Source: Planctomycetota bacterium
GTDB lineage: Bacteria > Planctomycetota > JAJSAM01 > JAJVHW01
Assembly (NCBI GenBank): GCA_021414065.1
Contig: JAIOPE010000037.1
Coordinates: 87,960 to 151,959 of the forward strand
DNA: 64,000 nt
Direction: 5' to 3'
The notes under the pieces are model-generated. The model worked only from the letters and a program-made list of their open reading frames with translations, did not search any database and was not told where the DNA came from. A program made the position numbers and the translations under genes. This document shows, piece after piece, positions 1 to 64,000 of this stretch (positions are counted from its first letter, which is position 1; every line of letters begins with the position of its first letter).

Positions 1-112
1 TGGTGCCGTGCTGCCTGACCGTGACGACTTCCGGCCGCCGCGTCGCCACCCAGATCACCGCGGCGACGAGGAGCAGGGCGAGTACCGCGATCCCGATTTT
101 CAGTCCGGTCAT
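1..112 (-). CDS. N-terminus of membrane-anchored protein (cut by window edge)
   Basis: Too short for the ORF track. An ATG at 112 reads leftward as MTGLKIGIAVLALLLVAAV followed by a short basic tail, and runs off the window start. The hydrophobic stretch directly after the start is an uncleaved-anchor or signal-peptide type segment. A GGAG Shine-Dalgarno lies just upstream of the ATG, and the gene begins 11 bases after the stop of the UbiD-family gene on the same strand, so the two are probably co-transcribed. Function unknown because only about 37 codons are visible. Confidence 0.6.
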   Translation of the reverse strand, partial: MTGLKIGIAVLALLLVAAVIWVATRRPEVVTVRQHGT

Positions 113-123
113 AGGGGTCTCCT

Positions 124-1899
124 TCAGACCGGGATACCGTATTCCTTCCAACGTCGGTCCACCAGGTCACGGGTCGGCGCGTCCACCTCGAGGACCTCGG
201 GGTACCACGGCTTCATGCGGCAGTCGAAGACGACGGGCGGTTCGAGGCCGACGTGGAACCGCGCGACGTGCTGCGCGCGGCCGTGGATGTCACCCGCCGG
301 CTCCATGCGGGTGAAGGTCGTCCAGAGGAACAACTCGGTCGTCGCCGTGGCCTCGGCGGCGTCGTCCACGAGGACGATCAGCGGCCAGTCGCGGAAGCCC
401 TCGAACGCGGCGATGCGCGCGGCCTGGCCGGGTTCGTCGGCGTAGGGGCGGCCCGCGACGACGAGACACCCGCGGCAGAACGGCTTCGCGGCGCGGACGC
501 CGTCGGGGAGCGGGGCGCCGGAGTCGAAGCGCTCGGGCAGCGCGCGGACGGCGTCGCCGAGACCGAGGAGCATCGCCTTGCTGCCGTGGTTCACCTTCGG
601 GCCGGTGTAGTCGAGCGAGTCCTGCGACGTCTGGCTGACGACGATCAGGTCGCGGCTCCAGTCCACACGGGCGAGCACGGTCTCGAACGTCGTCCGGAAG
701 TCGGCGAGGTCCACGTCGCGGTCGGTCATCAACACGAACTTCGTCAGCGAGAGTTGCCCCTCGCCCAGGATGCGGAACCCCGACGCGATCGCCTCGCGGG
801 GGTAGCGGTCCCGGACGACCGCCCCGGCGAGCGAGTGGAAGCCCGTCTCGCCGTAGCTCCAGAGCTTCCGCACGCTCGGCATGACGAGCGGGAAGAGCGG
901 CGCGAGCAGGTCCTGGAGGTAATCGCCGAGGTGGAAGTCCTCCTGGCGCGGGCGGCCGACGACGGTCGCCGGGAAGATCGCGTCCTTCCGGCGGAAGACC
1001 TTCTTCACGCGGAAGACGGGGTAGTCGTGGACGAGGCTGTTGTAGCCGTAGTGGTCGCCGAACGGGCCCTCGGCGCGCCGCACGCCGGGAGGCGCCTCGC
1101 CGACGAACGCGAACTCGGCGCTCGCGATGAGCGGATGCGGGCCCTTGTCGTGGACGCGCGGCAGGCGCTCGCCGAGGACCATGCTCGCGAGGAGCAACTC
1201 GGGGACGTCCTCCGGCAGCGGCGCGATGGCGGCGAGGGTCAGCGCCGGCGGACCGCCGAGGAACACCGTCACCGGCAGCGCCTGCCCCGCCTTCTCGGCC
1301 TCGTAGAGGTGGAACCCGCAACCCTTGTGGATCTGGAAGTGCAGGCCGGTCTCGGCCGGGCCGTGGATCTGCATGCGGTACATGCCGAGGTTCGGCTTCT
1401 GCGTGTGCGGGTGGTGCGTCAGGACGAGCGGCAGGGTGAAGAACGGGCCCCCGTCGGAGTGCCAGCTCGTGAGGGCGGGCAGACGGTCGAGGCGCGGCGC
1501 CTCTTCGACCTCGGTGACGGGCCCGGAGCCGACGCGCTTCATCCCGACGCGAAGCGCGGGGGCCGCGAGATCGCGGAAACTCCAGAGCTTCCCGAGCGTC
1601 GGCGGCAGCAACGTCTCGGCGGCTTCGACGACCCGTTCGAGGAACTGCTTCGGACGCGCGCCGAACGCGAGGTTCACCCGCTCGGCCGTTCCGTAGAGGT
1701 TCGTCACGAGCGGGAAGTCGGCGCCGCGCGGGTTGCGGAAAAGGAGCGCCGGGCCGCCCTTGGCGATCACGCGTCGGTGGATCTCGGCGATCTCGAGGCG
1801 CGGGTCCACCTCGGCGGTGATCTCGACGAGGTCCCCGCGGGCGCGGAGGGCGTCGAGGTACGAGCGCAGGTCGCGGAAGGGACCCATGGGATGCGGCAT
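124..1899 (-). CDS. UbiD-family decarboxylase
   Basis: 591 aa, about the usual length for UbiD enzymes, which use prenylated FMN to decarboxylate aromatic or polyprenylated aromatic acids. Visible family landmarks are NLGMYRMQ, the IHKGCGFH region, EGPFGDHYGYNS (the conserved E-G-P-(F/Y)-G-D-H segment) and GRPRQEDFHLG. The internal layout (NLGMYRMQI...QIHK) resembles the branch used in menaquinone synthesis by the futalosine route more than E. coli UbiD, but that assignment is tentative. A GGGAG site 9 bases before ATG 1899 supports this start; ATG 1887 is a less likely alternative. No ubiX-like flavin prenyltransferase is visible here. Followed on the same strand by a truncated membrane protein. 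Confidence 0.88.
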   Translation of the reverse strand: MPHPMGPFRDLRSYLDALRARGDLVEITAEVDPRLEIAEIHRRVIAKGGPALLFRNPRGADFPLVTNLYGTAERVNLAFGARPKQFLERVVEAAETLLPPTLGKLWSFRDLAAPALRVGMKRVGSGPVTEVEEAPRLDRLPALTSWHSDGGPFFTLPLVLTHHPHTQKPNLGMYRMQIHGPAETGLHFQIHKGCGFHLYEAEKAGQALPVTVFLGGPPALTLAAIAPLPEDVPELLLASMVLGERLPRVHDKGPHPLIASAEFAFVGEAPPGVRRAEGPFGDHYGYNSLVHDYPVFRVKKVFRRKDAIFPATVVGRPRQEDFHLGDYLQDLLAPLFPLVMPSVRKLWSYGETGFHSLAGAVVRDRYPREAIASGFRILGEGQLSLTKFVLMTDRDVDLADFRTTFETVLARVDWSRDLIVVSQTSQDSLDYTGPKVNHGSKAMLLGLGDAVRALPERFDSGAPLPDGVRAAKPFCRGCLVVAGRPYADEPGQAARIAAFEGFRDWPLIVLVDDAAEATATTELFLWTTFTRMEPAGDIHGRAQHVARFHVGLEPPVVFDCRMKPWYPEVLEVDAPTRDLVDRRWKEYGIPV

Positions 1900-2203
1900 C
1901 GGTGCAATCTCCCGTCTGGCCTGGATCCTGCACGAAGGTCCGCAGGACGACGGCTCGTGACGCAGACACCGCTTGCATCACGAGCCGCCTCGCGGCACCT
2001 CCGCCGATCGACGCACCGCCCTGGAGTCGTCCGGGCGCGGAGCTCGGTGCATGATCTGGGCCGGGGAGCTCGAAAGGCAGGAACTCCCGCGTGTGGGACC
2101 GGCGCCAGGTGCCCGGACGCCCGGAACCGGACCATCTCGCGTGGCGGATCGAGAGACGTGGGTTGCGACACGAGCCCCCGGCTGCCGATAGAGTCCCATA
2201 TCC
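1900..2203. other. Divergent intergenic region with an inverted repeat
   Basis: About 300 bases between the divergently transcribed UbiD and FHA genes, so it must hold both promoters. It contains a perfect 10-bp inverted repeat (CGGCTCGTGA / TCACGAGCCG, 1951-1987). I see no convincing ORF; the listed ones are shadows. Confidence 0.5.
1951..1987. repeat. 10-bp perfect inverted repeat, 17-base loop
   Basis: CGGCTCGTGA at 1951-1960 pairs exactly with TCACGAGCCG at 1978-1987. It lies 52 bases upstream of the UbiD start in a divergent promoter region, so an operator or a 5-prime leader hairpin is possible. Confidence 0.45.
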
Positions 2204-3406
2204 ATGACTCCATCCAGCACGTGCGACGTCTGCGGTACGGTCAACGTCCTATTGACGGGCCGGTGCATCGCATGCGGGCAACCGATGGCAGCGCCGCCGG
2301 CGCCGGCCCGCGCGGAGCCGGCGCGGCCGACGCGCGCGTCGGCAGAGCACCTGACGCCGCCGGCGGGCGGTCCGCCGCCGCGTTCTGCGTCGCTCGAGGA
2401 CTCTGCCACGGCGACGACCGGCGAGCACGGCGAGACGGTCGCCGACGCGGCGCCGAGCGCCGAAGTGTCGCCCGAGGATCGCACGGCCCCCGTCGAGGAC
2501 GCCGCCGTGGCGCACGCCCACGCGGTCGCGGCCGTGGAACTCGAGTTGCCGACCATCCCCGTTCCGCCGCGCCCGGCGACACCCCCCGAAGCGCCCCCTC
2601 GGCCGGCGCCGGCCGCCGCGGACCTCGATGACTCCGCACTTCGACACACCGTCGATGAGCAGGTCTTCGGTCCCGGCCGCACACCCCCGGCTGCGACCGC
2701 CCCTGGATCGCGGATCCCGAGCGGCACGCTCGCCGCGAACGAGTCGCCGCGCGCGGTGCGCGGTGGCGCGCCGGAGCCCACGTATCTGGTCCGCCTGCTG
2801 TTGCCCGAGGGCGACAAGCGCGCCATCGAAGTCGGCGGCGACCCGGTGAAGATCGGATCCGGCCTCGACGAGATCGGTCTCGCCGGCGACCCTCGAATAC
2901 GCGCCGGCGAAGGCACGCTCGTCGTCACAGACGGCAGGCTCTGGCTCGACGTCGACCCGGCCTCGACTGGGATCTACCGGCGGCTGGACGGAGAAGAGGA
3001 ACTGGCCGACGGCGACGTCGTGCTCATCGGCGAGATCGCAGCGGCGTACCAGGCCACGCCTGCGGCCCCGGCGTTGGCGCCCGACGCGCAGGTGCTCGGC
3101 GGCGCATCCGGATCGCCCTGCGGCCGCCTGGTCTTTCTCCGCCGCGACGGATCGAACGGCCCGGTGCACGACCTGCCCCACGGCAAGACGATCCTCGGCC
3201 GCACCGACGGCCACCTGAACTTCCCCGCAGACACGCGGCTCTCGCGCCGCCACGCCCGGTTCTACGCGGCCGATGGGAAGGTGACCGTGGAGGACCTCGA
3301 CAGCCGCAACGGGACGTATCTGCGCGTTCGCGCGCGGCGGCGGCTGGACACGGGAGATGCTCTGAGGATCGGCTCCGCCGGCGTTCAGATTCGCAGCGGC
3401 GGGTAG
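2204..3406 (+). CDS. Zinc-ribbon, proline-rich FHA-domain protein
   Basis: 400 aa. The N-terminus carries two CxxC pairs (CDVCGT and CIACGQ), a zinc-ribbon-like knuckle, followed by about 150 residues rich in Ala and Pro. The C-terminal part (about 315-398) is a clear FHA domain: ILGR, SRRHARF and DLDSRNGTYLRV match the phosphothreonine-binding GR, SxxH and NG motifs. A weaker FHA-like segment lies before it (about 188-290, PTYLVRLLLPEG onward) but lacks the SxxH/NG signature. FHA domains bind phosphothreonine peptides; the gene directly downstream (25-base gap) is a Ser/Thr kinase, so it is a plausible partner or substrate. No membrane segment is evident. Confidence 0.82.
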   Translation: MTPSSTCDVCGTVNVLLTGRCIACGQPMAAPPAPARAEPARPTRASAEHLTPPAGGPPPRSASLEDSATATTGEHGETVADAAPSAEVSPEDRTAPVEDAAVAHAHAVAAVELELPTIPVPPRPATPPEAPPRPAPAAADLDDSALRHTVDEQVFGPGRTPPAATAPGSRIPSGTLAANESPRAVRGGAPEPTYLVRLLLPEGDKRAIEVGGDPVKIGSGLDEIGLAGDPRIRAGEGTLVVTDGRLWLDVDPASTGIYRRLDGEEELADGDVVLIGEIAAAYQATPAAPALAPDAQVLGGASGSPCGRLVFLRRDGSNGPVHDLPHGKTILGRTDGHLNFPADTRLSRRHARFYAADGKVTVEDLDSRNGTYLRVRARRRLDTGDALRIGSAGVQIRSGG

Positions 3407-3430
3407 ACGGTTTCCCTGCGAGGAGGGTGC

Positions 3431-5926
3431 TTGCCGAAGGGAAGGGACTCACGTAGCGACAGCGCACCGCGCCGCGGCGGCGGGCCGCGCCGTTCCGGCG
3501 CCCGGACCCGTGCGCCCGGCGACAGCGCCGCGATGCGCCGGACCGAGCAGGACGCCGTCTCGGGGAACGTCGGCGGCGGCGACCCGTCCGCGGCGGTGAA
3601 CGCCGCCCCCGCAGCGAACTCGGTCGTGGATCGGCGCCCGCGCTACGACGTCGGTGAACTCGTCGGGTCGGGCTCGCAAGGCCACGTCTACAAGGTCTGG
3701 GACCGCGACCTCTCGCGCCCGGTCGCGATGAAAGTGCTCCGCGCGGAGTCGGCCGCGAACTCGCAGCTCGTCTGGCAGTTCTACGCCGAGGCGCGGCGCA
3801 CGGGATCGCTCGAGCACGCGTGCATCCCGGCCGTCTACGAACTCGGGAGCACGACGACCGGCGAGCCGTACTTCACGATGCGACTGGTCCAGGGGCGGAC
3901 GCTGCACGACGTACTGCAGGACCTGCGCCGGGGCGACGAGCGGACCGTTCAGAAGTACACGTTGACGCGGCTCGTCCAGATGCTCCAGCGGATCGCCCAC
4001 GCGCTCCACTACGCGCACTCGAAGTCGCTCGTCCACCGCGACCTCAAGCCGGGGAACATCGCGATCGCGGACCACGAGGAGGTGCTGATCCTCGACTGGG
4101 GCCTCTCGAAGCGCGTCGAGGTGCGTCCCGAGGAACGCTCCGGGACCACCGCACTGCTCGACGCGACGCTCGACGGCCAGCTCAAGGGCACGCCGCTCTA
4201 CATGGCGCCCGAGCAGGCCAGGGGCGACGCGGACCGCGTGGACCGGCGCACCGACGTGTTCGCGCTGGGCGCAATGCTCTACGAGATCCTCTCGCTCCAG
4301 CCGCCGTACGAGGGCACGACCGTCAGCGAAGTCGTCCGGGAGGCGCGCAAGTGCGCGATCCGTGCCCCTTCGGTCCGCGCACCGGGACGCGACATCCCGA
4401 AGCCGCTCGAACAGACCGCCATGCGCGCGCTCTCTTCCCAGCCGGACGGTCGGCACGCGACCGCAGCGGCGTTTGCGGAGGAGCTGCAGGCCTGGCTCGA
4501 CGGCTCTCGCGAGCGCGAAGCACGCCGCTCGGAAGCCGACTCGCTCCTGCGGGTCGCGTTGCAGGTCGCCAAGCGTTCCGAGGAACTGCGCGTTCTCGCG
4601 GAGGATTCGGAGCGCAAGGCGAAGGCGCTTCTGGAGCGGATCGAGCCGTGGGCCACCGCGGCTGAGAAGTCCGAGATGTGGTCGCTCGAGGACCGGGCCG
4701 TGGACTCGCTCGCGAAAGCTGCCCAAGCCGACGCGCGCGTGGTGGAACTGGCCTCGCGCGCGCTCGCGCACCAGCCCGACGACCCGACCGGCCGCGAGTT
4801 GCTGGCGAGAATGTACCTGAGACTTCACCGCGAGGCCCTGGCGCGCGAGGACTTCACCGCCGCCGAGTGGCTGCTGAAGATGGTGCGCTTCTACGACGAC
4901 GGCACCGTCGCGGCCGACCTGCGCGAAGACGCCCGGCTCGCGGTCGCGACCGAGACCGAAGGCGCGACCGCCACGCTGTTCAAGTACGACGAACGGGGCC
5001 GGCGGCTCGTCGCCCGCGAAGAGATCTCCACACAGATGTCGCCGGCGATCTGGGAAGGACTCCCCCACGGCCGCTACTTGGTCCAGGTCCGGTCGCCATC
5101 GGGGGCGACCGCGAACCTGCCCGCCCTGCTCGCCCCCGCCGGTCGGCGTACGCTCGTGGTCGCCGCAGCCGTGCTGGACCCGCCGCCGGAGGGGTTCGTG
5201 GTCGTGCCGGGCGGCACCTACCTGTGCGGCGAGCGCCCCCAGACCGTCGAGTCCACGCTGCAGACGTTCTGGATCGGCAGACTTCCCGTGCTGCTGCGCG
5301 AGTACTCCCGCTGGCTGGACGCGCTCTGGACGACCGACCGTGAGGCCGTCACGCCGCACATCCCGTGGACGCCGGGCCACGGCCAACTGCTCCAGCGCGG
5401 CCCGAAGGGATTCGAGTGGTGTCCCGCCGCGCCACTCGCCGACCAGCCCATCCAAGGCCACCCCGACCTGCCTGCGGTCGGCGTCTCCCGGGTGAGCGCG
5501 AGTGCCTACGCCGCCTGGGTCGGCACCCAGCTCGGCGCGCAAGCGCGTGCCGGGAGCCGGGTTGTGAGCCTGCCGTCGGACGCGCAGTGGGAGAAGGCGG
5601 CTCGCGGAAGCGACGGTCGCATTCACCCCTGGGGCGACCGGTTCGACCCGACGTTCTGCTCCATGGCTCAGTCGAGCGCGGATCGTGCCGCGCTGCGCCC
5701 AGCAGGGACGTTCCCCGCCGACGTGAGTCCGTACGGCGCGCGCGACCTGGCCGGCAACGTGCGCGAGTGGACCCGCGACGACGACCCGTCCGACCGCCGG
5801 TCGGCTCTCGCGCGCGGTGGCGCGTGGAACCTGCCCGCCGCGCACTGCCGCGCGGTCACTCGGTGGTCCCTCGACCCGCACACGCGCAGTTCGAACATCG
5901 GGTTCCGCCTCGTGATCGAGCGCTGA
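3431..5926 (+). CDS. Ser/Thr protein kinase fused to SUMF1-like domain
   Basis: 831 aa. Residues 1-70 are basic and low complexity. A Hanks-type kinase follows (about 72-360) with glycine loop GSGSQGHVYKV, catalytic Lys in VAMKVL, VHRDLKPGN, LDWGLSK (DWG in place of DFG) and GTPLYMAPEQ. A long linker with helical repeat character leads to a C-terminal sulfatase-modifying-factor/formylglycine-like domain (about 590-831: VPGGTYLCGE, HPWGDRF, DLAGNVREW, ARGGAWN, NIGFRLV). The paired cysteines used by true formylglycine-generating enzymes are not both present: the W-x-C position is Asn/Leu and only AHCRAV remains. The domain is therefore more likely a ligand-binding fold than an FGE. Start is TTG, chosen for the GGAGGG site 5 bases upstream. 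This architecture is common in Planctomycetota. Confidence 0.88.
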   Translation: MPKGRDSRSDSAPRRGGGPRRSGARTRAPGDSAAMRRTEQDAVSGNVGGGDPSAAVNAAPAANSVVDRRPRYDVGELVGSGSQGHVYKVWDRDLSRPVAMKVLRAESAANSQLVWQFYAEARRTGSLEHACIPAVYELGSTTTGEPYFTMRLVQGRTLHDVLQDLRRGDERTVQKYTLTRLVQMLQRIAHALHYAHSKSLVHRDLKPGNIAIADHEEVLILDWGLSKRVEVRPEERSGTTALLDATLDGQLKGTPLYMAPEQARGDADRVDRRTDVFALGAMLYEILSLQPPYEGTTVSEVVREARKCAIRAPSVRAPGRDIPKPLEQTAMRALSSQPDGRHATAAAFAEELQAWLDGSREREARRSEADSLLRVALQVAKRSEELRVLAEDSERKAKALLERIEPWATAAEKSEMWSLEDRAVDSLAKAAQADARVVELASRALAHQPDDPTGRELLARMYLRLHREALAREDFTAAEWLLKMVRFYDDGTVAADLREDARLAVATETEGATATLFKYDERGRRLVAREEISTQMSPAIWEGLPHGRYLVQVRSPSGATANLPALLAPAGRRTLVVAAAVLDPPPEGFVVVPGGTYLCGERPQTVESTLQTFWIGRLPVLLREYSRWLDALWTTDREAVTPHIPWTPGHGQLLQRGPKGFEWCPAAPLADQPIQGHPDLPAVGVSRVSASAYAAWVGTQLGAQARAGSRVVSLPSDAQWEKAARGSDGRIHPWGDRFDPTFCSMAQSSADRAALRPAGTFPADVSPYGARDLAGNVREWTRDDDPSDRRSALARGGAWNLPAAHCRAVTRWSLDPHTRSSNIGFRLVIER

Positions 5927-6231
5927 AGGGGTCTCCCCTTGGGTTGCTGAGCGCGCTCCAGCCTGAAACTCGGGGGCAGGATTGACGCACGCGTTCCTCC
6001 GCGACGCGCCTCCGCTGAGCAGAGCGGCCGGGCCGGACCGAGGAGAACGCGACGTGGCGCTCGTGGTGGCGTTCCCGACGAGGTAGGCACGAGCAGCGGA
6101 CGATACCGGAGGACGACGGCGCCGAGTCGTCCCGCTCGTCTCATTCCGAGAGCCGGGACGCAGCTCAGATTCCCGAACCGAAGTCCCGATACGGACGGCA
6201 TCGGCCCTGTGGCCGTCGGAATCCGACCAAC
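5927..6231. other. Intergenic region containing a dispersed repeat copy
   Basis: About 300 bases between the kinase and the response regulator. It contains one copy of a dispersed repeat (6023-6092) that recurs near 49797 in the opposite orientation. No gene seen. Confidence 0.5.
6023..6092 (-). repeat. Dispersed intergenic repeat, copy 1
   Basis: Read on the minus strand this is CGTGCCTACCTCGTCGGGAA... ending in ...CCGGCCCGGCCGCT. It matches 49797-49866 closely over roughly 70 bases. Both copies lie in intergenic DNA downstream of a gene. Confidence 0.6.
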
Positions 6232-7194
6232 ATGACGCCAAGCCCCCGAGTACTGGTGGTGGACGACGACCCACGCGTGGTCGGTCTGCTTCAGGCGTAC
6301 TTCAACGACAAGCGCTGGGAGTGCGTGACCGCCGCCGACGGCGATCAGGGCTTTGCCTTGGCTCGCGACTCGCGATTTGACCTGCTGCTCGTGGATCTCG
6401 GCCTCCCGGGGATGGACGGAATCGCGGTCACTCGCGAAGTCCACGCCGCGTGCCCGGGCGTTCCCGTGATCCTGATGACCGGAAACGCGTCCACCGACAA
6501 TGCGATTCGGGCGCTGCGCCACGGCGCGGCGGACTTCATCACGAAGCCGTTCCACCTTCGCACCCTCGACGAGGCGATCGACCGCGCCCTGGCCTCGCGC
6601 GCCGGCGCCTCGGACTGTGTGAAGTCGCCTCCGGTGGTGTTGCACGACGCCTCCACAGACGAGACGCTGCGCCGTTCCGTCAGCGATCTGCTCACGATGC
6701 TCGAGTCCGACCCTTCGGCGTCCACGTTCACCGAACCCGCGCCCGAGCACTTCTCCGATCTCGCCCGCACCGAGTTGCTCGTGGGCGCCCTCGCCGATGC
6801 GATGTCGCTCTCGCAGGCGGAGGCACACGTGATGCGCTGGGCGGCGCGCCTCTCCACGGCCGACGTCGAGCGCCTCGGGGCCCTCGAACGCCTCGGGGCG
6901 GCGGCGCGAATCGCGCGGATGCGTCACGAGCGGTGGGACGGGACGGGCCCCCAGGGCGTGCGCGACCAGTCGATCCCGCTGGAGTCGCGCTGCCTGGCAG
7001 TCGCCGAAGCCGCCGTGGCCGCCGCGAACCCGGACTCCACGCTGCCGCTCGACGACATGCATGCAGTGCTCGCGCGAGGCGCCGGGAAGGCTTTCGATCC
7101 GTCCATCGCGCGCCTGTGCCGAGATCTGCCTGAGGACTTGTTCGTGCTGGTCGCATCGCGGAACCCAGCCGAAGCCCTCAGCGTCCGCGACTGA
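6232..7194 (+). CDS. Response regulator with degenerate HD-GYP-like output domain
   Basis: 320 aa. Residues 5-120 form a canonical receiver domain: VVDDDPR acidic pocket, phospho-acceptor Asp in LLLVDLGLPGMDG, Thr in LMTGNAS and Lys in ITKPFHL. The C-terminal part (about 170-310) ends with HERWDGTGPQG ... IPLESRCLAVAEA, resembling the second half of HD-GYP cyclic-di-GMP phosphodiesterases (H-E-x-W-D-G-x-G-Y-P ... I-P-L-x-x-R). The GYP is replaced by GPQ and no upstream HD motif is visible, so catalytic activity is unlikely. No histidine kinase is adjacent; the nearest signalling gene is the Ser/Thr kinase upstream. Start ATG as in the track. Confidence 0.85.
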   Translation: MTPSPRVLVVDDDPRVVGLLQAYFNDKRWECVTAADGDQGFALARDSRFDLLLVDLGLPGMDGIAVTREVHAACPGVPVILMTGNASTDNAIRALRHGAADFITKPFHLRTLDEAIDRALASRAGASDCVKSPPVVLHDASTDETLRRSVSDLLTMLESDPSASTFTEPAPEHFSDLARTELLVGALADAMSLSQAEAHVMRWAARLSTADVERLGALERLGAAARIARMRHERWDGTGPQGVRDQSIPLESRCLAVAEAAVAAANPDSTLPLDDMHAVLARGAGKAFDPSIARLCRDLPEDLFVLVASRNPAEALSVRD

Positions 7195-7448
7195 CCGCCG
7201 GGCCCGGGACCCGAGCGTCCCGGCCTCCGTCGGCCACGCCGCCGCCGAACCGCATCGCGTCGGCGGATGCACCGCGCCAACTCCCGCTCGCGCGGTCGAA
7301 TTGTGTCGCTGCGGCGTCGTCTGCACAGCCGGCCCAACCCGCCGTGGTTCGCGGCGGCACGAAGGTGCTGCCAAGTGACTCTTGTCCCTCCCGCGAGGCC
7401 TAGGTAGAACCTCGGCGCAGATTGTCACTTCCGGGAGCCGGGCGAACC

Positions 7449-9311
7449 ATGACAGGCACGACAGGCATGACACCAGGTAGTCCGAGCAACCGCGCGACGC
7501 CCCTCCGGAGCCGACGCGGCCCTGCGACCGCTGTCACCATTGCGTTCGCTGCCGTGCTGGCCTTCGGTGCAGGCATCGCGGCGTCGCCGCGGGCCGGGGA
7601 AGCCCGCGCACAGGGCGTCCCGCTCGAGCTCGAAGATGTCCGGGATCTCGTCTCGCGTTGCGTGCACTTCGCCCGTCGCACCCCCGGCACCCCGGCGCTC
7701 TCGATCGCAGTCACCGACGTCGAGGGCAACGCGCTCGGCGTCTTCCACATGAACGGCGTGCCCGCACCCGCTTCGATGCTGACGGACGTGCTCGCGGCCG
7801 ACTCCCGCGAGCGACGCACGGCCCGCGCCCTTGCGAAAGCGGGTACCGCCTCGTACTTCTCGAGCGACCAGGAGACGTTCTCCACGCGCACGGCCGCGTT
7901 CATCATCCAGGACCACTTCCCGCCCGGCGTGCGGTTCATGCCGGCCGGTCCGCTCTACGGCGTCGAGTTCTCGAGCTTCGCCGGGTCGGACGTCAACGAG
8001 ATCGCGTATCCGCGGCCCGCTGCCGGGTTCGAGGCGCGCGTCCGCGGCGACCTGGGCGGGATCGGGCTCTTCAAGGGCGGGCGCCGCGTCGGCGGACTCG
8101 GCATCGACGACGGCGACGGCGGCAAGCAGATCAGCATCCCCGACCGCATCCTGTTCGGCGGCGGGGGCGCCGACGACTACCGGCTGACGCACGCGAACAT
8201 CGAACGCGGCCGGAACATCGAACAGATCGCAGTCGCCGCGGCCCGCCCGTACCTGGCGCCGCCCGACATCCGCGCGGCCCGCATCCTCGTGGGCGGCGTG
8301 CGACTCCCCTTCGCCCGCCCCGTGAACCTCGCGGACACGTCTGCCGCACCGGCCGTCCCGGGCGTGGACGGCGACTACGACGCGTCATACCCCGTGCGCG
8401 CCGCGGGGCCGATCCTGTCGCGGTTCGCAGCGGCGAGGCTCGACCCGCCGAGCGGTGCGGGCCCGGACGCCCGCTCGTACTCGGGCGAGATGCCGCTCGC
8501 CTTCGCGCCCCGCGCCGGCACCGACGGCATCCTGTCGAAGGACGACGTCCTGCAGATGCTCTGGCAGGGCGCCCGCCGGGCGAGCGTCACCCGCGGTGCG
8601 ATCCGGCGGCCCATCGGCCTCGGGATGCAGTGCTGGATCTCGGTCGTGGACACGCAGGGCGAGGTGCTCGGAGCCTTCCGCTATCAAGAGGACGCGACGC
8701 TCTTCTCGTACGACGTGGCCGTGCAGAAGGCGCGCACTGCGGCGTTCTTCTCCGACGATCGCGTCGCGTGGAGCGCCCGCGGCATCGGCACGTTCGCGCA
8801 GGCCTTCTACCCGGCGGGCCAGCAGGACGCGTACCAGGGTCCGCTCTTCCAGTTGCAGGACGGCATCACGGTCGGGCTCCTGACGGGCGGCATCCCCGCG
8901 ACGTCATTCGCGCTGCGCAACGGCATCACCGTGTTCCCCGGCGGCGTGCCCGTCTACAAGGGCGGCGTGCTCGCGGGCGCCGTCGGCGTCTCGGGCGACG
9001 GCATCGACCAGGACGACATCGTGGCGACGTCGGCATCGACGGGCTTCCAGGCACCCGGCTCGATCCGCTGCGACGCGGTGGACGGCGCAACGCTGAAGCG
9101 AAGCCTGGTGCGCGTGCTTGACCGTCTCGAATCGCACGTCCCCGCCGACCCGGGCATGTTCGACGTGTCGGGCGGCGTGGATCAGGTCGGCCTTTCGTTC
9201 TTCCACGAACGCCTCCGCGACTGCCGGAAGCGACTCCGGACCGTGCCGTTCGTGCTCGGCCCCGCCTACGTCAAGTTCCCGCGCCACCCCGGCCCGGTCA
9301 CGGTCCGTTGA
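7449..9311 (+). CDS. Exported GlcG/HbpS-like haem-binding protein (two domains)
   Basis: The track ORF begins at TTG 7422. I prefer ATG 7449, which follows a GGGAG and gives a signal peptide (RRGPATAVTIAFAAVLAFGAG ... ARAQG), for about 620 aa. Two regions, after the signal peptide and from about 370, have GlcG/HbpS (DUF336-like) character: ALSIAVTDVEGNALGVFHM with GGLGIDDGD, and QCWISVVDTQGEVLGAFRY with GAVGVSGDGIDQDD. Proteins of this family bind haem or act as cofactor-binding accessory domains; here the role is inferred. It overlaps the leader of the next gene closely (12-base gap to ATG 9323) and precedes an outer-membrane-like protein and a multihaem cytochrome, so a role in haem handling or electron transfer on the cell exterior is plausible. 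Confidence 0.6.
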   Translation: MTGTTGMTPGSPSNRATPLRSRRGPATAVTIAFAAVLAFGAGIAASPRAGEARAQGVPLELEDVRDLVSRCVHFARRTPGTPALSIAVTDVEGNALGVFHMNGVPAPASMLTDVLAADSRERRTARALAKAGTASYFSSDQETFSTRTAAFIIQDHFPPGVRFMPAGPLYGVEFSSFAGSDVNEIAYPRPAAGFEARVRGDLGGIGLFKGGRRVGGLGIDDGDGGKQISIPDRILFGGGGADDYRLTHANIERGRNIEQIAVAAARPYLAPPDIRAARILVGGVRLPFARPVNLADTSAAPAVPGVDGDYDASYPVRAAGPILSRFAAARLDPPSGAGPDARSYSGEMPLAFAPRAGTDGILSKDDVLQMLWQGARRASVTRGAIRRPIGLGMQCWISVVDTQGEVLGAFRYQEDATLFSYDVAVQKARTAAFFSDDRVAWSARGIGTFAQAFYPAGQQDAYQGPLFQLQDGITVGLLTGGIPATSFALRNGITVFPGGVPVYKGGVLAGAVGVSGDGIDQDDIVATSASTGFQAPGSIRCDAVDGATLKRSLVRVLDRLESHVPADPGMFDVSGGVDQVGLSFFHERLRDCRKRLRTVPFVLGPAYVKFPRHPGPVTVR

Positions 9312-9322
9312 GGAGCCACGCC

Positions 9323-11260
9323 ATGCACAACAGCACGCGTCTCCTCCTTGTCGCCGGCGTCCTTCTCCCCGTCACTGCGGGGTGCAAGGTGCAACCGGTG
9401 GACGGCAACATCGACCGCCGTCAGCCGGTCGCGGCCGAGTCGCTCGCGAGCACGTTGAAGAGCGGCGGCGGCACCATCGACACGCTGGGACACGGCGACA
9501 GCGTCACGGTCGGCGGCGGCACCGCCGGCGGCGTGAACACCGGAGCGGGCGGGCTCGGTCCCGCCGCCCGCGAGGCGGTGAAGTTCCTGCCGCTCGGCTA
9601 CGCCGGCGACGATCCGGGCGCACGCGCCCGCGGCGACGCTCCGTACGAGGACATCGTCCCCCACCCGGATCGTTGGCGCGTCGGCTTCCCGGCGTGGGAG
9701 CGCGGCTCGATGACAGACTCCCCGTGGGATCTCGGCGCCTGGTGGGATCCGTACCACCAGAACGTGCTGAAGGGCGACTACCCGCTCCCCGGCACCCAGA
9801 ACCTCTTCCTCTCCCTCGAGGCGAGCGCCGTCCTCAAGTACGAGACGAAGAAGCTGCCGATCCCGTCGGGCGGCTTCCCGCGCGACGCAGGCAACGACAC
9901 GTTCTTCGGGAGCTCTCACCTGCACGCCATCGAGGAGACGCTGTTCATCACCGCCGACCTCTTCCACGGTGAGACGTCGTTCAAGCCGGTGGACTGGCGC
10001 GTGCTCATCAAGGGCGCCTTCAACAAGAACTACGTCGCGACGCAGGAAAACGGCGTGCTCTACGCCGACGCCTCCGCCGGGCGCACGCGCACCGACGACC
10101 ACGCCACGCTCCAGCAGGCGTTCTTCGAGACGACCATCGCTTCCGTCAGCCCCAAGTACGACGTCATCCAGGCGCGTCTCGGCATCCAGCAGTTCAACTC
10201 CGACTTCCGCGGGTTCATGTTCTGCGACGACACGCTCGGCGCGCGGTTCTTCGGCAACTACGACGACAACAAGTGGCAGTGGAACCTTGGCTGGTTCCCG
10301 CGGCTCGAGAAGGACACGAACTCGGGCCTGAACACGCTCCACAAGAACGGCCAGAACGTCTACGTCGCGAACGTCTACCGCCAGGACGCGCTCGCGGCGC
10401 TGCTCCCGAAGTGGAAGGACGCGAACTGGAGTCACGGCCTCACGACGCAGGTGTCGATCCACCACCTCGACTCGAACGCGTCCGTCCACTACGACGAGAA
10501 CGATATCCTGGTGCGCCCGCGCATCGTCGGGTCGCTCGTGCCCGGCGAGTCGAACCTGACGTGGCTCGGCTGGACGAACGACGGCCACATCGACCGCATC
10601 AACGTCACGTCGGCGCTCTATCACGCGAGCGGCACCCAGGACTTCGACGAGATCGCCGGCCGCAAGGTCGATGTCGAGGGCAACCTCGCGGCGCTGGAGT
10701 TGTCGATCGACCGCGACTGGATGCGCTTCCGCGTGCAGGGCCTCTGGCAGAGCGGCGACGACAAGCCGCAGGACGGCACCGCGAAGGGCTTCGACGCCAT
10801 CTTCGACAACGAGAACTTCGCCGGAGGCGAGTTCGGCTTCTGGAACCGGCAGGGCATCGGCCTCGCGGGCACCGGCGTCGGACTCGTGCAGGGCGGCAGC
10901 CTCTACAACACGCTGCGATCGAGCAAGCTCGAGGGCAGCCCGGCGTTCGTCAACCCGGGCCTGCTGCTGCTCGGCGCCGGCTGGGACGCCCAGCTCACGC
11001 CGAAGATGAAACTCATCGCGAACGCATCGCACCTCTGGTTCGACGACACCGCGTCGCTCGAGTACGTGCTCGGCCAGGGGAAACTCCACCGCGCGATCGG
11101 GTGGGACCTCTCGGCCGGCGTGATCTGGCGCCCGCTCCTCACCGACAACGTGATCGTCAAGACCGGCGTTTCGGCGCTGCTCCCGAGCCGAGGGTTCGAG
11201 GACATCTACACCGACGACACGCTCTACGCGGGCTTCCTCGAACTCGTCCTCACCTGGTGA
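9323..11260 (+). CDS. Outer-membrane beta-barrel-like protein with N-terminal lipobox-like motif
   Basis: Start set at ATG 9323, not TTG 9308, because GAGGAG sits just before it and it yields MHNSTRLLLVAGVLLPVTAGC, a lipoprotein-type leader; about 645 aa. The mature protein is rich in alternating aromatic/polar stretches (WQWNLGWFPRL, LTWLGWTNDGHIDRINV, MKLIANASHLWFDD) and ends LELVLTW, an aromatic C-terminus typical of beta-barrels. I do not recognise a named family; the pattern is porin-like. Position between a haem-binding protein and a lipoprotein multihaem cytochrome suggests a porin-cytochrome conduit partner (inference). A lipidated cysteine plus a beta-barrel is unusual, so the lipobox may instead be a normal cleavage region. 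Confidence 0.6.
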   Translation: MHNSTRLLLVAGVLLPVTAGCKVQPVDGNIDRRQPVAAESLASTLKSGGGTIDTLGHGDSVTVGGGTAGGVNTGAGGLGPAAREAVKFLPLGYAGDDPGARARGDAPYEDIVPHPDRWRVGFPAWERGSMTDSPWDLGAWWDPYHQNVLKGDYPLPGTQNLFLSLEASAVLKYETKKLPIPSGGFPRDAGNDTFFGSSHLHAIEETLFITADLFHGETSFKPVDWRVLIKGAFNKNYVATQENGVLYADASAGRTRTDDHATLQQAFFETTIASVSPKYDVIQARLGIQQFNSDFRGFMFCDDTLGARFFGNYDDNKWQWNLGWFPRLEKDTNSGLNTLHKNGQNVYVANVYRQDALAALLPKWKDANWSHGLTTQVSIHHLDSNASVHYDENDILVRPRIVGSLVPGESNLTWLGWTNDGHIDRINVTSALYHASGTQDFDEIAGRKVDVEGNLAALELSIDRDWMRFRVQGLWQSGDDKPQDGTAKGFDAIFDNENFAGGEFGFWNRQGIGLAGTGVGLVQGGSLYNTLRSSKLEGSPAFVNPGLLLLGAGWDAQLTPKMKLIANASHLWFDDTASLEYVLGQGKLHRAIGWDLSAGVIWRPLLTDNVIVKTGVSALLPSRGFEDIYTDDTLYAGFLELVLTW

Positions 11261-11265
11261 ACCCC

Positions 11266-14200
11266 ATGAACCGCAAGAACCTCCTCCGCGGCTCGCTCCT
11301 CTGCTTCGCGGGCTCCGCACTCCTCGCAGGGTGCCTCGCGTCGTCCGACGGACCGCCTGATCTCGCGCCCCCCGGATCGGTTTGGGACAGCCACCGCGCC
11401 GCCGCCCGGGTCGCCTCGCAAGCCGAGGATCGTGGGCCCGACCTCGCGTCGCGCATGGCGAAGGCGTCGGCCGAGTACGACGCGAAGAGCAAGGGCTGCC
11501 TCGCCTCCGGATGTCACGAGGGCGTCGAGCCGGCACACGCGCGGCAGACCGTGCAGATCGGCTGCGTGGACTGCCACGGCGGCGACGGCCTCGCGACCGC
11601 GAAGAACGACGCGCACGTGCTGCCGCCGGACCCGGAGATGACCGCGAAGACCGCGGCCATCCGTCAGGACGCCGAGTGGATGGCGCTGCCGTACGAGTAC
11701 GTTCGCTTCGTCAACCCGGGCGACCTGCGCGTCGTGGACTCGACGTGCGGCCCGTGCCACGCCAACGAGGCGTACGCGTCGAAGAAGAGCATGATGACCC
11801 ACGGGGCGATGCTCTGGGGCGCAGCGCTCTACAACAACGGCAGCTTCCCGCTGAAGCGCCCGCACTTCGGCGAGGCGTACGACGAGAACGGCATGCCCGC
11901 GCGCATGCAGACCGTTCCCGCGCCGACCGACGACGAGATCAAGACGAAGGGCGTGCTCGCGTATCTCGATCCGCTCCCGCGCTACAACATCTCGCAGATG
12001 GGCAACATCCTCCGCGTGTTCGAACGCGGCACGACGAAGCCCCTCGAGCTCGCGAACCCCAACAAGGACGAAGACCCGGGCCTGCCCGCGCGCCGTCTCT
12101 CGTTCCGCGGCCCCGGCACGCAACTCCGCACCGACCCGGTCTACCTCGGCATCACGAAGACGCGCCTCCTCGACCCGATCCTGTGGATGCCCGGCTCGAA
12201 CGACCACCCCGGCGACTACCGCCACTCCGGTTGCACCGCGTGCCACATGGTCTACGCGAACGACCGCGACCCCGACCACTCGGGCCCGTGGGCGAAGTTC
12301 GGCAACCGCGGCCTCTCGCAGTCGAAGGACAAGTCGATCCCGAAGAACGAGTCGGGCCACCCGATCACCCACACGATGACCCGCTCGATCCCGTCGAGCC
12401 AGTGCATCGTCTGCCACATGCACCCCGGCACGAACATGGTCACCACGTACTACGGCGACCTCTGGTACGACAACGAGACCGACGCCGCGGGCCTCTATCA
12501 CGGCCGCGAGGACCAGTCGCACCAAGAGGTCTACGACACGCAGGAGCTGAACCCCGAGGGCTCGGCGCTCCGCGGCAAGTGGGGAGACCCCGAGTTCCTG
12601 GCCGACATCACGTCGAAGAACGGTGAGCTCCGGAACGTGCAGTTCTCGGACTACCACGGCCACGGCTGGCTCTACCGCAAGGTCTGGAAGAAGGATCGCA
12701 AGGGCAACATGCTCGACGCGAACGACCAGATCGTCTCGCCCGACGACCCGAAGAAGTGGGAGAAGACCGTCCACCTGAAAGACATCCACCTCGAGCGCGG
12801 GATGCACTGCGTCGATTGCCACTTCACGCAGGACGTCCACGGCACGGGCAAGCTCCACCAGGAGCCGCGCGCGGCGACCGAGATCATGTGCGTGGACTGC
12901 CACGGCACGTACAAGGCGCGCGCCACGCTCATCACGTCGGGCGTGGTCGGCGGGAACGACCTGACGCAGTCGATGACACCCTTCGGCGCTCGGTTCATCA
13001 GCCGCCGCGGTGTGATCTACCAGCAGTCGCAGATGGACAAGGACGTGCTGTGGGCCGTGCCGCAGGTGGCCGACTCGATCGACCCGGCAAACGCGGGCAA
13101 GCAGTACTTCGAGGGCCAGGACACCGGCCGGAAGCGCCCCGTCTACAACGAGAAGGCGCGCTGGGCGAAGACCGTGAAGAAGGACGGCCAGACCTGGGGC
13201 GACGGCACCGTCGGCGAGATGGAACTCGCGCACTCGAACGACCGCATCACGTGCCAGACGTGCCACACGTCGTGGACCACGTCGTGCTTCGGCTGCCACC
13301 TCTCGATGAAAGCCAACAGCCGCAAGGAGATCCGCCACTACGAGGGCGGCACCTCGCGCAACTGGACGCAGTACAACTATCAATCGATGCGCGACGAAAC
13401 ATACATGATCGGCATCGACGGAACCGTCACCGGGAACAAGATCAGCCCCGTGCGGCCGGCCTGCCCGATCATCGTCGGCTCGCAGAACCAGAACCGCGAG
13501 TGGCTGTACTCCCAGCAGCAGACGATCAGCGCGGAGGGCTTCTCGGGTCAGGCGTTCTCGCCGTACGTGCCGCACACCGTGCGCCGCACCGAGACGAAGA
13601 CCTGCACCGACTGCCACCTCTCCGAGCAGAACGACAACAACGCGCTCATCGCCCACCTGCTCACGCAGGGCACCAACTTCACGGGCTTCATGGGACGCAT
13701 CTGCTACGTCGGCGCCGGCGACGGCGGCTTCTACGCGGTCACCGTGACCGAGCGCGACGAGCCGCAGGCCGTGATCGGTTCCACGCTCCACCGCGACGCG
13801 TTCCCCGAGCGCTTCAAGGCGTTCGTCGATGGCGGCCGCGTACTCGGCGAGGCCTACCACCACCACGGTGAAGACACGCGCTCGATCCAGCTCCGCGGCG
13901 AGTACCTCTACGCCGCCGAGGGCGAGGGCGGCCTCGAGATCTACGACGTCTCGAACGTGGACAACAAGGGCTTCAGCGAGCGCATGACCACGTCGCTCAA
14001 CTCGCCGCTCGGCCAGAAGTTCTACGTCCACACGAAGGACGCCCGCGCCGTCGCCAGCCCGACCACGCTCGGCGTGGACCCGACGCGCCCCCACCGCGCG
14101 GAGAACGAGGAAGGCCCGATCCACCTGCTCTACGCGTTCCTCTACGTGGCCGACCGCGAAGAGGGCCTCGTCATGGTCCTCGCCGCGACGCTCCTCGACG

Positions 14201-15024
14201 GCGACCCGACGAACAACTTCCTCGATCGCACCGTGGTCTTCAACCCGGACGGCGTCCTCGACGGTGCCGAGTCGATCACGATCGCCGGCAACTACGCGTA
14301 CGTCGGGGCGAAGCAGGGGCTCGTCGTTCTCGACCTGTCCGCGATCTCGCTCACCGACATGAAGCCGAAGGTCGTGAAGGTGATCCCCGAGCTCCAGGGC
14401 ATCACGTCGATCGCGGTGCAGTTCCGTTATGCGTTCGTCACCGACGCCAAGGGCCTCGCCGTCGTGGACGTCACCGACCCGGCGAAGGCCGTGGTCGTCC
14501 CTGGCGCCCGCATCGCGCTGGAGCAGGCGAACGACGTCTTCGTGGCCCGCACGTACGCCTACGTCTCCGCCGGCAAGAAGGGCCTCGTGATCGTGGACGT
14601 CGAGAACCCGGAGAAGCCGAAGATCGATCAGGTCTTCGACGCCGACGGGAAGATGAACGACGTGCGGATGACGCGCATCGCGATCACGAACACCTCGCTC
14701 TTCGCGTACGTGGCCGACGGCGTGAACGGCCTCCGCGTCGTGCAGCTCACGTCGCCCGAGACCGTCCCGCAGTTCGCCGGTTTCAGCCCGCGCCCGAAGC
14801 CGGTCCTCATCTCGACCTTCCCGACCCCGACTCCGGCGAAGGCCCTGTCGAAGCCCCTCGACCGCGACCGCGGCGTGGACGAGAGCGGCAACCAGCTCAC
14901 CGTCTTCGGCCGCATCGGATCGCGCCCCTTGAACGGCGAGGAGTCCCGCCGCCTCTACATCCGCGACGGCAAGCTCTTCCGCGTGTCGGACAAGCCGAAG
15001 ACGAAGGCCCTCGACCCGAAATGA
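11266..15024 (+). CDS. Multihaem c-type cytochrome lipoprotein with LVIVD propeller
   Basis: About 1252 aa from ATG 11266 (5 bases after the upstream stop; GTG 11257 is an overlapping alternative). The leader ends in SALLAGC, a good lipobox. The N-terminal two thirds carry nine CxxCH motifs (CVDCH, CGPCH, CTACH, CIVCH, CVDCH, CVDCH, CQTCH, CFGCH, CTDCH) and one CX4CH (CLASGCH), so up to ten covalent haems. From about residue 860 the protein changes to LVIVD-type propeller repeats (YLYAAEGEGGLEIYDVSN, YAYVGAKQGLVVLDLS, YAFVTDAKGLAVVDV, YAYVSAGKKGLVIVDVENP, FAYVADGVNGLRVV). Last gene of a three-gene cluster and followed by strong hairpins. Likely acts on the outer surface or periplasmic face in electron transfer; acceptor unknown. 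Confidence 0.88.
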   Translation: MNRKNLLRGSLLCFAGSALLAGCLASSDGPPDLAPPGSVWDSHRAAARVASQAEDRGPDLASRMAKASAEYDAKSKGCLASGCHEGVEPAHARQTVQIGCVDCHGGDGLATAKNDAHVLPPDPEMTAKTAAIRQDAEWMALPYEYVRFVNPGDLRVVDSTCGPCHANEAYASKKSMMTHGAMLWGAALYNNGSFPLKRPHFGEAYDENGMPARMQTVPAPTDDEIKTKGVLAYLDPLPRYNISQMGNILRVFERGTTKPLELANPNKDEDPGLPARRLSFRGPGTQLRTDPVYLGITKTRLLDPILWMPGSNDHPGDYRHSGCTACHMVYANDRDPDHSGPWAKFGNRGLSQSKDKSIPKNESGHPITHTMTRSIPSSQCIVCHMHPGTNMVTTYYGDLWYDNETDAAGLYHGREDQSHQEVYDTQELNPEGSALRGKWGDPEFLADITSKNGELRNVQFSDYHGHGWLYRKVWKKDRKGNMLDANDQIVSPDDPKKWEKTVHLKDIHLERGMHCVDCHFTQDVHGTGKLHQEPRAATEIMCVDCHGTYKARATLITSGVVGGNDLTQSMTPFGARFISRRGVIYQQSQMDKDVLWAVPQVADSIDPANAGKQYFEGQDTGRKRPVYNEKARWAKTVKKDGQTWGDGTVGEMELAHSNDRITCQTCHTSWTTSCFGCHLSMKANSRKEIRHYEGGTSRNWTQYNYQSMRDETYMIGIDGTVTGNKISPVRPACPIIVGSQNQNREWLYSQQQTISAEGFSGQAFSPYVPHTVRRTETKTCTDCHLSEQNDNNALIAHLLTQGTNFTGFMGRICYVGAGDGGFYAVTVTERDEPQAVIGSTLHRDAFPERFKAFVDGGRVLGEAYHHHGEDTRSIQLRGEYLYAAEGEGGLEIYDVSNVDNKGFSERMTTSLNSPLGQKFYVHTKDARAVASPTTLGVDPTRPHRAENEEGPIHLLYAFLYVADREEGLVMVLAATLLDGDPTNNFLDRTVVFNPDGVLDGAESITIAGNYAYVGAKQGLVVLDLSAISLTDMKPKVVKVIPELQGITSIAVQFRYAFVTDAKGLAVVDVTDPAKAVVVPGARIALEQANDVFVARTYAYVSAGKKGLVIVDVENPEKPKIDQVFDADGKMNDVRMTRIAITNTSLFAYVADGVNGLRVVQLTSPETVPQFAGFSPRPKPVLISTFPTPTPAKALSKPLDRDRGVDESGNQLTVFGRIGSRPLNGEESRRLYIRDGKLFRVSDKPKTKALDPK

Positions 15025-15041
15025 GAGCGCTGCGCGCTCTC
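15023..15041. terminator. Perfect 8-bp hairpin overlapping the cytochrome stop codon
   Basis: GAGAGCGC-TGC-GCGCTCTC begins within the stop codon of the cytochrome gene. There is no T-run, so it may be a transcript-end stabiliser rather than a classical terminator. Confidence 0.45.
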
Positions 15042-15053
15042 AACACGGCGTAC

Positions 15054-15141
15054 GGGGACGGCCTTCGCTTTCAACTTCCCTTCAGCGATCGCTGTTTCGC
15101 CAACGCGCGTCGCAGGGAAGTTGAAAGCGAACGCCGTCCCC
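15054..15141. repeat. Long inverted repeat, 28-bp arms with one mismatch
   Basis: GGGGACGGCCTTCGCTTTCAAC... at 15054-15081 pairs with 15114-15141 with a single mismatch, across a 32-base loop that itself contains the palindrome CAGCGATCGCTG. It lies 13 bases after the terminator-like hairpin of the cytochrome gene. Confidence 0.7.
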
Positions 15142-15252
15142 TGAGCGAAGGCGCGTTCGTTCGTTCGTTCGGGGTACCGGCTTTAGCCGCATGGCCGTCT
15201 GGATAACGGGGGTCTGGCTGCCCGGGGGGAGCGACAGGCAACCGACTTCGTT

Positions 15253-15334
15253 CGCCCCGAAGGGGCAGAGGAACTCAAGCCCAGGGCAACGCCCTGGGAT
15301 TTCGGGATGGTGAATCCCGAGCCCTGTAGGGGCG
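15253..15334 (-). repeat. REP-like element, copy A
   Basis: Contains CGCCCCGAAGGGGC and CCCAGGGCAACGCCCTGGG hairpins and ends CGAGCCCTGTAGGGGCG. Its reverse complement matches copy B at 15413-15494 along the same order of motifs and about the same length. Confidence 0.65.
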
Positions 15335-15412
15335 GCTCAATCCCAGAGGAATGCTGGATCGCACGCGGTCCGCGCAGGCGCGTCGGCCGAGGTCGCACTC
15401 GCGCGGTTCAGT

Positions 15413-15494
15413 CGCCCCTACAGGGCTCGGCGAGGAGGGCAACTCAAACCCAGGGCGTTGCCCTGGGCTGGAGTTACGCTGCCCCTTCGGGGCG
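15413..15494 (+). repeat. REP-like element, copy B
   Basis: CGCCCCTACAGGGCTCG ... CCCAGGGCGTTGCCCTGGG ... GCCCCTTCGGGGCG, inverted relative to copy A with about 78 bases between. This style of palindromic intergenic element is often mobilised by REP-associated transposases; none is seen in this window. Confidence 0.65.
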
Positions 15495-15703
15495 CCGGAA
15501 TCGAGGCTGCGAGCCGTTCACCGGTCGGCGATGGGCTTTCAGCCGGAGGTGGCATCTCGTGGTGACCCCGCGCTCGCTGAGCGCCGCACACGTCGCCACT
15601 CGAGCGACGCATCCACCGGCGCACGCGCCGTGACCCGAGCGACGTCCGACTGAAGTCGGGACTCCGAACGAACCGCAGGCGCCACCTGCTGTATCCTCCT
15701 GAC

Positions 15704-16393
15704 GTGACCCCGAAGCGACGTCGCGTCCTCGTCGTTCTCGCGTGCTGCGCGGCGATCGCCGTCGGGGGCGTCGCCGTCTCCGCGATCCCGCCGACCTATC
15801 CGGATCCGCCGCTCCGGTTCTGGGCGTGGCGCCCGGCGTCCGACTTCCCGAACTACGGCGAAGACGTCGAACCGGGAATCTACGCCGACCGCGGTGGCCC
15901 TGTGGTGTCCGGACTCGAGCAGGTCTATGTCCTCTCAACTCGCGAGTTGCCGCCGACCGTGTTCCGCCCCGAGACCGCATGGAACCGCCTGTTGCGTCGG
16001 ATCGACCACGACTGGGCCGACCGGCTCGGTGGCGACCTGTCGCTGTACGAAGTCCACCGGATCGACTGCGTCGAGGTTGAGTCGGAGACGGACGAACCGG
16101 CCGCCTGGCTCTCCTTCACCCGCGTCACCGACGACCTCCCCGACGGTGCCGTGCCTCGCGCCGATCTCGTCGGCACGTGGCAGGAGGAGTCCGAGAACCA
16201 GGCGTGGGACCTCCGCGCTGACGGCACGCTCGACCGCAAGTGGCGCGTCTCGCTCTCGTCCGGGACCTGGGGCGAGATCGACGGCCTCGTCTTCCTCCGC
16301 CCCGCCGGCCAGCGCTGCCAGGTCCGCGTGCTCCTCCCCGGTCGCACGTCATGGCGCGACGGATACGCGAGGTTCGTCGCCGAGCGCCGCTGA
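15704..16393 (+). CDS. Hypothetical exported protein
   Basis: 229 aa from GTG 15704. The N-terminus is a classic signal peptide (PKRRR then VLVVLACCAAIAVGGVAV). The C-terminal 90 residues (LVGTWQEESENQAWDLRADGT ... SGTWGEIDGLVFLR) resemble small beta-barrel domains in which a GTW opening strand is followed by a D-x-x-A-D-G-T turn, as in lipocalin-like or META-like folds, but I cannot name a family. It stands alone between the repeat block and a convergent minus-strand operon. Confidence 0.6.
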   Translation: MTPKRRRVLVVLACCAAIAVGGVAVSAIPPTYPDPPLRFWAWRPASDFPNYGEDVEPGIYADRGGPVVSGLEQVYVLSTRELPPTVFRPETAWNRLLRRIDHDWADRLGGDLSLYEVHRIDCVEVESETDEPAAWLSFTRVTDDLPDGAVPRADLVGTWQEESENQAWDLRADGTLDRKWRVSLSSGTWGEIDGLVFLRPAGQRCQVRVLLPGRTSWRDGYARFVAERR

Positions 16394-16413
16394 GTTCCGT
16401 TCGCGCCGACCTA

Positions 16414-16815
16414 CTACCGGGCGACCAGGACTCCTGCGCACGCGACGGCCAGCAGGACTGCGAGTGCCTCGAAGAAGGCCATGCCGATGGCGAGGGCCTT
16501 CCGCTCGGTGCGGGCGGCGCGATGGATGGCCCAGGCGAGGGCCGCAGCCGGTGCGAGCCACACGCAGGTGCAGACGACCACCTGAATCGACGGCCCGGGG
16601 AACATGCGGCCGCGCTCGGCCGCGATCCCCCACACCCATACGACTGCGCCCGACACGACCGACGCCGCGACGGAGACCGCCCCGCCGAGGAGCATTCCGA
16701 ACAGGACGAGCCCCGGCTCCACCTCCGGGTCGCGACCCGCCTTGCGCGGCGGCGGAACGGGCGTAGGCGGCAGGCCGACTGCCGGATCGTCGAAGTGTTG
16801 CGTCGGCTCGGTCAC
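16414..16815 (-). CDS. Small membrane protein, paralogue 4 of a tandem family
   Basis: 133 aa from GTG 16815; the track ORF (16414-17337) is a longer read-through of which only this part looks like protein. Pro-rich N-terminus (LPPTPVPPPRKAG), then three hydrophobic segments (about 35-65, 77-99, 106-131). The end RTERKALAIGMAFFEALAVLLAVACAG matches the ends of the three small genes upstream on the same strand. Function unknown. A 173-base gap separates it from the preceding paralogue. Confidence 0.6.
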   Translation of the reverse strand: MTEPTQHFDDPAVGLPPTPVPPPRKAGRDPEVEPGLVLFGMLLGGAVSVAASVVSGAVVWVWGIAAERGRMFPGPSIQVVVCTCVWLAPAAALAWAIHRAARTERKALAIGMAFFEALAVLLAVACAGVLVAR

Positions 16816-16988
16816 AGGGTACTGCTCGTCCGACGAAGCAAGCCGTGGCACGAAGACCCGCGAGCCGCAGGTTGCCAGACGCGGACGGTGTTCGCCTTCG
16901 CTACCCATCGGCGCCCCACCGCAGGCCCCTCGCGCGCCGAAGAGAAGCGAGCGTGAAGACCGTCCGGGGCGCGCATGCGTCGCATCGC

Positions 16989-17301
16989 CTACCTGAGGGC
17001 GAACACGAGCCCCGCGCACGCGACCGCCAGCAGCACCGCGAGTCCTGCGAACAGGGCCATGCCGATCGCGACGCCCTTCCGACGGGTGCGGACGGCGCGG
17101 CGGATGGACCAGACCAGCGCCGCGACCGGGACGACCGGGGCGACCAAGCTGCCCACGCCGAGCGCCCACGAAGCGAGCACCGTCTCGCCGACGAGTAACG
17201 TGATCGCCCACGCGAGCCCGGCCATCGCGAAGACGCTGCCGAAGCAGAGCCCCGCGCCGAGGAGCATGCCCAACAGAACACGGCGGTGTCGGTTCGTTCA
17301 C
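16989..17301 (-). CDS. Small membrane protein, paralogue 3, with apparent frameshift
   Basis: The hydrophobic body (MGMLLGAGLCFGSVFAM ... RTRRKGVAIGMALFAGLAVLLAVACAGLVFALR, 94 aa) is open from TTG 17273. The best start is GTG 17301, 10 bases after the previous stop and preceded by GAGGGTGAG. From there the frame reads VNEPTP, like VTEPTQ in paralogue 4, and would need a one-base shift to enter the hydrophobic frame (RVLLGMLLGA aligning with LVLFGMLLGG). Either a real or sequencing-derived indel, or initiation at TTG 17273/ATG 17267. Two or three membrane segments. Confidence 0.5.
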
Positions 17302-17311
17302 GGGCTCACCC

Positions 17312-17650
17312 TCATCCGGAGAAGCAGGCGGTTGCAAGGAGCCCGGCGACCGAAACCACGATCGCGAGTCCTATGGCGAAGTCGCGACGCCGCGAGCGCA
17401 CGGCCCACACGAGGACGAGCAGACCCGCGGCGACGCTCGCCACCCAGGCCCACGAGACGTTGCGCTCGAGTCCCATCCAGCCCTCCTCGACGGGAAGACT
17501 GAACGCGATGAAGAGCGCGATGGCCGCGAGCGCCGCGCCGGTCGCGCACCCCGCGCCCAGCCCGGCCGATCGAAGCAGTCGCGCGCCGAGTCGCTCCGGC
17601 CGCGCGGGCGGCGGGACGGAACCACCGCCCGGCGGCGGCGAGTCGCTCAT
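17312..17650 (-). CDS. Small membrane protein, paralogue 2
   Basis: 112 aa from ATG 17650, overlapping the previous stop as ATGA; the longer ORF upstream of this Met is a shadow. Pro/Gly-rich N-terminus, then three hydrophobic segments (about 34-52, 66-84, 91-110). The C-terminus RSRRRDFAIGLAIVVSVAGLLATACF carries the family motif shared with its neighbours (basic cluster, A-I-G-x-A, then A-C). Function unknown; the tight coupling to the radical SAM gene implies a shared process. Confidence 0.65.
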   Translation of the reverse strand: MSDSPPPGGGSVPPPARPERLGARLLRSAGLGAGCATGAALAAIALFIAFSLPVEEGWMGLERNVSWAWVASVAAGLLVLVWAVRSRRRDFAIGLAIVVSVAGLLATACFSG

Positions 17651-17979
17651 CACAGCGCCATCGTCGAGAAGCACGCCGTCAGCACGAGGGCCGCGAGGCC
17701 CGCGTAGATCGCCATCCCGATGGCCCGGCCCTCTCGGCCGCGGCGGGCGTTCCACCAGATCAGCCCGACGAGCACCGGGATCGGCACGAACCACGCCACG
17801 ATGCTCGGCATGAGCGCCGCGTACTCGCCGTCGCCCGCGAAGCATGCGACGAGTACCCAGAGGACGATGCGGATGCCCCACATCACGGCCATCGCGATGC
17901 CGAATCCGGCGAGCACCTGCTGCCATCGCACGGGGTTCACCCCGCTGCGGGTCGGTTCGGGGACGTCCGGCTGCGTCAT
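17650..17979 (-). CDS. Small membrane protein, paralogue 1
   Basis: 109 aa from ATG 17979, whose ATG overlaps the stop of the radical SAM gene (ATGA). Three hydrophobic segments (about 23-47, 57-76, 86-106) and the shared end RRGREGRAIGMAIYAGLAALVLTACF. First of four tandem relatives. No named family recognised. Confidence 0.68.
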   Translation of the reverse strand: MTQPDVPEPTRSGVNPVRWQQVLAGFGIAMAVMWGIRIVLWVLVACFAGDGEYAALMPSIVAWFVPIPVLVGLIWWNARRGREGRAIGMAIYAGLAALVLTACFSTMAL

Positions 17980-19394
17980 CGTCTCTCCACCTCCGCGCGG
18001 AGCGGCGCGAGGCGCGTGCGCTCGAGGTCGTCGCGGTAGAACAGGTTGTACGTGTCGAACGGGATGAGGCGGCCGTCGTCGGGGTGGACGATGTGGATGC
18101 AGGTCTTCTTCACCGAGCGGACGTCGAAGCTGTGCGCGTCGAGGAACTGGACGATGAGCACGCGGAAGACGTTCTCGTACGAGAGGCCGCCGGCGAGGGC
18201 GATTTTCGGGAGGCAGCAGAGCAGGTCCTTCAGGCTCGCCGCCGCGGACTCGGGCGAGTGGTTCGTCGAGAACGCCTTGAAGATGGCGCCGCGGATCGCG
18301 GCCTCCTTCTCGAACACGATCGTGTTGCGCCCGCCCTCGATGAGCACCTGCGGGTCGATCAGGCCGGTGAGCGGCGTGACCTTCCCGCCGACCTTCAGCG
18401 CGTACGCCATCGCGAGGCAGTCCGGGTGGCACGGCACCGGCAGCACGTCCTCGGGCCGGAAGACGCTCGACTGCGACAGGATCGCGCGGCGCACCTCCGA
18501 CAGCGTGAGTCGGTCCTTCGCAGGGTCGAACCCCTCGGCGCGGCCGGCGTCCTGGATCGGCTGGAAGGTAACGCCGCGGACGCACTTCCACTGGAGCGCG
18601 TGGTCGATGATCGCGCCGCACTCGGAGTCGTTCAGACCCTTCTGCAGCGTGACGACGAGCGTGGTCGAGATGCCCGCGCGGTCGAGGTTCTCGAGGGCGC
18701 GGCGGCGGATGTCGCGCAGGTCGGCGCCGCGGAGGCGCATCTGCGGCTCGCGCTCGAGCGAGTCGAACTGGAGATAGACCTCGAAGCCCGGCATGTAGCT
18801 CGCGAGTCGCTTGACGAACTCGGGGTCGTTCGCCATGCGGATGCCGTTCGAGTTCACCATCAGGTGACGGATCGGGCGGCGCTTCGCGGCGTCGAGGATC
18901 TCGAAGAACTCGGGGTGGACGGTCGGCTCGCCGCCGGAGATCTGCACGACGTCGGGCTCGCCCTCGTTCCGCACGACGGCGTCGAGCATCCGCTCGACCT
19001 GCGCGAGCGGGCGCAGGTTCTTCCGGTGCGGCCCGCTCGCGGCGTAGCAGATCGGGCAGGCCAGGTTGCAGTCGTCGCAGATCTCGATCAGCGTGAGGCA
19101 CGAGTGCTGCTCGTGGTCGGCGCAGAGCCCGCAGTCGTACGGGCATCCCCATCGCACCGGCGTGTTGAACCGCACCGGCATCTCCGACGGCTTCAGGAAC
19201 ACCTCGCGGGCGCGGCGCCAGTAGTCCACGTCGTCCGCGAGGAGCACCGTGCGAGCGCCGTGCTCGCGGCAGCGCTTCATCAGCAGCACCTTGCCGTCTT
19301 CGAAGACGATCTTGCCTTCGACCTTGCGGAAGCAGACGTCGCAGATCGAGATCGCGACGTCGTAGTAGAGATACGGCCGCACACGCTCAGCCAT
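17976..19394 (-). CDS. Radical SAM enzyme of the Tes/MJ0619-like type
   Basis: 472 aa from ATG 19394; the upstream extension in the track is a shadow. An N-terminal CDVCF ... KRCREHG knuckle is followed by WGCPYDCGLCADHEQHSC, the extra cysteine-rich segment found in the MJ0619/tetraether-synthase group, then the radical SAM cluster motif CNLACPIC and ISGGEPTVHPEF. Later cysteines (PVPCHPDC, LLCCLP, KTCIHIVH) could hold auxiliary clusters. Archaeal Tes joins lipid tails through C-C bonds; many bacterial relatives are uncharacterised, so lipid modification is an inference, strengthened by the overlapping Lgt-like gene upstream (8-base overlap). Alternative: a different radical SAM reaction on a membrane substrate. 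Confidence 0.82.
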   Translation of the reverse strand: MAERVRPYLYYDVAISICDVCFRKVEGKIVFEDGKVLLMKRCREHGARTVLLADDVDYWRRAREVFLKPSEMPVRFNTPVRWGCPYDCGLCADHEQHSCLTLIEICDDCNLACPICYAASGPHRKNLRPLAQVERMLDAVVRNEGEPDVVQISGGEPTVHPEFFEILDAAKRRPIRHLMVNSNGIRMANDPEFVKRLASYMPGFEVYLQFDSLEREPQMRLRGADLRDIRRRALENLDRAGISTTLVVTLQKGLNDSECGAIIDHALQWKCVRGVTFQPIQDAGRAEGFDPAKDRLTLSEVRRAILSQSSVFRPEDVLPVPCHPDCLAMAYALKVGGKVTPLTGLIDPQVLIEGGRNTIVFEKEAAIRGAIFKAFSTNHSPESAAASLKDLLCCLPKIALAGGLSYENVFRVLIVQFLDAHSFDVRSVKKTCIHIVHPDDGRLIPFDTYNLFYRDDLERTRLAPLRAEVERR

Positions 19395-20175
19395 CTTGGA
19401 CCTCGGGGTGGACCTTCGGACTCGTCTCCGACGGCGCGCTCGCGCGCGGCTTCCATGTTGCCACGACGACCGCGATCGCTGCGACACACGCCCACTGGAT
19501 GCCGGTGAGCCCGAGCGTCGGCGCGCGCGGCTTCAGGAACTCGATGGCGATCCGCCACGCGCAGTAGGTGGCGACGAACGCCCGGAACACGGCGCCGTCC
19601 GGGCCGATCGACCCGCGGCGCAGCGTCCACCGCGCGAGCGGCACCGCGAGGGCCAGCACGAACGCGGCCTCGTAGAGTTGCGTCGGGTGACGCGGCACGC
19701 CGTCGCCGAAGTCCACGGCCCACGGGAGTTCCGATGGCAGCCCGTACGTGTGGTCCGCGAGGCCGCCGCTGAAGCAGCCGATGCGTCCGACCGCGATGCC
19801 GATGCAGAGCGGCGCGGCGAACAGGTCGCCGGTGCGCGTGGTCACGCCGGTGCGACCCTTGATCCACTCGACCGCCGCCCATCCGCCGAGGATGCCGCCC
19901 ACGATCGTCTTCCCGCCGAGAAGCCACGGCAGGTCGGCCCGGTGGGCCCACGTCGCGGCCGGATCGTCGAGCCAGAAGAGCAGCTTCGACCCGAGCGCCG
20001 CGCCGACTGCCGCGGCCGCGAGCACGGTCCATCGCGCGGTGCCGTCCACGACGTCACCGCGACGCTTGCGCAGCGCTCGGAACGCCTGGAACCCGACGGC
20101 GTAGCCCGCCGCCTCGAACAGCGTGTGCGCCGCGATTCGGACGCCCGCCACCTCCAGCATCCATGGGAAGGTCAC
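19387..20175 (-). CDS. Lgt-like polytopic membrane protein with altered active site
   Basis: 262 aa from GTG 20175 (ATG 20160 is possible). Shows the Lgt layout: several membrane helices, GRIGCFSGGLADHTYG in place of the Lgt signature G-R-x-G-N-F-x-N-x-E-x-x-G, and the conserved RHPTQLYEA. The catalytic-region H-G-G of true Lgt is IVGGILGG here (His replaced by Val), and the signature Asn and Glu are Cys and Leu. It is therefore probably not the housekeeping prolipoprotein diacylglyceryl transferase, but a paralogue acting on another lipid substrate (inference). It is the first gene of the radical SAM operon. No clear Shine-Dalgarno. Confidence 0.75.
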   Translation of the reverse strand: MTFPWMLEVAGVRIAAHTLFEAAGYAVGFQAFRALRKRRGDVVDGTARWTVLAAAAVGAALGSKLLFWLDDPAATWAHRADLPWLLGGKTIVGGILGGWAAVEWIKGRTGVTTRTGDLFAAPLCIGIAVGRIGCFSGGLADHTYGLPSELPWAVDFGDGVPRHPTQLYEAAFVLALAVPLARWTLRRGSIGPDGAVFRAFVATYCAWRIAIEFLKPRAPTLGLTGIQWACVAAIAVVVATWKPRASAPSETSPKVHPEVQDG

Positions 20176-20359
20176 GGGCTGAGGGTACAGGCCGAAGGTG
20201 CGCTCGCCGCCTCGGATGATGCGCGGCCCCGTCGCTCACGCCTCCAGCGCGGCGCCCCTGGAGGCCGATGAACTGGCCAGACGTCGTCGGCCTCGGTCTG
20301 GCGCAGAAGGAGCGCGCCGGGCTGTGACCCCACCTCTGCGGAAGCCTGCAGCGCCTCAC

Positions 20360-21775
20360 ATGATGACCTCCAACCCTGCCAGCCATGAAGCCGCGCTCGC
20401 GGCGGCGGATCGCCTCCGCGACGGCGACGCCGGCGCACGCGCCGTCGCGATGGACGCGTACGCCGCGCACGCGGACGCAATCGATCCGGCGAACCTCGAC
20501 GGCTGCACGCGCGTCGGGTGGCTTCTCACGCAGGGGCGCGCCATCGATCCGCGACTCGAGGACCTGGTGAAGCGGGCGGCTGCAACGGCGATCGAGCCCA
20601 ACGTCCGCGAGATCGCCGAGGTGGTGCTCTTCCAGTTCCCGCTGCGCCGGGGCGAGGTCACGACGGCCGAGCGTCACCTGCGCAGTCTGCTCGCGAGACA
20701 CCGGCGGTCCGGCAGCCCCCGCGAGATCGGCGTCCTGAACGATCTGGCGCTCGTGTACCAGTCGTCGCAACGGGAGTTCGAGACGCTCGTCCTGGCGAGG
20801 TGCGCACTCGACGTCGCGACGGCGCAAGACGCGCCGCTCGGGATCGCGGTCGCGCGCGCCAGGATGATGTGGGCGCTCGAACGGCTCGAAGAGTGGAGCG
20901 CTCTCGAAGCGCAGGCGGACTCGATGCTGCGGCTCCTGCCCGACCTCGACGCGTGCCATCACGGGCCGGCGCTTCGCGCGGTGCACACCGCACTGCGAGC
21001 GATCCGCATGGGACATCGCGACTGGGACGGCGCTCGGCTGCAGCACGCCCAGATCGTCACCGCGGGACCGCCGGCTTCACCCGAGACCGACGACGCGTTC
21101 GACGGTGCGATGCTCGAGGCGCAGATTGCCGTCGCCTCCGGCCGCCCCGCAGACGCAGCCGCGATCGCGCTCCCGGCGTCGAGTGCTCAGCCCGTCGGCA
21201 CGCGCCGCTGGCTGACCGCCACCGACCTGCTCGTGAGGAGCGCGGCAGCGGCAGGCGGGCCGCGTTCAGCCATCGGCACCGCGATGGAGTTGCATGTGGC
21301 CATCACGTCGCCGCACGCAGCGCGCCACGGCGTCTCGTCGCTCCTCGCGATCGCGACCGGCGTCGGCGTCGCGCTCGGCGAACACCCCACGGCGGCGCTT
21401 TTCTTCGAGACGGCGTCGGAACTCCTCGTGCGCCGCGTCGAGGAGATCCGGGAGTGCGTGTCGAGCGTCGAGGAGTTGTCTCGCACCGCCGAGCAGGAAC
21501 GAGCGATGCTCGCCCGGCACCGGACGCGCTACGTCGCGGACCACCGCCGCGCACTCGCGGCGATCGCGCAGATCTACGACGACCCGGGCGTGCCCCGCCC
21601 GCCGCAGATCGAGCGCCTCGCCGACCACGACCGAATCAGAATCTGCGCTTGGTGCCTCACCATGCGGACGCCGGACGGCCGCACGCTCCCCATCGGCCAC
21701 CTGCTCCCCGACTCCGCCCGCCTCGGTGTGACGCACGGAATCTGCGACGACTGCCGCGACGGCGTCGGGGTCTGA
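20360..21775 (+). CDS. Helical-repeat regulator-like protein with C-terminal cysteine motif
   Basis: About 471 aa from ATG 20360 (a second ATG follows at 20363); the N-terminal extension in the track is a shadow. Most of the protein is Ala/Leu/Arg-rich helix with TPR-like spacing. The C-terminus RICAWCLTMRTPDG ... LPIGHLLP ... THGICDDCRDG closely resembles the ICAWC ... HGICPDC tail found at the ends of many sensor/response proteins, probably a metal- or redox-binding knuckle. A segment around 385-420 (EEIRECVSSVEELSRTAEQERAML) looks like a coiled coil. Function unknown; divergent from the Lgt-like gene. Confidence 0.6.
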   Translation: MMTSNPASHEAALAAADRLRDGDAGARAVAMDAYAAHADAIDPANLDGCTRVGWLLTQGRAIDPRLEDLVKRAAATAIEPNVREIAEVVLFQFPLRRGEVTTAERHLRSLLARHRRSGSPREIGVLNDLALVYQSSQREFETLVLARCALDVATAQDAPLGIAVARARMMWALERLEEWSALEAQADSMLRLLPDLDACHHGPALRAVHTALRAIRMGHRDWDGARLQHAQIVTAGPPASPETDDAFDGAMLEAQIAVASGRPADAAAIALPASSAQPVGTRRWLTATDLLVRSAAAAGGPRSAIGTAMELHVAITSPHAARHGVSSLLAIATGVGVALGEHPTAALFFETASELLVRRVEEIRECVSSVEELSRTAEQERAMLARHRTRYVADHRRALAAIAQIYDDPGVPRPPQIERLADHDRIRICAWCLTMRTPDGRTLPIGHLLPDSARLGVTHGICDDCRDGVGV

Positions 21776-21817
21776 ACGCTCAACGAAGCGAGAGATCCGC
21801 TCGTTCGGCTGTGCAGC

Positions 21818-23932
21818 TCAGCGGTGGTAGCGCTCGCGGACGTGACACGCGAGGCACGACGGGTCGAGCGGGCCCGGCCACGCTACGTCCACCACGCGCT
21901 GCGCGGCGTCCACGGCCTTGGGATCGTGGCACTTGGCGCAACCCGCGCCGCTCGCGTCGGCAGCGTCCTTCGTGTGGCCGCGGCTGAAGTGCTCGAAGCG
22001 ATGCACCGGCGCGGTGGTCTTCACCACCGCCTTCTCGCGGGCGAAGATCCCGGCTTCGTTGAAGCGGTAGACGAGCGCATCCTTCGCATCGCGGTTGGCA
22101 GCGGACGCGCGGTCCACATGGCAGAGGGCGCACTTGCCGCCACCGAGGCTCTCGTGGCCCTTGTGACACGCTGAGCAGTCGGCCGTGCCTTCGCGCAGCT
22201 TCATCGGCGCGTCTCCCGCAGCGGGGACGTGGCACGAGACGCAGCCCTGCGCGAGCGTCTCCCGGCCCGACAGCGCGCGGAGCGTGCCGCCGCCGGACGT
22301 ACCCGGCTCGACGGTGTGTACCGAGTGGAACATGTCCACCACCGTGCGCGTGCCGGTGCCCGCAACGGGTTTCGGCGCGCCCTCGACGTGACAGTCCTTG
22401 CAGGAGTCGAGCGTCGCCGCGGCGAGCGCAGACCCGAGTCCGGCGAGCGAGGAACTCTCGGCGACGGCGTGATGACAGGCGATGCACGACGCCGCGAGTG
22501 CGAGTCCGCCCCCCTTGCCGGGGTCCACGGTGCGCAGGTGGTGATCGTGACGGAACGCCTTCTTCTCGGGCTTCGCGGTCTGCACCGCGGTCTTCGTCTC
22601 GACGTGGCAGGAGCGGCAGTCGTCCTTCGCGAAGTCGTGCTTCCGCGGCATCACGTCGTACAGCGAGCCCGACACCGGGATCTCGGTCGTGCGGATGTCC
22701 TTCGCGATCTTCGAGACGTCGTCGGTCTTCGCGTGGCACTGGAAGCAGTGGACGCCGCCCTGCTCGCGGCCGTGGACGTCCACGCGCCACTCCGCGTGAC
22801 ACTCGAGACACTTCGTGTAGGCGACGAGTGCGAAGTCCGACGACGCGGCAGCACCGGGAACGTCGCCCGACCCGCGCTTCGCGTGGCACTTCGCGCACGG
22901 CAGCGGCACGTCACCGTCGGGGCGCTTCGCTCCGCCGACGAGCGACGCACGGCGCGGCTTCGCGACGCGGTGGTCGGCGTGCGAGAAACCGTCCACATGG
23001 AGCCAACGCTGCACCGGAGCGTCGGCGTGGTCGCGCGCCTTCGACGCGAGATCGGGCGCGGCGGCGGCGTCGGTCGCCCGCTTCTCGAAGTCGTCGCCCG
23101 CGTGGCACGTTGCACACGTCCGCTGCCATCCGCCGGCGACGAGATCGGTCGGCGGCATCACGTCTGCGTCGGCGCCCCGGTGCTCGGGATGGCAACCCTG
23201 GCAGGTCGTCTCGGCGGCGCGAGCGTACGGGTGGTGCTTCGCCGAGTCGAACGCCTCGTGGCACTTCGCGCAGGCGGCGGCGTAGTTCGATGCGAACGGC
23301 GAGTGGCAGTCGGAGCACTCCGTCGGACGCTTCGCGGCTCCGGGCCCGGTCTTCGCATCCGCGCCCAGCGCATGCGCCGCGAGGAGCGGCCCGCGGTTGA
23401 CGGCTTCGGTGTCCTTCGCGAGAGGGAACGACGCCAAGAGAAGCAGGCCCGCGAACGCTGCGATCCAGTTCCAGCGGCTGAGCACGTGCGACTTGCCCCA
23501 CCGCTGCTCCTGCGGGCTGTCGTCTTCGAGCGCGAAGGGCGTCGCGGCCTTCTTCGCCAACCCGGCGACTGTGGCCGTCAGGTACTTCTCGCCGATCGCC
23601 AGTTTGCAGGCGCTGTTCGCCTCGTCGATCGACACGTCAACGATCGCGTGTCCGACCTGCACTGTCGCGCCGTGAGGAACCGGCCCCGCACCTTCGACGG
23701 GCGCGCCGTTCACGAACACGCCCGCGAGGCTGTGCTTCACCTCGAGTTGCAGGCGGCGCCCGTCGAACACGAACTCCAGCGCCTCGAGCGGCACGAGTCG
23801 GTCCGCCACGTGGAGATCGGCCGTCGGCCGCGAGCCGAGCGTCACCCGCGACCGCTCGATCGTCTGCTCCGGACGGTCGCGGTTCGCCTTCTTCTCGAAC
23901 TTCCAGGTCACGACGAAGTGGGGTGCCGCCAT
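21818..23932 (-). CDS. FHA domain-transmembrane-15-haem cytochrome c fusion
   Basis: 704 aa from ATG 23932, two bases after the stop of the upstream gene; the extra 400 residues in the track ORF are a shadow. Residues 1-95 form an FHA-like domain (VTLGSRPTADLHVADRLVPLEALEF ... GVFVNGAPV), somewhat degenerate. A single hydrophobic helix (WNWIAAFAGLLLLASFPLA, about 173-192) separates it from a periplasmic part with 15 CxxCH motifs (from CSDCH to CLACH). So a cytoplasmic phosphopeptide-type module is joined to a haem wire outside the membrane. Last gene of the redox operon. Many free His (HDHHL, HSVH) can serve as distal haem ligands, as in cytochrome c3-like folds. Confidence 0.85.
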   Translation of the reverse strand: MAAPHFVVTWKFEKKANRDRPEQTIERSRVTLGSRPTADLHVADRLVPLEALEFVFDGRRLQLEVKHSLAGVFVNGAPVEGAGPVPHGATVQVGHAIVDVSIDEANSACKLAIGEKYLTATVAGLAKKAATPFALEDDSPQEQRWGKSHVLSRWNWIAAFAGLLLLASFPLAKDTEAVNRGPLLAAHALGADAKTGPGAAKRPTECSDCHSPFASNYAAACAKCHEAFDSAKHHPYARAAETTCQGCHPEHRGADADVMPPTDLVAGGWQRTCATCHAGDDFEKRATDAAAAPDLASKARDHADAPVQRWLHVDGFSHADHRVAKPRRASLVGGAKRPDGDVPLPCAKCHAKRGSGDVPGAAASSDFALVAYTKCLECHAEWRVDVHGREQGGVHCFQCHAKTDDVSKIAKDIRTTEIPVSGSLYDVMPRKHDFAKDDCRSCHVETKTAVQTAKPEKKAFRHDHHLRTVDPGKGGGLALAASCIACHHAVAESSSLAGLGSALAAATLDSCKDCHVEGAPKPVAGTGTRTVVDMFHSVHTVEPGTSGGGTLRALSGRETLAQGCVSCHVPAAGDAPMKLREGTADCSACHKGHESLGGGKCALCHVDRASAANRDAKDALVYRFNEAGIFAREKAVVKTTAPVHRFEHFSRGHTKDAADASGAGCAKCHDPKAVDAAQRVVDVAWPGPLDPSCLACHVRERYHR

Positions 23933-23934
23933 GA

Positions 23935-26388
23935 CTACGTGCCCCCCAGAAGGATCGTGGGGTCGATGCGCTCGATCGCGCCGCACGGGCAGTTGTAGAT
24001 GCACGCCATGTCGCCGCGTCCGGCGCAGAGGTCGCACTTCACCGCGCGGGCCTTCGGCCCCTTCGGCTCGTCCTTCTTCTCCGCGGTCGCGGGAGCCGGC
24101 TCCGGCTTCTTCGCCTTGAAGATCCCGCCGATCACGGGGATCGTCGAGAGCAGTTGCCGCATCGGAGACGCGATCACTTCCACGCCCGTCACGCCGACGA
24201 GCGACTGCATGTGGATCGTGCCGTAGGGGCAGGCCGGCTCGCAGAGCGAGCACCCGGTACACGCGAGCGGGTCGATGTTCACCTGACCGCGACGGTCGCG
24301 ACGGATCGCACCGAACTTGCAGGCCAGCATGCAGTCGGGGACCTGGCAGTTGTAGCAAGACGACGTGAGCAGCAGTTCGCCGTAGGAGAGGCCGCGCTTG
24401 CCGATGCGCGGGATGCGATCCTCGTGCGCCTCGATGCAGCCCGTCACGCACATGTTGCAGCGCGTGCACTTGCTCATGTCGATGACGAGCGCCTCGCCGG
24501 CCTTCACGACCTCGTGCTCGGCGCCGATCTCCCGCGCGCGCCCGCGGGCCGCGGCCTCGTCCTCCGTGAGGAACTCCGTGTCGAAGATGCGCTGGAGACG
24601 ATCCGTGACGGTCGCCTTGACGTCGGCGTGCTCCGCGAGCAGCGCGAGGAACGGCTCCTTCGGGATGCGCACGAGGTCCATGCGGTCCACGGCGGTCACC
24701 GTCGAGCGGCGCGGCTGGTCCGTGAGGAGCGCGACCTCGCCGAAGAACGAGTTCTCGCAGACCCACGCGAGGATCTCCTCGCGGCCTTCGGCGGACTTCG
24801 TGACCTTCGCGTGGCCCGTGCGGACCAGGAAGAAGGCGTCGCCGACGCCGCCCTCGCGGATCACCTCGGAGCCCTTCTCGGCCACGACCAGTTCGGCAAC
24901 GTCGGCGATCTGCTTCAGCACGCGGTCGCGGATGCCGCGGAAGAGCGACACTCCGGCGAGGTGGCTCTGCAGCGCCCGATCGCGGTACTGGTCGTCGATC
25001 GTCTTCTTGAAGCCGGCGCTCGCCTTGTCGGCATAGAGCCGCATGAACGTGTGCCGCGGGATCGAGAGCACCACGGTGTCGGCCTCGGCGATCACGGTGG
25101 CCGCGCGCGGCGCGTTCGACATGCAACTCATCTCGCCGAACCACGTGCCGCCCGTGAGCGACGTCAGGTACTTCGGGCCGCCTTCGGTCTGCTTGTAGAC
25201 GCCGACCATGCCGGAGAGCAGCACGAAGAAGTCGGCCGTGTACTCGCCTTCACGGCACACGACGGCCTTCGGCCCGAGTACGCGGAACTGCACCGATTCG
25301 TCGGCGAGACCTTCCCTGAGGAAGCGGAAGGCCGTCGGGCTGACACCCTTGAAGAGCGGGATCTGCGAGACGAGATACTCGGGCGAGTTCTTGTCCACGG
25401 GCGGTGCGGCGGGCGCTGCCGCTGCGGCCGGCGCCGGTGCCGCACCGGGGGCTTTCGGTCCCGGCGGGGCCAGACCGGGAGCCTTCGGTCCCGCCGGCGC
25501 CGCAGCCGACGGCGGCGCGCCCGGGGCCTTCGGTGCGACACCCGGCACCTTCGGCGCGCCGGGAGGCGCAGGAGGCTTCGGTCCCCCGCCGGGAGGTGCG
25601 GGAGGCGAGGGCGGCTTCGGCGCGGCCGGTGATCCGGGGGGAGACGGTGGCTTCGGTGCGCCGGGAGGCGACGGGGGCTTCGGCGACGCGCTCGGAGGAG
25701 TCGGAGGCTTCGGTCCACCTGCGGGCGGAGAAGGAACTCCGGGCGGCTTGGGAGGCGTTGGCGCGCCGGGAGGCTTCGGGCTGGCGCTCGGGGGCGCCGG
25801 AGGCTTCGGACCACCTGCGGGCGGCAGCGGCGGAGACGGCGGCTTCGGACCACCCACCGGCGGAGAAGGAACTCCTGGCGGCTTCGGAGGCGTTGGCGCG
25901 CCGGGGGGCTTCGGGCTGGCGCTCGGGGGGGCCGGAGGCTTCGGAGGAGACGGAGGCTTCGGTCCCCCTGCGGGCGGTCCGGGCGGCATCGGAGGTGTTG
26001 GAGCGCCGGGAGGCTTCGGGGCCGCGGACGGCGGCATCGGCGGTTTCGGAGCCGCCGCGGGCGCAGACGGCGCAACCGGCGGTTTCGGCGCGGCGCTCGG
26101 CGCGGCGCTCGGAGCAACGGGAGGAGCAACGGGAGAGGCAGCAGGCGGCGTCGGCGCGGGCGGCGGCGGCGGCGTCACCGACCGGGCCGCGCGGAGAGCC
26201 TCCTCGACGGGGATCGTCCGATCCTCCATCTCCGGCTCGTACGGCTCGAGCGTTGGTTCCTCAGCATCCAGGGTCGGCAGGCTGGCGTCGCTGTCGCGGC
26301 CGATGGGCGTGATCGGAATGGTGCGCTCGTCGTCGGGCGGACCGCTCGATCGACGGTCGTTCGGCGTGCTGTTGGGGTCTGTGCTCAT
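23935..26388 (-). CDS. Proline-rich protein with two cNMP-binding domains and DmsB/HmcB-like 4x[4Fe-4S] ferredoxin
   Basis: 817 aa. Residues about 70-335 are Pro/Ala/Gly repeats (GGPKPPSPP, SPKPPGAPTPPKPPG). Two cyclic-nucleotide-binding domains follow (about 345-465 with TWFGEMSCMSNAPRAATV, and 470-590 with SFFGEVALLTDQPRRSTV; the FGE and R-x-T elements of the phosphate-binding cassette are visible). The C-terminus has four ferredoxin cysteine sets: CTRCNMCVTGC, CYNCQVPDCMLAC, CTGCSLCEPACP and CDLCAGRGDMACIYNCP, the pattern of DMSO-reductase-type electron-transfer subunits. No signal peptide, so cytoplasmic. It lies four bases after the b-cytochrome and two before the FHA-cytochrome, so it probably forms the inner face of the same complex, gated or localised by cNMP (inference). 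Confidence 0.87.
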   Translation of the reverse strand: MSTDPNSTPNDRRSSGPPDDERTIPITPIGRDSDASLPTLDAEEPTLEPYEPEMEDRTIPVEEALRAARSVTPPPPPAPTPPAASPVAPPVAPSAAPSAAPKPPVAPSAPAAAPKPPMPPSAAPKPPGAPTPPMPPGPPAGGPKPPSPPKPPAPPSASPKPPGAPTPPKPPGVPSPPVGGPKPPSPPLPPAGGPKPPAPPSASPKPPGAPTPPKPPGVPSPPAGGPKPPTPPSASPKPPSPPGAPKPPSPPGSPAAPKPPSPPAPPGGGPKPPAPPGAPKVPGVAPKAPGAPPSAAAPAGPKAPGLAPPGPKAPGAAPAPAAAAAPAAPPVDKNSPEYLVSQIPLFKGVSPTAFRFLREGLADESVQFRVLGPKAVVCREGEYTADFFVLLSGMVGVYKQTEGGPKYLTSLTGGTWFGEMSCMSNAPRAATVIAEADTVVLSIPRHTFMRLYADKASAGFKKTIDDQYRDRALQSHLAGVSLFRGIRDRVLKQIADVAELVVAEKGSEVIREGGVGDAFFLVRTGHAKVTKSAEGREEILAWVCENSFFGEVALLTDQPRRSTVTAVDRMDLVRIPKEPFLALLAEHADVKATVTDRLQRIFDTEFLTEDEAAARGRAREIGAEHEVVKAGEALVIDMSKCTRCNMCVTGCIEAHEDRIPRIGKRGLSYGELLLTSSCYNCQVPDCMLACKFGAIRRDRRGQVNIDPLACTGCSLCEPACPYGTIHMQSLVGVTGVEVIASPMRQLLSTIPVIGGIFKAKKPEPAPATAEKKDEPKGPKARAVKCDLCAGRGDMACIYNCPCGAIERIDPTILLGGT
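25540..26130. repeat. Low-complexity proline-codon repeats inside the cNMP/ferredoxin gene
   Basis: Tandem imperfect repeats encoding units such as ASPKPPGAPTPPKPPGVPSPP, present twice nearly identically, and GGPKPPSPP. Prone to copy-number change and to assembly error. Confidence 0.65.
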
Positions 26389-26392
26389 CGTT

Positions 26393-27463
26393 TCAGTACC
26401 AGAGCACCAGGCCCACGTGGAGGGCGATGGCGAAGTAGACGAAGATGGAGACGGGCACGTGAACCCACCGCCACAGGCGGAGCTGGAAGTCGATGCGGCG
26501 CGCGGCGGCCGTGGTCCAGAGTAGGTAGTCGCGCGTTCCGGCCATGACGATCACGTCGCGCACGAGTTCGGCCTGATCGGGGTACTTCATCGCAACGCGG
26601 GCGAGCACGCCCTCGCTCCGTTTCCGCAGGTCGTCGAACGACGTCGTGCGCGCGAACATCTCGCGCACCTCGGCCTGCAACTCCGGCGACATCGTTCCCG
26701 CAACGCCCGCGATGCACGCTTCGTAGTTCTCCCGCGCGACGCCCGCTTCCTCGAAGGGGATCTCGCCGCCCTCCTTCGCGAGCTTCGGCGGCAGCAGGCG
26801 GTACATCACGGCAAGCACAACGCCCGTCACGAGCAGCACGCCGGAGCCGACGAGCAGTACCCACCCGAGCGGGTGGCGCAACACGCCGTCGGCATGGAAC
26901 CAGACGCCGACGCAGGCCGCGGCGCCGACGCCCATGTGCATCTCGAGCCACGGTTCGAGGCGCCCGAGCGGCTCGCGCTTGCGGAGTTGCACGAACCGGA
27001 TCGCTTTGCCGCCGATGTCGGCCGTGCGGATCTCCGCGCGCTGGATCTTCTCGACATGGAAGCGGCGCAGCACTTCGTCTGCGGCGACCAGGATCTCGGC
27101 GTCGTTCGCGTACGCGCCGCTCAGCACCTTCTTGTTGAGGAGTTGGATCTCGGACCAGCACGAGTCCACCATGCCGCGGGGCGCCCGGCCCCAGTCGCGG
27201 AAGAACTTCAGCTTCACGCTCCACTTGCGGAACACGAACGCGAGCGTCGCCACAAACAGGGCGAGAACCACGTTCCCCGACCAGATGAACCAAGTGCGTT
27301 CGTCGCCCGCGAAGCCGCGCAGCGCGCTGTTCATCCAGACCCATGCAGCAACGCCCGGCAGGAGCACCGCAGCGAGCCAGATCCACGTGCCGGGGCGGCC
27401 GAGGAACCGCACGGCGAACCGGCGGTTCAGGAGTTTGACGTCGCTGCCGGCGGTGACGCTCAA
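26393..27463 (-). CDS. Di-haem b-type membrane cytochrome
   Basis: 356 aa from TTG 27463, which overlaps the stop of the upstream gene (TTGA); the longer track start is a shadow. Hydrophobic helices are at about 26-46, 57-79, 172-190, 195-217 and 335-355. The third carries His pairs 14 residues apart (EMHMGVGAAACVGVWFHAD), and so does the last (WVHVPVSIFVYFAIALHVG). This bis-His geometry is that of two stacked haems b in quinone-reactive cytochromes. Large soluble loops lie between helices 2-3 and 4-5. I do not recognise a named family; a NarI/HmcE-like role in passing electrons between quinol and the cytochromes is inferred from context. Confidence 0.75.
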   Translation of the reverse strand: MSVTAGSDVKLLNRRFAVRFLGRPGTWIWLAAVLLPGVAAWVWMNSALRGFAGDERTWFIWSGNVVLALFVATLAFVFRKWSVKLKFFRDWGRAPRGMVDSCWSEIQLLNKKVLSGAYANDAEILVAADEVLRRFHVEKIQRAEIRTADIGGKAIRFVQLRKREPLGRLEPWLEMHMGVGAAACVGVWFHADGVLRHPLGWVLLVGSGVLLVTGVVLAVMYRLLPPKLAKEGGEIPFEEAGVARENYEACIAGVAGTMSPELQAEVREMFARTTSFDDLRKRSEGVLARVAMKYPDQAELVRDVIVMAGTRDYLLWTTAAARRIDFQLRLWRWVHVPVSIFVYFAIALHVGLVLWY

Positions 27464-29634
27464 CGGGCACCCAGGGCACGGAGGAACCCGCGCGGCTTGA
27501 AGCGGTGACACGTGTCGCAGGTGCGACCCTGCGGGTCCACGCCCGGCTTCTCGATGGCCGGGTTGTTGAACCACTGGCCCGCGTAGTCCGCGTCCTCGTG
27601 GATCGACGTCGCGGCCTTCGCCTTCGTCACGCGCTCCGCGTAAACGTACGTGCGGCCTTCACGCGCGTGGCACGACGCGCAGTCGCCACCCTTGTCGTGG
27701 AACTGCTTCCCTGGGAGGAGCGAGAGGTGCGTGCGCGGTGCGATCTTCGTCGGCGAGAGCGCATCGCGGATCTCTTCGTGGCACTCCTTGCAGTTCTTCG
27801 CGTCGGCCGGTGTGGACGTCTTCTTGCCGGTGCGCGCGAACTTCTCGGCGTCTTTCTCGTCGTGCGCGTGGCACCGCGTGCAGTCGGCGACGTCCGCGGG
27901 CGTGACGTACCCGATCTCGCCGCCTTCGACGTGGCAGCCGGTGCAGGGCACGCCGAGTCCGCCCTTCCACTTGGCGCCGACCACGTGCGACTTGTGGTCG
28001 AACTCCGGGACGGTCTTCTCGACGCTCGCGAGGCCCAGTTGCTCGCGGGTGGCGCCCACGTGGCACACGAGACACCCCTTCGCGGAACCCCCGGCGTCGG
28101 AGCGCGTCACCGGCGCCTCGAAGTGCGGATCGAAGCGCTGGAGATCGGCGCTCCACGACGCAGTTCCCGACGACGTGTGACAGGCGAGGCAGTCCGTGTT
28201 CGATGGCGCGGAGGGCAGGTGCGGGCCGTGCTTGAACGCACGCCCGTTCAGGGCGGACGTCAGCGCGGACGGGTCCCCGATGTGACAGTCACGGCACTCG
28301 AGCTTCTTGCCGTCCTTCGACGTCGCGCCGGCGTCGGTCGCATCGGCGAGTGTGCCACCGTTTCGCGTCACGCCGGGGTGATCGTGATTCGCGAACTTCA
28401 CGCCGCCGCTGATCGTCTCGCGCGCGACCTTCGCCTTCGCGACCGGGAGCTTGCCCTCGGCGTCGGCAGCGCCCGAGTGACACTTGAAACACGCCCACGC
28501 ACCGACGCCGTGCCCGGGCGCAGACCACGAGGCGTGGCACGCGACGCAGGCGTCGTAGTCGACGAGCGCGCCGCGACCGACCGGCTCGTCGGATGCCTTG
28601 CGCGCGGGGAAGAGCTTCGTCGCCGCGGCGTCGCGTTCGGGGTAGTGGCACGTGCGGCAACCGTCGGTCACCTTCCCCGACGTCTCGATCTTGTTCTCGG
28701 GCGCAGCGAGGTGCTTCTCGTGCGGGAACTTGCTGAAGACGACGAACGGCAGCCGCGTCGTGCGCCCCGGCGACGCGACGCCGACGAGCGGCTTCTTCTC
28801 GGCGTCCATGTGACACGACTCGCAGGCCTGCGCCGTGCCCGCGACCGGGTCGTAGTCCCAGATGGTGCGACTCGTCTTCACCGCGGCGTGGCACTTCGCG
28901 CAGTCGCCGTCGGCCGCGCCGTGGTCGCCGTGCAGGAACGAGCGGTCGTTCCCACGGTTCGCTGCGCTGCGGAAGCGCTGCGGCAGAATCGACGTCACCC
29001 CCGTGTGGCACGTCTCGCACGGCTTGCCGTCGCCGGTGACGTCGTCCTTCTTGACGAGTCCGCCCTTCGGCTCGTGTGCGCGGTGGCAGTCGGTGCAGGT
29101 GAAGTCGCCGTGCTTGCCGCCGGGCCGCCCGCCGGTGCCCGCGGCGCCGAGGCCGCCCTCGGGGAGGGAGAACTCGACCCAGCCCATCTCCTTTTCCACT
29201 CGGTGGCAGGAGAAGCAGGTGACCGACGTGTCTTTCAGATGCTCCTTGTGCGGGAACCGCGCGCCCACCGGAGCCGCGCGCGCGAACTGCGCGTCGAGGT
29301 TCTTCGCGGCCACATGGCACGTCATGCAGCCGTCGAGGTGGGCGTCGTCGCTCACCGCGAAGTTGTGGCAGACCCGGCACTCCTTGTCGGCCACACCGCC
29401 GCCGCCGGGGCGCTTCCCGCTGCGATCCAGCGCCGCCGCCTCGGCGAGCCCGGCCGAGATCGTCGCGGGAGAGAGATGCGGCTGGTGCGGGAAGCTGTAC
29501 GGACCGTCGCCGTAGGGCCCGGCGAACGTGGCCTGCGCCGCGACGATCGCAACGACACAGAGCGCCGCGCCGACCGCAGACACGGTGAGCCAGGCGGCGA
29601 GCGCACGCCCGCCGCGAGTTGTGCCGCGGATCAC
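27460..29634 (-). CDS. 18-haem c-type cytochrome, membrane anchored
   Basis: 724 aa from GTG 29634, overlapping the upstream stop (GTGA). An N-terminal hydrophobic helix (LAAWLTVSAVGAALCVVAIVAA) acts as signal or anchor, followed by 18 CxxCH motifs from CRVCH to CDTCH spread over the whole protein, with many paired His (FPHQPH, FPHKEH, FPHEKH). The number and spacing recall large Hmc-type or cytochrome c3-like nanowire proteins. It is sandwiched between a double-FHA membrane protein and the b-type cytochrome, all in one tightly overlapped operon. Probably periplasmic electron storage or conduction; partners inferred. Confidence 0.9.
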   Translation of the reverse strand: MIRGTTRGGRALAAWLTVSAVGAALCVVAIVAAQATFAGPYGDGPYSFPHQPHLSPATISAGLAEAAALDRSGKRPGGGGVADKECRVCHNFAVSDDAHLDGCMTCHVAAKNLDAQFARAAPVGARFPHKEHLKDTSVTCFSCHRVEKEMGWVEFSLPEGGLGAAGTGGRPGGKHGDFTCTDCHRAHEPKGGLVKKDDVTGDGKPCETCHTGVTSILPQRFRSAANRGNDRSFLHGDHGAADGDCAKCHAAVKTSRTIWDYDPVAGTAQACESCHMDAEKKPLVGVASPGRTTRLPFVVFSKFPHEKHLAAPENKIETSGKVTDGCRTCHYPERDAAATKLFPARKASDEPVGRGALVDYDACVACHASWSAPGHGVGAWACFKCHSGAADAEGKLPVAKAKVARETISGGVKFANHDHPGVTRNGGTLADATDAGATSKDGKKLECRDCHIGDPSALTSALNGRAFKHGPHLPSAPSNTDCLACHTSSGTASWSADLQRFDPHFEAPVTRSDAGGSAKGCLVCHVGATREQLGLASVEKTVPEFDHKSHVVGAKWKGGLGVPCTGCHVEGGEIGYVTPADVADCTRCHAHDEKDAEKFARTGKKTSTPADAKNCKECHEEIRDALSPTKIAPRTHLSLLPGKQFHDKGGDCASCHAREGRTYVYAERVTKAKAATSIHEDADYAGQWFNNPAIEKPGVDPQGRTCDTCHRFKPRGFLRALGAR

Positions 29635-30677
29635 TTCGGCGCCCCTCCGAACCAGCCGGCCTTCCAGCCGACCAGTGCGAGGACCACGAGTCCGACGACC
29701 ACGACCACGATCCCGATGAGCTTCGACGTGCCGCCGCCGCCGCCCGCAGCCGTGGTCGGCTGCAACGTGGCGATGACCTGGCGCTGGCGGTAAAGCTCGG
29801 CCCAGTCCTTCGGCGAGAAGATGCCCTTCTCCACGAAGATCTCGCCGAGCGTGCGTCCTGACGTGCGGTGTTCCGTGAGCGCCTCGCGCGCTTGCTGGTC
29901 GGTCGCCTTGCCCATACGGACTGCATGGTTCGCGAGCACTTCGGCGAGCGGGTCCGACGCGCCGGCCGCGCCGCCCGCCTCGGGCGACCGCGCGACGAAC
30001 AGGCAGTCCACCGTGCCGAACGTGACGGCCGTCTGCGGCTCAAGCGGCGTCGCCGCCGAGATCCGCACGCCGCCGAGGAACGTGCCGTTCGCGGAGCCGA
30101 GGTCTTCGATGAGGAACCTACCCCCGTCGAACTTGATCTTCGCGTGCTTCGACGAGACGGACTGGTGCGGCACGACGATCTGGGCGTCGCCCTTCTCGCG
30201 GCCGACGATCACTTCCATCTCGGTGATCTCGATGGTCTGGTGCGCGTGCTCCGCGCCGAGCACGAGCCGCCCGTGCGCCGCCTTGAACCGCGCGATCTCC
30301 ACGAGCAGCGACTGCATGGTGCCCGCGCCGACGGCGACCGTCTTCTCCGTCCTCCCGAACCCCGAGTCCGACTCGGTGCCGCCCGTGGCCGTGATCTCGA
30401 GGATCGCGGGGCCGAAGACGAGCTTCTGCCCGCGTCGGAGCGGCACGTCAGCGTGGGGCGCGAGACGGTCGCCGTCGTCGATCCGCGTTCCGTTCGTCGA
30501 TCCGAGATCCGTGACCACCAGTTCCAGGCCGTCGGGACGGACCTTCGCGTGCTTCGACGAAATCTGCCCGTCGGCGACGACGATGTCGGCCGGCGCCTTG
30601 CGGCCGATCAGAAGCTCTCGGTCAAGGTCGAACTCCCGTTCGACTTTGCCATTGACGGTCAACCGCAGGCGGATCAT
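29631..30677 (-). CDS. Double-FHA protein with C-terminal membrane anchor
   Basis: 348 aa from ATG 30677 (GGAGGG lies about 13 bases upstream). FHA 1 at about 20-95 (LLIGRKAPADIVVADGQISSKHAKV, DLGSTNGTRI) and FHA 2 at about 150-225 (VIVGREKGD, SVSSKHAKI, DLGSANGTFL) both keep the GR, SxKH and NGT motifs, so both should bind phosphothreonine peptides. A helical segment (LGEIFVEKGIFSPKDWAELYRQR) resembles the short module seen in type II/IV secretion-related N-domains. The tail ends in one membrane helix (LIGIVVVVVGLVVLALVGW). First of the overlapped redox genes, with the FHA part in the cytoplasm. Confidence 0.88.
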   Translation of the reverse strand: MIRLRLTVNGKVEREFDLDRELLIGRKAPADIVVADGQISSKHAKVRPDGLELVVTDLGSTNGTRIDDGDRLAPHADVPLRRGQKLVFGPAILEITATGGTESDSGFGRTEKTVAVGAGTMQSLLVEIARFKAAHGRLVLGAEHAHQTIEITEMEVIVGREKGDAQIVVPHQSVSSKHAKIKFDGGRFLIEDLGSANGTFLGGVRISAATPLEPQTAVTFGTVDCLFVARSPEAGGAAGASDPLAEVLANHAVRMGKATDQQAREALTEHRTSGRTLGEIFVEKGIFSPKDWAELYRQRQVIATLQPTTAAGGGGGTSKLIGIVVVVVGLVVLALVGWKAGWFGGAPK

Positions 30678-30827
30678 GGCTGCAAATCGTCCCTCCGCCC
30701 GCCGTCTCGTGCACGAGCGGGGGCATTGTTGGCGGGTGTCCCCGGAGCCGCAAGCCGATTCGCCTCAAAGTGTTCGCAGGGTCGGAACTTCTCCGCAAAC
30801 TCGCGCGTCGTTCGTCCCCGGTTCGCC

Positions 30828-33800
30828 TCAGTTCGTTCCGGCGACGATCTTCGCGGCCTCGGCGGCCATCTCCGTGCCCGGCACGGCAGCGACAACTGCG
30901 GCGGCCACCTCGCGGGCCTCGTCGCGGCGCAGCTTCGCGACGAGGTAGCGCGCCAGCCGCAGCCCGGTGGCCCCACGGAGCCGCGCCGGCGCGTGGGTCT
31001 GCGCCGCGCCGAGGTCCAGCGACGTCCGCCACGCCTGCTCCGCCAGTCGGCCGTCGCCGGCAGCGTGAGCGCAGACCCCGAGCGTGTCCCACGAGTTGGG
31101 GTCCTTCGGGGCGAGTTTCACCGCGCGATTCGCCATCTCCAGAGCGCGCGTCGCAGCCTGTTTGTCGGAACTCCAGATCCACGCCAGGTTGTTCGCCGCC
31201 GCCGCGTTACTTGGGTTCAGATCGAGGCTCGAGAGGAAGCACCTGGCTGCCTCTTCCGGACGATTCGCACGGATCGCAGTGCACCCGAGCACGAACGACG
31301 CCCGCGCGCGCAGCGGACGCGCGCCGGTGCCGAGTTCAGCAATCACCGCGGTCGCCACACGTTCCGCGTCGGCGTCTTCGCCCGACTGGGAGAGCACTTC
31401 GGACTCGAGGACGCGCGCCTCCGGTCCGGTGGCGCGACGGGCGATCTCCTTCGCCTCCGCGGTGCCGATGCCGCTGGCGACTGCGATCTGCGCCCGGAAC
31501 AGCTCCGAGCGTGCGCGCTGCGCGGCCGTCGCACTCGCCTCGAATGCTCGAGCGTCGGCAATCGCGTCATCGGGCCGGCCCGACTGCGCGAGCAGCGCGG
31601 CGAGGTGACGGGCGGGGGCTTCGGCGGTGGGCCGCGCATCGCGAAGGGCGCGCACGCGCGCGAGTGCCGCGTCGGCCCGGCCGCGCTGCGCAAGTTGAGC
31701 GGCGAAGGCCAACGGCACGCGCTCCCCGTCGTGGGTCCTGCACCATGCGTCCACACGCCGGGCCGCATCGTCTTCCCGACCGAGTTGGAGCAGCGCCGCC
31801 ACGACACCGCTCATCGCAGCGTCGTCGTCGGGTGCGATCCGTTGCGCCCGCTCGAACGCCTGCAGTGCGCCGTCGATGTCCTGACTGCGCAGCCGCATCG
31901 ATCCGCGGGCCACCCAGGCGAGGGCGGAGTCGGACTGCTCGGGCGGCAGATCCACGAGGAGTTGCTGCGCTCTGTCCGGGCGGCCGGCGGCGAAAGCTGC
32001 GGCGACTGCGCTCCAGCGCATGCGGATCGCCCAGTCGTCGCCAACCGCCGAGTTCGCGAGGAACGCCTCGGCGGCGGACTCCGCTTCATCGAACGCGCCA
32101 CGCCGGAAGAGCACCACGATCCACGCATCCGCAGCGCGCGGGTTGGTCCGGTCCAGCTTCATCGCACCGAGCACCGTGCCTTCGCGCTCATCGACGGTGC
32201 CCGCGGCAGCGGCGTCCACGAGGCGGTCGGACACGCGACGGCGGATCGGGCTGTCCGGGTCCGTACGGGCCGCCGCAACGCGCATGTCTTCGAGTCCGAG
32301 GCGCACGTCGCCCGACCGGAAGAGCGCCTCACCGAGCAGGTAGCGCGCGACCGGCTCGTCGGGGGCAGACGCTGTCGCGCGCCGCAGTGCATCGACCGCC
32401 TCGGCCGACCGGCCTTCGGCGAGCAGGATTCGGCCATCCACGAGGTCGGTCACCCCCGCGACGCGCGACGCGGTCATGGCTGCGCGAATACGGCGCGCGT
32501 CGGCGAACCGCTCGGCGTCGGTCTCGCGCCCTTCGAGGATCGCGAAGATCGCGACCAGCGATGCGGCGGGGTCGCCGGGCTTTGACGTCAGGATGGCGCG
32601 AGACATCCCAACCGCGCCATCGACATTCCCCGCGTCGAAGAGTTGCCGTGCACGTTCTACGGAAACTGCGTCCGTGGATCGGCCCGGCATGTGCCCAGCC
32701 AGGACCGCATCCACTTCGGCCTGGTGCTCCGGCGCGAGACGCCCGCGAAAGCGGTCCGCGACTGCGTCGGCGCCTGCGGCATCGGACGAGAGCAGCAGTG
32801 CCTCGATGAGGAACACGAGCGTGGCGGGATCGGGCTTGCGGGCCAGATCCAGCAGGCGGCGCAGGTCCGCCGCCGCCGACCGCCAGTCCCCGGTCATGCG
32901 GGCGCACCTGGCGCGAACTGCCAGCAGTTCCTCGTCGTCCGGCTTCTTCTGAAGTGCGGCACTGGCGAGCGCCGACGCACCGATCGGGTCTCCTGCGGCG
33001 AAACGAGCGATCACCTGCGTCCGCGCCTCGACCTGCAGCCTTGGGCGAAGGGCGTTCGCGATCGAGATCGCGCGCGCCGCGTCGGTCCACGCGGCCGGCG
33101 TGCCGACCGCCGCCGACGCCGACGCGAGCAGGCACTGCAGGTCCGCGCGGCCCGGGGCTCCGCGTACCGCTCGTGCCGCCTGCGCAGCGGCGTCCGTAGT
33201 CCGTCCCCGAGCGAGCGAGAGCGACGCGAGGGCCGCCCAGTCGTCGGGCGACGCGTCGTCCCGCGACTCGACGAGCGGGCGGATCTCCGCAAGCGCGGAC
33301 TCGATCGCCTTCGTGCGCTCCGCGGCGGGCACGTCGGGTCGGAACTGCAGGAACGCCAGGCGCACCGCGGCGGCGACTTTGGCCCCCTGTGCGGACGCGT
33401 GGCGGAGCAGGACCTCGGCCTCGTCGATGCGCCCCTCTGCCCGACGGAGGTCGGCCGCGAGGAGGAGCACCGTCGGATCGTCGGGCCGCATCGCGAGCAG
33501 CGGAGCCACGTGCGCCGACGCGACGCTCCACGTGCCGTCTCGCATCGCGACTCCGGCGAGCGCGAGGCGCAGGTCCCCCTGCGGATCGGACTTGGCCGCC
33601 GCAGAGGTGACGCACGACATCGTGAGGCTGGCGCGGTCGCACCGCTCGCCGACGTCCAGAACCTCGGATGCAGTCGCAAGGTCCGGCCGTTCCGCAAGCG
33701 CCGCCGCAAAGTGAGACGACGCGCGAGTCGGCTCGTTCATGAGCAACGCGGCGCGCCCGGCGAGCAGGTGCGTGATCGCCCGGCGCGCCGGCGTGGCCGT

Positions 33801-34754
33801 GCCGTCCGCCGCCTGTAGCTCGTCTTCTGCGAGCGCCAGCGCCGTGGCCGGACGGCCGAGCACGATGTGAAGGCGGGCAACGGCGGGACTGAGCAGCGCC
33901 GGAAACGGCGCGGAGCCGACACGGGTGAGCGCCGCGTCCGCGTCTGCGAGCGCGCGGTCGAGTTCGGCTGACCGCAGGTCCGCCGGGATCTCGCCGTACG
34001 CCGCCACCGCGGCGACCGCTTGGAGGATCACGAGCGCGGGATCGACGTCGCCCGCCGCCCGCGCCGCCGCCAACGCCCGGGCCGCGTCGAGCGGACGCGG
34101 GGGCTGAATCGACAGATACGCTTGGCCGGCGATTCGGAGCAACGTCGCGTCGCCGCCGCGCACCTCGAGCGCTCGCTCCGCGACCTGAGCCGCTGCGGCG
34201 GCGCGACCGGTCGCGAGGAGAGTGCTCGCATAGGCGCGCGCAACCTCCCGGGACGTCGGCTCGAGTTCGAGCGCGCGCTTCATCGAGCCGAGAGCGAGTT
34301 CAGGGTCCAGGCCGAGGTCGTGCTCGCACAACCCGCGCACGAGCCACGCGCGCGCGTCGCGCGGCGTCGCCTCGGTGACTTCCGACATCAGCCGAAGAGC
34401 CGTCCTACGATCGCCGCTGTCGTAGGCGGATCCGGCCGTTTCTTTCAACCGCCACGGCTCGATCGGCTGCGGTCGCCAAAGCGACGACGTGGCGAACGCG
34501 AGTCCGCCGACGGTGGCCACTCCGAGCACCCAGCGCGCGATCTTCTTCCGGCGCGACCTGCTCACGTCGAACCGGCGCGGTGTCACCGTGCTGCCGCACC
34601 ATCCGCACGCCGATTCGTCGAAGAACGTGGACGATCCGCACGCGCAGAGTTGGAGGAACCCGGCCCCGCACCCGGCGCAGAGATCGGAGGCGCGGTCTGC
34701 GGGCCGCCCGCACGAGTAGCAGCGCGGGCTTCGCGCCGCGGCGACTTCGCTCAT
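30828..34754 (-). CDS. Giant TPR protein with zinc ribbons and one membrane helix
   Basis: 1308 aa. The N-terminus has three CxxC-type knuckles (CYSCGRP, CAGCGAG, CACGSS ... CGWCGS), then basic residues and a membrane helix (WVLGVATVGGLAFATSSLW, about 73-92). The remaining 1200 residues are tetratricopeptide repeats of the PEP-CTERM/PrsT-like, Ala-rich kind (ARAWLVRGLCEHDLGLDPE, AANNLAWIWSSD). This suggests a scaffold facing the periplasm with a cytoplasmic zinc ribbon. ATG 34754 overlaps the stop of the upstream gene (ATGA). Its 3-prime end is duplicated in decayed form at 38577-38825. A 150-base gap separates it from the FHA gene, so it may belong to the same operon. Confidence 0.82.
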   Translation of the reverse strand: MSEVAAARSPRCYSCGRPADRASDLCAGCGAGFLQLCACGSSTFFDESACGWCGSTVTPRRFDVSRSRRKKIARWVLGVATVGGLAFATSSLWRPQPIEPWRLKETAGSAYDSGDRRTALRLMSEVTEATPRDARAWLVRGLCEHDLGLDPELALGSMKRALELEPTSREVARAYASTLLATGRAAAAAQVAERALEVRGGDATLLRIAGQAYLSIQPPRPLDAARALAAARAAGDVDPALVILQAVAAVAAYGEIPADLRSAELDRALADADAALTRVGSAPFPALLSPAVARLHIVLGRPATALALAEDELQAADGTATPARRAITHLLAGRAALLMNEPTRASSHFAAALAERPDLATASEVLDVGERCDRASLTMSCVTSAAAKSDPQGDLRLALAGVAMRDGTWSVASAHVAPLLAMRPDDPTVLLLAADLRRAEGRIDEAEVLLRHASAQGAKVAAAVRLAFLQFRPDVPAAERTKAIESALAEIRPLVESRDDASPDDWAALASLSLARGRTTDAAAQAARAVRGAPGRADLQCLLASASAAVGTPAAWTDAARAISIANALRPRLQVEARTQVIARFAAGDPIGASALASAALQKKPDDEELLAVRARCARMTGDWRSAAADLRRLLDLARKPDPATLVFLIEALLLSSDAAGADAVADRFRGRLAPEHQAEVDAVLAGHMPGRSTDAVSVERARQLFDAGNVDGAVGMSRAILTSKPGDPAASLVAIFAILEGRETDAERFADARRIRAAMTASRVAGVTDLVDGRILLAEGRSAEAVDALRRATASAPDEPVARYLLGEALFRSGDVRLGLEDMRVAAARTDPDSPIRRRVSDRLVDAAAAGTVDEREGTVLGAMKLDRTNPRAADAWIVVLFRRGAFDEAESAAEAFLANSAVGDDWAIRMRWSAVAAAFAAGRPDRAQQLLVDLPPEQSDSALAWVARGSMRLRSQDIDGALQAFERAQRIAPDDDAAMSGVVAALLQLGREDDAARRVDAWCRTHDGERVPLAFAAQLAQRGRADAALARVRALRDARPTAEAPARHLAALLAQSGRPDDAIADARAFEASATAAQRARSELFRAQIAVASGIGTAEAKEIARRATGPEARVLESEVLSQSGEDADAERVATAVIAELGTGARPLRARASFVLGCTAIRANRPEEAARCFLSSLDLNPSNAAAANNLAWIWSSDKQAATRALEMANRAVKLAPKDPNSWDTLGVCAHAAGDGRLAEQAWRTSLDLGAAQTHAPARLRGATGLRLARYLVAKLRRDEAREVAAAVVAAVPGTEMAAEAAKIVAGTN

Positions 34755-35536
34755 TCGATGTCCACGATTGCTGCGACGATTGCGTCGATCACAGGCTCGC
34801 GCTTCGCCGCGACGAACTTCGCCGCGAGGTCCTTGCCGAGCGCGGGCTCCAACTTCTCGCGGAGCGCGTCGGTCGCGTGCACCAGCCGACCGAAGTTCGT
34901 CAGCGAGTTGTCGGACATGCGCTGTTCGAGGGCCGACATCTTCGCGGCGTCGGCCTGTCCCTCGACGACCAGCGCACGCAACTGCTCGATCGACCCTTCG
35001 CCGAGGACGAGACGCGCAGTCTCTTCTTCGTGCGCACGGACCAACTTCGCCACCGCCTCGCGTTGCGTGTCGGTGAGCCCGAGGTCGACACTGATCTGCC
35101 CGATCGATCGCCGGGGTGCGTCCGGAGTCGAGACGACCGAAGCGCGCGGCCGCCGAAGCAGTCGATCCACCGCGTCGGCGGAGATGAACACATTGCCAGC
35201 GCCGACCGTCGTCGGCCCGCCCACGCCGGACGAGCCACTAGCAGCGCTGGGCGCCGGGGTCGCAGGACTGACGACGGGCTGACCCGCCCGTCGCGCCGCG
35301 AGTTGCCTCTCTGCGGAAACCAGGCGGCGCTCAAGTTCGGCGATCCGCCGTCCGGTGCCGTCGGCGCGGTCGGCCTGATCGGCTAGGGATCGAGCGACCG
35401 ACCCGTTCAGCTCCGGCTCGGCGGAGTCACCCGACACACCGCCAGGCGCATCACGTGCGACCGCCGCCACCACGAACGACGTGGCGGCGGCCACACAGAT
35501 CGTCAACACCACTGAAGCCAACCGACTGGACCCCAT
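34751..35536 (-). CDS. Exported coiled-coil protein with LTxxQ-like motif
   Basis: 261 aa from ATG 35536, chosen because GAGGG lies six bases upstream; GTG 35557 and ATG 35542 are alternatives. A signal peptide (RLASVVLTICVAAATSFVVAAVA) is followed by a coiled coil (RIAELERRLVSAERQLAARR), a Ser/Pro/Gly linker and a helical domain with VDLGLTDTQREAVAKLVRAHEEE. The last motif recalls the L-T-x-x-Q helices of Spy/CpxP-type periplasmic chaperones, but the match is weak. Its stop overlaps the TPR gene start by four bases, so the two are co-translated. Function unknown. Confidence 0.6.
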   Translation of the reverse strand: MGSSRLASVVLTICVAAATSFVVAAVARDAPGGVSGDSAEPELNGSVARSLADQADRADGTGRRIAELERRLVSAERQLAARRAGQPVVSPATPAPSAASGSSGVGGPTTVGAGNVFISADAVDRLLRRPRASVVSTPDAPRRSIGQISVDLGLTDTQREAVAKLVRAHEEETARLVLGEGSIEQLRALVVEGQADAAKMSALEQRMSDNSLTNFGRLVHATDALREKLEPALGKDLAAKFVAAKREPVIDAIVAAIVDIE

Positions 35537-35586
35537 AGACATCCCTCGATGCGTCACGGTGCCGGGTCAGAGCCCCGGGAATGCAG

Positions 35587-36207
35587 CTACGACTGAGCGG
35601 ACTTGCGAGCAGCGCGCGCCTTACGGCGACGACGGGACCAGCCGGCAAGCCCCGCAGCGCCGAGGCCGAAGAGTGCCCACGTGCCCGGTTCCGGGTTCGA
35701 GAACGCGTCGAGCTGAAGGGAGTCGCCGACGTTGTCGAAGTTGAAGGTCAGCGAAATGACGTTGTACCCGCTGTAGGTGCCGACCTGCGTCAGGCCGTAC
35801 GCTCCGGCCCCGTTCAGATCGAAGGTGAAGACGTTCGTCGTGTTCGATGCGAGCGCGCCGGTGACATTCGTCAGCCCCCCGAGCGTGATCGCCGAGTTCA
35901 CGCCATCCGTGAACGTCACGGACGCCAGGTAGGCACCCGTCACGAGACCCGTGACCAGTTCGAATCGCGGCGCGTGGTGCGTTGACGAGAATGTCGCGTC
36001 GTACACGAGGTAGTCGCCGCCCGTCGTCGATGCCGCGGTCAGGAAGAAGCTCCCGTCAACCACTGCGATCGTTCCGCCGACGACTCCTGCGTCGGGCGCG
36101 GTGAGGTCGACCGTGATCGATCCTCCGCTCGCGACGTCGGCCTGGGCGATGCCCGCGGCGGTGGCGAGGACGAGCGCCGCGACGCCCGCTTGGATATTCC
36201 GAATCAT
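35587..36207 (-). CDS. PEP-CTERM sorted surface protein
   Basis: 206 aa from ATG 36207, preceded by GGGAG; the upstream extension is a shadow. Signal peptide (NIQAGVAALVLATAAGIAQA), a beta-rich Thr/Gly/Asn-rich middle without cysteine, and a textbook PEP-CTERM tail: NPEPGTWALFGLGAAGLAGW followed by SRRRRKARAARK. Such tails are recognised by exosortase and linked to exopolysaccharide-associated surface display. No exosortase is visible in the window. Confidence 0.85.
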   Translation of the reverse strand: MIRNIQAGVAALVLATAAGIAQADVASGGSITVDLTAPDAGVVGGTIAVVDGSFFLTAASTTGGDYLVYDATFSSTHHAPRFELVTGLVTGAYLASVTFTDGVNSAITLGGLTNVTGALASNTTNVFTFDLNGAGAYGLTQVGTYSGYNVISLTFNFDNVGDSLQLDAFSNPEPGTWALFGLGAAGLAGWSRRRRKARAARKSAQS

Positions 36208-36304
36208 GACTTGAGATGCTCCCGCTGGATGAGGTGGATTCTGTGAACTGAAACCCGGGTCGCGAGCGGACGGAGGCCGCCGCTCATCGACACGTGGACA
36301 GCAC

Positions 36305-36329
36305 GGCCCGCCCCACATGGGGGCGGGCC
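36305..36329. terminator. GC hairpin between PEP-CTERM and dockerin-like genes
   Basis: GGCCCGCCCC-acatg-GGGGCGGGCC, a perfect 10-bp stem placed after the stop of the minus-strand gene at 36353. It lacks a strong T-run. Confidence 0.55.
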
Positions 36330-36352
36330 GGCAGGTTCGGTCGGCGTTGCGA

Positions 36353-37654
36353 CTACGGGTACGGCAGGTAGGGAATGAGCCCCTTTGCGAATGCCTGGAG
36401 GAGGATCGTGTCCTTGTTATTCACGATCCCGTCGCGGTTCACGTCGGCGGTGTCGAACCCGGGGCTCGGAGTCACGCCGGCGACCACCTTGGCGAGCGCC
36501 TTCGCGTCGCCGGTGTTCGGGCGACCGGCGGATCCGTCCAGACTGCCGAGCGGCGGCTGCCCGCCAACGGAAGCAGCGTGGTTCACGGCAAACTCGTAGG
36601 CGTCGAGGATGCCGTCGTTGTCGGCGTCCTTCTTCGTCGTGTCGTTGTCCACCGAGTCGGGGATGCCGTCTGCGTCCGCGTCGGTCGGCGTGCCGTTCGA
36701 GACGAGCGGATCCGTGCCGGTGGCGAGCTCGATGCCGTCCTCGATCGTGTCGCCGTCCGTGTCCTTCAGACTCGGGTTGGTGTGGTACACGTACGTCTCA
36801 CGCCAGTTGCTGAGACCGTCGCGGTCGGTGTCCGTGCCGTTGTCGAACGCGCCCGACCCGCCGTAGACGAGGTTGTCCCAGTAGACGTCGTAGTCCTCGT
36901 CGCCGAAGTTGGTGGCGTTGATGATGATGTTGCCGAGGGAGACCGTGCTGGTGTCGGCGATCGAGCCGACCAGGACGCCGTCCACGAAGTACGAGGTGCC
37001 GACGCCCACCGTGAGCACGAACGAGAGGCGGTGCGTCGTGTCGAAGGTCGTCGCCGCGACGCTGACCGGGTAGCCGCCAAGGTTGTAGTCCCATCCGTAG
37101 AACGCGGCGGACACCGTGCTCCCGCCCCACAGCGAGCTGTTCCCGGAGTGACGGAACGCGATGATCGGGAAGGCGGACACCGCGCCGCCCACGTCGAACC
37201 CGGTGGCCCAAAGCCCGGCGCTGCGATCCTCGGTGCCCCAGTTGGCGGGGAGGTGCAGGTCGATCTGGACCGCCTGGACGGCGCCCGTGAGGCCCACGTC
37301 GAACTTGCGCCCCTGCGTGTTGTAGAAGCTCGAGCTGAACGAGGAGTTCCGGTTCGCTGCGCCATCCGCGATCCGGAGGCCGTGGCGCAGCACCGTGCCG
37401 CCGCCATAGCTGTACGAATCGAACAGCGCCGGCGGGAAGCGGTCGATGTACCACGAGCCCGCGACAGCGGCCTGGCCACCGCCGACGTCGGCCTTGGTGC
37501 CGGACGTCGGGATCGAGGTCATGTCTCCGTTGAAGACCGCCGCGGTCGCCAGCGCGACGCCACTGAGCGCAGCCACTCCCACCACGAGCGCAGCCCATCC
37601 GGCGCGAACGCGCCCGATCCGCCGCTCCACCTCACACTTCGCACGTCCGTTCAT
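36353..37654 (-). CDS. Exported protein with TSP3-like calcium repeats and dockerin-like end
   Basis: 433 aa from ATG 37654, seven bases after GGAGG (GTG 37660 is also in frame). The signal region is AGWAALVVGVAALSGVALATAA. Residues about 45-270 form a beta-rich, lectin-like domain (GSWYIDRFPP, DVYWDNLVYGG). Then come acidic calcium-type repeats (DTDRDGLSNWRE, DTDGDTIEDGIE, DADADGIPDSVD, DADNDGILDAYE) and a last dockerin-type loop DVNRDGIVNNKDTILL. Likely secreted or surface-bound. The upstream region carries spaced TGGCA sites. Confidence 0.75.
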   Translation of the reverse strand: MNGRAKCEVERRIGRVRAGWAALVVGVAALSGVALATAAVFNGDMTSIPTSGTKADVGGGQAAVAGSWYIDRFPPALFDSYSYGGGTVLRHGLRIADGAANRNSSFSSSFYNTQGRKFDVGLTGAVQAVQIDLHLPANWGTEDRSAGLWATGFDVGGAVSAFPIIAFRHSGNSSLWGGSTVSAAFYGWDYNLGGYPVSVAATTFDTTHRLSFVLTVGVGTSYFVDGVLVGSIADTSTVSLGNIIINATNFGDEDYDVYWDNLVYGGSGAFDNGTDTDRDGLSNWRETYVYHTNPSLKDTDGDTIEDGIELATGTDPLVSNGTPTDADADGIPDSVDNDTTKKDADNDGILDAYEFAVNHAASVGGQPPLGSLDGSAGRPNTGDAKALAKVVAGVTPSPGFDTADVNRDGIVNNKDTILLQAFAKGLIPYLPYP

Positions 37655-37728
37655 CGTCACACCTCCGTTGGTTTCCCGCTCGGCGCAGACGCTGCCGCGC
37701 CATCAGGGGCAGATCTTCGGCTGTGACA

Positions 37729-37759
37729 TGGCACCTGTCAATGGCAAATTTGTCTGGCA
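37729..37759 (+). promoter_or_regulatory. Three TGGCA direct repeats at 13-base spacing
   Basis: TGGCA occurs at 37729, 37742 and 37755, exactly 13 bases apart. The site is about 75 bases upstream of the dockerin-like gene start. The spacing does not fit the GG/GC geometry of a sigma-54 promoter, so a protein-binding array is the better reading. Confidence 0.45.
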
Positions 37760-37928
37760 GAAAAATTACATGTTCGCATCGCACATCGGACAGATGGTGT
37801 CCGGTCGCGCTCCCGACCATGGGGCATGCGTCGGTGGCGCGGTCGCGCGGACCGGCAACCAGGCTTGAGGGAGGGTGCGCACGACAACCAGCACGGGCAC
37901 GGGCGGGCGAGACAGGAGGGGCTGCGTT

Positions 37929-37946
37929 TGCCAGATTTTTTTGCCA
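37929..37946 (-). promoter_or_regulatory. Two inverted TGGCA sites at 13-base spacing
   Basis: TGCCA occurs at 37929 and 37942. Read on the minus strand, TGGCAAAAAAATCTGGCAAA matches TGGCAAATTTGTCTGGCAGA of the first group at 15 of 20 positions, so the two groups face each other about 170 bases apart. Confidence 0.45.
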
Positions 37947-38092
37947 AACTCCGGTTGCGCTGATCGACCCCCTTCGGTAGAGTGTTTTGACGGTCGCAGG
38001 AGGCGGAAGTGAGCTAGGGTGGCGCCCATTAGGCCCATTGAATGCGCAAGTCCACCCAACCGAAGGCCGTGAACTCTTGAGCGAGCGACAGC

Positions 38093-38338
38093 GTGTGGGA
38101 CGCGAGTCGCTTTCGGAAGAGAGTCGTCGAGGCGAAGGTCCGGCCGGAAGGTCTGGCAGTCGCCGCAGGGGTCAGCGCGGCAACGGTGGTCCGATGGATG
38201 ACGGGACGGACGTGCCCCTCCCTCGTGGAGGCTCAACTGATGGCCGACGCGCTCGGCGTGACGGTGATCGATCTGCTGCCGCAGCAGTCGGCTACCGATT
38301 CCGCGGCCGGTGGCTCCGCCAAGCGCGCGAAGCACTAG
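38093..38338 (+). CDS. XRE-type helix-turn-helix protein
   Basis: 81 aa from GTG 38093. FRKRVVEAKVRPEGLAVAAGVSAATVVRWMTGRTCPSLVEAQLMADALGVTVIDLLP is a complete Cro/CI-type helix-turn-helix (recognition helix around SAATVVRWMTG). Likely a small DNA-binding regulator; the TGGCA sites upstream are candidate targets. A second HTH lies in another frame overlapping its 3-prime end, so this could be the first half of a double-HTH protein broken by a frameshift. Confidence 0.65.
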   Translation: MWDASRFRKRVVEAKVRPEGLAVAAGVSAATVVRWMTGRTCPSLVEAQLMADALGVTVIDLLPQQSATDSAAGGSAKRAKH

Positions 38339-38547
38339 GCGTCTCTGCCGAGGATGTCGCTGCGTTGCTCGGTGTCGAACTGGCCGTGGTGAATGCGTGG
38401 GAAAGTGAGACCTTGGTTCCACTTCTTGTCCACGTTCCCGCGCTGTGCGAAGCGTATCGCGTCTCGGCACACGAACTCCTGGAGCGCGTGACCACGCCGA
38501 TCGGGTCACCGCCCGATGGCGACGGTTCTCTGCCCCCGACTCACTGA
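38194..38547 (+). CDS. Second XRE-type helix-turn-helix frame
   Basis: The frame of track ORF 37987-38547. ATG 38194 gives 117 aa, of which only the last 85 look like protein: LRQAREALGVSAEDVAALLG then VELAVVNAWESETLVPLL and LCEAYRVSAHELLERV form a full HTH. The first 30 residues overlap the preceding HTH gene by 145 bases and have no family character. No start codon lies between the two domains in this frame, which favours either a frameshift joining both domains or an unusual overlapping gene. Confidence 0.5.
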   Translation: MDDGTDVPLPRGGSTDGRRARRDGDRSAAAAVGYRFRGRWLRQAREALGVSAEDVAALLGVELAVVNAWESETLVPLLVHVPALCEAYRVSAHELLERVTTPIGSPPDGDGSLPPTH

Positions 38548-38576
38548 CGGGTCGGGGCGGGCGACACCGCCCTGAG

Positions 38577-38825
38577 TCACCGCGTCGCGGTGACGATCTT
38601 CGCGGCCTCGGTGGCCATCGCTGTGCCCGGCACCGCAGCGACCACGGCGGCGGCCACCTCGCGGGCCTCGTCGGGGCGCAGCTTTGCGACTGCGATCGCT
38701 TCGGCGGGCCGCCCCGCCTGCGCGAGCAGCACGGCCGTCTGGCGCGCGAACGCTTCCGACGAGGGGTTGGCGTCGCGAAGGGCGCGCGCGCGACCGCCGA
38801 GGCGATCCGCCCACGCCGGACGCAC
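38577..38825 (-). pseudogene. Decayed fragment of the giant TPR gene
   Basis: 82 codons. ARALRDANPSSEAFARQTAVLLAQAGRPAEAIA matches VRALRDARPTAEAPARHLAALLAQSGRPDDAIA inside the TPR protein (30828-34754). KLRPDEAREVAAAVVAAVPG then TAMATEAAKIVTATR matches its extreme C-terminus. About 600 bases lying between these two regions in the full gene are missing here. The DNA of the last 100 bases is also nearly identical. A duplicated and internally deleted remnant; expression unlikely. Confidence 0.7.
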
Positions 38826-39276
38826 GCGCTGGACCGTGGTGTCGCACTCGAAGAGGACGTGCCCAGCCCGGACAACTCACGAAGGTTCGCGACTGACTGA
38901 GCCCCGTCGCTGCCAACGGACCGTCCGCTGCGTTGGGACCCTTGCGTGGCTTGACAACAAAGCTGTCGCTGCGGGGTCCCGACCTGCGGACGACTCCGCG
39001 GACATCATCCAGGACGGTGTGTCGCGACGCGAACGTGCCCGGAATCGACCTGAAGTGATCGAACTTCCTACGGTGCGTGCCGTTCTCAGTCGACCCTCGT
39101 GAATCGTCCGGCCGAGTAGGCCGGGTGCCCCACCTCCGGTCAGTTCGCCAACAGGCCGATCGGCGTGCGCGGTTTGCGTGCCGGCCGGTCGTCGGAAGCC
39201 CGAGGACGGTCGCCCGCAGACCTGCCGCGCGATCGCCGCACCGGATTCGCGACGATCCCGCACGGGCCCCGGCCGT
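38826..39276. other. Intergenic region without recognisable gene
   Basis: About 450 bases upstream of the adenylate cyclase. A TTGACA-like hexamer occurs near 38948 but no matching -10 box was found. The ORFs listed here overlap on several frames and look like shadows. Confidence 0.4.
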
Positions 39277-41232
39277 ATGCTGCCGCCCGTGAACGGCGAC
39301 AAGATCACCATCACCGGCGTCGGGCCCATCCCGAAGGTGCTCGCGCTCGACCGCGAGATCATCGTGGGGCGCTCCGTGAAGGCGGACATCCAGATCGACG
39401 GCGACCTGGTCTCGCGGCAGCACTGCAGGATCTGGCAAGAAGACGGGATCTGGCGGTTCCAGGACCTGCAGAGCCGGAACGGAACGCTGCTGAACGGCGA
39501 CAAAGCCGACACGGGCGAACTGCACAACGGCGACGTCCTGATGATCGGCTACGGGAAGATGCTGTTCGAGATCGCGGAGGCGGAGCACGTCCTCTCCGAC
39601 TCGGACCTCGAGGTCTCGATCGTGGACGTGCCGCTGGAACTCGACGCGGCGTCGGCCGTGCTCGCCGACGTAGACGACGACTCGTCGAACAAGACGATGG
39701 CGCTCTCGTACCGCGACCTCGTGATGGTCAACCAAAGGCTCTCGACGATCTCGAAGGTCGGCCAGCAACTCGCCACGATCCTCGACCGCGACGAACTGCT
39801 CCGCGCCGTGCTTGACACGCTGTTTGAGCTCTACCTGCAAGCGGACCGCGGCGCGGTCGTGCTGCGAGACGCTTCGGACATGTTCCGCGTGGCCGCCACG
39901 CGGTCCCGCGCGGGGATGGCGGCGACGACTTCCGTGATGAACATCTCCTCTGGGCTGATCGGGCTCGTGCGGAAGGAGCGGAAGTCCGTCCTCTCGGCCG
40001 ACACCGGCAGCGACTCGCGTTTCCAGGACCGGCAGAGCATCGTCGGCACGGCGGGACGTTCGGTCATGTGCGCCCCGTTGCTCCGCGAGCAGGAGTTCTT
40101 CGGAGTCGTCTACCTCGACACGCAGAGCCTCGCCCAGCCCTTCACCTCGGTCGACCTGAACCTGCTCCAGGGCGTAGTCGGCCCGGTCGCGGTGGCGCTG
40201 AAGAACGCGGAACTCGTCGGGCGCATCGAAACCGAGACGCGGATGCGCACGAGCCTCGCGCGCTACCTCTCGCCGGACGTCGTCCGCCAGATCGGCGAGG
40301 GCGCGATCAAGGCGAGCCTCGGCGGCGACCAGGTCGAAGGCACCGTGATGTTCAGCGACATCGTCGGTTTCACCGCGATGTCGGAGCGCCTCCAGCCGAC
40401 GGAAGTGGTGGCGCGTCTCAACCGCTACTTCACGCAGATGCTCGAAGCGATCTTCGGTTGGAACGGCACGGTGGACAAGTTCGGCGGCGACGCCATCATG
40501 GCCGTGTGGGGCGCGCCCGTGCCGACCCCGGAGCATCCGCAACTCGCCGTCGGCGGCGCGCTCGAGATGCACCAGCGGCTCTTCGACCTGAACTGTGCGT
40601 TCGAGGACCAGGGCGAGAAGCGGATCGGGATGGCGCTCGGTCTCAACTCCGGCAAGTTCGTCGCGGGCAACATCGGTGGCGCCGAGCGGATCGAGTGGAC
40701 GGTGATCGGCGACAACGTGAACCTGGCGCAGCGCGTCGAGAGCCAGGGCTTCGGCGGGTGCGTGCTCTGCTCCGAGTCCACGTACTCGCAACTCCAGGGC
40801 GCCGGCGCGTATCGGTTCCCTCCCGTCCACGTGAAGAACCGCCAGGAGCCGGTCACCATCTACTCGGTCCGCGCGCTGAAGAGCGGACGCGGCGCCACCT
40901 GCTCGATCCCCGGCGAACTGAAGACGAGAGACGGCGTGCTTCGCGCGCTCGTCGTGAAGTCCCAGCCCCGCACCGGCGGCACGCGCGTGACGATTTACTG
41001 CTCCGGTGCGCCGCCGCAGGGCACGAGCGTCGAGTTCGTGTCGAGTCTCCCCGAGCGTCCCGCCGAGTGTCGTTTCACGGGTCGCGTGGCGGCGCAGAGC
41101 CCGCTCATCGAGTCAACGACCGCGCGCAGCGTGGACGTCGACGTCGAGACAGCGGACGCGGAAATCCAACGCCTTCTCGGCTGCACCGGGGCGGTGGACG
41201 CTCCGCTCGCACTGGACCAGATCAAGAGGTGA
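39277..41232 (+). CDS. FHA-GAF-class III adenylate cyclase
   Basis: 651 aa from ATG 39277 (GTG 39289 possible). FHA domain at about 10-105 (EIIVGRSVKADIQIDG, SRQHCRIW, DLQSRNGTLL); GAF-like sensor at about 165-325; class III cyclase at about 345-535. Both metal-binding Asp regions are present (FSDIVGFTAMSERL and KFGGDAIMAVWGAP), as are the KxGGD lysine and WTVIGDNVNLAQR, consistent with ATP use. A beta-rich tail of about 110 residues is unassigned. It makes cAMP under control of phosphoprotein binding and a small ligand (inference). The next gene is a cyclic nucleotide phosphodiesterase, and a protein with two cNMP-binding domains is encoded at 23935. Confidence 0.88.
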   Translation: MLPPVNGDKITITGVGPIPKVLALDREIIVGRSVKADIQIDGDLVSRQHCRIWQEDGIWRFQDLQSRNGTLLNGDKADTGELHNGDVLMIGYGKMLFEIAEAEHVLSDSDLEVSIVDVPLELDAASAVLADVDDDSSNKTMALSYRDLVMVNQRLSTISKVGQQLATILDRDELLRAVLDTLFELYLQADRGAVVLRDASDMFRVAATRSRAGMAATTSVMNISSGLIGLVRKERKSVLSADTGSDSRFQDRQSIVGTAGRSVMCAPLLREQEFFGVVYLDTQSLAQPFTSVDLNLLQGVVGPVAVALKNAELVGRIETETRMRTSLARYLSPDVVRQIGEGAIKASLGGDQVEGTVMFSDIVGFTAMSERLQPTEVVARLNRYFTQMLEAIFGWNGTVDKFGGDAIMAVWGAPVPTPEHPQLAVGGALEMHQRLFDLNCAFEDQGEKRIGMALGLNSGKFVAGNIGGAERIEWTVIGDNVNLAQRVESQGFGGCVLCSESTYSQLQGAGAYRFPPVHVKNRQEPVTIYSVRALKSGRGATCSIPGELKTRDGVLRALVVKSQPRTGGTRVTIYCSGAPPQGTSVEFVSSLPERPAECRFTGRVAAQSPLIESTTARSVDVDVETADAEIQRLLGCTGAVDAPLALDQIKR

Positions 41233-41281
41233 CCGTCGTGGACCATGAGACGGCTCGACCGACCCCAACCGCGGTGACACT

Positions 41282-42040
41282 GTGAAGGTCCGCGTTCTCG
41301 GATGCAGCGGCGGCGCCGCGCCGGGTCGCAACCCGTCCTGCTACCTGCTGGAAGGCGGCGTGGCGATCGACGCCGGCGCCCTCGCCTCAGCGCTGACGCT
41401 GGAAGAGCAACAGCTCATCACGGACATCTTCTTGACGCACGCCCACTGGGACCACGTCCGCGACCTCCCGCTCACCGTGATCAACCGCACGATCAAGGCG
41501 CCGACGCTGCGCCTGCACGGCCTGCCCGAAACGGTTCAGTCGATCCGCGCGCACTTGATGAACGGCGAGACCTGGTTCAAGGCGTTCGATCTGCCCAGCG
41601 TCGAGAGCCCGTTCATCTCGGCATCGCCGATGACGGCCGGCGAGACGCGGGAGTGCGGACGCTACCGGATCTCCGCGGTTTCGGTCCCGCACACCGTGCC
41701 TGCGATCAGCTACGTGATCGACGACGGTACCTGCAGCGTGATGATGAACGCCGACACAGTCGGCGGCGGGATCTTCGAACGCATGCCGAAGGATCACAGC
41801 CCGCTGAAGGCCGTGTTCCTGGAAGCGTCGTTCCCGAACCGCATGCGCGACTTCGCCGTGATGACGGGCCACCTCACGCCGCAGATGCTCGGCGAGGAGA
41901 CGAGACACCTCGCGACCGACGTGGACGTGATCGTCACGCACCTGAAGCCCGGCTTCGAAACCGAGATGGCCCGCGAGATCGCGGATCTCGGTCGCCCCGG
42001 CATCCGCCCCTGCAGAGACGGCGACGTCTTCGAGTGGTAG
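41282..42040 (+). CDS. Metallo-beta-lactamase-fold cyclic nucleotide phosphodiesterase
   Basis: 252 aa from GTG 41282. Features of class II cyclic-nucleotide phosphodiesterases: VLGCSGGAAPGRNPSCYLLE at the start, IDAGALASALTLEEQQLI, the metal motif THAHWDHVRDLP, then VPHTVPAISYVI, NADTVGGG and VTHLKPGF. Predicted to hydrolyse cAMP or cGMP. It lies 49 bases after the adenylate cyclase on the same strand, so synthesis and breakdown are encoded together. Other MBL hydrolases share the HxHxDH motif, but the N-terminal pattern and neighbour favour the phosphodiesterase. Confidence 0.78.
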   Translation: MKVRVLGCSGGAAPGRNPSCYLLEGGVAIDAGALASALTLEEQQLITDIFLTHAHWDHVRDLPLTVINRTIKAPTLRLHGLPETVQSIRAHLMNGETWFKAFDLPSVESPFISASPMTAGETRECGRYRISAVSVPHTVPAISYVIDDGTCSVMMNADTVGGGIFERMPKDHSPLKAVFLEASFPNRMRDFAVMTGHLTPQMLGEETRHLATDVDVIVTHLKPGFETEMAREIADLGRPGIRPCRDGDVFEW

Positions 42041-42128
42041 CGCGCCGCGCCGCCCCCGCGCGGCGCTCGACCGTCCCCGACCGGCCCGATAGCATCCGCG
42101 GCCACCGCAAGAGGAGGAGACCCCACGC

Positions 42129-43052
42129 ATGTCGCTCACGCCCCGAGTCCGCGAGATCCTGAGCTGGTACCCGTCCGACAACCCGGGCGTGAAGGCGAAC
42201 CTGGCTCGCATGCTGATGACCGGGCGCCTCGCCGGGACCGGGAAAATGGTCATCCTTCCCGTGGACCAGGGCTTCGAGCACGGTCCCGACCGAACCTTCG
42301 GGCCGAACCCGGCCGGGTACGATCCGTGCTACCACGCGAACCTCGCGGTGGACGCGGGTTGCAACGCGTACGCCGCCCCCCTCGGTCAGCTCGAAGCGGC
42401 CGCGGACCGGTTCCCCGGCGTGCTCCCGCTCATCCTCAAGCTGAACAACTCGGACTCGCTCGGCGGCCCGACGCAGCCCTGGCCCGCGATCACCGGCTCG
42501 GTCGGCGACGCACTCCGGCTCGGATGCTCGGCAGTCGGCTTCACGATCTACCCGGGCTCGGACCATCGCAACGAGGCGTACGGCGAGATCCGCGAGATCG
42601 CGGAAGAGGCCAAGGCGAACGGCATTGCCGTCGTCATCTGGAGCTACCCGCGCGGCGGCGGGCTCACGAAAGAGGGCGAGACGGCCGTGGACGTCGTCGC
42701 GTACGCGGCCCACATCGCGGCGCAGCTCGGCGCGCACATCGTGAAGGTGAAGCCGCCGACGGCCACCGTTGCGAGAGACGAGAACCGCAAGGTGCTCGAC
42801 AAGGTCGGCGCGAAGTTCGACACCATGGCCGACCGCATCCGTCACGTCGTCCAGGCCACGTTTGCGGGGCGGCGGATCGTCGTCTTCTCCGGCGGTGAAG
42901 CGAAGGACACGGCCGCGGTGCTCGACGAGGTCCGAGGCATCCACCAGGGCGGCGGGTTCGGGTCGATCGTCGGCCGGAACTCGTTCCAGCGCAAGCACGC
43001 CGACGGCGTCCAGCTCCTGCAGCAGATCATGGACGTCTACGCCGGCAAGTAA
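42129..43052 (+). CDS. fbaB: Class I fructose-bisphosphate aldolase (DhnA/FbaB type)
   Basis: 307 aa with a strong GAGGAGGAGA site before ATG 42129. Cleaves fructose 1,6-bisphosphate in glycolysis and runs in reverse in gluconeogenesis. Typical FbaB features: ILPVDQGFEHGPDRTFGPNP, LKLNNSD, GFTIYPGSDHRNEAYGEI, VIWSYPRGGG, and the Schiff-base Lys region HIVKVKPPTA. The C-terminal phosphate-binding segment VFSGGEAKD ... GSIVGRNSFQR is present. Monocistronic in appearance, followed by a strong terminator. Confidence 0.93.
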   Translation: MSLTPRVREILSWYPSDNPGVKANLARMLMTGRLAGTGKMVILPVDQGFEHGPDRTFGPNPAGYDPCYHANLAVDAGCNAYAAPLGQLEAAADRFPGVLPLILKLNNSDSLGGPTQPWPAITGSVGDALRLGCSAVGFTIYPGSDHRNEAYGEIREIAEEAKANGIAVVIWSYPRGGGLTKEGETAVDVVAYAAHIAAQLGAHIVKVKPPTATVARDENRKVLDKVGAKFDTMADRIRHVVQATFAGRRIVVFSGGEAKDTAAVLDEVRGIHQGGGFGSIVGRNSFQRKHADGVQLLQQIMDVYAGK

Positions 43053-43060
43053 GGCGCTCG

Positions 43061-43094
43061 GCGGCCCGGACGGGACCCCGTCCGGGCCGCTTTG
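43061..43094 (+). terminator. Rho-independent terminator after aldolase
   Basis: GCGGCCCGGACGG-gacc-CCGTCCGGGCCGC followed by TTTG: a perfect 13-bp stem eight bases after the aldolase stop. Confidence 0.85.
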
Positions 43095-43246
43095 ATTCGA
43101 CGCAGAGAGTTCGACGCGCCGGGTGCCCGCATCCCGTCGTGTTGTGTACGCTGCAACTGCGGTCCCTGGCCGTTTCGTGGGGACGAGCCCGGGCGCTCTC
43201 TAGGATGGTCGGATTGCGCTCCCCCTTTGGAGCGGAGGACCTCGCG

Positions 43247-45085
43247 ATGACCCCCGACACCGCCGCCGCCAGTGCCGTCACTGCCACCGCCGTGAACGTC
43301 AACGACTTCACGATCCTCGTGGCCACGGTGAACGGCACCGGCTCCCAGACCGCCAACAGCACGCTGATCCGGACGATCATGGGCATGGGCGTTCCGGTGA
43401 GCGGGAAGAACATCTTCCCGTCGAACATCCAGGGCCTGACGACCTGGTACTCGATCCGCGTCTGCGAGGCCGGGTGGACGTCGTACAAGAGCCGGCCCGA
43501 CGTGCTGATCGCGATGAACCCGGCGACGGCGCTCGAAGACGTCCAGAAGTGCGTGGCGGGCGCGGCCGTCATCTACGACGCCCCGCTCGGGCTCGACAAG
43601 CAGCGGAAGGACGTCCGCTACTACCCGGTTCCGTTCGGCAAACTCGTCAAGGCCGTGTGCGACAAGCCTGCGCTCTGGAAGCTCGTCCAGAACATGATCT
43701 ACGTCGGCGTCGCGGCGGAACTGCTCTCGCTCGACATGGCGTGGATCGAGAAGGCCCTCAAGAAGGCGTTCGCCTCGAAGGCCAAGGCGTTTGCGCTGAA
43801 CTGGAGCGCCGTACAGGCCGGCGCGACGTACGCGAAGGAGACGTTCGCCGAGAAGCCGGCGCTGCGCGTCGAGCACCGGAACCTGACCACCGGGAAGATC
43901 CTGATCGACGGCAACTCCGCCACGGCGCTCGGCGCCACGATGGCCGGGCTGACGGTCCTGATCTGGTATCCGATCACGCCGTCGTCGTCGGTCGCGGAAG
44001 CCGCAACCGAGTACCTCAACAAGTACCGGAAGACACCCGAGGGCAAGTCCACCTTCGCCGTCGTTCAGGCCGAGGACGAACTCGCCGCGATCGGCATGTG
44101 CATCGGCGCCGGATGGTCCGGCGCGCGGACGATGACGGCGACATCGGGCCCCGGCATCTCGCTCATGAGCGAGTTCCTCGGACTCGGCTACTACGCCGAG
44201 GTGCCCTGCGTGGTCGTGAACGTGCAGCGCACGGGCCCGTCCACGGGCCTCCCGACGCGCACGATGCAAGGCGACCTGCTCTCGACGGCGTACGTGTCCC
44301 ACGGCGACACGAAGCATCCGATGCTGCTCCCGGCAACGCCCGAGGAGGCGTACGAGTTCACGCAGCAGGCGTTCGACCTGGCCGAGTTCGCGCAGACGCC
44401 GGTGTTCGTGATGTCGGACCTCGACCTCGGCATGAACAACTGGATGTGCGACCCGTTCCCGTACCCGGAGACGCCGATCGCGCGCGGCAAGGTGCTCACG
44501 AAGGAAGCCTTCGAGAAGCTCGCGCCCGGCTCGTGGGGCCGTTACGCAGACGTGGACGGCGACGGCGTGGCGTGGCGCACGCTCCCCGGCACGGAGAAGG
44601 ACGGCATGGCGTACTTCACGCGCGGCACGGGCCACGACGAGAAGGCGCGGTACACGGAGGACGGCGACGTCTACGTGAAGAACCTGGACCGCCTCGGCCG
44701 GAAGATGGACACCATCCGGGGCCGCCTCCCCGCACCCGTGACGGTGACGGCGGCGCGTCCCACGAAGGTCGGCATTCTCGCGTTCGGCACCACGCACTAC
44801 GCCGTGGTCGAGAGCCTGGATCAACTCGCTCGGGAACGGGGGCTCGCACTCGACTACCTGCGGATCCGCGCCTTCCCGTTCGCCGACGAGGTGAAGGCGT
44901 TCTTTGCGTCGCACGACCACGTGTACGTCCTCGAGCAGAACCGCGACGCCCAGATGGCCGCGCTGCTTCGCGTCGAGCTTCCCGATGTCTCCGCCAAGAT
45001 CCGGAGCGTGCTGCGCTACGACGGCTTCCCCGTCTCCGCGCGCGAGCTGACGGACGAGATCGCTTCGAAGGAGTCCGCCCGATGA
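43247..45085 (+). CDS. korA: 2-oxoacid:ferredoxin oxidoreductase, fused gamma-alpha subunit
   Basis: 612 aa from ATG 43247, eight bases after GGAGG; the longer ORF start is rejected. The N-terminal gamma domain (about 15-190) starts DFTILVATVNGTGSQTANSTL. The alpha domain carries the conserved YPITPSSSVAEAA, TATSGPGISLMSE and FVMSDLDLGMNNWM. With the overlapping beta subunit it oxidatively decarboxylates a 2-oxoacid (2-oxoglutarate most likely) to acyl-CoA with ferredoxin as acceptor, or runs in reverse. Substrate is not certain from sequence. A ferredoxin is encoded at 49385. Confidence 0.88.
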   Translation: MTPDTAAASAVTATAVNVNDFTILVATVNGTGSQTANSTLIRTIMGMGVPVSGKNIFPSNIQGLTTWYSIRVCEAGWTSYKSRPDVLIAMNPATALEDVQKCVAGAAVIYDAPLGLDKQRKDVRYYPVPFGKLVKAVCDKPALWKLVQNMIYVGVAAELLSLDMAWIEKALKKAFASKAKAFALNWSAVQAGATYAKETFAEKPALRVEHRNLTTGKILIDGNSATALGATMAGLTVLIWYPITPSSSVAEAATEYLNKYRKTPEGKSTFAVVQAEDELAAIGMCIGAGWSGARTMTATSGPGISLMSEFLGLGYYAEVPCVVVNVQRTGPSTGLPTRTMQGDLLSTAYVSHGDTKHPMLLPATPEEAYEFTQQAFDLAEFAQTPVFVMSDLDLGMNNWMCDPFPYPETPIARGKVLTKEAFEKLAPGSWGRYADVDGDGVAWRTLPGTEKDGMAYFTRGTGHDEKARYTEDGDVYVKNLDRLGRKMDTIRGRLPAPVTVTAARPTKVGILAFGTTHYAVVESLDQLARERGLALDYLRIRAFPFADEVKAFFASHDHVYVLEQNRDAQMAALLRVELPDVSAKIRSVLRYDGFPVSARELTDEIASKESAR

Positions 45086-46152
45086 CCGCGCCCGCACTCC
45101 CGAGCCTGCCGAGCGGCAGTTCGCAGCCCGCGAAACTGGCGACGAACCACCTCGGCCTCACGCTGAAGGACTACGGCGGCGCCCCCTCGACGCTCTGCAA
45201 CGGCTGCGGCCACGACGCGATCACGGCCGCGCTCATCCAGGCGGCGTGGGAAGACGGGCTGAACCCCTACAAGCTCGCGAAGATGTCGGGCATCGGCTGC
45301 TCGTCGAAGACGACCGCGTACTTCGTGAGCAAGGCGTGGGGCTTCAACGCCGTGCACGGCCGCATGCCGTCCGTCGCGACGGGCGCGGCGCTCGGCAACC
45401 ACACGCTGCAGATGGTCGGCGTTTCGGGCGACGGCGACACGGCGTCGATCGGCATCGGGCAGTTCGTCCACGCGATCCGGCGGAACCTGCCGATGGTGTA
45501 CGTGGTCGAGAACAACGGCGTCTACGGCCTCACGAAAGGTCAGTTCTCCGCCACGGCGGAGAAGGGCGCGAAGTCGCGCTGGGGCGACGAGAACTTCGCG
45601 GAGGGCATCGACCTCTGCGGCCTGGCGCTCGAGCTCGGCGCCACGTTCGTCGCGCGCAGCTTCTCGGCCGACAAGAAGCAGCTCGTCCCGCTCATCCGCT
45701 CCGCGCTGAACCACCGTGGAATCGCCGTCCTCGACGTCATCTCGCCGTGCGTGACGTTCAACAACCACGAGGCTTCCACGAAGTCGTACGACTGGGGCCG
45801 CGAGCACGAGAAGGCCCTTCACGAGATCGGCTTCGTCAACCCGTGGGACGCGCCCGACGTGGCCTACGGCGACGGCGACCGCATCGAAGTTCCGATGCCC
45901 GACGGCGGTCGCATCACGCTCCGCAAGATGAGCGAGGACCACGACCCGCGCAACAAGGACTCCGCGCTCCGCCTCGTCAACCAGGCCCGCCGCAACCACG
46001 AGTTCCTGACGGGACTGTTCTACGTCAACGGGGACCAGCCGAACTTCGTCGAGGGCATGAACCTCGTGGACGAGCCCCTCGCGACGCTCCCCGCGTCGGT
46101 CACGCGCCCGCCGAAGTCGGTCCTCGACGAAGTGATGGAGTCCTTCCGCTGA
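45082..46152 (+). CDS. korB: 2-oxoacid:ferredoxin oxidoreductase, beta subunit
   Basis: 356 aa from ATG 45082, overlapping the korA stop (ATGA); the longer track ORF is a shadow. Thiamine-diphosphate motif GDGDTASIGIGQFVHAIRRN then VENNGVYGLTKGQ, with cluster cysteines in LCNGCGHDAI and SGIGCSSKT and a further one in ISPCVTFNNH, as in the KorB/PorB family. The end EPLATLPASVTRPPKSVLDEVMESF is typical. Couples with KorA. Confidence 0.9.
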   Translation: MTAPALPSLPSGSSQPAKLATNHLGLTLKDYGGAPSTLCNGCGHDAITAALIQAAWEDGLNPYKLAKMSGIGCSSKTTAYFVSKAWGFNAVHGRMPSVATGAALGNHTLQMVGVSGDGDTASIGIGQFVHAIRRNLPMVYVVENNGVYGLTKGQFSATAEKGAKSRWGDENFAEGIDLCGLALELGATFVARSFSADKKQLVPLIRSALNHRGIAVLDVISPCVTFNNHEASTKSYDWGREHEKALHEIGFVNPWDAPDVAYGDGDRIEVPMPDGGRITLRKMSEDHDPRNKDSALRLVNQARRNHEFLTGLFYVNGDQPNFVEGMNLVDEPLATLPASVTRPPKSVLDEVMESFR

Positions 46153-47306
46153 CAAGCCCGCGCTCCCGCGATCGCCGGAGCTGCCTCGCGGCGGCTTTGC
46201 TCGCGGGAGCGCTGTCGCTCGTCCCCGGGAGCGCCTCCCCCGCCCGCGCCGCGGGCACGGTGGTGGTCCGCCGCACGTTCGTCGGTCGCGATGCCATCGG
46301 ATGGGAGATCCTCGGCGACGCGTCAGCGAACGTCCTCAGCGTCGCAACGACCGCAGAGTCGGGCGGCGCCGTCACGATCGGGATCACGGCGGGCGTCGCG
46401 ACCGCGCTCGACGGCCCGTCGTCGATCGAGCTCGGCGTCCACGAGAGTCTCCGCATCGTTCTCGGCGCCGGCGACGACGTGCTCAGCCTGGGCGACGCCG
46501 GAACGTCGGCCACGCTGCACGTTCCCGGTGCGCTCCGCATCGAGATGGGCGCCGGGAACGACCGCGTGGTCGGAGCGAACGTCACCGCCACCGACGGTCC
46601 GCTGCTCGTTGCGGGGGGAATCGGCAACGACACGATCGACCTGGCCGTGTGTTCGTCGGGCGGACGCATCCAGGCCCGCGGACTCGCCGGCAACGACACC
46701 ATCTCGCTCACATCCGCGACGGCCGCGCGCGGCGTGCTGATCGAGGGCGGCGCGGGCAACGACGCGCTCACCGCGACCGACGTGACGTCTCCGCGCGGCC
46801 TCGTCCTGGTCGGCGGCTTCGGGTTCGACACCCTTCGCCTCGCGGGAACGCTCGACGCCGGTCCGCGCCCGGTCGTCCTCGACGGGGGCACGGAGAGCGA
46901 TCAGTTCCCGTCGTCCGGCGCGCAGGTGCGCGGGCCGCTCGTCGTCCGCTGCGGCGCGGGCGACGACACGGTTTCGTTCACGGGCGTCGTCGTCACGCAG
47001 GGAGGCGCGCGTCTGCTCGGCGAAGTCGGCACGGACCGGATCACACTCGGAATCGACGTCCAGGCGGGGCCGCTCGACGTCGCGGGCGGCATCGGGGACG
47101 ACACGGTGACGTTCGCGGCGGCGCGCGCGTCGAAGGCGGTTTTCGTCGATCTGGGCATTGGCAACGACCGCCTCGTCACCGGCACGTCGGTCTGGGGTGC
47201 CGACGTGCGATTCGTCGGCGGGCCCGGCACAGACACGCTGACGCCCGGCGCGGGCGACGTCATCGACGGGAAGCTGCACACGCGAGGGTTCGAGGCGCAG
47301 AACTGA
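46149..47306 (+). CDS. Exported RTX-like repeat protein, probable CTG start
   Basis: 385 aa if started at CTG 46149, whose CTGA overlaps the korB stop and is preceded by GGAG at good distance. No ATG, GTG or TTG in this frame gives the full signal peptide (RSCLAAALLAGALSLVPGSASPARA). The mature part is built of GGxGNDxL-like units (GAGDDVLSLGDA, GGIGNDTIDLAV, GGAGNDALTATD, GVGLGIGNDRL style), the calcium-binding beta-roll pattern, imperfect and spaced by about 25-35 residues. Secreted; role unknown. A TTG start at about 46197 would remove half the signal peptide. Confidence 0.7.
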   Translation: MTSPRSRDRRSCLAAALLAGALSLVPGSASPARAAGTVVVRRTFVGRDAIGWEILGDASANVLSVATTAESGGAVTIGITAGVATALDGPSSIELGVHESLRIVLGAGDDVLSLGDAGTSATLHVPGALRIEMGAGNDRVVGANVTATDGPLLVAGGIGNDTIDLAVCSSGGRIQARGLAGNDTISLTSATAARGVLIEGGAGNDALTATDVTSPRGLVLVGGFGFDTLRLAGTLDAGPRPVVLDGGTESDQFPSSGAQVRGPLVVRCGAGDDTVSFTGVVVTQGGARLLGEVGTDRITLGIDVQAGPLDVAGGIGDDTVTFAAARASKAVFVDLGIGNDRLVTGTSVWGADVRFVGGPGTDTLTPGAGDVIDGKLHTRGFEAQN

Positions 47307-47332
47307 CGACGTCGCAGACCGACGCGATCGGT

Positions 47333-47791
47333 TTACGAATTGCGCGGGACAAAAAACTGTCCCGCCTCGGTACTCAACCTGGCGAGGAAGGCCGCGTCCA
47401 CCGGATGCGAAAGTCGTTCAACCGCCTGCTGCGGCGGGAGCCAGATGGCCACGGGGTTGTCCGGGTCCTCGGGAGCGAGCCGGGTCTCGGTCGTGTGGAA
47501 GAGGAAGAGCACCATGCGTTTGATCACGTGGGGCTTCTGCATCGCGGTCCGCTCGTAATGCGGTAGGTCGGCGACGCGCGTGAGCGCGGTCAGGCCGGTC
47601 TCCTCGCGGATCTCGCGGAGCGCGGCGGCGAACAGATCCTCGCCTTCCTGCACTCCGCCCTTCGGGAGCGACCAGGTCACGCCCTTCTGGCTGACGACGA
47701 CAACGCACCCATCGGCGCCGACGATCACACCGCCGGCGCTGGTCGTGCGTACGATCGAAGGTCCCACGCTATCGCGGGAACGGCCGGGCAC
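47333..47791 (-). CDS. Nudix hydrolase
   Basis: 152 aa. Nudix box GGVQEGEDLFAAALREIREETGLT fits GX5EX7REUXEEXGU exactly, and SAGGVIV at the front is typical. Hydrolyses a nucleoside diphosphate linked to another moiety; substrate cannot be told. GTG 47791 overlaps the end of the citrate synthase gene by 23 bases; GTG 47767, just after that stop, is an equally good start and would give 144 aa. Same strand as citrate synthase, likely co-transcribed. Confidence 0.85.
   Translation of the reverse strand: MPGRSRDSVGPSIVRTTSAGGVIVGADGCVVVVSQKGVTWSLPKGGVQEGEDLFAAALREIREETGLTALTRVADLPHYERTAMQKPHVIKRMVLFLFHTTETRLAPEDPDNPVAIWLPPQQAVERLSHPVDAAFLARLSTEAGQFFVPRNS
47344..47365. terminator. Hairpin at the 3-prime end of the Nudix gene
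   Basis: GCGGGACA-AAAAAC-TGTCCCGC, an 8-bp perfect stem lying inside the last codons of the Nudix gene and between convergent genes. It may serve transcripts from both sides. Confidence 0.5.
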
Positions 47792-49031
47792 GGTGACCGG
47801 TGTAGATCTGGCGCGGCCGCGCGATCTTCTGCTCCGGATCGCGGATCAGCTCGTCCCACTGCGACAGCCAACCCGGCGCGCGGCCCACGGCGAAGAGCAC
47901 GGTGAAGTACGAGGGGTCGAAGCCCATCGACTGGTAGATGAGGCCGGAGTAGAAATCGACGTTCGGGTACAGGTTGCGCTCGATGAAGTACGGCTCCGAA
48001 AGGGCGATCCGCTCGAGCTCGACCGCGATTTCGAGGAGCGGGTTCTTCCCCGTGACCTCGAAGACCTCTTTCGCGATGCGGGCGATGATCTTCGCGCGGG
48101 GGTCGTAGCTCTTGTAGACGCGGTGGCCGAAGCCCATGAGCTTCGCCTTCTTGTCCTTCACCTTCGCGAGGAACGAGGGAATGTGCTCCACGCTGCCGAT
48201 CTCGGCCAGCATCCGGAGGACCTCCTCGTTCGCGCCGCCGTGGAGCGGGCCGGAGAGAGCTGCGATCGCCGCGCCGGAGCACGAGTACGGGTCGCACTCG
48301 GAGCTTCCGACGCCACGCATCGCCGCGGTCGAGCAGTTCTGCTCGTGGTCGGCGTGGAGAGTGAGGAGCACGTCCATGGCGCGGATGAGCACGGGGTTGA
48401 CGTCGTCGCGACCGTAGATCATGCGAAGGAAGTTCTCGACGTAGCCGACGCCCGGCTTCGGCGCGATCTGCGCGTGCCCCCGGCGGTGGCGCCACGCGGC
48501 GGCGGCGAGGAGCGGCATCTGCGCGAGAATGCGGCGGATGTGCTCCGCGCGGACCTTCGCGTCGCGGACATTGCGAGAGTCGGCGCTGTATCCGCCGAGT
48601 GCCGCCATCAGCACCATGAGCACCGACATCGGGTGCGCGTCCTTCGGGAGGCCCTGGAGGACGTCGAGCAGGCCGGCCGGGAGGTGCGCGCGCGACGCGA
48701 GGTCGGACTTCCACGACGCGAGCTGCGCCGCGTCGGGCAACTCACCGTTCAGGAGGAGCCACTGCACCTCGAGGAACGACGCCTTCTCGGCGAGGTCGGC
48801 GATCGAGTACCCGCGGTACTCGAGGATGCCGCGGTCGCCGTCGATGTACGTGATCGCGCTGCGGCAGGAGGTCGTGTTCGTGAACGCGGGGTCGTGGGCG
48901 AGGAGGCCGAAGTCCTCCGGATCCGTCTGCATCTGACGCAGGTCCATCGCCTTGATCGAGCCGTCGGTGATCGGCAGGTCGTAGGTCTTGCCGGTGCGGC
49001 CGTCGGTCACGTGCAGCTTCTGGTCGGACAT
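47769..49031 (-). CDS. gltA: Citrate synthase
   Basis: 420 aa, normal for hexameric type II citrate synthase. Condenses acetyl-CoA with oxaloacetate in the TCA cycle. Visible: GYSIADLAEKASFLEVQWLL, LTLHADHEQNCST with the active-site His region, SGPLHGGANEEVLRML, and the signature GFGHRVYKSYDPRAK, with Asp in NVDFYSGLIYQSMGF. AGGGGAACGCTCC gives a Shine-Dalgarno ahead of ATG 49031. Divergent from the ferredoxin gene. Confidence 0.95.
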   Translation of the reverse strand: MSDQKLHVTDGRTGKTYDLPITDGSIKAMDLRQMQTDPEDFGLLAHDPAFTNTTSCRSAITYIDGDRGILEYRGYSIADLAEKASFLEVQWLLLNGELPDAAQLASWKSDLASRAHLPAGLLDVLQGLPKDAHPMSVLMVLMAALGGYSADSRNVRDAKVRAEHIRRILAQMPLLAAAAWRHRRGHAQIAPKPGVGYVENFLRMIYGRDDVNPVLIRAMDVLLTLHADHEQNCSTAAMRGVGSSECDPYSCSGAAIAALSGPLHGGANEEVLRMLAEIGSVEHIPSFLAKVKDKKAKLMGFGHRVYKSYDPRAKIIARIAKEVFEVTGKNPLLEIAVELERIALSEPYFIERNLYPNVDFYSGLIYQSMGFDPSYFTVLFAVGRAPGWLSQWDELIRDPEQKIARPRQIYTGHRARPFPR

Positions 49032-49384
49032 GGAGCGTTCCCCTTGTGGGTTCTGGCCTGGTGGGGCACGCGGCGACTCGCGTGGAGCGTGCTCACCCTC
49101 GTTCCGCGTCTTGTTTCCGGCGGACCGTAGTCACAAAGTGTACAGCTCGGCGACGCGGCCGAGGAACCTTCGGTGCGCGTAGGGAACATCGACGGCTCCG
49201 ACACTTCCGCCAGCCGTTTCCGCGTGTCGCACGCCCCGGCCCACCGATCGAGCTGCCTCCCGCCGTGCGCGCGGAACCGAACGAAAAGTGGGGACGCCCT
49301 GCGCGACCGCGGTACCCTTTTCGGCTCGCGAGGGCGAGGCCCGCGCAGTACCGCAGAACACCCCCCGACGGAGGAGCTCTCCCC
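49032..49384. other. Divergent promoter region of citrate synthase and ferredoxin
   Basis: About 350 bases with no gene. It must hold two divergent promoters. GGAGGAG near 49371 is the ribosome site of the ferredoxin. Confidence 0.5.
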
Positions 49385-49708
49385 ATGGCGTACGTGATCA
49401 TCGGCAAGTGCCTCGGCGAGCGCTACGGCGCGTGTGTGGACGTCTGCCCGGTCGAAGCGATGCACTTCGGCGACCACGAGGGTCAGCCGATGATGGTCAT
49501 CAATCCGGACACGTGCATCGACTGCGGCGCCTGCCTCCCGGAGTGCCCGATCGCCGCGATCGTGGACTCGGTCGACCAGGCTCCCGAGTGGGCCGAGTAC
49601 AACAAGGCCGCGGCCGCGATGTGGCCGAACGCCACCCAGCAGAAGGACGGCTGGGAGCACCGCGACGCGTCCGAGCCGCCGCACAACCCCGACAACGCCA
49701 AGTCGTAG
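49385..49708 (+). CDS. 7Fe-type ferredoxin
   Basis: 107 aa from ATG 49385 with GGAGGAG upstream; the longer ORFs here are shadows. Clusters: CLGERYGACVDVCPVEAM, spacing C-x7-C-x3-CP as in [3Fe-4S]/[4Fe-4S] ferredoxins, and CIDCGACLPECP, CxxCxxCxxxCP. Length equals that of FdxA-type proteins. A plausible electron acceptor for the 2-oxoacid oxidoreductase. Confidence 0.88.
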   Translation: MAYVIIGKCLGERYGACVDVCPVEAMHFGDHEGQPMMVINPDTCIDCGACLPECPIAAIVDSVDQAPEWAEYNKAAAAMWPNATQQKDGWEHRDASEPPHNPDNAKS

Positions 49709-49734
49709 CCGCCGCGTCCCCCAGGGGACACCGC

Positions 49735-49764
49735 GAGCCCGCTGCGCACCCGCGCGGCGGGCTC
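49735..49764 (+). terminator. Hairpin after ferredoxin
   Basis: GAGCCCGC ... GCGGGCTC, 8-bp perfect stem with a 14-base loop, 27 bases after the ferredoxin stop. Confidence 0.5.
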
Positions 49765-49796
49765 GTTCGATTCCCGTCGCGGGAGCGTTCGCGGGT

Positions 49797-49866
49797 CGTG
49801 CCTACGTCGTCGGGAACGTCGCCACGAGCGCCGTGTCGCGAACTCCTCGGTCCGGCCCGGCCGCTG
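49797..49866 (+). repeat. Dispersed intergenic repeat, copy 2 (plus partial copy)
   Basis: CGTGCCTACGTCGTCGGGAA... to ...TCCGGCCCGGCCGCT, matching 6023-6092 in the opposite orientation. A partial third copy, CTCGTGCCTACCTCGCCGGGAA, follows at about 49881-49904. Confidence 0.6.
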
Positions 49867-49944
49867 GGAAGCGTTCGCACCTCGTGCCTACCTCGCCGGG
49901 AACGCGCGACCGAGTTCTGCGTCCAACAGTGTGAGGAGACCCCC

Positions 49945-51621
49945 ATGCACCCGACCCACCGCGTTTCTCGAATCCCCTTCGCGCTGACCGCTGCCGCCCT
50001 CGCCGGGGCCGTGTTCGCCGCCTCCCCCGCCCGCGCCGACACCGTCGCCGAGTCCCGGATCACCGGCGTGACGGTGTACGAGGACCGCGCGATCGTCGAG
50101 CGCACGGCCACGGTCACCGTCGGCAGCGGCACGACCCGCATCGTCCTGCCGGGGTTCCCGTCGGGCTTCGATCCCAACTCGCTGCGCGCCCGCTCCGGCC
50201 AGGTCCGCGTGATGGGCGTGGACACGGAACGCGTCCACCTCGCGAAGGAGTCGCTCCCCGACGCAGACGCCGCGCGCAAGGCCTGGGACGCCGCCAAGCG
50301 CGCCGTCCTCATCGCCACGATGGACGCCGACGACGCCAAGGACGCATGGGACCGCCTGAAGTCGATCCGCGCCGCCGCCGCTGCGAAGGGCGCCGAGGCG
50401 CTCGCTGGCCACTCGACCGATGTGAAGGCGATCGACGCCATGCTCGACCTCGTGGACGAGAAGGGCCGCGCCTCCCGGCGCCGGATCGTCGAGACGCAGA
50501 CCGCCGTCGAGACCGCGACGTCCGCCGAGGACGCCGCCCGCCGCACGTTCGAGGACTACGCCGCCTCGGCCCAGCGTGAGGAGACCCGCGTCGTCGTCAC
50601 CGTCACCGCGCAGGAAGCCGGCCAGGCCACGCTCGCGGTGAAGTACATGGTCGGCAACGCGCGGTGGGAGCCCGTCTACGACGTCCGCGTCTCCGACGAC
50701 TTCTCCGCAACGTCGCTCGAGATGACCGCGGTCGTCTCGCAGCAGACCGGCGAGGACTGGAGCGGCGTCCCGCTGGAGGTGACGACTGCCCAGCCCGCCG
50801 CCGGCGCGTCGCCGCCCGAGCCGAACCCGTGGATCGTCGACTTGCAGTCGAACGAACCGCGCGGCGCCGAACGCGAGATGGCCCGCCGCGCCGTGCCGGC
50901 CGCGCCTGCGCTGAAGGTCCTCTACGACTCGAAGGACAAGGACGACGCGGGCTTCATCGCGCCCGTCCGCCGATCCGGCGTGGTCGTCGCGTTCTCCGCG
51001 CCGCTCCCCGCGAACGTGAAGAGCGACGGTCAGGCGTCGCGCGTGGCCCTCGGCCGCTTCGACCTCCCGCCGGACGTCCGCTGGACGGCCTTCCCGAAGG
51101 CGACCGACAAGGTCTACGTCACAACCAAGCTGAAGAACACCACGGGCCAGGCGCTCCCCGGAGGCAACGCACGCGTGTTCGTCGGCCCGGACTTCGTCGG
51201 TCCCATGTCGGTCGCCGACTGGGGCATGGACAAGGAGATCGACGTCGGTCTCGGCGTGGACCGCGAGGTCGAGGTCACGCGCGAGTCGTTGAAGAACGAG
51301 CGCTCCACCGAAGGCGTGTTCAGCAAAGACACTGTGTTCGAGCGCGAGTACCGCATCACCTTCAAGAACCACCGCGATCGCGCGATCGACGTGCGCCTTC
51401 TCGATCAGGTCCCCGTCTCTCAGGACGAGGAGTTGAAGGTCGAGACGACCACCATGTCCACCCCGCCCGCGAAGCTCCCCGACCGCGACGCCGAGACCAA
51501 CCGCGCCCGCGGCGTGATCGAGTGGCGCTTCAACGTCGCCGCCAAGCAGGAGTTCGACCTCCGCTTCGGCTTCCGCGTGAACCACCCGAAGGGCCGCGTG
51601 ATCATCGGCTACGACGAGTGA
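49945..51621 (+). CDS. Exported DUF4139/DUF4140-like protein
   Basis: 558 aa from ATG 49945, preceded by GAGGAG; the longer ORF start is rejected. Signal peptide IPFALTAAALAGAVFAASPARA. The start of the mature protein (ESRITGVTVYEDRAIVERTATVTVGSGTTRIVLPGFP) is the N-terminal domain and the C-terminal half (YMVGNARWEPVYDVRVSDD ... EVTRESLKNERS ... FKNHRDRAIDVRLLDQVPVS) the DUF4139 domain, a pair found in mucoidy-inhibitor-A-like proteins. A coiled coil lies between (about 95-200). Cell-envelope location; function unknown. Confidence 0.82.
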   Translation: MHPTHRVSRIPFALTAAALAGAVFAASPARADTVAESRITGVTVYEDRAIVERTATVTVGSGTTRIVLPGFPSGFDPNSLRARSGQVRVMGVDTERVHLAKESLPDADAARKAWDAAKRAVLIATMDADDAKDAWDRLKSIRAAAAAKGAEALAGHSTDVKAIDAMLDLVDEKGRASRRRIVETQTAVETATSAEDAARRTFEDYAASAQREETRVVVTVTAQEAGQATLAVKYMVGNARWEPVYDVRVSDDFSATSLEMTAVVSQQTGEDWSGVPLEVTTAQPAAGASPPEPNPWIVDLQSNEPRGAEREMARRAVPAAPALKVLYDSKDKDDAGFIAPVRRSGVVVAFSAPLPANVKSDGQASRVALGRFDLPPDVRWTAFPKATDKVYVTTKLKNTTGQALPGGNARVFVGPDFVGPMSVADWGMDKEIDVGLGVDREVEVTRESLKNERSTEGVFSKDTVFEREYRITFKNHRDRAIDVRLLDQVPVSQDEELKVETTTMSTPPAKLPDRDAETNRARGVIEWRFNVAAKQEFDLRFGFRVNHPKGRVIIGYDE

Positions 51622-51854
51622 GGGGCCGGGCGCGGCGTCCGCTTGGCGCCGGCAATTGGGCCAATCCAAAGACCCCAGGGGACTGGGCTAAGCTGAGCAG
51701 TTGAGCTGCGACCACCCCTCGGATTCCCAGAGAAGTGCTGGCGCAACTGCTCAGGTTTGCCCTGTCCCCGCGCCCTCGCCCGCGACGTTCGCGGGACCGT
51801 GCCCGCGCGACTCCCGGGGCCGGGGCCGCCGCTGATCCGGGGTACACTCCTGGC

Positions 51855-53279
51855 ATGACGCGCCTACTCGTCGCGTGGGGTCTCCTGCTGCTCGCGGCTG
51901 CGACGGCGTTCGCGGACGGCGGCGTCTTCCCGTCCGCACCGAAGGTGCAGCAGGCAGCACTCGCCGATGTGCGCACGCCGGACCAGCGTGCAGCGCTCGC
52001 CTGGGACGCGGCCGCCGGCATTGAGACGCTCGTCATCGAGACCACCGTGCGCGGCGAGGGCACCGACTTCGCCTGGATCCTCCCGCTCCCCGCCGCGCCG
52101 ACGATCGAGACGTCCGCTCGGGACCTGTTCCCCGTCCTCCGGGACCACTCCCCCATCGACGTGTGGACGGACGTCACGCCCCACTGGCTCGGCCTGCTTG
52201 CTCTCGCAGCAGCGGTGCTCCTTGTGCCCCTCGCGCCGAGCCGTGGTGCCGCTCTCGTCGTCCTCGGTGTCGCCTCGCTCTTGATGCTCACGCTGCTCGC
52301 GATTGGGGGATTCGGTCCCGGGAGCGACGGACTCTCCATGACATACGGCGACGGGGCAGGCCTATCGCTCTCGCTGCCCGAGCCGAAGCGGACGACGGTC
52401 CGCGTCCTCGACCGCCGGACGGTGGGCGCCTTCGACGCCGCCGTCGTGACGGCGCAGGAGCCCGCGGATCTGCGGCACTGGCTCGACGAGAACGGCTACG
52501 TCGCACCGGCGTCGATCGACCCCGTCGTGGCGGAGTACGTCCGCGAGGGCTGGGTCTTCGTCGCGACGAAGCTCCGCGCCGACGCCACGGCGGAGGACGT
52601 CCGCAACGTGGCGCCGCTCTCGTTCCGCTTCCCGGCGAAGGAGCCCGTCTACCCGATGCGGCTGACCGGCGCGGTGAACCCGTCGCTCGAACTGGAGATG
52701 TACGTCTTCGGCGACCGTGGAGTGGAGGCGGACGGCCTTGAGGTCACGCACAGCACCGAGTTCGACCTGTGGGGGCCCGATGCTCCAGTCGCGCGCTGGA
52801 CGAGCCACTCGGAGGTCGTCCGGCTCGCCGGAGAGGCGAAGGGCGTCACGCGACTCGTGGGCTCCTTCGATGCCGGGGCCATGTCGCGAGACATCGCGTT
52901 TCGGTGGACCGACTTCACCGACGTCCGTCCGTTCCGCTTCACGTCGGCGTCCGCGTGGACGCTCGCGCTCGACGCCGCAGCGGCGATCCTGTTCGCTGGA
53001 GCGATCGCCGTCGCGCGCCGCACCACGGTGAGGTGGAGTTCCGGTCGGTTCCGCGCGCCCGTTGTTGGCCTGGAGGTTGGCCGTGAGGTTGGCCGTGACA
53101 CTGCCACGGCGGCGCAGTTCCGCGTCGCGATCCGGTTCGTCGCCGCAGCAGCGCTCGCCGGAGGCGCGATTCGCATGTCGCTACCCACCATCGACTACGC
53201 GCCGCCCCACACCGACGAGGAGCCGGTGGATATCCTGCCGTGGCAGCCCGATCCGGACGACGACGCCCGGGATCGCTGA
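51855..53279 (+). CDS. Exported DUF2330-like membrane protein
   Basis: 474 aa from ATG 51855; the preceding 40 residues of the track ORF are arginine-rich shadow. Signal peptide RLLVAWGLLLLAAATAFA, then DGGVFPSAPKVQQAALADVRTPDQRAALAW and IETTVRGEGTDFAWILPLPAAP, the hallmark of DUF2330 proteins, with a conserved GYVAPASIDPVVAEYVREGWVFVATKL segment. Additional membrane helices occur at about 115-155 and near 380-400 and 430-448. Function unknown. Confidence 0.75.
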   Translation: MTRLLVAWGLLLLAAATAFADGGVFPSAPKVQQAALADVRTPDQRAALAWDAAAGIETLVIETTVRGEGTDFAWILPLPAAPTIETSARDLFPVLRDHSPIDVWTDVTPHWLGLLALAAAVLLVPLAPSRGAALVVLGVASLLMLTLLAIGGFGPGSDGLSMTYGDGAGLSLSLPEPKRTTVRVLDRRTVGAFDAAVVTAQEPADLRHWLDENGYVAPASIDPVVAEYVREGWVFVATKLRADATAEDVRNVAPLSFRFPAKEPVYPMRLTGAVNPSLELEMYVFGDRGVEADGLEVTHSTEFDLWGPDAPVARWTSHSEVVRLAGEAKGVTRLVGSFDAGAMSRDIAFRWTDFTDVRPFRFTSASAWTLALDAAAAILFAGAIAVARRTTVRWSSGRFRAPVVGLEVGREVGRDTATAAQFRVAIRFVAAAALAGGAIRMSLPTIDYAPPHTDEEPVDILPWQPDPDDDARDR

Positions 53280-53365
53280 CCCATGCTCGACGCCGACGCC
53301 GGCAGGACGCAGCGCCACGCGGGGGACACGCGCCCGTAGCATCGGCGCTTCCACGGAGGTGACGG

Positions 53366-54841
53366 ATGCGGCGACCTGCGATCTGGACGGCGGCTGTGGT
53401 GCTGCTCGCGGCGACGAGCGGCACGGCGACGGCGATGTTTCTGCGGTACCCGGAAGCGCCCGTGACGCGCCTCATCGCGAACGTCGCGAAAGCCCTGGAG
53501 AAGACCCCCGACGACCCGCACCTTCTCTACCTGAAGGGCCGCACGCACGCGATCGCCTACGCGCAGGGCGAGACAGCCGACGGTCACTATGAGAAGGCCT
53601 CCAGTCACGGTCGGACGGCCGAGCCGGATCTGCCCGTGTTCGGGACGCGCGACTACGACCTGCTGAAGTTCAACGGCGAGGCCGGCGAGACACGGCTCGG
53701 GCACCTGCGTGACGGCATCCGCTGCCTGCGTCGCGCGTCGGAGCTCTCGAAGGCGCCGGTGAAGGCCACGTCGGACGTCGATGACCGGCCGCTCCTCTTC
53801 CTCGGGCTCGCGTGGCTCCTCGACGATGGGAGCCGCTTCGCGCCGCGGCTCGGACACCCCGAGGGCACCGAACCGAAGGACGCTCTCCCGGAGGCGGAGC
53901 GCGCCGAGATCGACGCGCGCATCGCGAAGCTCGGTGCGGAGAAGGAGGACGAACGGAGGGCGGCGCACGACGCGCTGCGCCGGTCGCTCCCCCGGTGCTG
54001 GTCACGGCTGATCGCGCAGAAGGACGCGAAAGACGAAAGGGTGCGGCAGGCCGTGGGCGCGCTCCTCGCTCGTTGGTGGCAGGACCAGGCGGTCGCGGCG
54101 TACCGCAGGGCGCTGGCCCTGACGCGCGCGGAGGACGCGATGTTCGCAGACATCTGGGACACGTACACGATCTCGCGCGAGGCCGGGAATGCCATCCTGC
54201 GTCTGCTCGATGACAAGGACGACTCCAAGGCTGCGGCGAAGGAGCGAGCCGACATTGAGGAGCATCTGAAGACCCTCGACAAGCGCGAAATGGCGATCAC
54301 GCCGGTCATCTTCCCGATCACACACCCCGCGCCTCTCGCCGACCTGCTCCCGGCGGGCCGCACCACGCGCTTCGACGTTGCGGGCGACGGGATCGACCGC
54401 ACGTGGCCGTGGCCGTCCGCCGACGCCGGGTTCCTGGTGTGGGCGCCGGACCTGACGAAGCCGATCACGTCGGGCCGCCAACTGTTCGGCGCGCGCACCT
54501 GGTGGATCTTCTGGCGCGACGGCTACGAGCCGCTGTCGATGCTCGACGACGACGCCGACGGCCGCCTCTCCGGCGCGGAACTCGACGGCATCGGCGTGTG
54601 GCGCGACCTGGACGGCAACGGCACGAGCGACGCTGGAGAGGTCGTGTCCGCCGCGGCGCACGGCATCGCCTGGATCGCCGTCCGCGCCACGCGCACCGAA
54701 GACGGCGTCCCCGCCGCCGACCGCGGCATCGGCCTCACCGACGGCACGACCCGCCCGACCTACGACTGGACCCCGCACCCGATCGCGCACGCCGACGACG
54801 CGACGTCGATGACGTTCCACATGGACGCCGTCGATCGGTAG
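53366..54841 (+). CDS. Exported protein with EF-hand-like loops
   Basis: 491 aa, ATG 53366 with GGAGG upstream. Signal peptide PAIWTAAVVLLAATSGTATA. Middle part is helical, with TPR-like start (DDPHLLYLKGRTHAIAYAQGETADGHYEKA). Near the end DDDADGRLSGAELDGIGVWRDLDGNGTSDAGEV forms two adjacent calcium-loop-like motifs. No named family recognised; envelope or secreted protein. Confidence 0.6.
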   Translation: MRRPAIWTAAVVLLAATSGTATAMFLRYPEAPVTRLIANVAKALEKTPDDPHLLYLKGRTHAIAYAQGETADGHYEKASSHGRTAEPDLPVFGTRDYDLLKFNGEAGETRLGHLRDGIRCLRRASELSKAPVKATSDVDDRPLLFLGLAWLLDDGSRFAPRLGHPEGTEPKDALPEAERAEIDARIAKLGAEKEDERRAAHDALRRSLPRCWSRLIAQKDAKDERVRQAVGALLARWWQDQAVAAYRRALALTRAEDAMFADIWDTYTISREAGNAILRLLDDKDDSKAAAKERADIEEHLKTLDKREMAITPVIFPITHPAPLADLLPAGRTTRFDVAGDGIDRTWPWPSADAGFLVWAPDLTKPITSGRQLFGARTWWIFWRDGYEPLSMLDDDADGRLSGAELDGIGVWRDLDGNGTSDAGEVVSAAAHGIAWIAVRATRTEDGVPAADRGIGLTDGTTRPTYDWTPHPIAHADDATSMTFHMDAVDR

Positions 54842-54903
54842 CACCATGTGACGTCCATCTCGATGCGCCGCCCTCACCCCACGCGCCGTCGGGGGTTCGT
54901 TGC

Positions 54904-54939
54904 CGCGCGGCTCGCCGCGCGTTGTAGTTGCCCGGCAAC
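54904..54939 (+). promoter_or_regulatory. Two small hairpins directly upstream of queF
   Basis: CGCGCGGC-TC-GCCGCGCG (54904-54921) and GTTGC-CCG-GCAAC (54927-54939) end three bases before ATG 54943, where a ribosome site would be expected and none is seen. They may affect initiation; no preQ1 riboswitch consensus was found. Confidence 0.3.
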
Positions 54940-54942
54940 GCC

Positions 54943-55377
54943 ATGACGAACCAGCACCCCGCCGCACCCCCCGCCCCCGACCTCGAGACCTTCGAGAACC
55001 CTGCCCCGCACCGCGACTACGAGATCGAGATCGTCCAGCCCGAGTTCACTTCGGTCTGTCCGAAGACGGGGCAGCCGGACTTCGGGACGATCCGGATCGT
55101 GTACGTGCCGGAGCGGACGTGCGTCGAATTGAAGAGCCTGAAACTCTGGCTCCAGACGTATCGCAACCGCGGGATCTTCTACGAGTCGGCCACGAACGAG
55201 ATCCTCGACACGCTCGTCGCCGCGGTGCTGCCGCGGCGGATGGTCGTCTCGGGTGAGTTCACGGCGCGGGGCGGCGTGCTGACGACCGTGCGCTGCCGCT
55301 ACGAGGCGGGCGTGGATGCCGCGCCGGCCGGTGCGCCGAAGCGGTCTCCGAAGAAGCGCGCCCGCAACGCGAAGTGA
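54943..55377 (+). CDS. queF: NADPH-dependent 7-cyano-7-deazaguanine reductase
   Basis: 144 aa from ATG 54943 (TTG 54928 possible). QueF reduces preQ0 to preQ1 in queuosine synthesis. Catalytic Cys in [13 protein letters not shown] and the substrate-binding signature [20 protein letters not shown] are intact; the unimodular short QueF length fits. A basic tail ([12 protein letters not shown]) extends the end. Its stop overlaps the GTG start of gluQ, another queuosine-related gene. Confidence 0.93.
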
Positions 55378-56312
55378 CGCGGAGCCGCCTCGCTCCGAGC
55401 CCCACCGGCGCGCTCCATCTCGGCAACGCGCGCACCTTCCTCCTCACCTGGCTGCACGTCCGCGCCGTCAGCGGCACGCTTCTGCTCCGGATCGACGACC
55501 TCGACGGTCCGCGCGTGAAAACGGGCGCCGCGGTGCAGGCGCTGGACGACCTGCGTCGGCTCGGCCTCGACTGGGACGAAGCGCCGGGCGTGCTCGTACA
55601 GAGCGAGCGGGCGGCGGTGTACGACGCCGCGGCGCAGCGACTCGTCGATTCCGGACTGGCGTATCCGTGCGTGTGTACGCGGACCGAAGTCGAGTCGGCC
55701 GCGAGCGCGCCGCACGGCGCCGAAGGCCCGCGGTATCCCGGAACGTGTCGCGGCCGATGGTCGTCGCTCGACGACGCGAAGCGCGACACCGCCCGCCCTG
55801 CCGCGCTGCGGTTCGCGACCACGCCCGGCGCGGTCCCCTTCGACGACGCGCTCTTCGGCGCGCAGGCGTTCGACCCCGCCGCCGAGACGGGCGACTTCGT
55901 GATCCGGAAGTCGAACGGGACCGCCGCGTACCAACTCGCGACGGTCGTGGACGACGCAGCGTCGGGCGTGGACCTCGTCATCCGCGGCGCGGACCTGCTG
56001 CCGAGTACGTCGCGGCAGATCCTGCTCCAGCGCGCGCTCGGGCTCCCGACGCCGGCGCACCTGCACCTTCCGCTCGTCGTCGGACCCGACGGACGCCGCC
56101 TCGCCAAGCGTCACGGCGACACGTCGATCCGCACGCTCCTCGCCTCGGGATGGACGCCTGACGCACTCGTCGGATGGCTCGCGTGGTCGGCGGGACTCGC
56201 GGAGCCGGGGGCGCGCATCCAGCCGCGTGACCTGATCCCGCGGTACAATCCTGCCAACTTGTCGCGCGACGCCGTCGTCGTGGATGCGTCGGCGCTCGGG
56301 CCGCGCGGTTAG
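55374..56312 (+). CDS. gluQ: Glutamyl-Q tRNA(Asp) synthetase
   Basis: 312 aa from GTG 55374 (GTGA overlap with queF). A truncated glutamyl-tRNA-synthetase paralogue that attaches glutamate to queuosine in tRNA-Asp. [21 protein letters not shown] is the HIGH region, [11 protein letters not shown] the KMSKS-like loop, and CVCTRTE ... YPGTCRGR the zinc site characteristic of GluQ-RS. It lacks an anticodon-binding domain. The neighbour queF supplies the queuosine base precursor, so the pair is functionally coherent. Confidence 0.93.
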
Positions 56313-56329
56313 GATCTCTCGCCCCACCC

Positions 56330-57712
56330 ATGGACCCCGAATTCGGAAACCCTAGCCTCCCCGGCCTCGTCGCCGGGATTCCCACGCTCCTCGCGGCCCA
56401 GGGTCCGCTCGACGGCATCGTGCCGCTCGTGCTCGGAACGATCGCACTGCTCGTGGTGTCGTTCCTCGCATCGCTCACCGAAGCCGCGTACATGTCGCTC
56501 TCCCGGATGCGGGCCGAGACGCTTGCGGAAGAAGGTGCGACGAATGCGGAACGCCTCGCCGGCCGACTCCGCCTCGACTTCGCCCGGCCGCTCGCGACGC
56601 TCGTCATCTTCAACAACATCGCGAACTCCGGCGGCCCGCTTCTCGCGGGTGCGGCCGCGCAGCACTACGCCGAGGTGCAGGGATGGAACCCGGCCACGGT
56701 GGTCGGCGTCTACGGCGCGATCCTCGTCGTGCTCGTGATCCTGTTCGGCGAGATCCTTCCAAAGACGATCGGCGAGCACCACCCCGAGCCGGTCGCGCGG
56801 ACTGCCGCGTGGCCGCTTCAGGTGATCAAGATCGCACTCACGCCGCTCACCGCGATCATCGGCCGGTTGCAGCGTCCGTTCGCGCGAATCGGCGGGCACC
56901 AGACCTCGGAGGAGGAGATCGGTCGCCTCGCGGAACTCGGCCAGGAGCAGGGCGCGATCGAGAAGCACGAGGGCGAGATGATCGGCCGCGTGCTGAAGCT
57001 CGACGAGATCACCGCCGGCGACATCATGACGCCGCGCGTGGACATGACGATGCTCTCCGCCGACGCAAAACTCGCGGACGTGAAGGAAGAGCTCGGCAAC
57101 CTGAAACGCTCGCTTGTCCCCCTCTTCCGCAAAAACCGCGACGACGTGGTCGCCGTGCTCGACCGCATGGACGCGTTGCTGCTGCTTGCGCGCGGCAAGG
57201 GCGACATGCTGCTCAACGATCCGCTCATCACCGTGAAACCGTACTTCGTGCCGCACACGATGCCGGCGAACCGTCTCCTCGTGCAGCTCCAGCGGCGCAC
57301 GGATCACCTGGCGGTCGTGGTCGGCGAGTACGGCGAAACCGTGGGGCTCGTGACCCTCGAAGACGTGATCGAGGAGATCGTCGGCGAGATCTACGACGAG
57401 AACGACATCGGCGTCGGCACGGGCGTGCAGCGTGTTTCGCGCGACGTGGTCGTGGCCCTCGGCGCGTCGGAAGTGAAGGACGTGAACGACTCGCTCGGCA
57501 CGGAGATCCCGAACCACCGCACGGTGGCCGGTCTCCTCCTCGACGAGTTGGGCGACATCCCGTCGCAGGGCGCCACGCACGCGGCGTTCGGCGTGACGTT
57601 CGAGATCGTGGAGCGCTCGGAGCGCGCGATCGTGAAGGTCCGCATCCGCCGCGACCGCCCGCCCATCGAAGACGGCGAGTCCCCGTCGGCCAGCGTCAAC
57701 GAAGACGCATAG
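56330..57712 (+). CDS. CNNM/CorC-type membrane protein with CBS pair
   Basis: 460 aa. N-terminal DUF21-type membrane region with four hydrophobic segments (IVPLVLGTIALLVVSFLASLTEAAYMS first, VVGVYGAILVVLVILFGEILPKTIGE next). Then a CBS pair (from IMTPRVDMTML to YGETVGLVTLEDVIEEIVGEI, about 225-345) and a C-terminal CorC/HlyC domain (about 360-440). Family members transport or sense divalent cations such as Mg2+ or act in their efflux. Eighteen bases after gluQ, so probably in the same transcript. Confidence 0.88.
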   Translation: MDPEFGNPSLPGLVAGIPTLLAAQGPLDGIVPLVLGTIALLVVSFLASLTEAAYMSLSRMRAETLAEEGATNAERLAGRLRLDFARPLATLVIFNNIANSGGPLLAGAAAQHYAEVQGWNPATVVGVYGAILVVLVILFGEILPKTIGEHHPEPVARTAAWPLQVIKIALTPLTAIIGRLQRPFARIGGHQTSEEEIGRLAELGQEQGAIEKHEGEMIGRVLKLDEITAGDIMTPRVDMTMLSADAKLADVKEELGNLKRSLVPLFRKNRDDVVAVLDRMDALLLLARGKGDMLLNDPLITVKPYFVPHTMPANRLLVQLQRRTDHLAVVVGEYGETVGLVTLEDVIEEIVGEIYDENDIGVGTGVQRVSRDVVVALGASEVKDVNDSLGTEIPNHRTVAGLLLDELGDIPSQGATHAAFGVTFEIVERSERAIVKVRIRRDRPPIEDGESPSASVNEDA

Positions 57713-57722
57713 GGTCCGTCAG

Positions 57723-59579
57723 TCACTCCGTCCTGAACTGCCACGCGAACTCGACCGGGCCTTCCTTGCCCGTCGCCCGAAATCGCACGACGTACGCGGT
57801 GTCGGCATCCAGTGGGGACGACGCGCAGAAGATCGCGCTGTCTTCCGGGAAGCCGGACGCGAAGTCCTCCTTGTACCGGTGCTCCTTGCACCAGAGCGTG
57901 CCGGAGATCGGGACGGGGCCGGCGGCGGTCGGAACCGACTCGCCCTCGTCCGCCGGATCGACCGCCTTCGGCGTCGCCCGGAACAACTCGACGCTCAGGT
58001 CCTTCAGGTCGGCGAACCGATCGCCGGCGCGGGTCCATGTGATGCAGATCGGCGTGCCGCGCGGCGTGTCGTAGTACTTCGGGTCCGGGTCGGGAACGGG
58101 GATCTCCGGCTCGCACTTGACGGGCACGCCCGTCTGACCCGGGCCCGGGATGAGCAGCGGGAACCCGCGCTGCGACGCGTCGATCGGCGGGCCCCAGAGC
58201 AGCGATCCCACGGGCCCCGGGAACGCGCCGACGCCTCCCTCCGGCGTGCCGAGACAGCTTCCGCGATGCAGGATCGTCCAGAAGATGTCCCGTGCGAACC
58301 GAGCGCCGTCCGGTGACGTGCCGACGCTGCTCCGTTTGCCCGCCTCGGCGCCGCGCGGCGTGATCGCCGGCTTGCCCTTGTACTCGTCGTGGCCGGAGAA
58401 GCCGTTCGCGACCCAATACGCGTGATGGAGTCCGCACGCCTCGCTCCACATGCGGTCGATGCGCTGCGGCGGGAGTCCGGCCGCCTGTCGCCACGTGTTG
58501 AGCGACTTCATCTCCGCCGCCTGCTCGGGCGTCCGCCACGACGGCTCGGGTTCGGTCTCGACCTGGAGCGTCCAGATCACCGTGTCCTTCCCCTCGTCGC
58601 GCGTCGTGAAGCGGATCAACTTCCACGAGACGAGGCCCTGTTCGGTCCAAGCCGTCGGCTCCTCGCCGACATGTCGAAACGCGCCGCCCGCGAACCGAAC
58701 GAGGTCCTTCTCGCCGTCGAATGCGCCGTCCTGGTCCGCGTCGAGGAACTCGACAGCGACGCCATCCACCTCGCCCGAGAGCGTGGTCGCAGGTGCCGCG
58801 ATCCACCGCCCGAGACGCTGGAAGACGAGCACCTTCCGCGGCGTCTTCTTCGGGCCGACGTCGATCACGCGTCCGAAGTCGATCCCGACCGCCGCGGCGA
58901 ACTTGCCGTCCTTCCCCGTGTCGATTTCGAGTTTCATGGCCGACTCGCGCACCGCGATCGACTCGCCGACGAGCGACTCGGGGAGCTTCTTCACCGGAGA
59001 CGCCAGCAACTGCTCGATCCACGGCGGAATGAACGACGCGTCCCAGAGCGCACCGGGCTCGAGCGTCACGGTCCGCCGCACGGAGTCGGCTCGGTGCGTC
59101 CGCAGTCGATCGAGGACTGCGTCGATCCAGCGCTGGCCACGCGGCGCGTCGGGCGGCGCGGTGTCGCGCGGGCGGCCGCGGCCTCGGCCCGGCTCGGGGT
59201 CCTTCTCCTTCGGCGCGGGCTTCTCCGTTGCGGCGCGGCGCCAGCCCTTCGCGCGCCACTCGCTGCGGCAGGTTTCGATCGCCGCGACGGCGCCGTCGGC
59301 GTCGAGTCCGCCGATGCCGTCCACGACCCCCTGGAATCGCTTCGACGAGACGTCGTCCGGGATGCGGTCGATCAGCAGGGGAACGGCGGCCGGCCCGAGT
59401 TGCTTCAACGCCTTCGCGCCGCGCGCACGGATCGACGCGTCGGGCTCGCCGAGGTCCGCGACGATTGCATCGACTCGCTTCTCCAGATCGGCGTCTGCTG
59501 CGCGGACGGACGTCGCCGACGAGCCCGCGACCGCCAGCGCCAGGATCGCCGCCGCGCCGCGGGCGGCGCGCCGCGTCAC
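57723..59579 (-). CDS. Exported protein with HEAT repeats and CAP-like domain
   Basis: 618 aa from GTG 59579 (GTGA overlap with the PH-domain gene). Signal peptide GAAAILALAVAGSSATSVRA; one or two HEAT-like repeats (DASIRARGAKALKQLGPAAVPLLIDRI); Pro/Arg/Gly linker; a beta-rich middle. A region around 365-470 (SLNTWRQAAGLPPQRIDRMWSEACGLHHAYWV ... SGHDEY) resembles a CAP/SCP domain with its two histidines. The last 100 residues look like a fibronectin/Ig-like Big domain (TAYVVRFRATG). Secreted; function unknown. Confidence 0.6.
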   Translation of the reverse strand: MTRRAARGAAAILALAVAGSSATSVRAADADLEKRVDAIVADLGEPDASIRARGAKALKQLGPAAVPLLIDRIPDDVSSKRFQGVVDGIGGLDADGAVAAIETCRSEWRAKGWRRAATEKPAPKEKDPEPGRGRGRPRDTAPPDAPRGQRWIDAVLDRLRTHRADSVRRTVTLEPGALWDASFIPPWIEQLLASPVKKLPESLVGESIAVRESAMKLEIDTGKDGKFAAAVGIDFGRVIDVGPKKTPRKVLVFQRLGRWIAAPATTLSGEVDGVAVEFLDADQDGAFDGEKDLVRFAGGAFRHVGEEPTAWTEQGLVSWKLIRFTTRDEGKDTVIWTLQVETEPEPSWRTPEQAAEMKSLNTWRQAAGLPPQRIDRMWSEACGLHHAYWVANGFSGHDEYKGKPAITPRGAEAGKRSSVGTSPDGARFARDIFWTILHRGSCLGTPEGGVGAFPGPVGSLLWGPPIDASQRGFPLLIPGPGQTGVPVKCEPEIPVPDPDPKYYDTPRGTPICITWTRAGDRFADLKDLSVELFRATPKAVDPADEGESVPTAAGPVPISGTLWCKEHRYKEDFASGFPEDSAIFCASSPLDADTAYVVRFRATGKEGPVEFAWQFRTE

Positions 59580-60130
59580 CGGCTCTCCTCGACGATCTTC
59601 ACGTGAAGCCGACGCCGCTCGGCAGCCATGAGCGACCGGATCGTCTCGTGGAGCGCACGCACGCCGGGCACGGCCCGTAGCACGACCTCCGGCTCCCCGG
59701 CGTCCTGCGACCGGATCACGAGGTGACCCGCGCCTCGCAACCGCAGGAAGAACGGCTCCTGGATCTCGAGATCCTGCACGCGGAAGAGGTCCACCGTGCG
59801 ACTCGTGTGTGTGAATCGGCCGGTGCGGATCTCAAGGCGCTCGCTCGTGAGCCGGTAACGCGTGTGGGATCGGGACGCCCAGAGACAGACCCAGGCGATC
59901 CCTGCCGTCAGCACGCAGACGAGCAGTTCGCCGACGCTCTGGAGCACGACCGGCCCGAACGCAGCGACTTCGCGCTCGCCGCCGACGCCACCTGCGGTCG
60001 CCGCAACCTGCTTGTCGGAAGCCGTTTCCGACGGGTCAGCCCCGTCGAACGGGCGGCCGCACCCGGCGCAGAACCGCGCATCGGGACCGACCTTCCGGCC
60101 GCAGGACTCGCAGAAGGTGACGGGGGACAT
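59576..60130 (-). CDS. Zinc-ribbon protein with bacterial PH-like domain
   Basis: 184 aa from ATG 60130; the longer ORF is a shadow. FCESCGRKVGPDARFCAGCGRPF is a double CxxC zinc ribbon. A membrane segment follows (VGELLVCVLTAGIAWVCLW), then a PH-like domain: TRYRLTSERLEIRTGRFTHTSRTVDLFRVQDLEI. This arrangement is common in small membrane-associated bacterial PH proteins. Divergent from the dehydrogenase operon. Confidence 0.75.
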   Translation of the reverse strand: MSPVTFCESCGRKVGPDARFCAGCGRPFDGADPSETASDKQVAATAGGVGGEREVAAFGPVVLQSVGELLVCVLTAGIAWVCLWASRSHTRYRLTSERLEIRTGRFTHTSRTVDLFRVQDLEIQEPFFLRLRGAGHLVIRSQDAGEPEVVLRAVPGVRALHETIRSLMAAERRRLHVKIVEESR

Positions 60131-60234
60131 CGGAGCCACGATCTTCGACGCCTGCGGCCCCCCCAGCAAGGGCTTGTCCGGCGGCATCCGACCCCGGTAC
60201 TCTCCCCCGTTCCCCACCCCTCGGAGCATCCGGA

Positions 60235-61404
60235 ATGGACGACACCCCCGCCGCGAGCGTCCCACTCGACTCGTCCACCCTTGATTCGAGCGACCTCGAC
60301 ATCGTGTCGGTGCTGCCGACCTGCGCCGACGACAAGCGCCCGGTGCTTCACGACATCCCGGAGAACGACCTCCTGCGGATGCACCGCACGATGACGCTGA
60401 CGCGCGCGCTCGACCAGCGCGGGATGCTCTACCAGCGGCAGGGCCGCCTCGGCTTCTACCTGCCGTCGACGGGCGAGGAAGCGTTGCAGGCCGGTAGCGC
60501 GTGGGCGCTCCGCGCCGACGACTGGATCTTCCCGAGCTACCGCGTGGCCGGTATCGCGCTCTGGCGCGGCGCATCCATCGACAAGCTCGTCGCGAACTGC
60601 TTCGGCAACGCCGACGACAACTCGCTGGGCCGCCAGATGCCCGTCCACTACTCGCTCGCCGAGATCAACTGGCTCTCGATCAGCTCCCCGCTCGGCACAC
60701 AGATCGTCCAGTGCGCCGGCGCCGCGCGGGCCATGCAGATCAAGGGCGAGAAGAACATCGCCGTCACCTACTTCGGCGACGGTTCGACGTCCACCAACGA
60801 CTTCCACACGGGCCTCAACTTCGCAGGCGTGTGGAAGGCACCGGCCATCTTCTTCTGTCAGAACAACCAGTGGGCGATCTCCACGCCGCTCTCGCAGCAG
60901 TGCGCGGCCGCGCGCCTCGTGGACAAGGCGATCGGCTACGGGATGCCCGGCGTGCGCGTGGACGGCAACGACGTCCTCGCCGTCGCGCAGGTCGTCCGCG
61001 AGGCGGTCGAGCGCGCGCGGTCCGGCGGCGGACCGACGTTCATCGAGGCGCTGAGCTATCGCATGGGACCGCACTCGTCGTCCGACGACCCGACGCGCTA
61101 CCGCCCGTCGGACGAGGTGGACGAGTGGGCGCGACGCGATCCGATCGCTCGGTTCCGCAACTGGCTGCTCGCCGAAGGGCACCTCCGCGAAGAAGAGATC
61201 CCGGCGCTCGAGGAAGAGTGCGCCGCCGAGATCTCGGCTTCGTTCAAGCGCAACGAACAAGTGCCGAAGCCGGAGCTGGCGTCGCTCTTCGACGACGTCT
61301 ACGGCGAGATGCCCGAGCATCTGCGCGAGCAGCGCGACTTCCTGGTCGCCATCGAAGGCGGCAAGGTGCGAGAAGACACGAGCGGCGCGGCGTTCCCGCT
61401 GTAG
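60235..61404 (+). CDS. 2-oxoacid dehydrogenase E1 alpha subunit
   Basis: 389 aa. Decarboxylates a branched-chain 2-oxoacid or pyruvate with thiamine diphosphate. The ThDP motif GDGSTSTNDFHTGLNFAGVW ... FFCQNNQWAIS, phosphorylation-loop-like YRMGPHSSSDDPTRYR and the opening TMTLTRALDQRGMLYQRQGRLGFYLP are typical of BkdA/PdhA alpha chains; the RQGRLGFYLPSTGEEA stretch resembles branched-chain enzymes. First gene of an E1-alpha/E1-beta/E2 operon. Confidence 0.9.
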   Translation: MDDTPAASVPLDSSTLDSSDLDIVSVLPTCADDKRPVLHDIPENDLLRMHRTMTLTRALDQRGMLYQRQGRLGFYLPSTGEEALQAGSAWALRADDWIFPSYRVAGIALWRGASIDKLVANCFGNADDNSLGRQMPVHYSLAEINWLSISSPLGTQIVQCAGAARAMQIKGEKNIAVTYFGDGSTSTNDFHTGLNFAGVWKAPAIFFCQNNQWAISTPLSQQCAAARLVDKAIGYGMPGVRVDGNDVLAVAQVVREAVERARSGGGPTFIEALSYRMGPHSSSDDPTRYRPSDEVDEWARRDPIARFRNWLLAEGHLREEEIPALEEECAAEISASFKRNEQVPKPELASLFDDVYGEMPEHLREQRDFLVAIEGGKVREDTSGAAFPL

Positions 61405-61494
61405 CCGTTCGCGACACGAACGACCAGCACGACAAGACGACTCGACGAAACGACACGTGGGATGCCGCTCTGCGGCGCGAACGAGGTGGTTCAG

Positions 61495-62472
61495 ATGGCG
61501 CAGATGACGGTCCTGCAGGCAGTGAACTCGGCCTTGCATCTCGAAATGGGCCGAGACGATCGCACTGTCGTCCTCGGAGAGGATATCGCCCGCCTCGGCG
61601 GCGTGTTCCGGGCCACGGAGGGCCTGCTCGACAAGTACGGCGAGATGCGCGTGATGAACACGCCGCTCGCGGAGAGCGGGGTCATCGGCACCGCGATCGG
61701 CATGGCCATGTACGGCCTGCGTCCGATCGCGGAGATCCAGTTCCTCGACTTCATCTACCCCGCGTTCGACCAGATCGTCTCCGAGGCCGCGAAGATGCGG
61801 TACCGCTCGGGCGGTCAGTTCACGGTTCCGATGGTGATCCGTACCCCCTACGGCGGCGGCATCCGCGGCGGCCACTATCACAGCCAGTCGAGCGAGGCGT
61901 ACTTCGCGCACACGCCCGGCCTCACGGTCGTCATGCCCTCGACCCCGGAAGACACGAAGGGCCTGCTCCTCGCGTCGATCCGTCTCGGCGACCCGGTCCT
62001 CTTCCTCGAGCCGAAGGCGATCTACCGCACGGTGAAGGGCGAGGTTCCCGAGGGTGACTACGTCGTCCCGATCGGCAAGGCGAAGGTCGCCCGCGAGGGC
62101 GCCGACATCACGCTCGTCGCCTGGGGCGCGATGACCCACGTGGCCCTCAAAGCTGCGGAGGCCGCCGCCCAGAAGGACATGAGCGTCGAGGTGATCGACC
62201 TGCGGACGATCGTCCCGTGGGACCGCGAGTGCGTGCTCGCGTCGGTGCGGAAGACCGGCCGCGCGGTGATCCTGCACGAAGCCCCGCGCACCGGCGGGTT
62301 CGGCGGCGAGATCTCGGCGACGATCGCCGAGCGCGTGCTCGACTCGCTCCGCGCGCCGATCCTGCGCGTGACCGGCTTCGACACGCCGTTCCCCTACACG
62401 CTCGAGCACGTCTACATGCCCGACGTCAAGCGGGTGATGAGCGCCCTCGAACGCGTCTTCAACTACCGCTAG
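61495..62472 (+). CDS. 2-oxoacid dehydrogenase E1 beta subunit
   Basis: 325 aa from ATG 61495, after GAGGTGG; ATG 61462 in the track is less likely. VLGEDIARLGGVFRATEGL, ESGVIGTAIGMAMYGLRPI, EIQFLDFIYPAFDQI and HEAPRTGGFGGEI are standard E1 beta signatures, and DTPFPYTLEHVYMPDVKRV ends the chain. Forms alpha2-beta2 with the upstream subunit. Confidence 0.93.
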   Translation: MAQMTVLQAVNSALHLEMGRDDRTVVLGEDIARLGGVFRATEGLLDKYGEMRVMNTPLAESGVIGTAIGMAMYGLRPIAEIQFLDFIYPAFDQIVSEAAKMRYRSGGQFTVPMVIRTPYGGGIRGGHYHSQSSEAYFAHTPGLTVVMPSTPEDTKGLLLASIRLGDPVLFLEPKAIYRTVKGEVPEGDYVVPIGKAKVAREGADITLVAWGAMTHVALKAAEAAAQKDMSVEVIDLRTIVPWDRECVLASVRKTGRAVILHEAPRTGGFGGEISATIAERVLDSLRAPILRVTGFDTPFPYTLEHVYMPDVKRVMSALERVFNYR

Positions 62473-62542
62473 TCGTCCGTCTCCCGCCGCACTGCGGCCC
62501 GTCCCCGACACACCCCCAAGCGCGTCCCCGAAGGAGATCCCC

Positions 62543-63976
62543 GTGCAACTCTTCGAATTCCGTCTGCCCGACATCGGCGAAGGCGTGGCCGAGGGCGAGA
62601 TCGTCGAGTGGAAGGTCAAGGAGGGCGACCAGGTCAGCGAGGACCAGGAGCTCGTCGAGGTGATGACCGACAAGGCGACGGTGCCCATCACCTGCCCCGT
62701 CGCGGGGACGATCCGCAAGGTCGTCGCGGCGGCCGGCACGGTGGTGCCCGTCGGCGCGATCCTCGTCGCGATTGAGCCCGCCGCCGGCGCGCACGTCCCG
62801 ACGATCGCAGCCCACGGTGAGCACGGCGCGCACGAGGAGAAGGTCGCGAAGGAGGCTGCCGCAGCCGCGGCCGCAGCGGTGCCGGTCGCAGCGGCCCCCG
62901 CCGCCGAGCCCGTGTTCAAGCGCGCCCCCGGCGAGCGCGCTCTCGCCACGCCGTACACCCGGAAGATGGCCCGCGAACTCGGCCTCGACATCGAGACGAT
63001 CAAGGGCGCCGGCGAAGTCGGCCGCGTGACGCCCGAGGACGTCGAGCGCATCGCTGCGGCGAAGAAGGCCCCGGCTGCCCCGGTCGCGGTCGCAAAGCCC
63101 GCGGCCGCACCTGTCGCTGCGCCTGCCGCTGCGCCTGCTGCCACGCCCTCGCTCTCCGAGCAGATCGCCGCCCAGCCCGTCGCGACCCCCGCACCGGTTG
63201 CGGTCGCGGCTCCCGCACCGGTCGCCGCCCCGGCCCCGGCCCCGGCGCCCGCGCCGATCGCGATCCAGCCCGGCGCTCGCGAGACGCGCATCCCGATCCG
63301 CGGACTCCGCAAGAAGATCAGCGAGCGGATGCACCAGTCGAAGTCCACGGCCGCGCACTTCACGTACGTGGACGAAGTGGACGTCACCGACCTCGTCAAG
63401 CTCCGCGGCGAGCTGAAGGAGTCGGCCGCCAAACGTGGCGCGAAGCTCACCTACATGCCCTTCATCATGAAGGCCATCGTGAGCGGCCTGAAGCTGTACC
63501 CCAACCTGAACGGCCTCACCGACGACGCCCGCCAGGAGTACGTAGTCAAGCACTACTACAACTTCGGCGTCGCGGTGGACACCGACGACGGTCTCATCGT
63601 TCCCGTCGTGAAGGACGTGGACCGCCGCTCGATGATCGAGATCGCGCTCGAGATCGACCGTCTCGCGACCGACGCGAGGAACGGCAAGTCGAAGCTCGAC
63701 GACCTGCGCGACGGCACGTTCACGATCACGAATGCCGGCAACATCGGCGGCCTCTTCGCGACGCCCGTCATCAACTACCCCGAGGCGGCGATCGTCGGCG
63801 TCCACGCGATCAAGCAGAAGCCGTGGGTCGTGAACGGCGAGATCAAGATCCGCGACATCATGTACCTCTCCATCTCGATCGATCACCGCATGAACGACGG
63901 CGCGACCGGCGCCCGCTTCATGAACCAGGTCGTCGCGCTCCTCCAGGACCCGCGGCGCCTGCTCCTGGAGATCTGA
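62543..63976 (+). CDS. Dihydrolipoamide acyltransferase E2
   Basis: 477 aa from GTG 62543 preceded by AAGGAGAT. Lipoyl domain at 1-78 with the lipoylated Lys in EVMTDKATV; an Ala/Pro linker; a subunit-binding domain (LATPYTRKMARELGLDIETIKG, about 133-167); a long Ala/Pro/Val linker; and a catalytic domain ending in DHRMNDGATGARFMNQVV with the H-x-x-x-D-G active site. Only one lipoyl domain. Transfers the acyl group to CoA. Its stop overlaps the next start. Confidence 0.93.
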   Translation: MQLFEFRLPDIGEGVAEGEIVEWKVKEGDQVSEDQELVEVMTDKATVPITCPVAGTIRKVVAAAGTVVPVGAILVAIEPAAGAHVPTIAAHGEHGAHEEKVAKEAAAAAAAAVPVAAAPAAEPVFKRAPGERALATPYTRKMARELGLDIETIKGAGEVGRVTPEDVERIAAAKKAPAAPVAVAKPAAAPVAAPAAAPAATPSLSEQIAAQPVATPAPVAVAAPAPVAAPAPAPAPAPIAIQPGARETRIPIRGLRKKISERMHQSKSTAAHFTYVDEVDVTDLVKLRGELKESAAKRGAKLTYMPFIMKAIVSGLKLYPNLNGLTDDARQEYVVKHYYNFGVAVDTDDGLIVPVVKDVDRRSMIEIALEIDRLATDARNGKSKLDDLRDGTFTITNAGNIGGLFATPVINYPEAAIVGVHAIKQKPWVVNGEIKIRDIMYLSISIDHRMNDGATGARFMNQVVALLQDPRRLLLEI

Positions 63977-64000
63977 TGACCGCCACGACGACCGCAGCCG
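63976..64000 (+). CDS. Start of next gene (cut by window edge)
   Basis: ATG 63976 overlaps the E2 stop (TGATG) and follows CTGGAGATCTG, a good ribosome site. Only MTATTTAA is visible. By position it could encode the E3 dihydrolipoamide dehydrogenase or another operon member. Confidence 0.4.

Follow-up and report, generated by a model that had tools for sequence, protein, structure and literature searches.

Analysis of the window, the whole 64,000-nucleotide stretch of planctomycete DNA studied here, revealed three close-packed genes on the + strand, spanning positions 7449-15024. The first (7449-9311; 620 aa) encodes a tandem HbpS/GlcG-like protein that is predicted to be secreted, the second (9323-11260; 645 aa) a predicted outer-membrane beta-barrel with an AlgE-like fold of 18 strands, and the third (from 11257 with a GTG start, or 11266 with an ATG start, to 15024) a decahaem lipoprotein cytochrome with a C-terminal LVIVD beta-propeller. 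The first two genes lie 11 nt apart, and the second and third overlap by 4 nt (GTG start) or are separated by 5 nt (ATG start); given this spacing, the trio is likely an operon. A scan for Sigma-70-type promoters gave no match. The preliminary description of this DNA had recognized a three-gene cluster comprising an exported haem-binding-like protein, a barrel-like protein and a ten-haem lipoprotein cytochrome, and we found all three genes on the same strand with every coordinate as it had been given.

The exported, haem-binding-like character of the first protein is supported by an N terminus resembling a signal peptide and by a match of residues 391-529 to the HbpS-like family PF03928 (E 1.1e-14; 55 bits against a Pfam gathering cut-off of 25). 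A second, N-terminal copy of the domain is visible in the alignment of homologues, so that the protein is made of two related halves, and its gene is single-copy in its own genome. The top match in the PDB was EfgA (chain 6bws; E 9.4e-10), and chains of NahX were matched as well. The protein is a significant match to the HbpS/GlcG family (HbpS, EfgA and NahX), annotated as haem-degrading, from which the trio protein differs in being tandem, exported, approximately 500-600 aa long and genetically tied to a barrel and a cytochrome. In the literature searched, which lay outside subscription journals, we found no report linking HbpS or GlcG to multihaem cytochromes or porin-cytochrome complexes.

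The barrel protein had no match in Pfam, NCBIfam or the PDB sequences. It ends in LELVLTW, and the final residue was Y, F or W throughout the 76 barrel reading frames homologous to it; an aromatic C-terminal residue is the expected assembly signal of outer-membrane barrels. In an AlphaFold2 model computed on a 13-sequence alignment, residues 161 to 644 contain 18 beta-strands, with pLDDT values mostly 80-95 over the barrel, and follow a disordered N terminus of about 150 residues (1-151). When the model was compared with the PDB by Foldseek, the alginate exporter AlgE, itself an 18-stranded barrel, ranked first (4afk; E 3e-17, probability 1), followed by MOMP, chitoporin, Occ porins and OmpF, and no TonB-dependent receptor was present among the best 50 matches. 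On the basis of these models the middle protein is predicted with good confidence to fold as a barrel of outer-membrane type, in agreement with its earlier reading as barrel-like, and a soluble fold is rejected by the AlphaFold and Foldseek results. The resemblance to AlgE has its bounds, in that identity is only about 14%, the trio barrel sits with a cytochrome, and no alginate genes were noted alongside; the AlgE family Alginate_exp (PF13372) was matched by one of the 13 barrel relatives (4e-5), the barrel of the window itself having no match. This barrel has a lipobox-like N terminus (VTAGC), a trait mainly of its own family. A simple pattern scan, which may miss some, returned such N termini in 11 of 76 barrels, several of doubtful quality and the best in the window's own family, and a lipoprotein barrel was accordingly rejected as a general feature.

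The cytochrome (1252-1255 aa, depending on the start codon) carries the lipobox LLAGC together with nine CXXCH motifs and one CX4CH motif, which agrees with the multihaem lipoprotein described previously. All ten have aligned counterparts among the haem motifs of the first 12 relatives; the first motif is CX4CH in the window versus CXXCH in these relatives. Its C terminus matches the LVIVD beta-propeller (PF08309; E 2.2e-28, 97.8 bits against a cut-off of 20.2), a domain that the preliminary description had omitted. In a structure model computed without haems (pLDDT 84.9, pTM 0.89), Foldseek matched propellers only, the haem domain having no fold match, and the propeller fold at the C terminus is predicted with good confidence. 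Reports combining LVIVD with cytochromes in the literature searched were unrelated ones only. About 12 conserved histidines outside the motifs are present in the haem domain, enough to give all ten haems bis-His ligation; this is in keeping with a wire and compatible with a catalytic site too. A lipobox was found in 16 of 92 cytochromes by the simple pattern scan, which may miss some. From this fraction and the 11 of 76 barrels, lipidation is a lineage trait, and a general surface location of the cytochrome is not established.

The conservation of the cluster was determined at several scales. A search of 99 genomes, comprising its own and those of relatives, located the barrel in 13; each of the 12 relatives among these has the cytochrome next to it. 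In a same-phylum sample of 294 genomes (barrel E below 1e-80, cytochrome E below 1e-60, tandem HbpS E below 1e-25), barrel and cytochrome occurred in an identical set of 31 genomes, which excludes a chance association, and the two lay less than 0.4 kb apart in 27 of these. Tandem HbpS was detected in 24 of the 31 genomes and in none of the 263 others; in a twenty-fifth (G211) it is truncated where the contig stops, adjacent to the barrel. Owing to kinship among the genomes, Fisher values on this sample are not independent-sample probabilities; counted by family, HbpS was present in 13 of the 16 barrel-bearing families.

A scan of named genomes extended the distribution well beyond the phylum, yielding 579 confirmed cytochrome relatives, of which 80 were retained. 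NCBI ranks place these in Planctomycetota, Acidobacteriota, Verrucomicrobiota, Myxococcota, Binatota, Rokubacteria, Ignavibacteriota and Nitrospirota, with three unranked. The full trio was present in all of these phyla except Ignavibacteriota, which has the barrel-cytochrome pair. The cytochrome tree mostly follows phyla, and the positions of two of its long branches (L026 and L027) may be wrong. Where at least 2.5 kb of upstream flank was available (70 loci), a barrel lay no more than 4 kb upstream of the cytochrome on the same strand in 60 loci and anywhere in the locus in 64. HbpS, which played no part in choosing the loci, was found, mostly divergent, in 45 of 56 barrel-bearing loci and in none of five barrel-less loci with at least 5.5 kb of upstream flank. 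In Verrucomicrobia strain IMCC26134 (L089) an HbpS fragment lies at the locus edge, 9.7 kb away, and in some Planctomycetota neither a barrel nor HbpS lies near the cytochrome. Lack of conservation, which would have refuted the earlier reading, was not seen; the cluster is very strongly conserved.

An all-against-all comparison of neighbouring genes revealed four further families that recur near the trio: a c554-type protein with four haems, a multihaem cytochrome anchored in the membrane, a cytochrome-b-like protein with four helices, and a protein that combines cNMP-binding with several [4Fe-4S] domains. Where the flank reached 8 kb or more (73 loci), they were found in 33, 44, 33 and 26 loci, respectively, the loose model behind the multihaem count possibly including other cytochromes. 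The genes for the multihaem, cytochrome-b-like and cNMP/[4Fe-4S] proteins are generally consecutive and in one order. In the window, a corresponding set lies 6.8 kb from the trio on the opposite (−) strand: a protein with an FHA domain, a membrane helix and about 15 haem motifs (21818-23944), which is a membrane-anchored multihaem cytochrome and the likely inner-membrane partner; a protein with two cNMP-binding domains and [4Fe-4S] ferredoxin domains (23935-26388), of a family found near the trio in other phyla too; a four-helix, cytochrome-b-like membrane protein with conserved histidines (26393-27574); and a second membrane-anchored multihaem cytochrome (27460-29634), with 18 CXXCH motifs counted and a weak likeness to HmcA. 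Models built without the window recovered its cNMP/ferredoxin protein (E 6e-72) and its cytochrome-b-like protein (E 1.6e-5). They recovered neither of its multihaem cytochromes, which are consequently alike to those of other loci in position and build, with orthology unsupported. The window holds no c554-type gene, and many c554-type cytochromes are encoded in its own genome.

The phyletic pattern of HbpS, with 24 of 31 barrel genomes against none of the others, identifies its gene as a real third partner of the barrel and the cytochrome and rules out a chance neighbour. Several homologues carry additional domains, including RTX repeats (L085), dockerin domains (L065, L093, L103 and L107), weak Planc_extracel matches (L103 and L107) and a matrixin domain (L102), and others have lipobox-like N termini by inspection. 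The RTX, dockerin and Planc_extracel domains suggest a location at the cell surface in the lineages that bear them. The previous proposal that HbpS stands in place of a periplasmic cytochrome is therefore probably wrong; given these surface-type domains and lipobox-like N termini, the protein has the look of an extra component at the surface, and genes for membrane-anchored multihaem cytochromes lie downstream in the window (21818-29634) as well as near the trio in many relatives. The haem-degrading annotation of the family, and the fact that HbpS tracks the barrel and is absent from the barrel-less loci, also raise the alternative of haem or iron acquisition, in which a secreted HbpS would capture haem or break it down, the product would enter through the barrel and ferric iron would be reduced by the cytochrome. 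We consider this improbable, since TonB-dependent receptors are lacking among the best 50 fold matches of the barrel, a decahaem cytochrome with an inner-membrane multihaem chain represents a large haem cost for iron uptake, and full-length HbpS was undetected in 7 of the 31 genomes.

The reading that we prefer, and to which we give about an even chance, is that the trio is an outer-membrane redox module that makes up a single trans-envelope pathway together with a separate inner-membrane module. Electrons would be exchanged between the periplasm and the cytoplasm or quinone pool by way of the cNMP-binding/ferredoxin, cytochrome-b-like and membrane-anchored multihaem proteins, and would be brought to the decahaem-propeller cytochrome. 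At the outer membrane, the 18-stranded barrel may hold this cytochrome or give it access to the outside, and the tandem HbpS-like protein, at or outside the cell surface, may bind haem itself or whatever serves the cytochrome as partner or substrate. This builds on three genes, ten haem motifs, linkage across phyla and nearby inner-membrane genes, all of which are observed, and extends them to a putative localisation for each protein, a presumed complex, a possible electron direction and substrate, and a possible route for electrons through the barrel. It is favoured by the shared occurrence of barrel and cytochrome in 31 of 294 genomes, the tracking by HbpS and the linkage of the loci across eight named phyla, as well as by the invariably aromatic barrel C terminus (76/76), the AlgE-like 18 strands, the inner-membrane genes near the trio, the RTX, dockerin or Planc_extracel domains of HbpS homologues, and the ten conserved haem motifs with their further histidines. 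Against it stand the absence of a separate MtrA/OmaB-like periplasmic cytochrome from the trio and the nature of the nearest solved barrel, AlgE, a polysaccharide exporter. The low share of cytochromes with a lipobox (16 of 92), the Planctomycetota whose cytochrome lacks both partners nearby, and the position of the window's inner-membrane genes, 6.8 kb off and on the other strand, also count against it, as do relatives among isolated planctomycetes, such as Rubripirellula and Roseiconus, in which dissimilatory metal reduction is not known.

The same features determine how far the trio resembles porin-cytochrome (Pcc) conduits. Pcc systems always pair a porin with a periplasmic cytochrome, and a strand number of 18-22 is predicted for their porins (PMC4245776). 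As in the Pcc system OmbB-OmaB-OmcB and in MtrCAB, the trio has an outer-membrane barrel adjoining a multihaem lipoprotein, and 18 strands fall within this range; it differs in lacking a periplasmic plug cytochrome and any MtrB sequence or fold match, and in having the extra HbpS-like protein. Beside the porin, only the ten-haem propeller protein is adjacent in the window and relatives, in place of a Pcc-type plug cytochrome gene. An ordinary Mtr/Pcc conduit, with its plug cytochrome encoded elsewhere and HbpS as an unrelated passenger, would accommodate the strand number and the many c554-type cytochromes of the genome, and yet it is very improbable: a profile search detected no MtrB/PioB-type porin (PF11854) in the genome, membership of the barrel itself in that group was rejected for want of a sequence or fold match, and the distribution of HbpS is not that of a passenger. 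The composition had been described as that expected of an extracellular electron-transfer system; the grouping, and with it the broad notion of a redox system at the outer membrane, holds, because the barrel fold was obtained in the model and the cluster is conserved. The barrel itself is no more than a putative electron conduit, since AlgE is the fold nearest to it and the trio has no plug cytochrome.

A further comparison is provided by the extHIJKLMNOPQS cluster of Geobacter, in which a porin-like protein is likewise clustered with multihaem cytochromes and with inner-membrane b-type and Fe-S components; the trio region differs in having HbpS, and neither a rhodanese nor a selenoprotein was seen there, the barrel being set against ExtI by description only. 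ExtM (NF040943) is the nearest named family of the trio cytochrome, at 89 bits against a curated cut-off of 800, far too low for membership, which was rejected. The similarity is distant: ExtM is a 12-haem protein of 68 kDa (PMC5877670), whereas the trio cytochrome has 10 haems, approximately 1250 residues and a propeller. ExtI affects selenite and tellurite reduction but not Fe(III) citrate reduction (PMC5877670), which keeps alive a second function for the trio, an ExtI-like substrate channel whose barrel admits a small molecule or anion that a periplasmic decahaem cytochrome, supplied with electrons from the inner membrane, reduces or oxidises, with HbpS capturing the substrate outside. The AlgE-like fold, the one Alginate_exp match, ExtM as the nearest named cytochrome family and the lack of a lipobox in most cytochromes all accord with such a channel, but the ExtM score is low, no active-site haem was identified and HbpS/GlcG domains are no known porin partner, and we regard it as rather unlikely.

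Returning to the trans-envelope pathway, the trio, kept together across many phyla and often near inner-membrane electron-transfer genes, is probably an undescribed electron-moving machine at the cell surface. More tentatively, and with somewhat more doubt than conviction, we propose an undescribed class of pathway in at least eight phyla, in which a cyclic-nucleotide-regulated ferredoxin/cytochrome-b complex would feed an AlgE-like barrel, a decahaem-propeller cytochrome and a surface tandem HbpS. Should this hold, a redox system at the cell surface, one that a search for porins of the MtrB or OmbB type would overlook, would be shared by many Acidobacteriota, Planctomycetota and Verrucomicrobiota of soil and freshwater, most of which are not counted among electron-exchanging bacteria, and an HbpS/GlcG-type protein would have a genetic role outside its known settings. 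Cultured carriers make the system testable, for example Rubripirellula obstinata (full trio) and strain IMCC26134 (barrel and cytochrome). He et al. (2017) described, in Verrucomicrobia including IMCC26134, which also carries the present family (L089), a predicted porin with 20 or more strands, accompanied by a periplasmic cytochrome of eight haems, and the section on these clusters makes no mention of HbpS (PMC5615132). We counted ten haem motifs in the trio cytochromes of ten Verrucomicrobia loci; with this number and the 18 strands of the window model, the trio family, set apart here by description, is probably different from the clusters in that section.

Downstream of the HbpS-barrel-cytochrome trio, the minus strand carries a dense electron-transfer gene cluster (21818-30677), encoding a 15-haem cytochrome with an FHA domain and a membrane helix, a cNMP-binding/ferredoxin protein, a cytochrome-b-like protein, an 18-haem cytochrome and a double-FHA protein. 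The cNMP-binding domains borne by the ferredoxin-type protein suggest that electron input is under cyclic-nucleotide control. Between this inner-membrane redox module and the trio lies a gene for prolipoprotein diacylglyceryl transferase (Lgt; PF01790; 19387-20175, minus strand); another minus-strand gene (17976-19487) encodes a radical SAM protein whose zinc ribbon is of the HMPTM type.

The first haem motif of the decahaem/propeller cytochrome (11257-15024) is CX4CH, and that of its counterparts in the first barrel-bearing related genomes is CXXCH (12 of 12); in some cytochrome relatives, such as those at loci L020 and L025, CX4CH occupies the third haem motif instead. At three planctomycetotal loci (L083, L084 and L099) the decahaem-propeller cytochrome is present in a neighbourhood lacking both barrel and HbpS genes, and at the latter two the adjoining genes encode four-haem, five-haem and cytochrome-b-like proteins. 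The window's own genome also encodes a paralogue of the cytochrome (G000, contig C135, 9714-11804; E = 8.7e-27 for the best stretch).

At five loci (L065, L085, L093, L103 and L107) the HbpS homologue is a fusion protein that also contains RTX repeats or dockerin, which makes for an unusual domain architecture.
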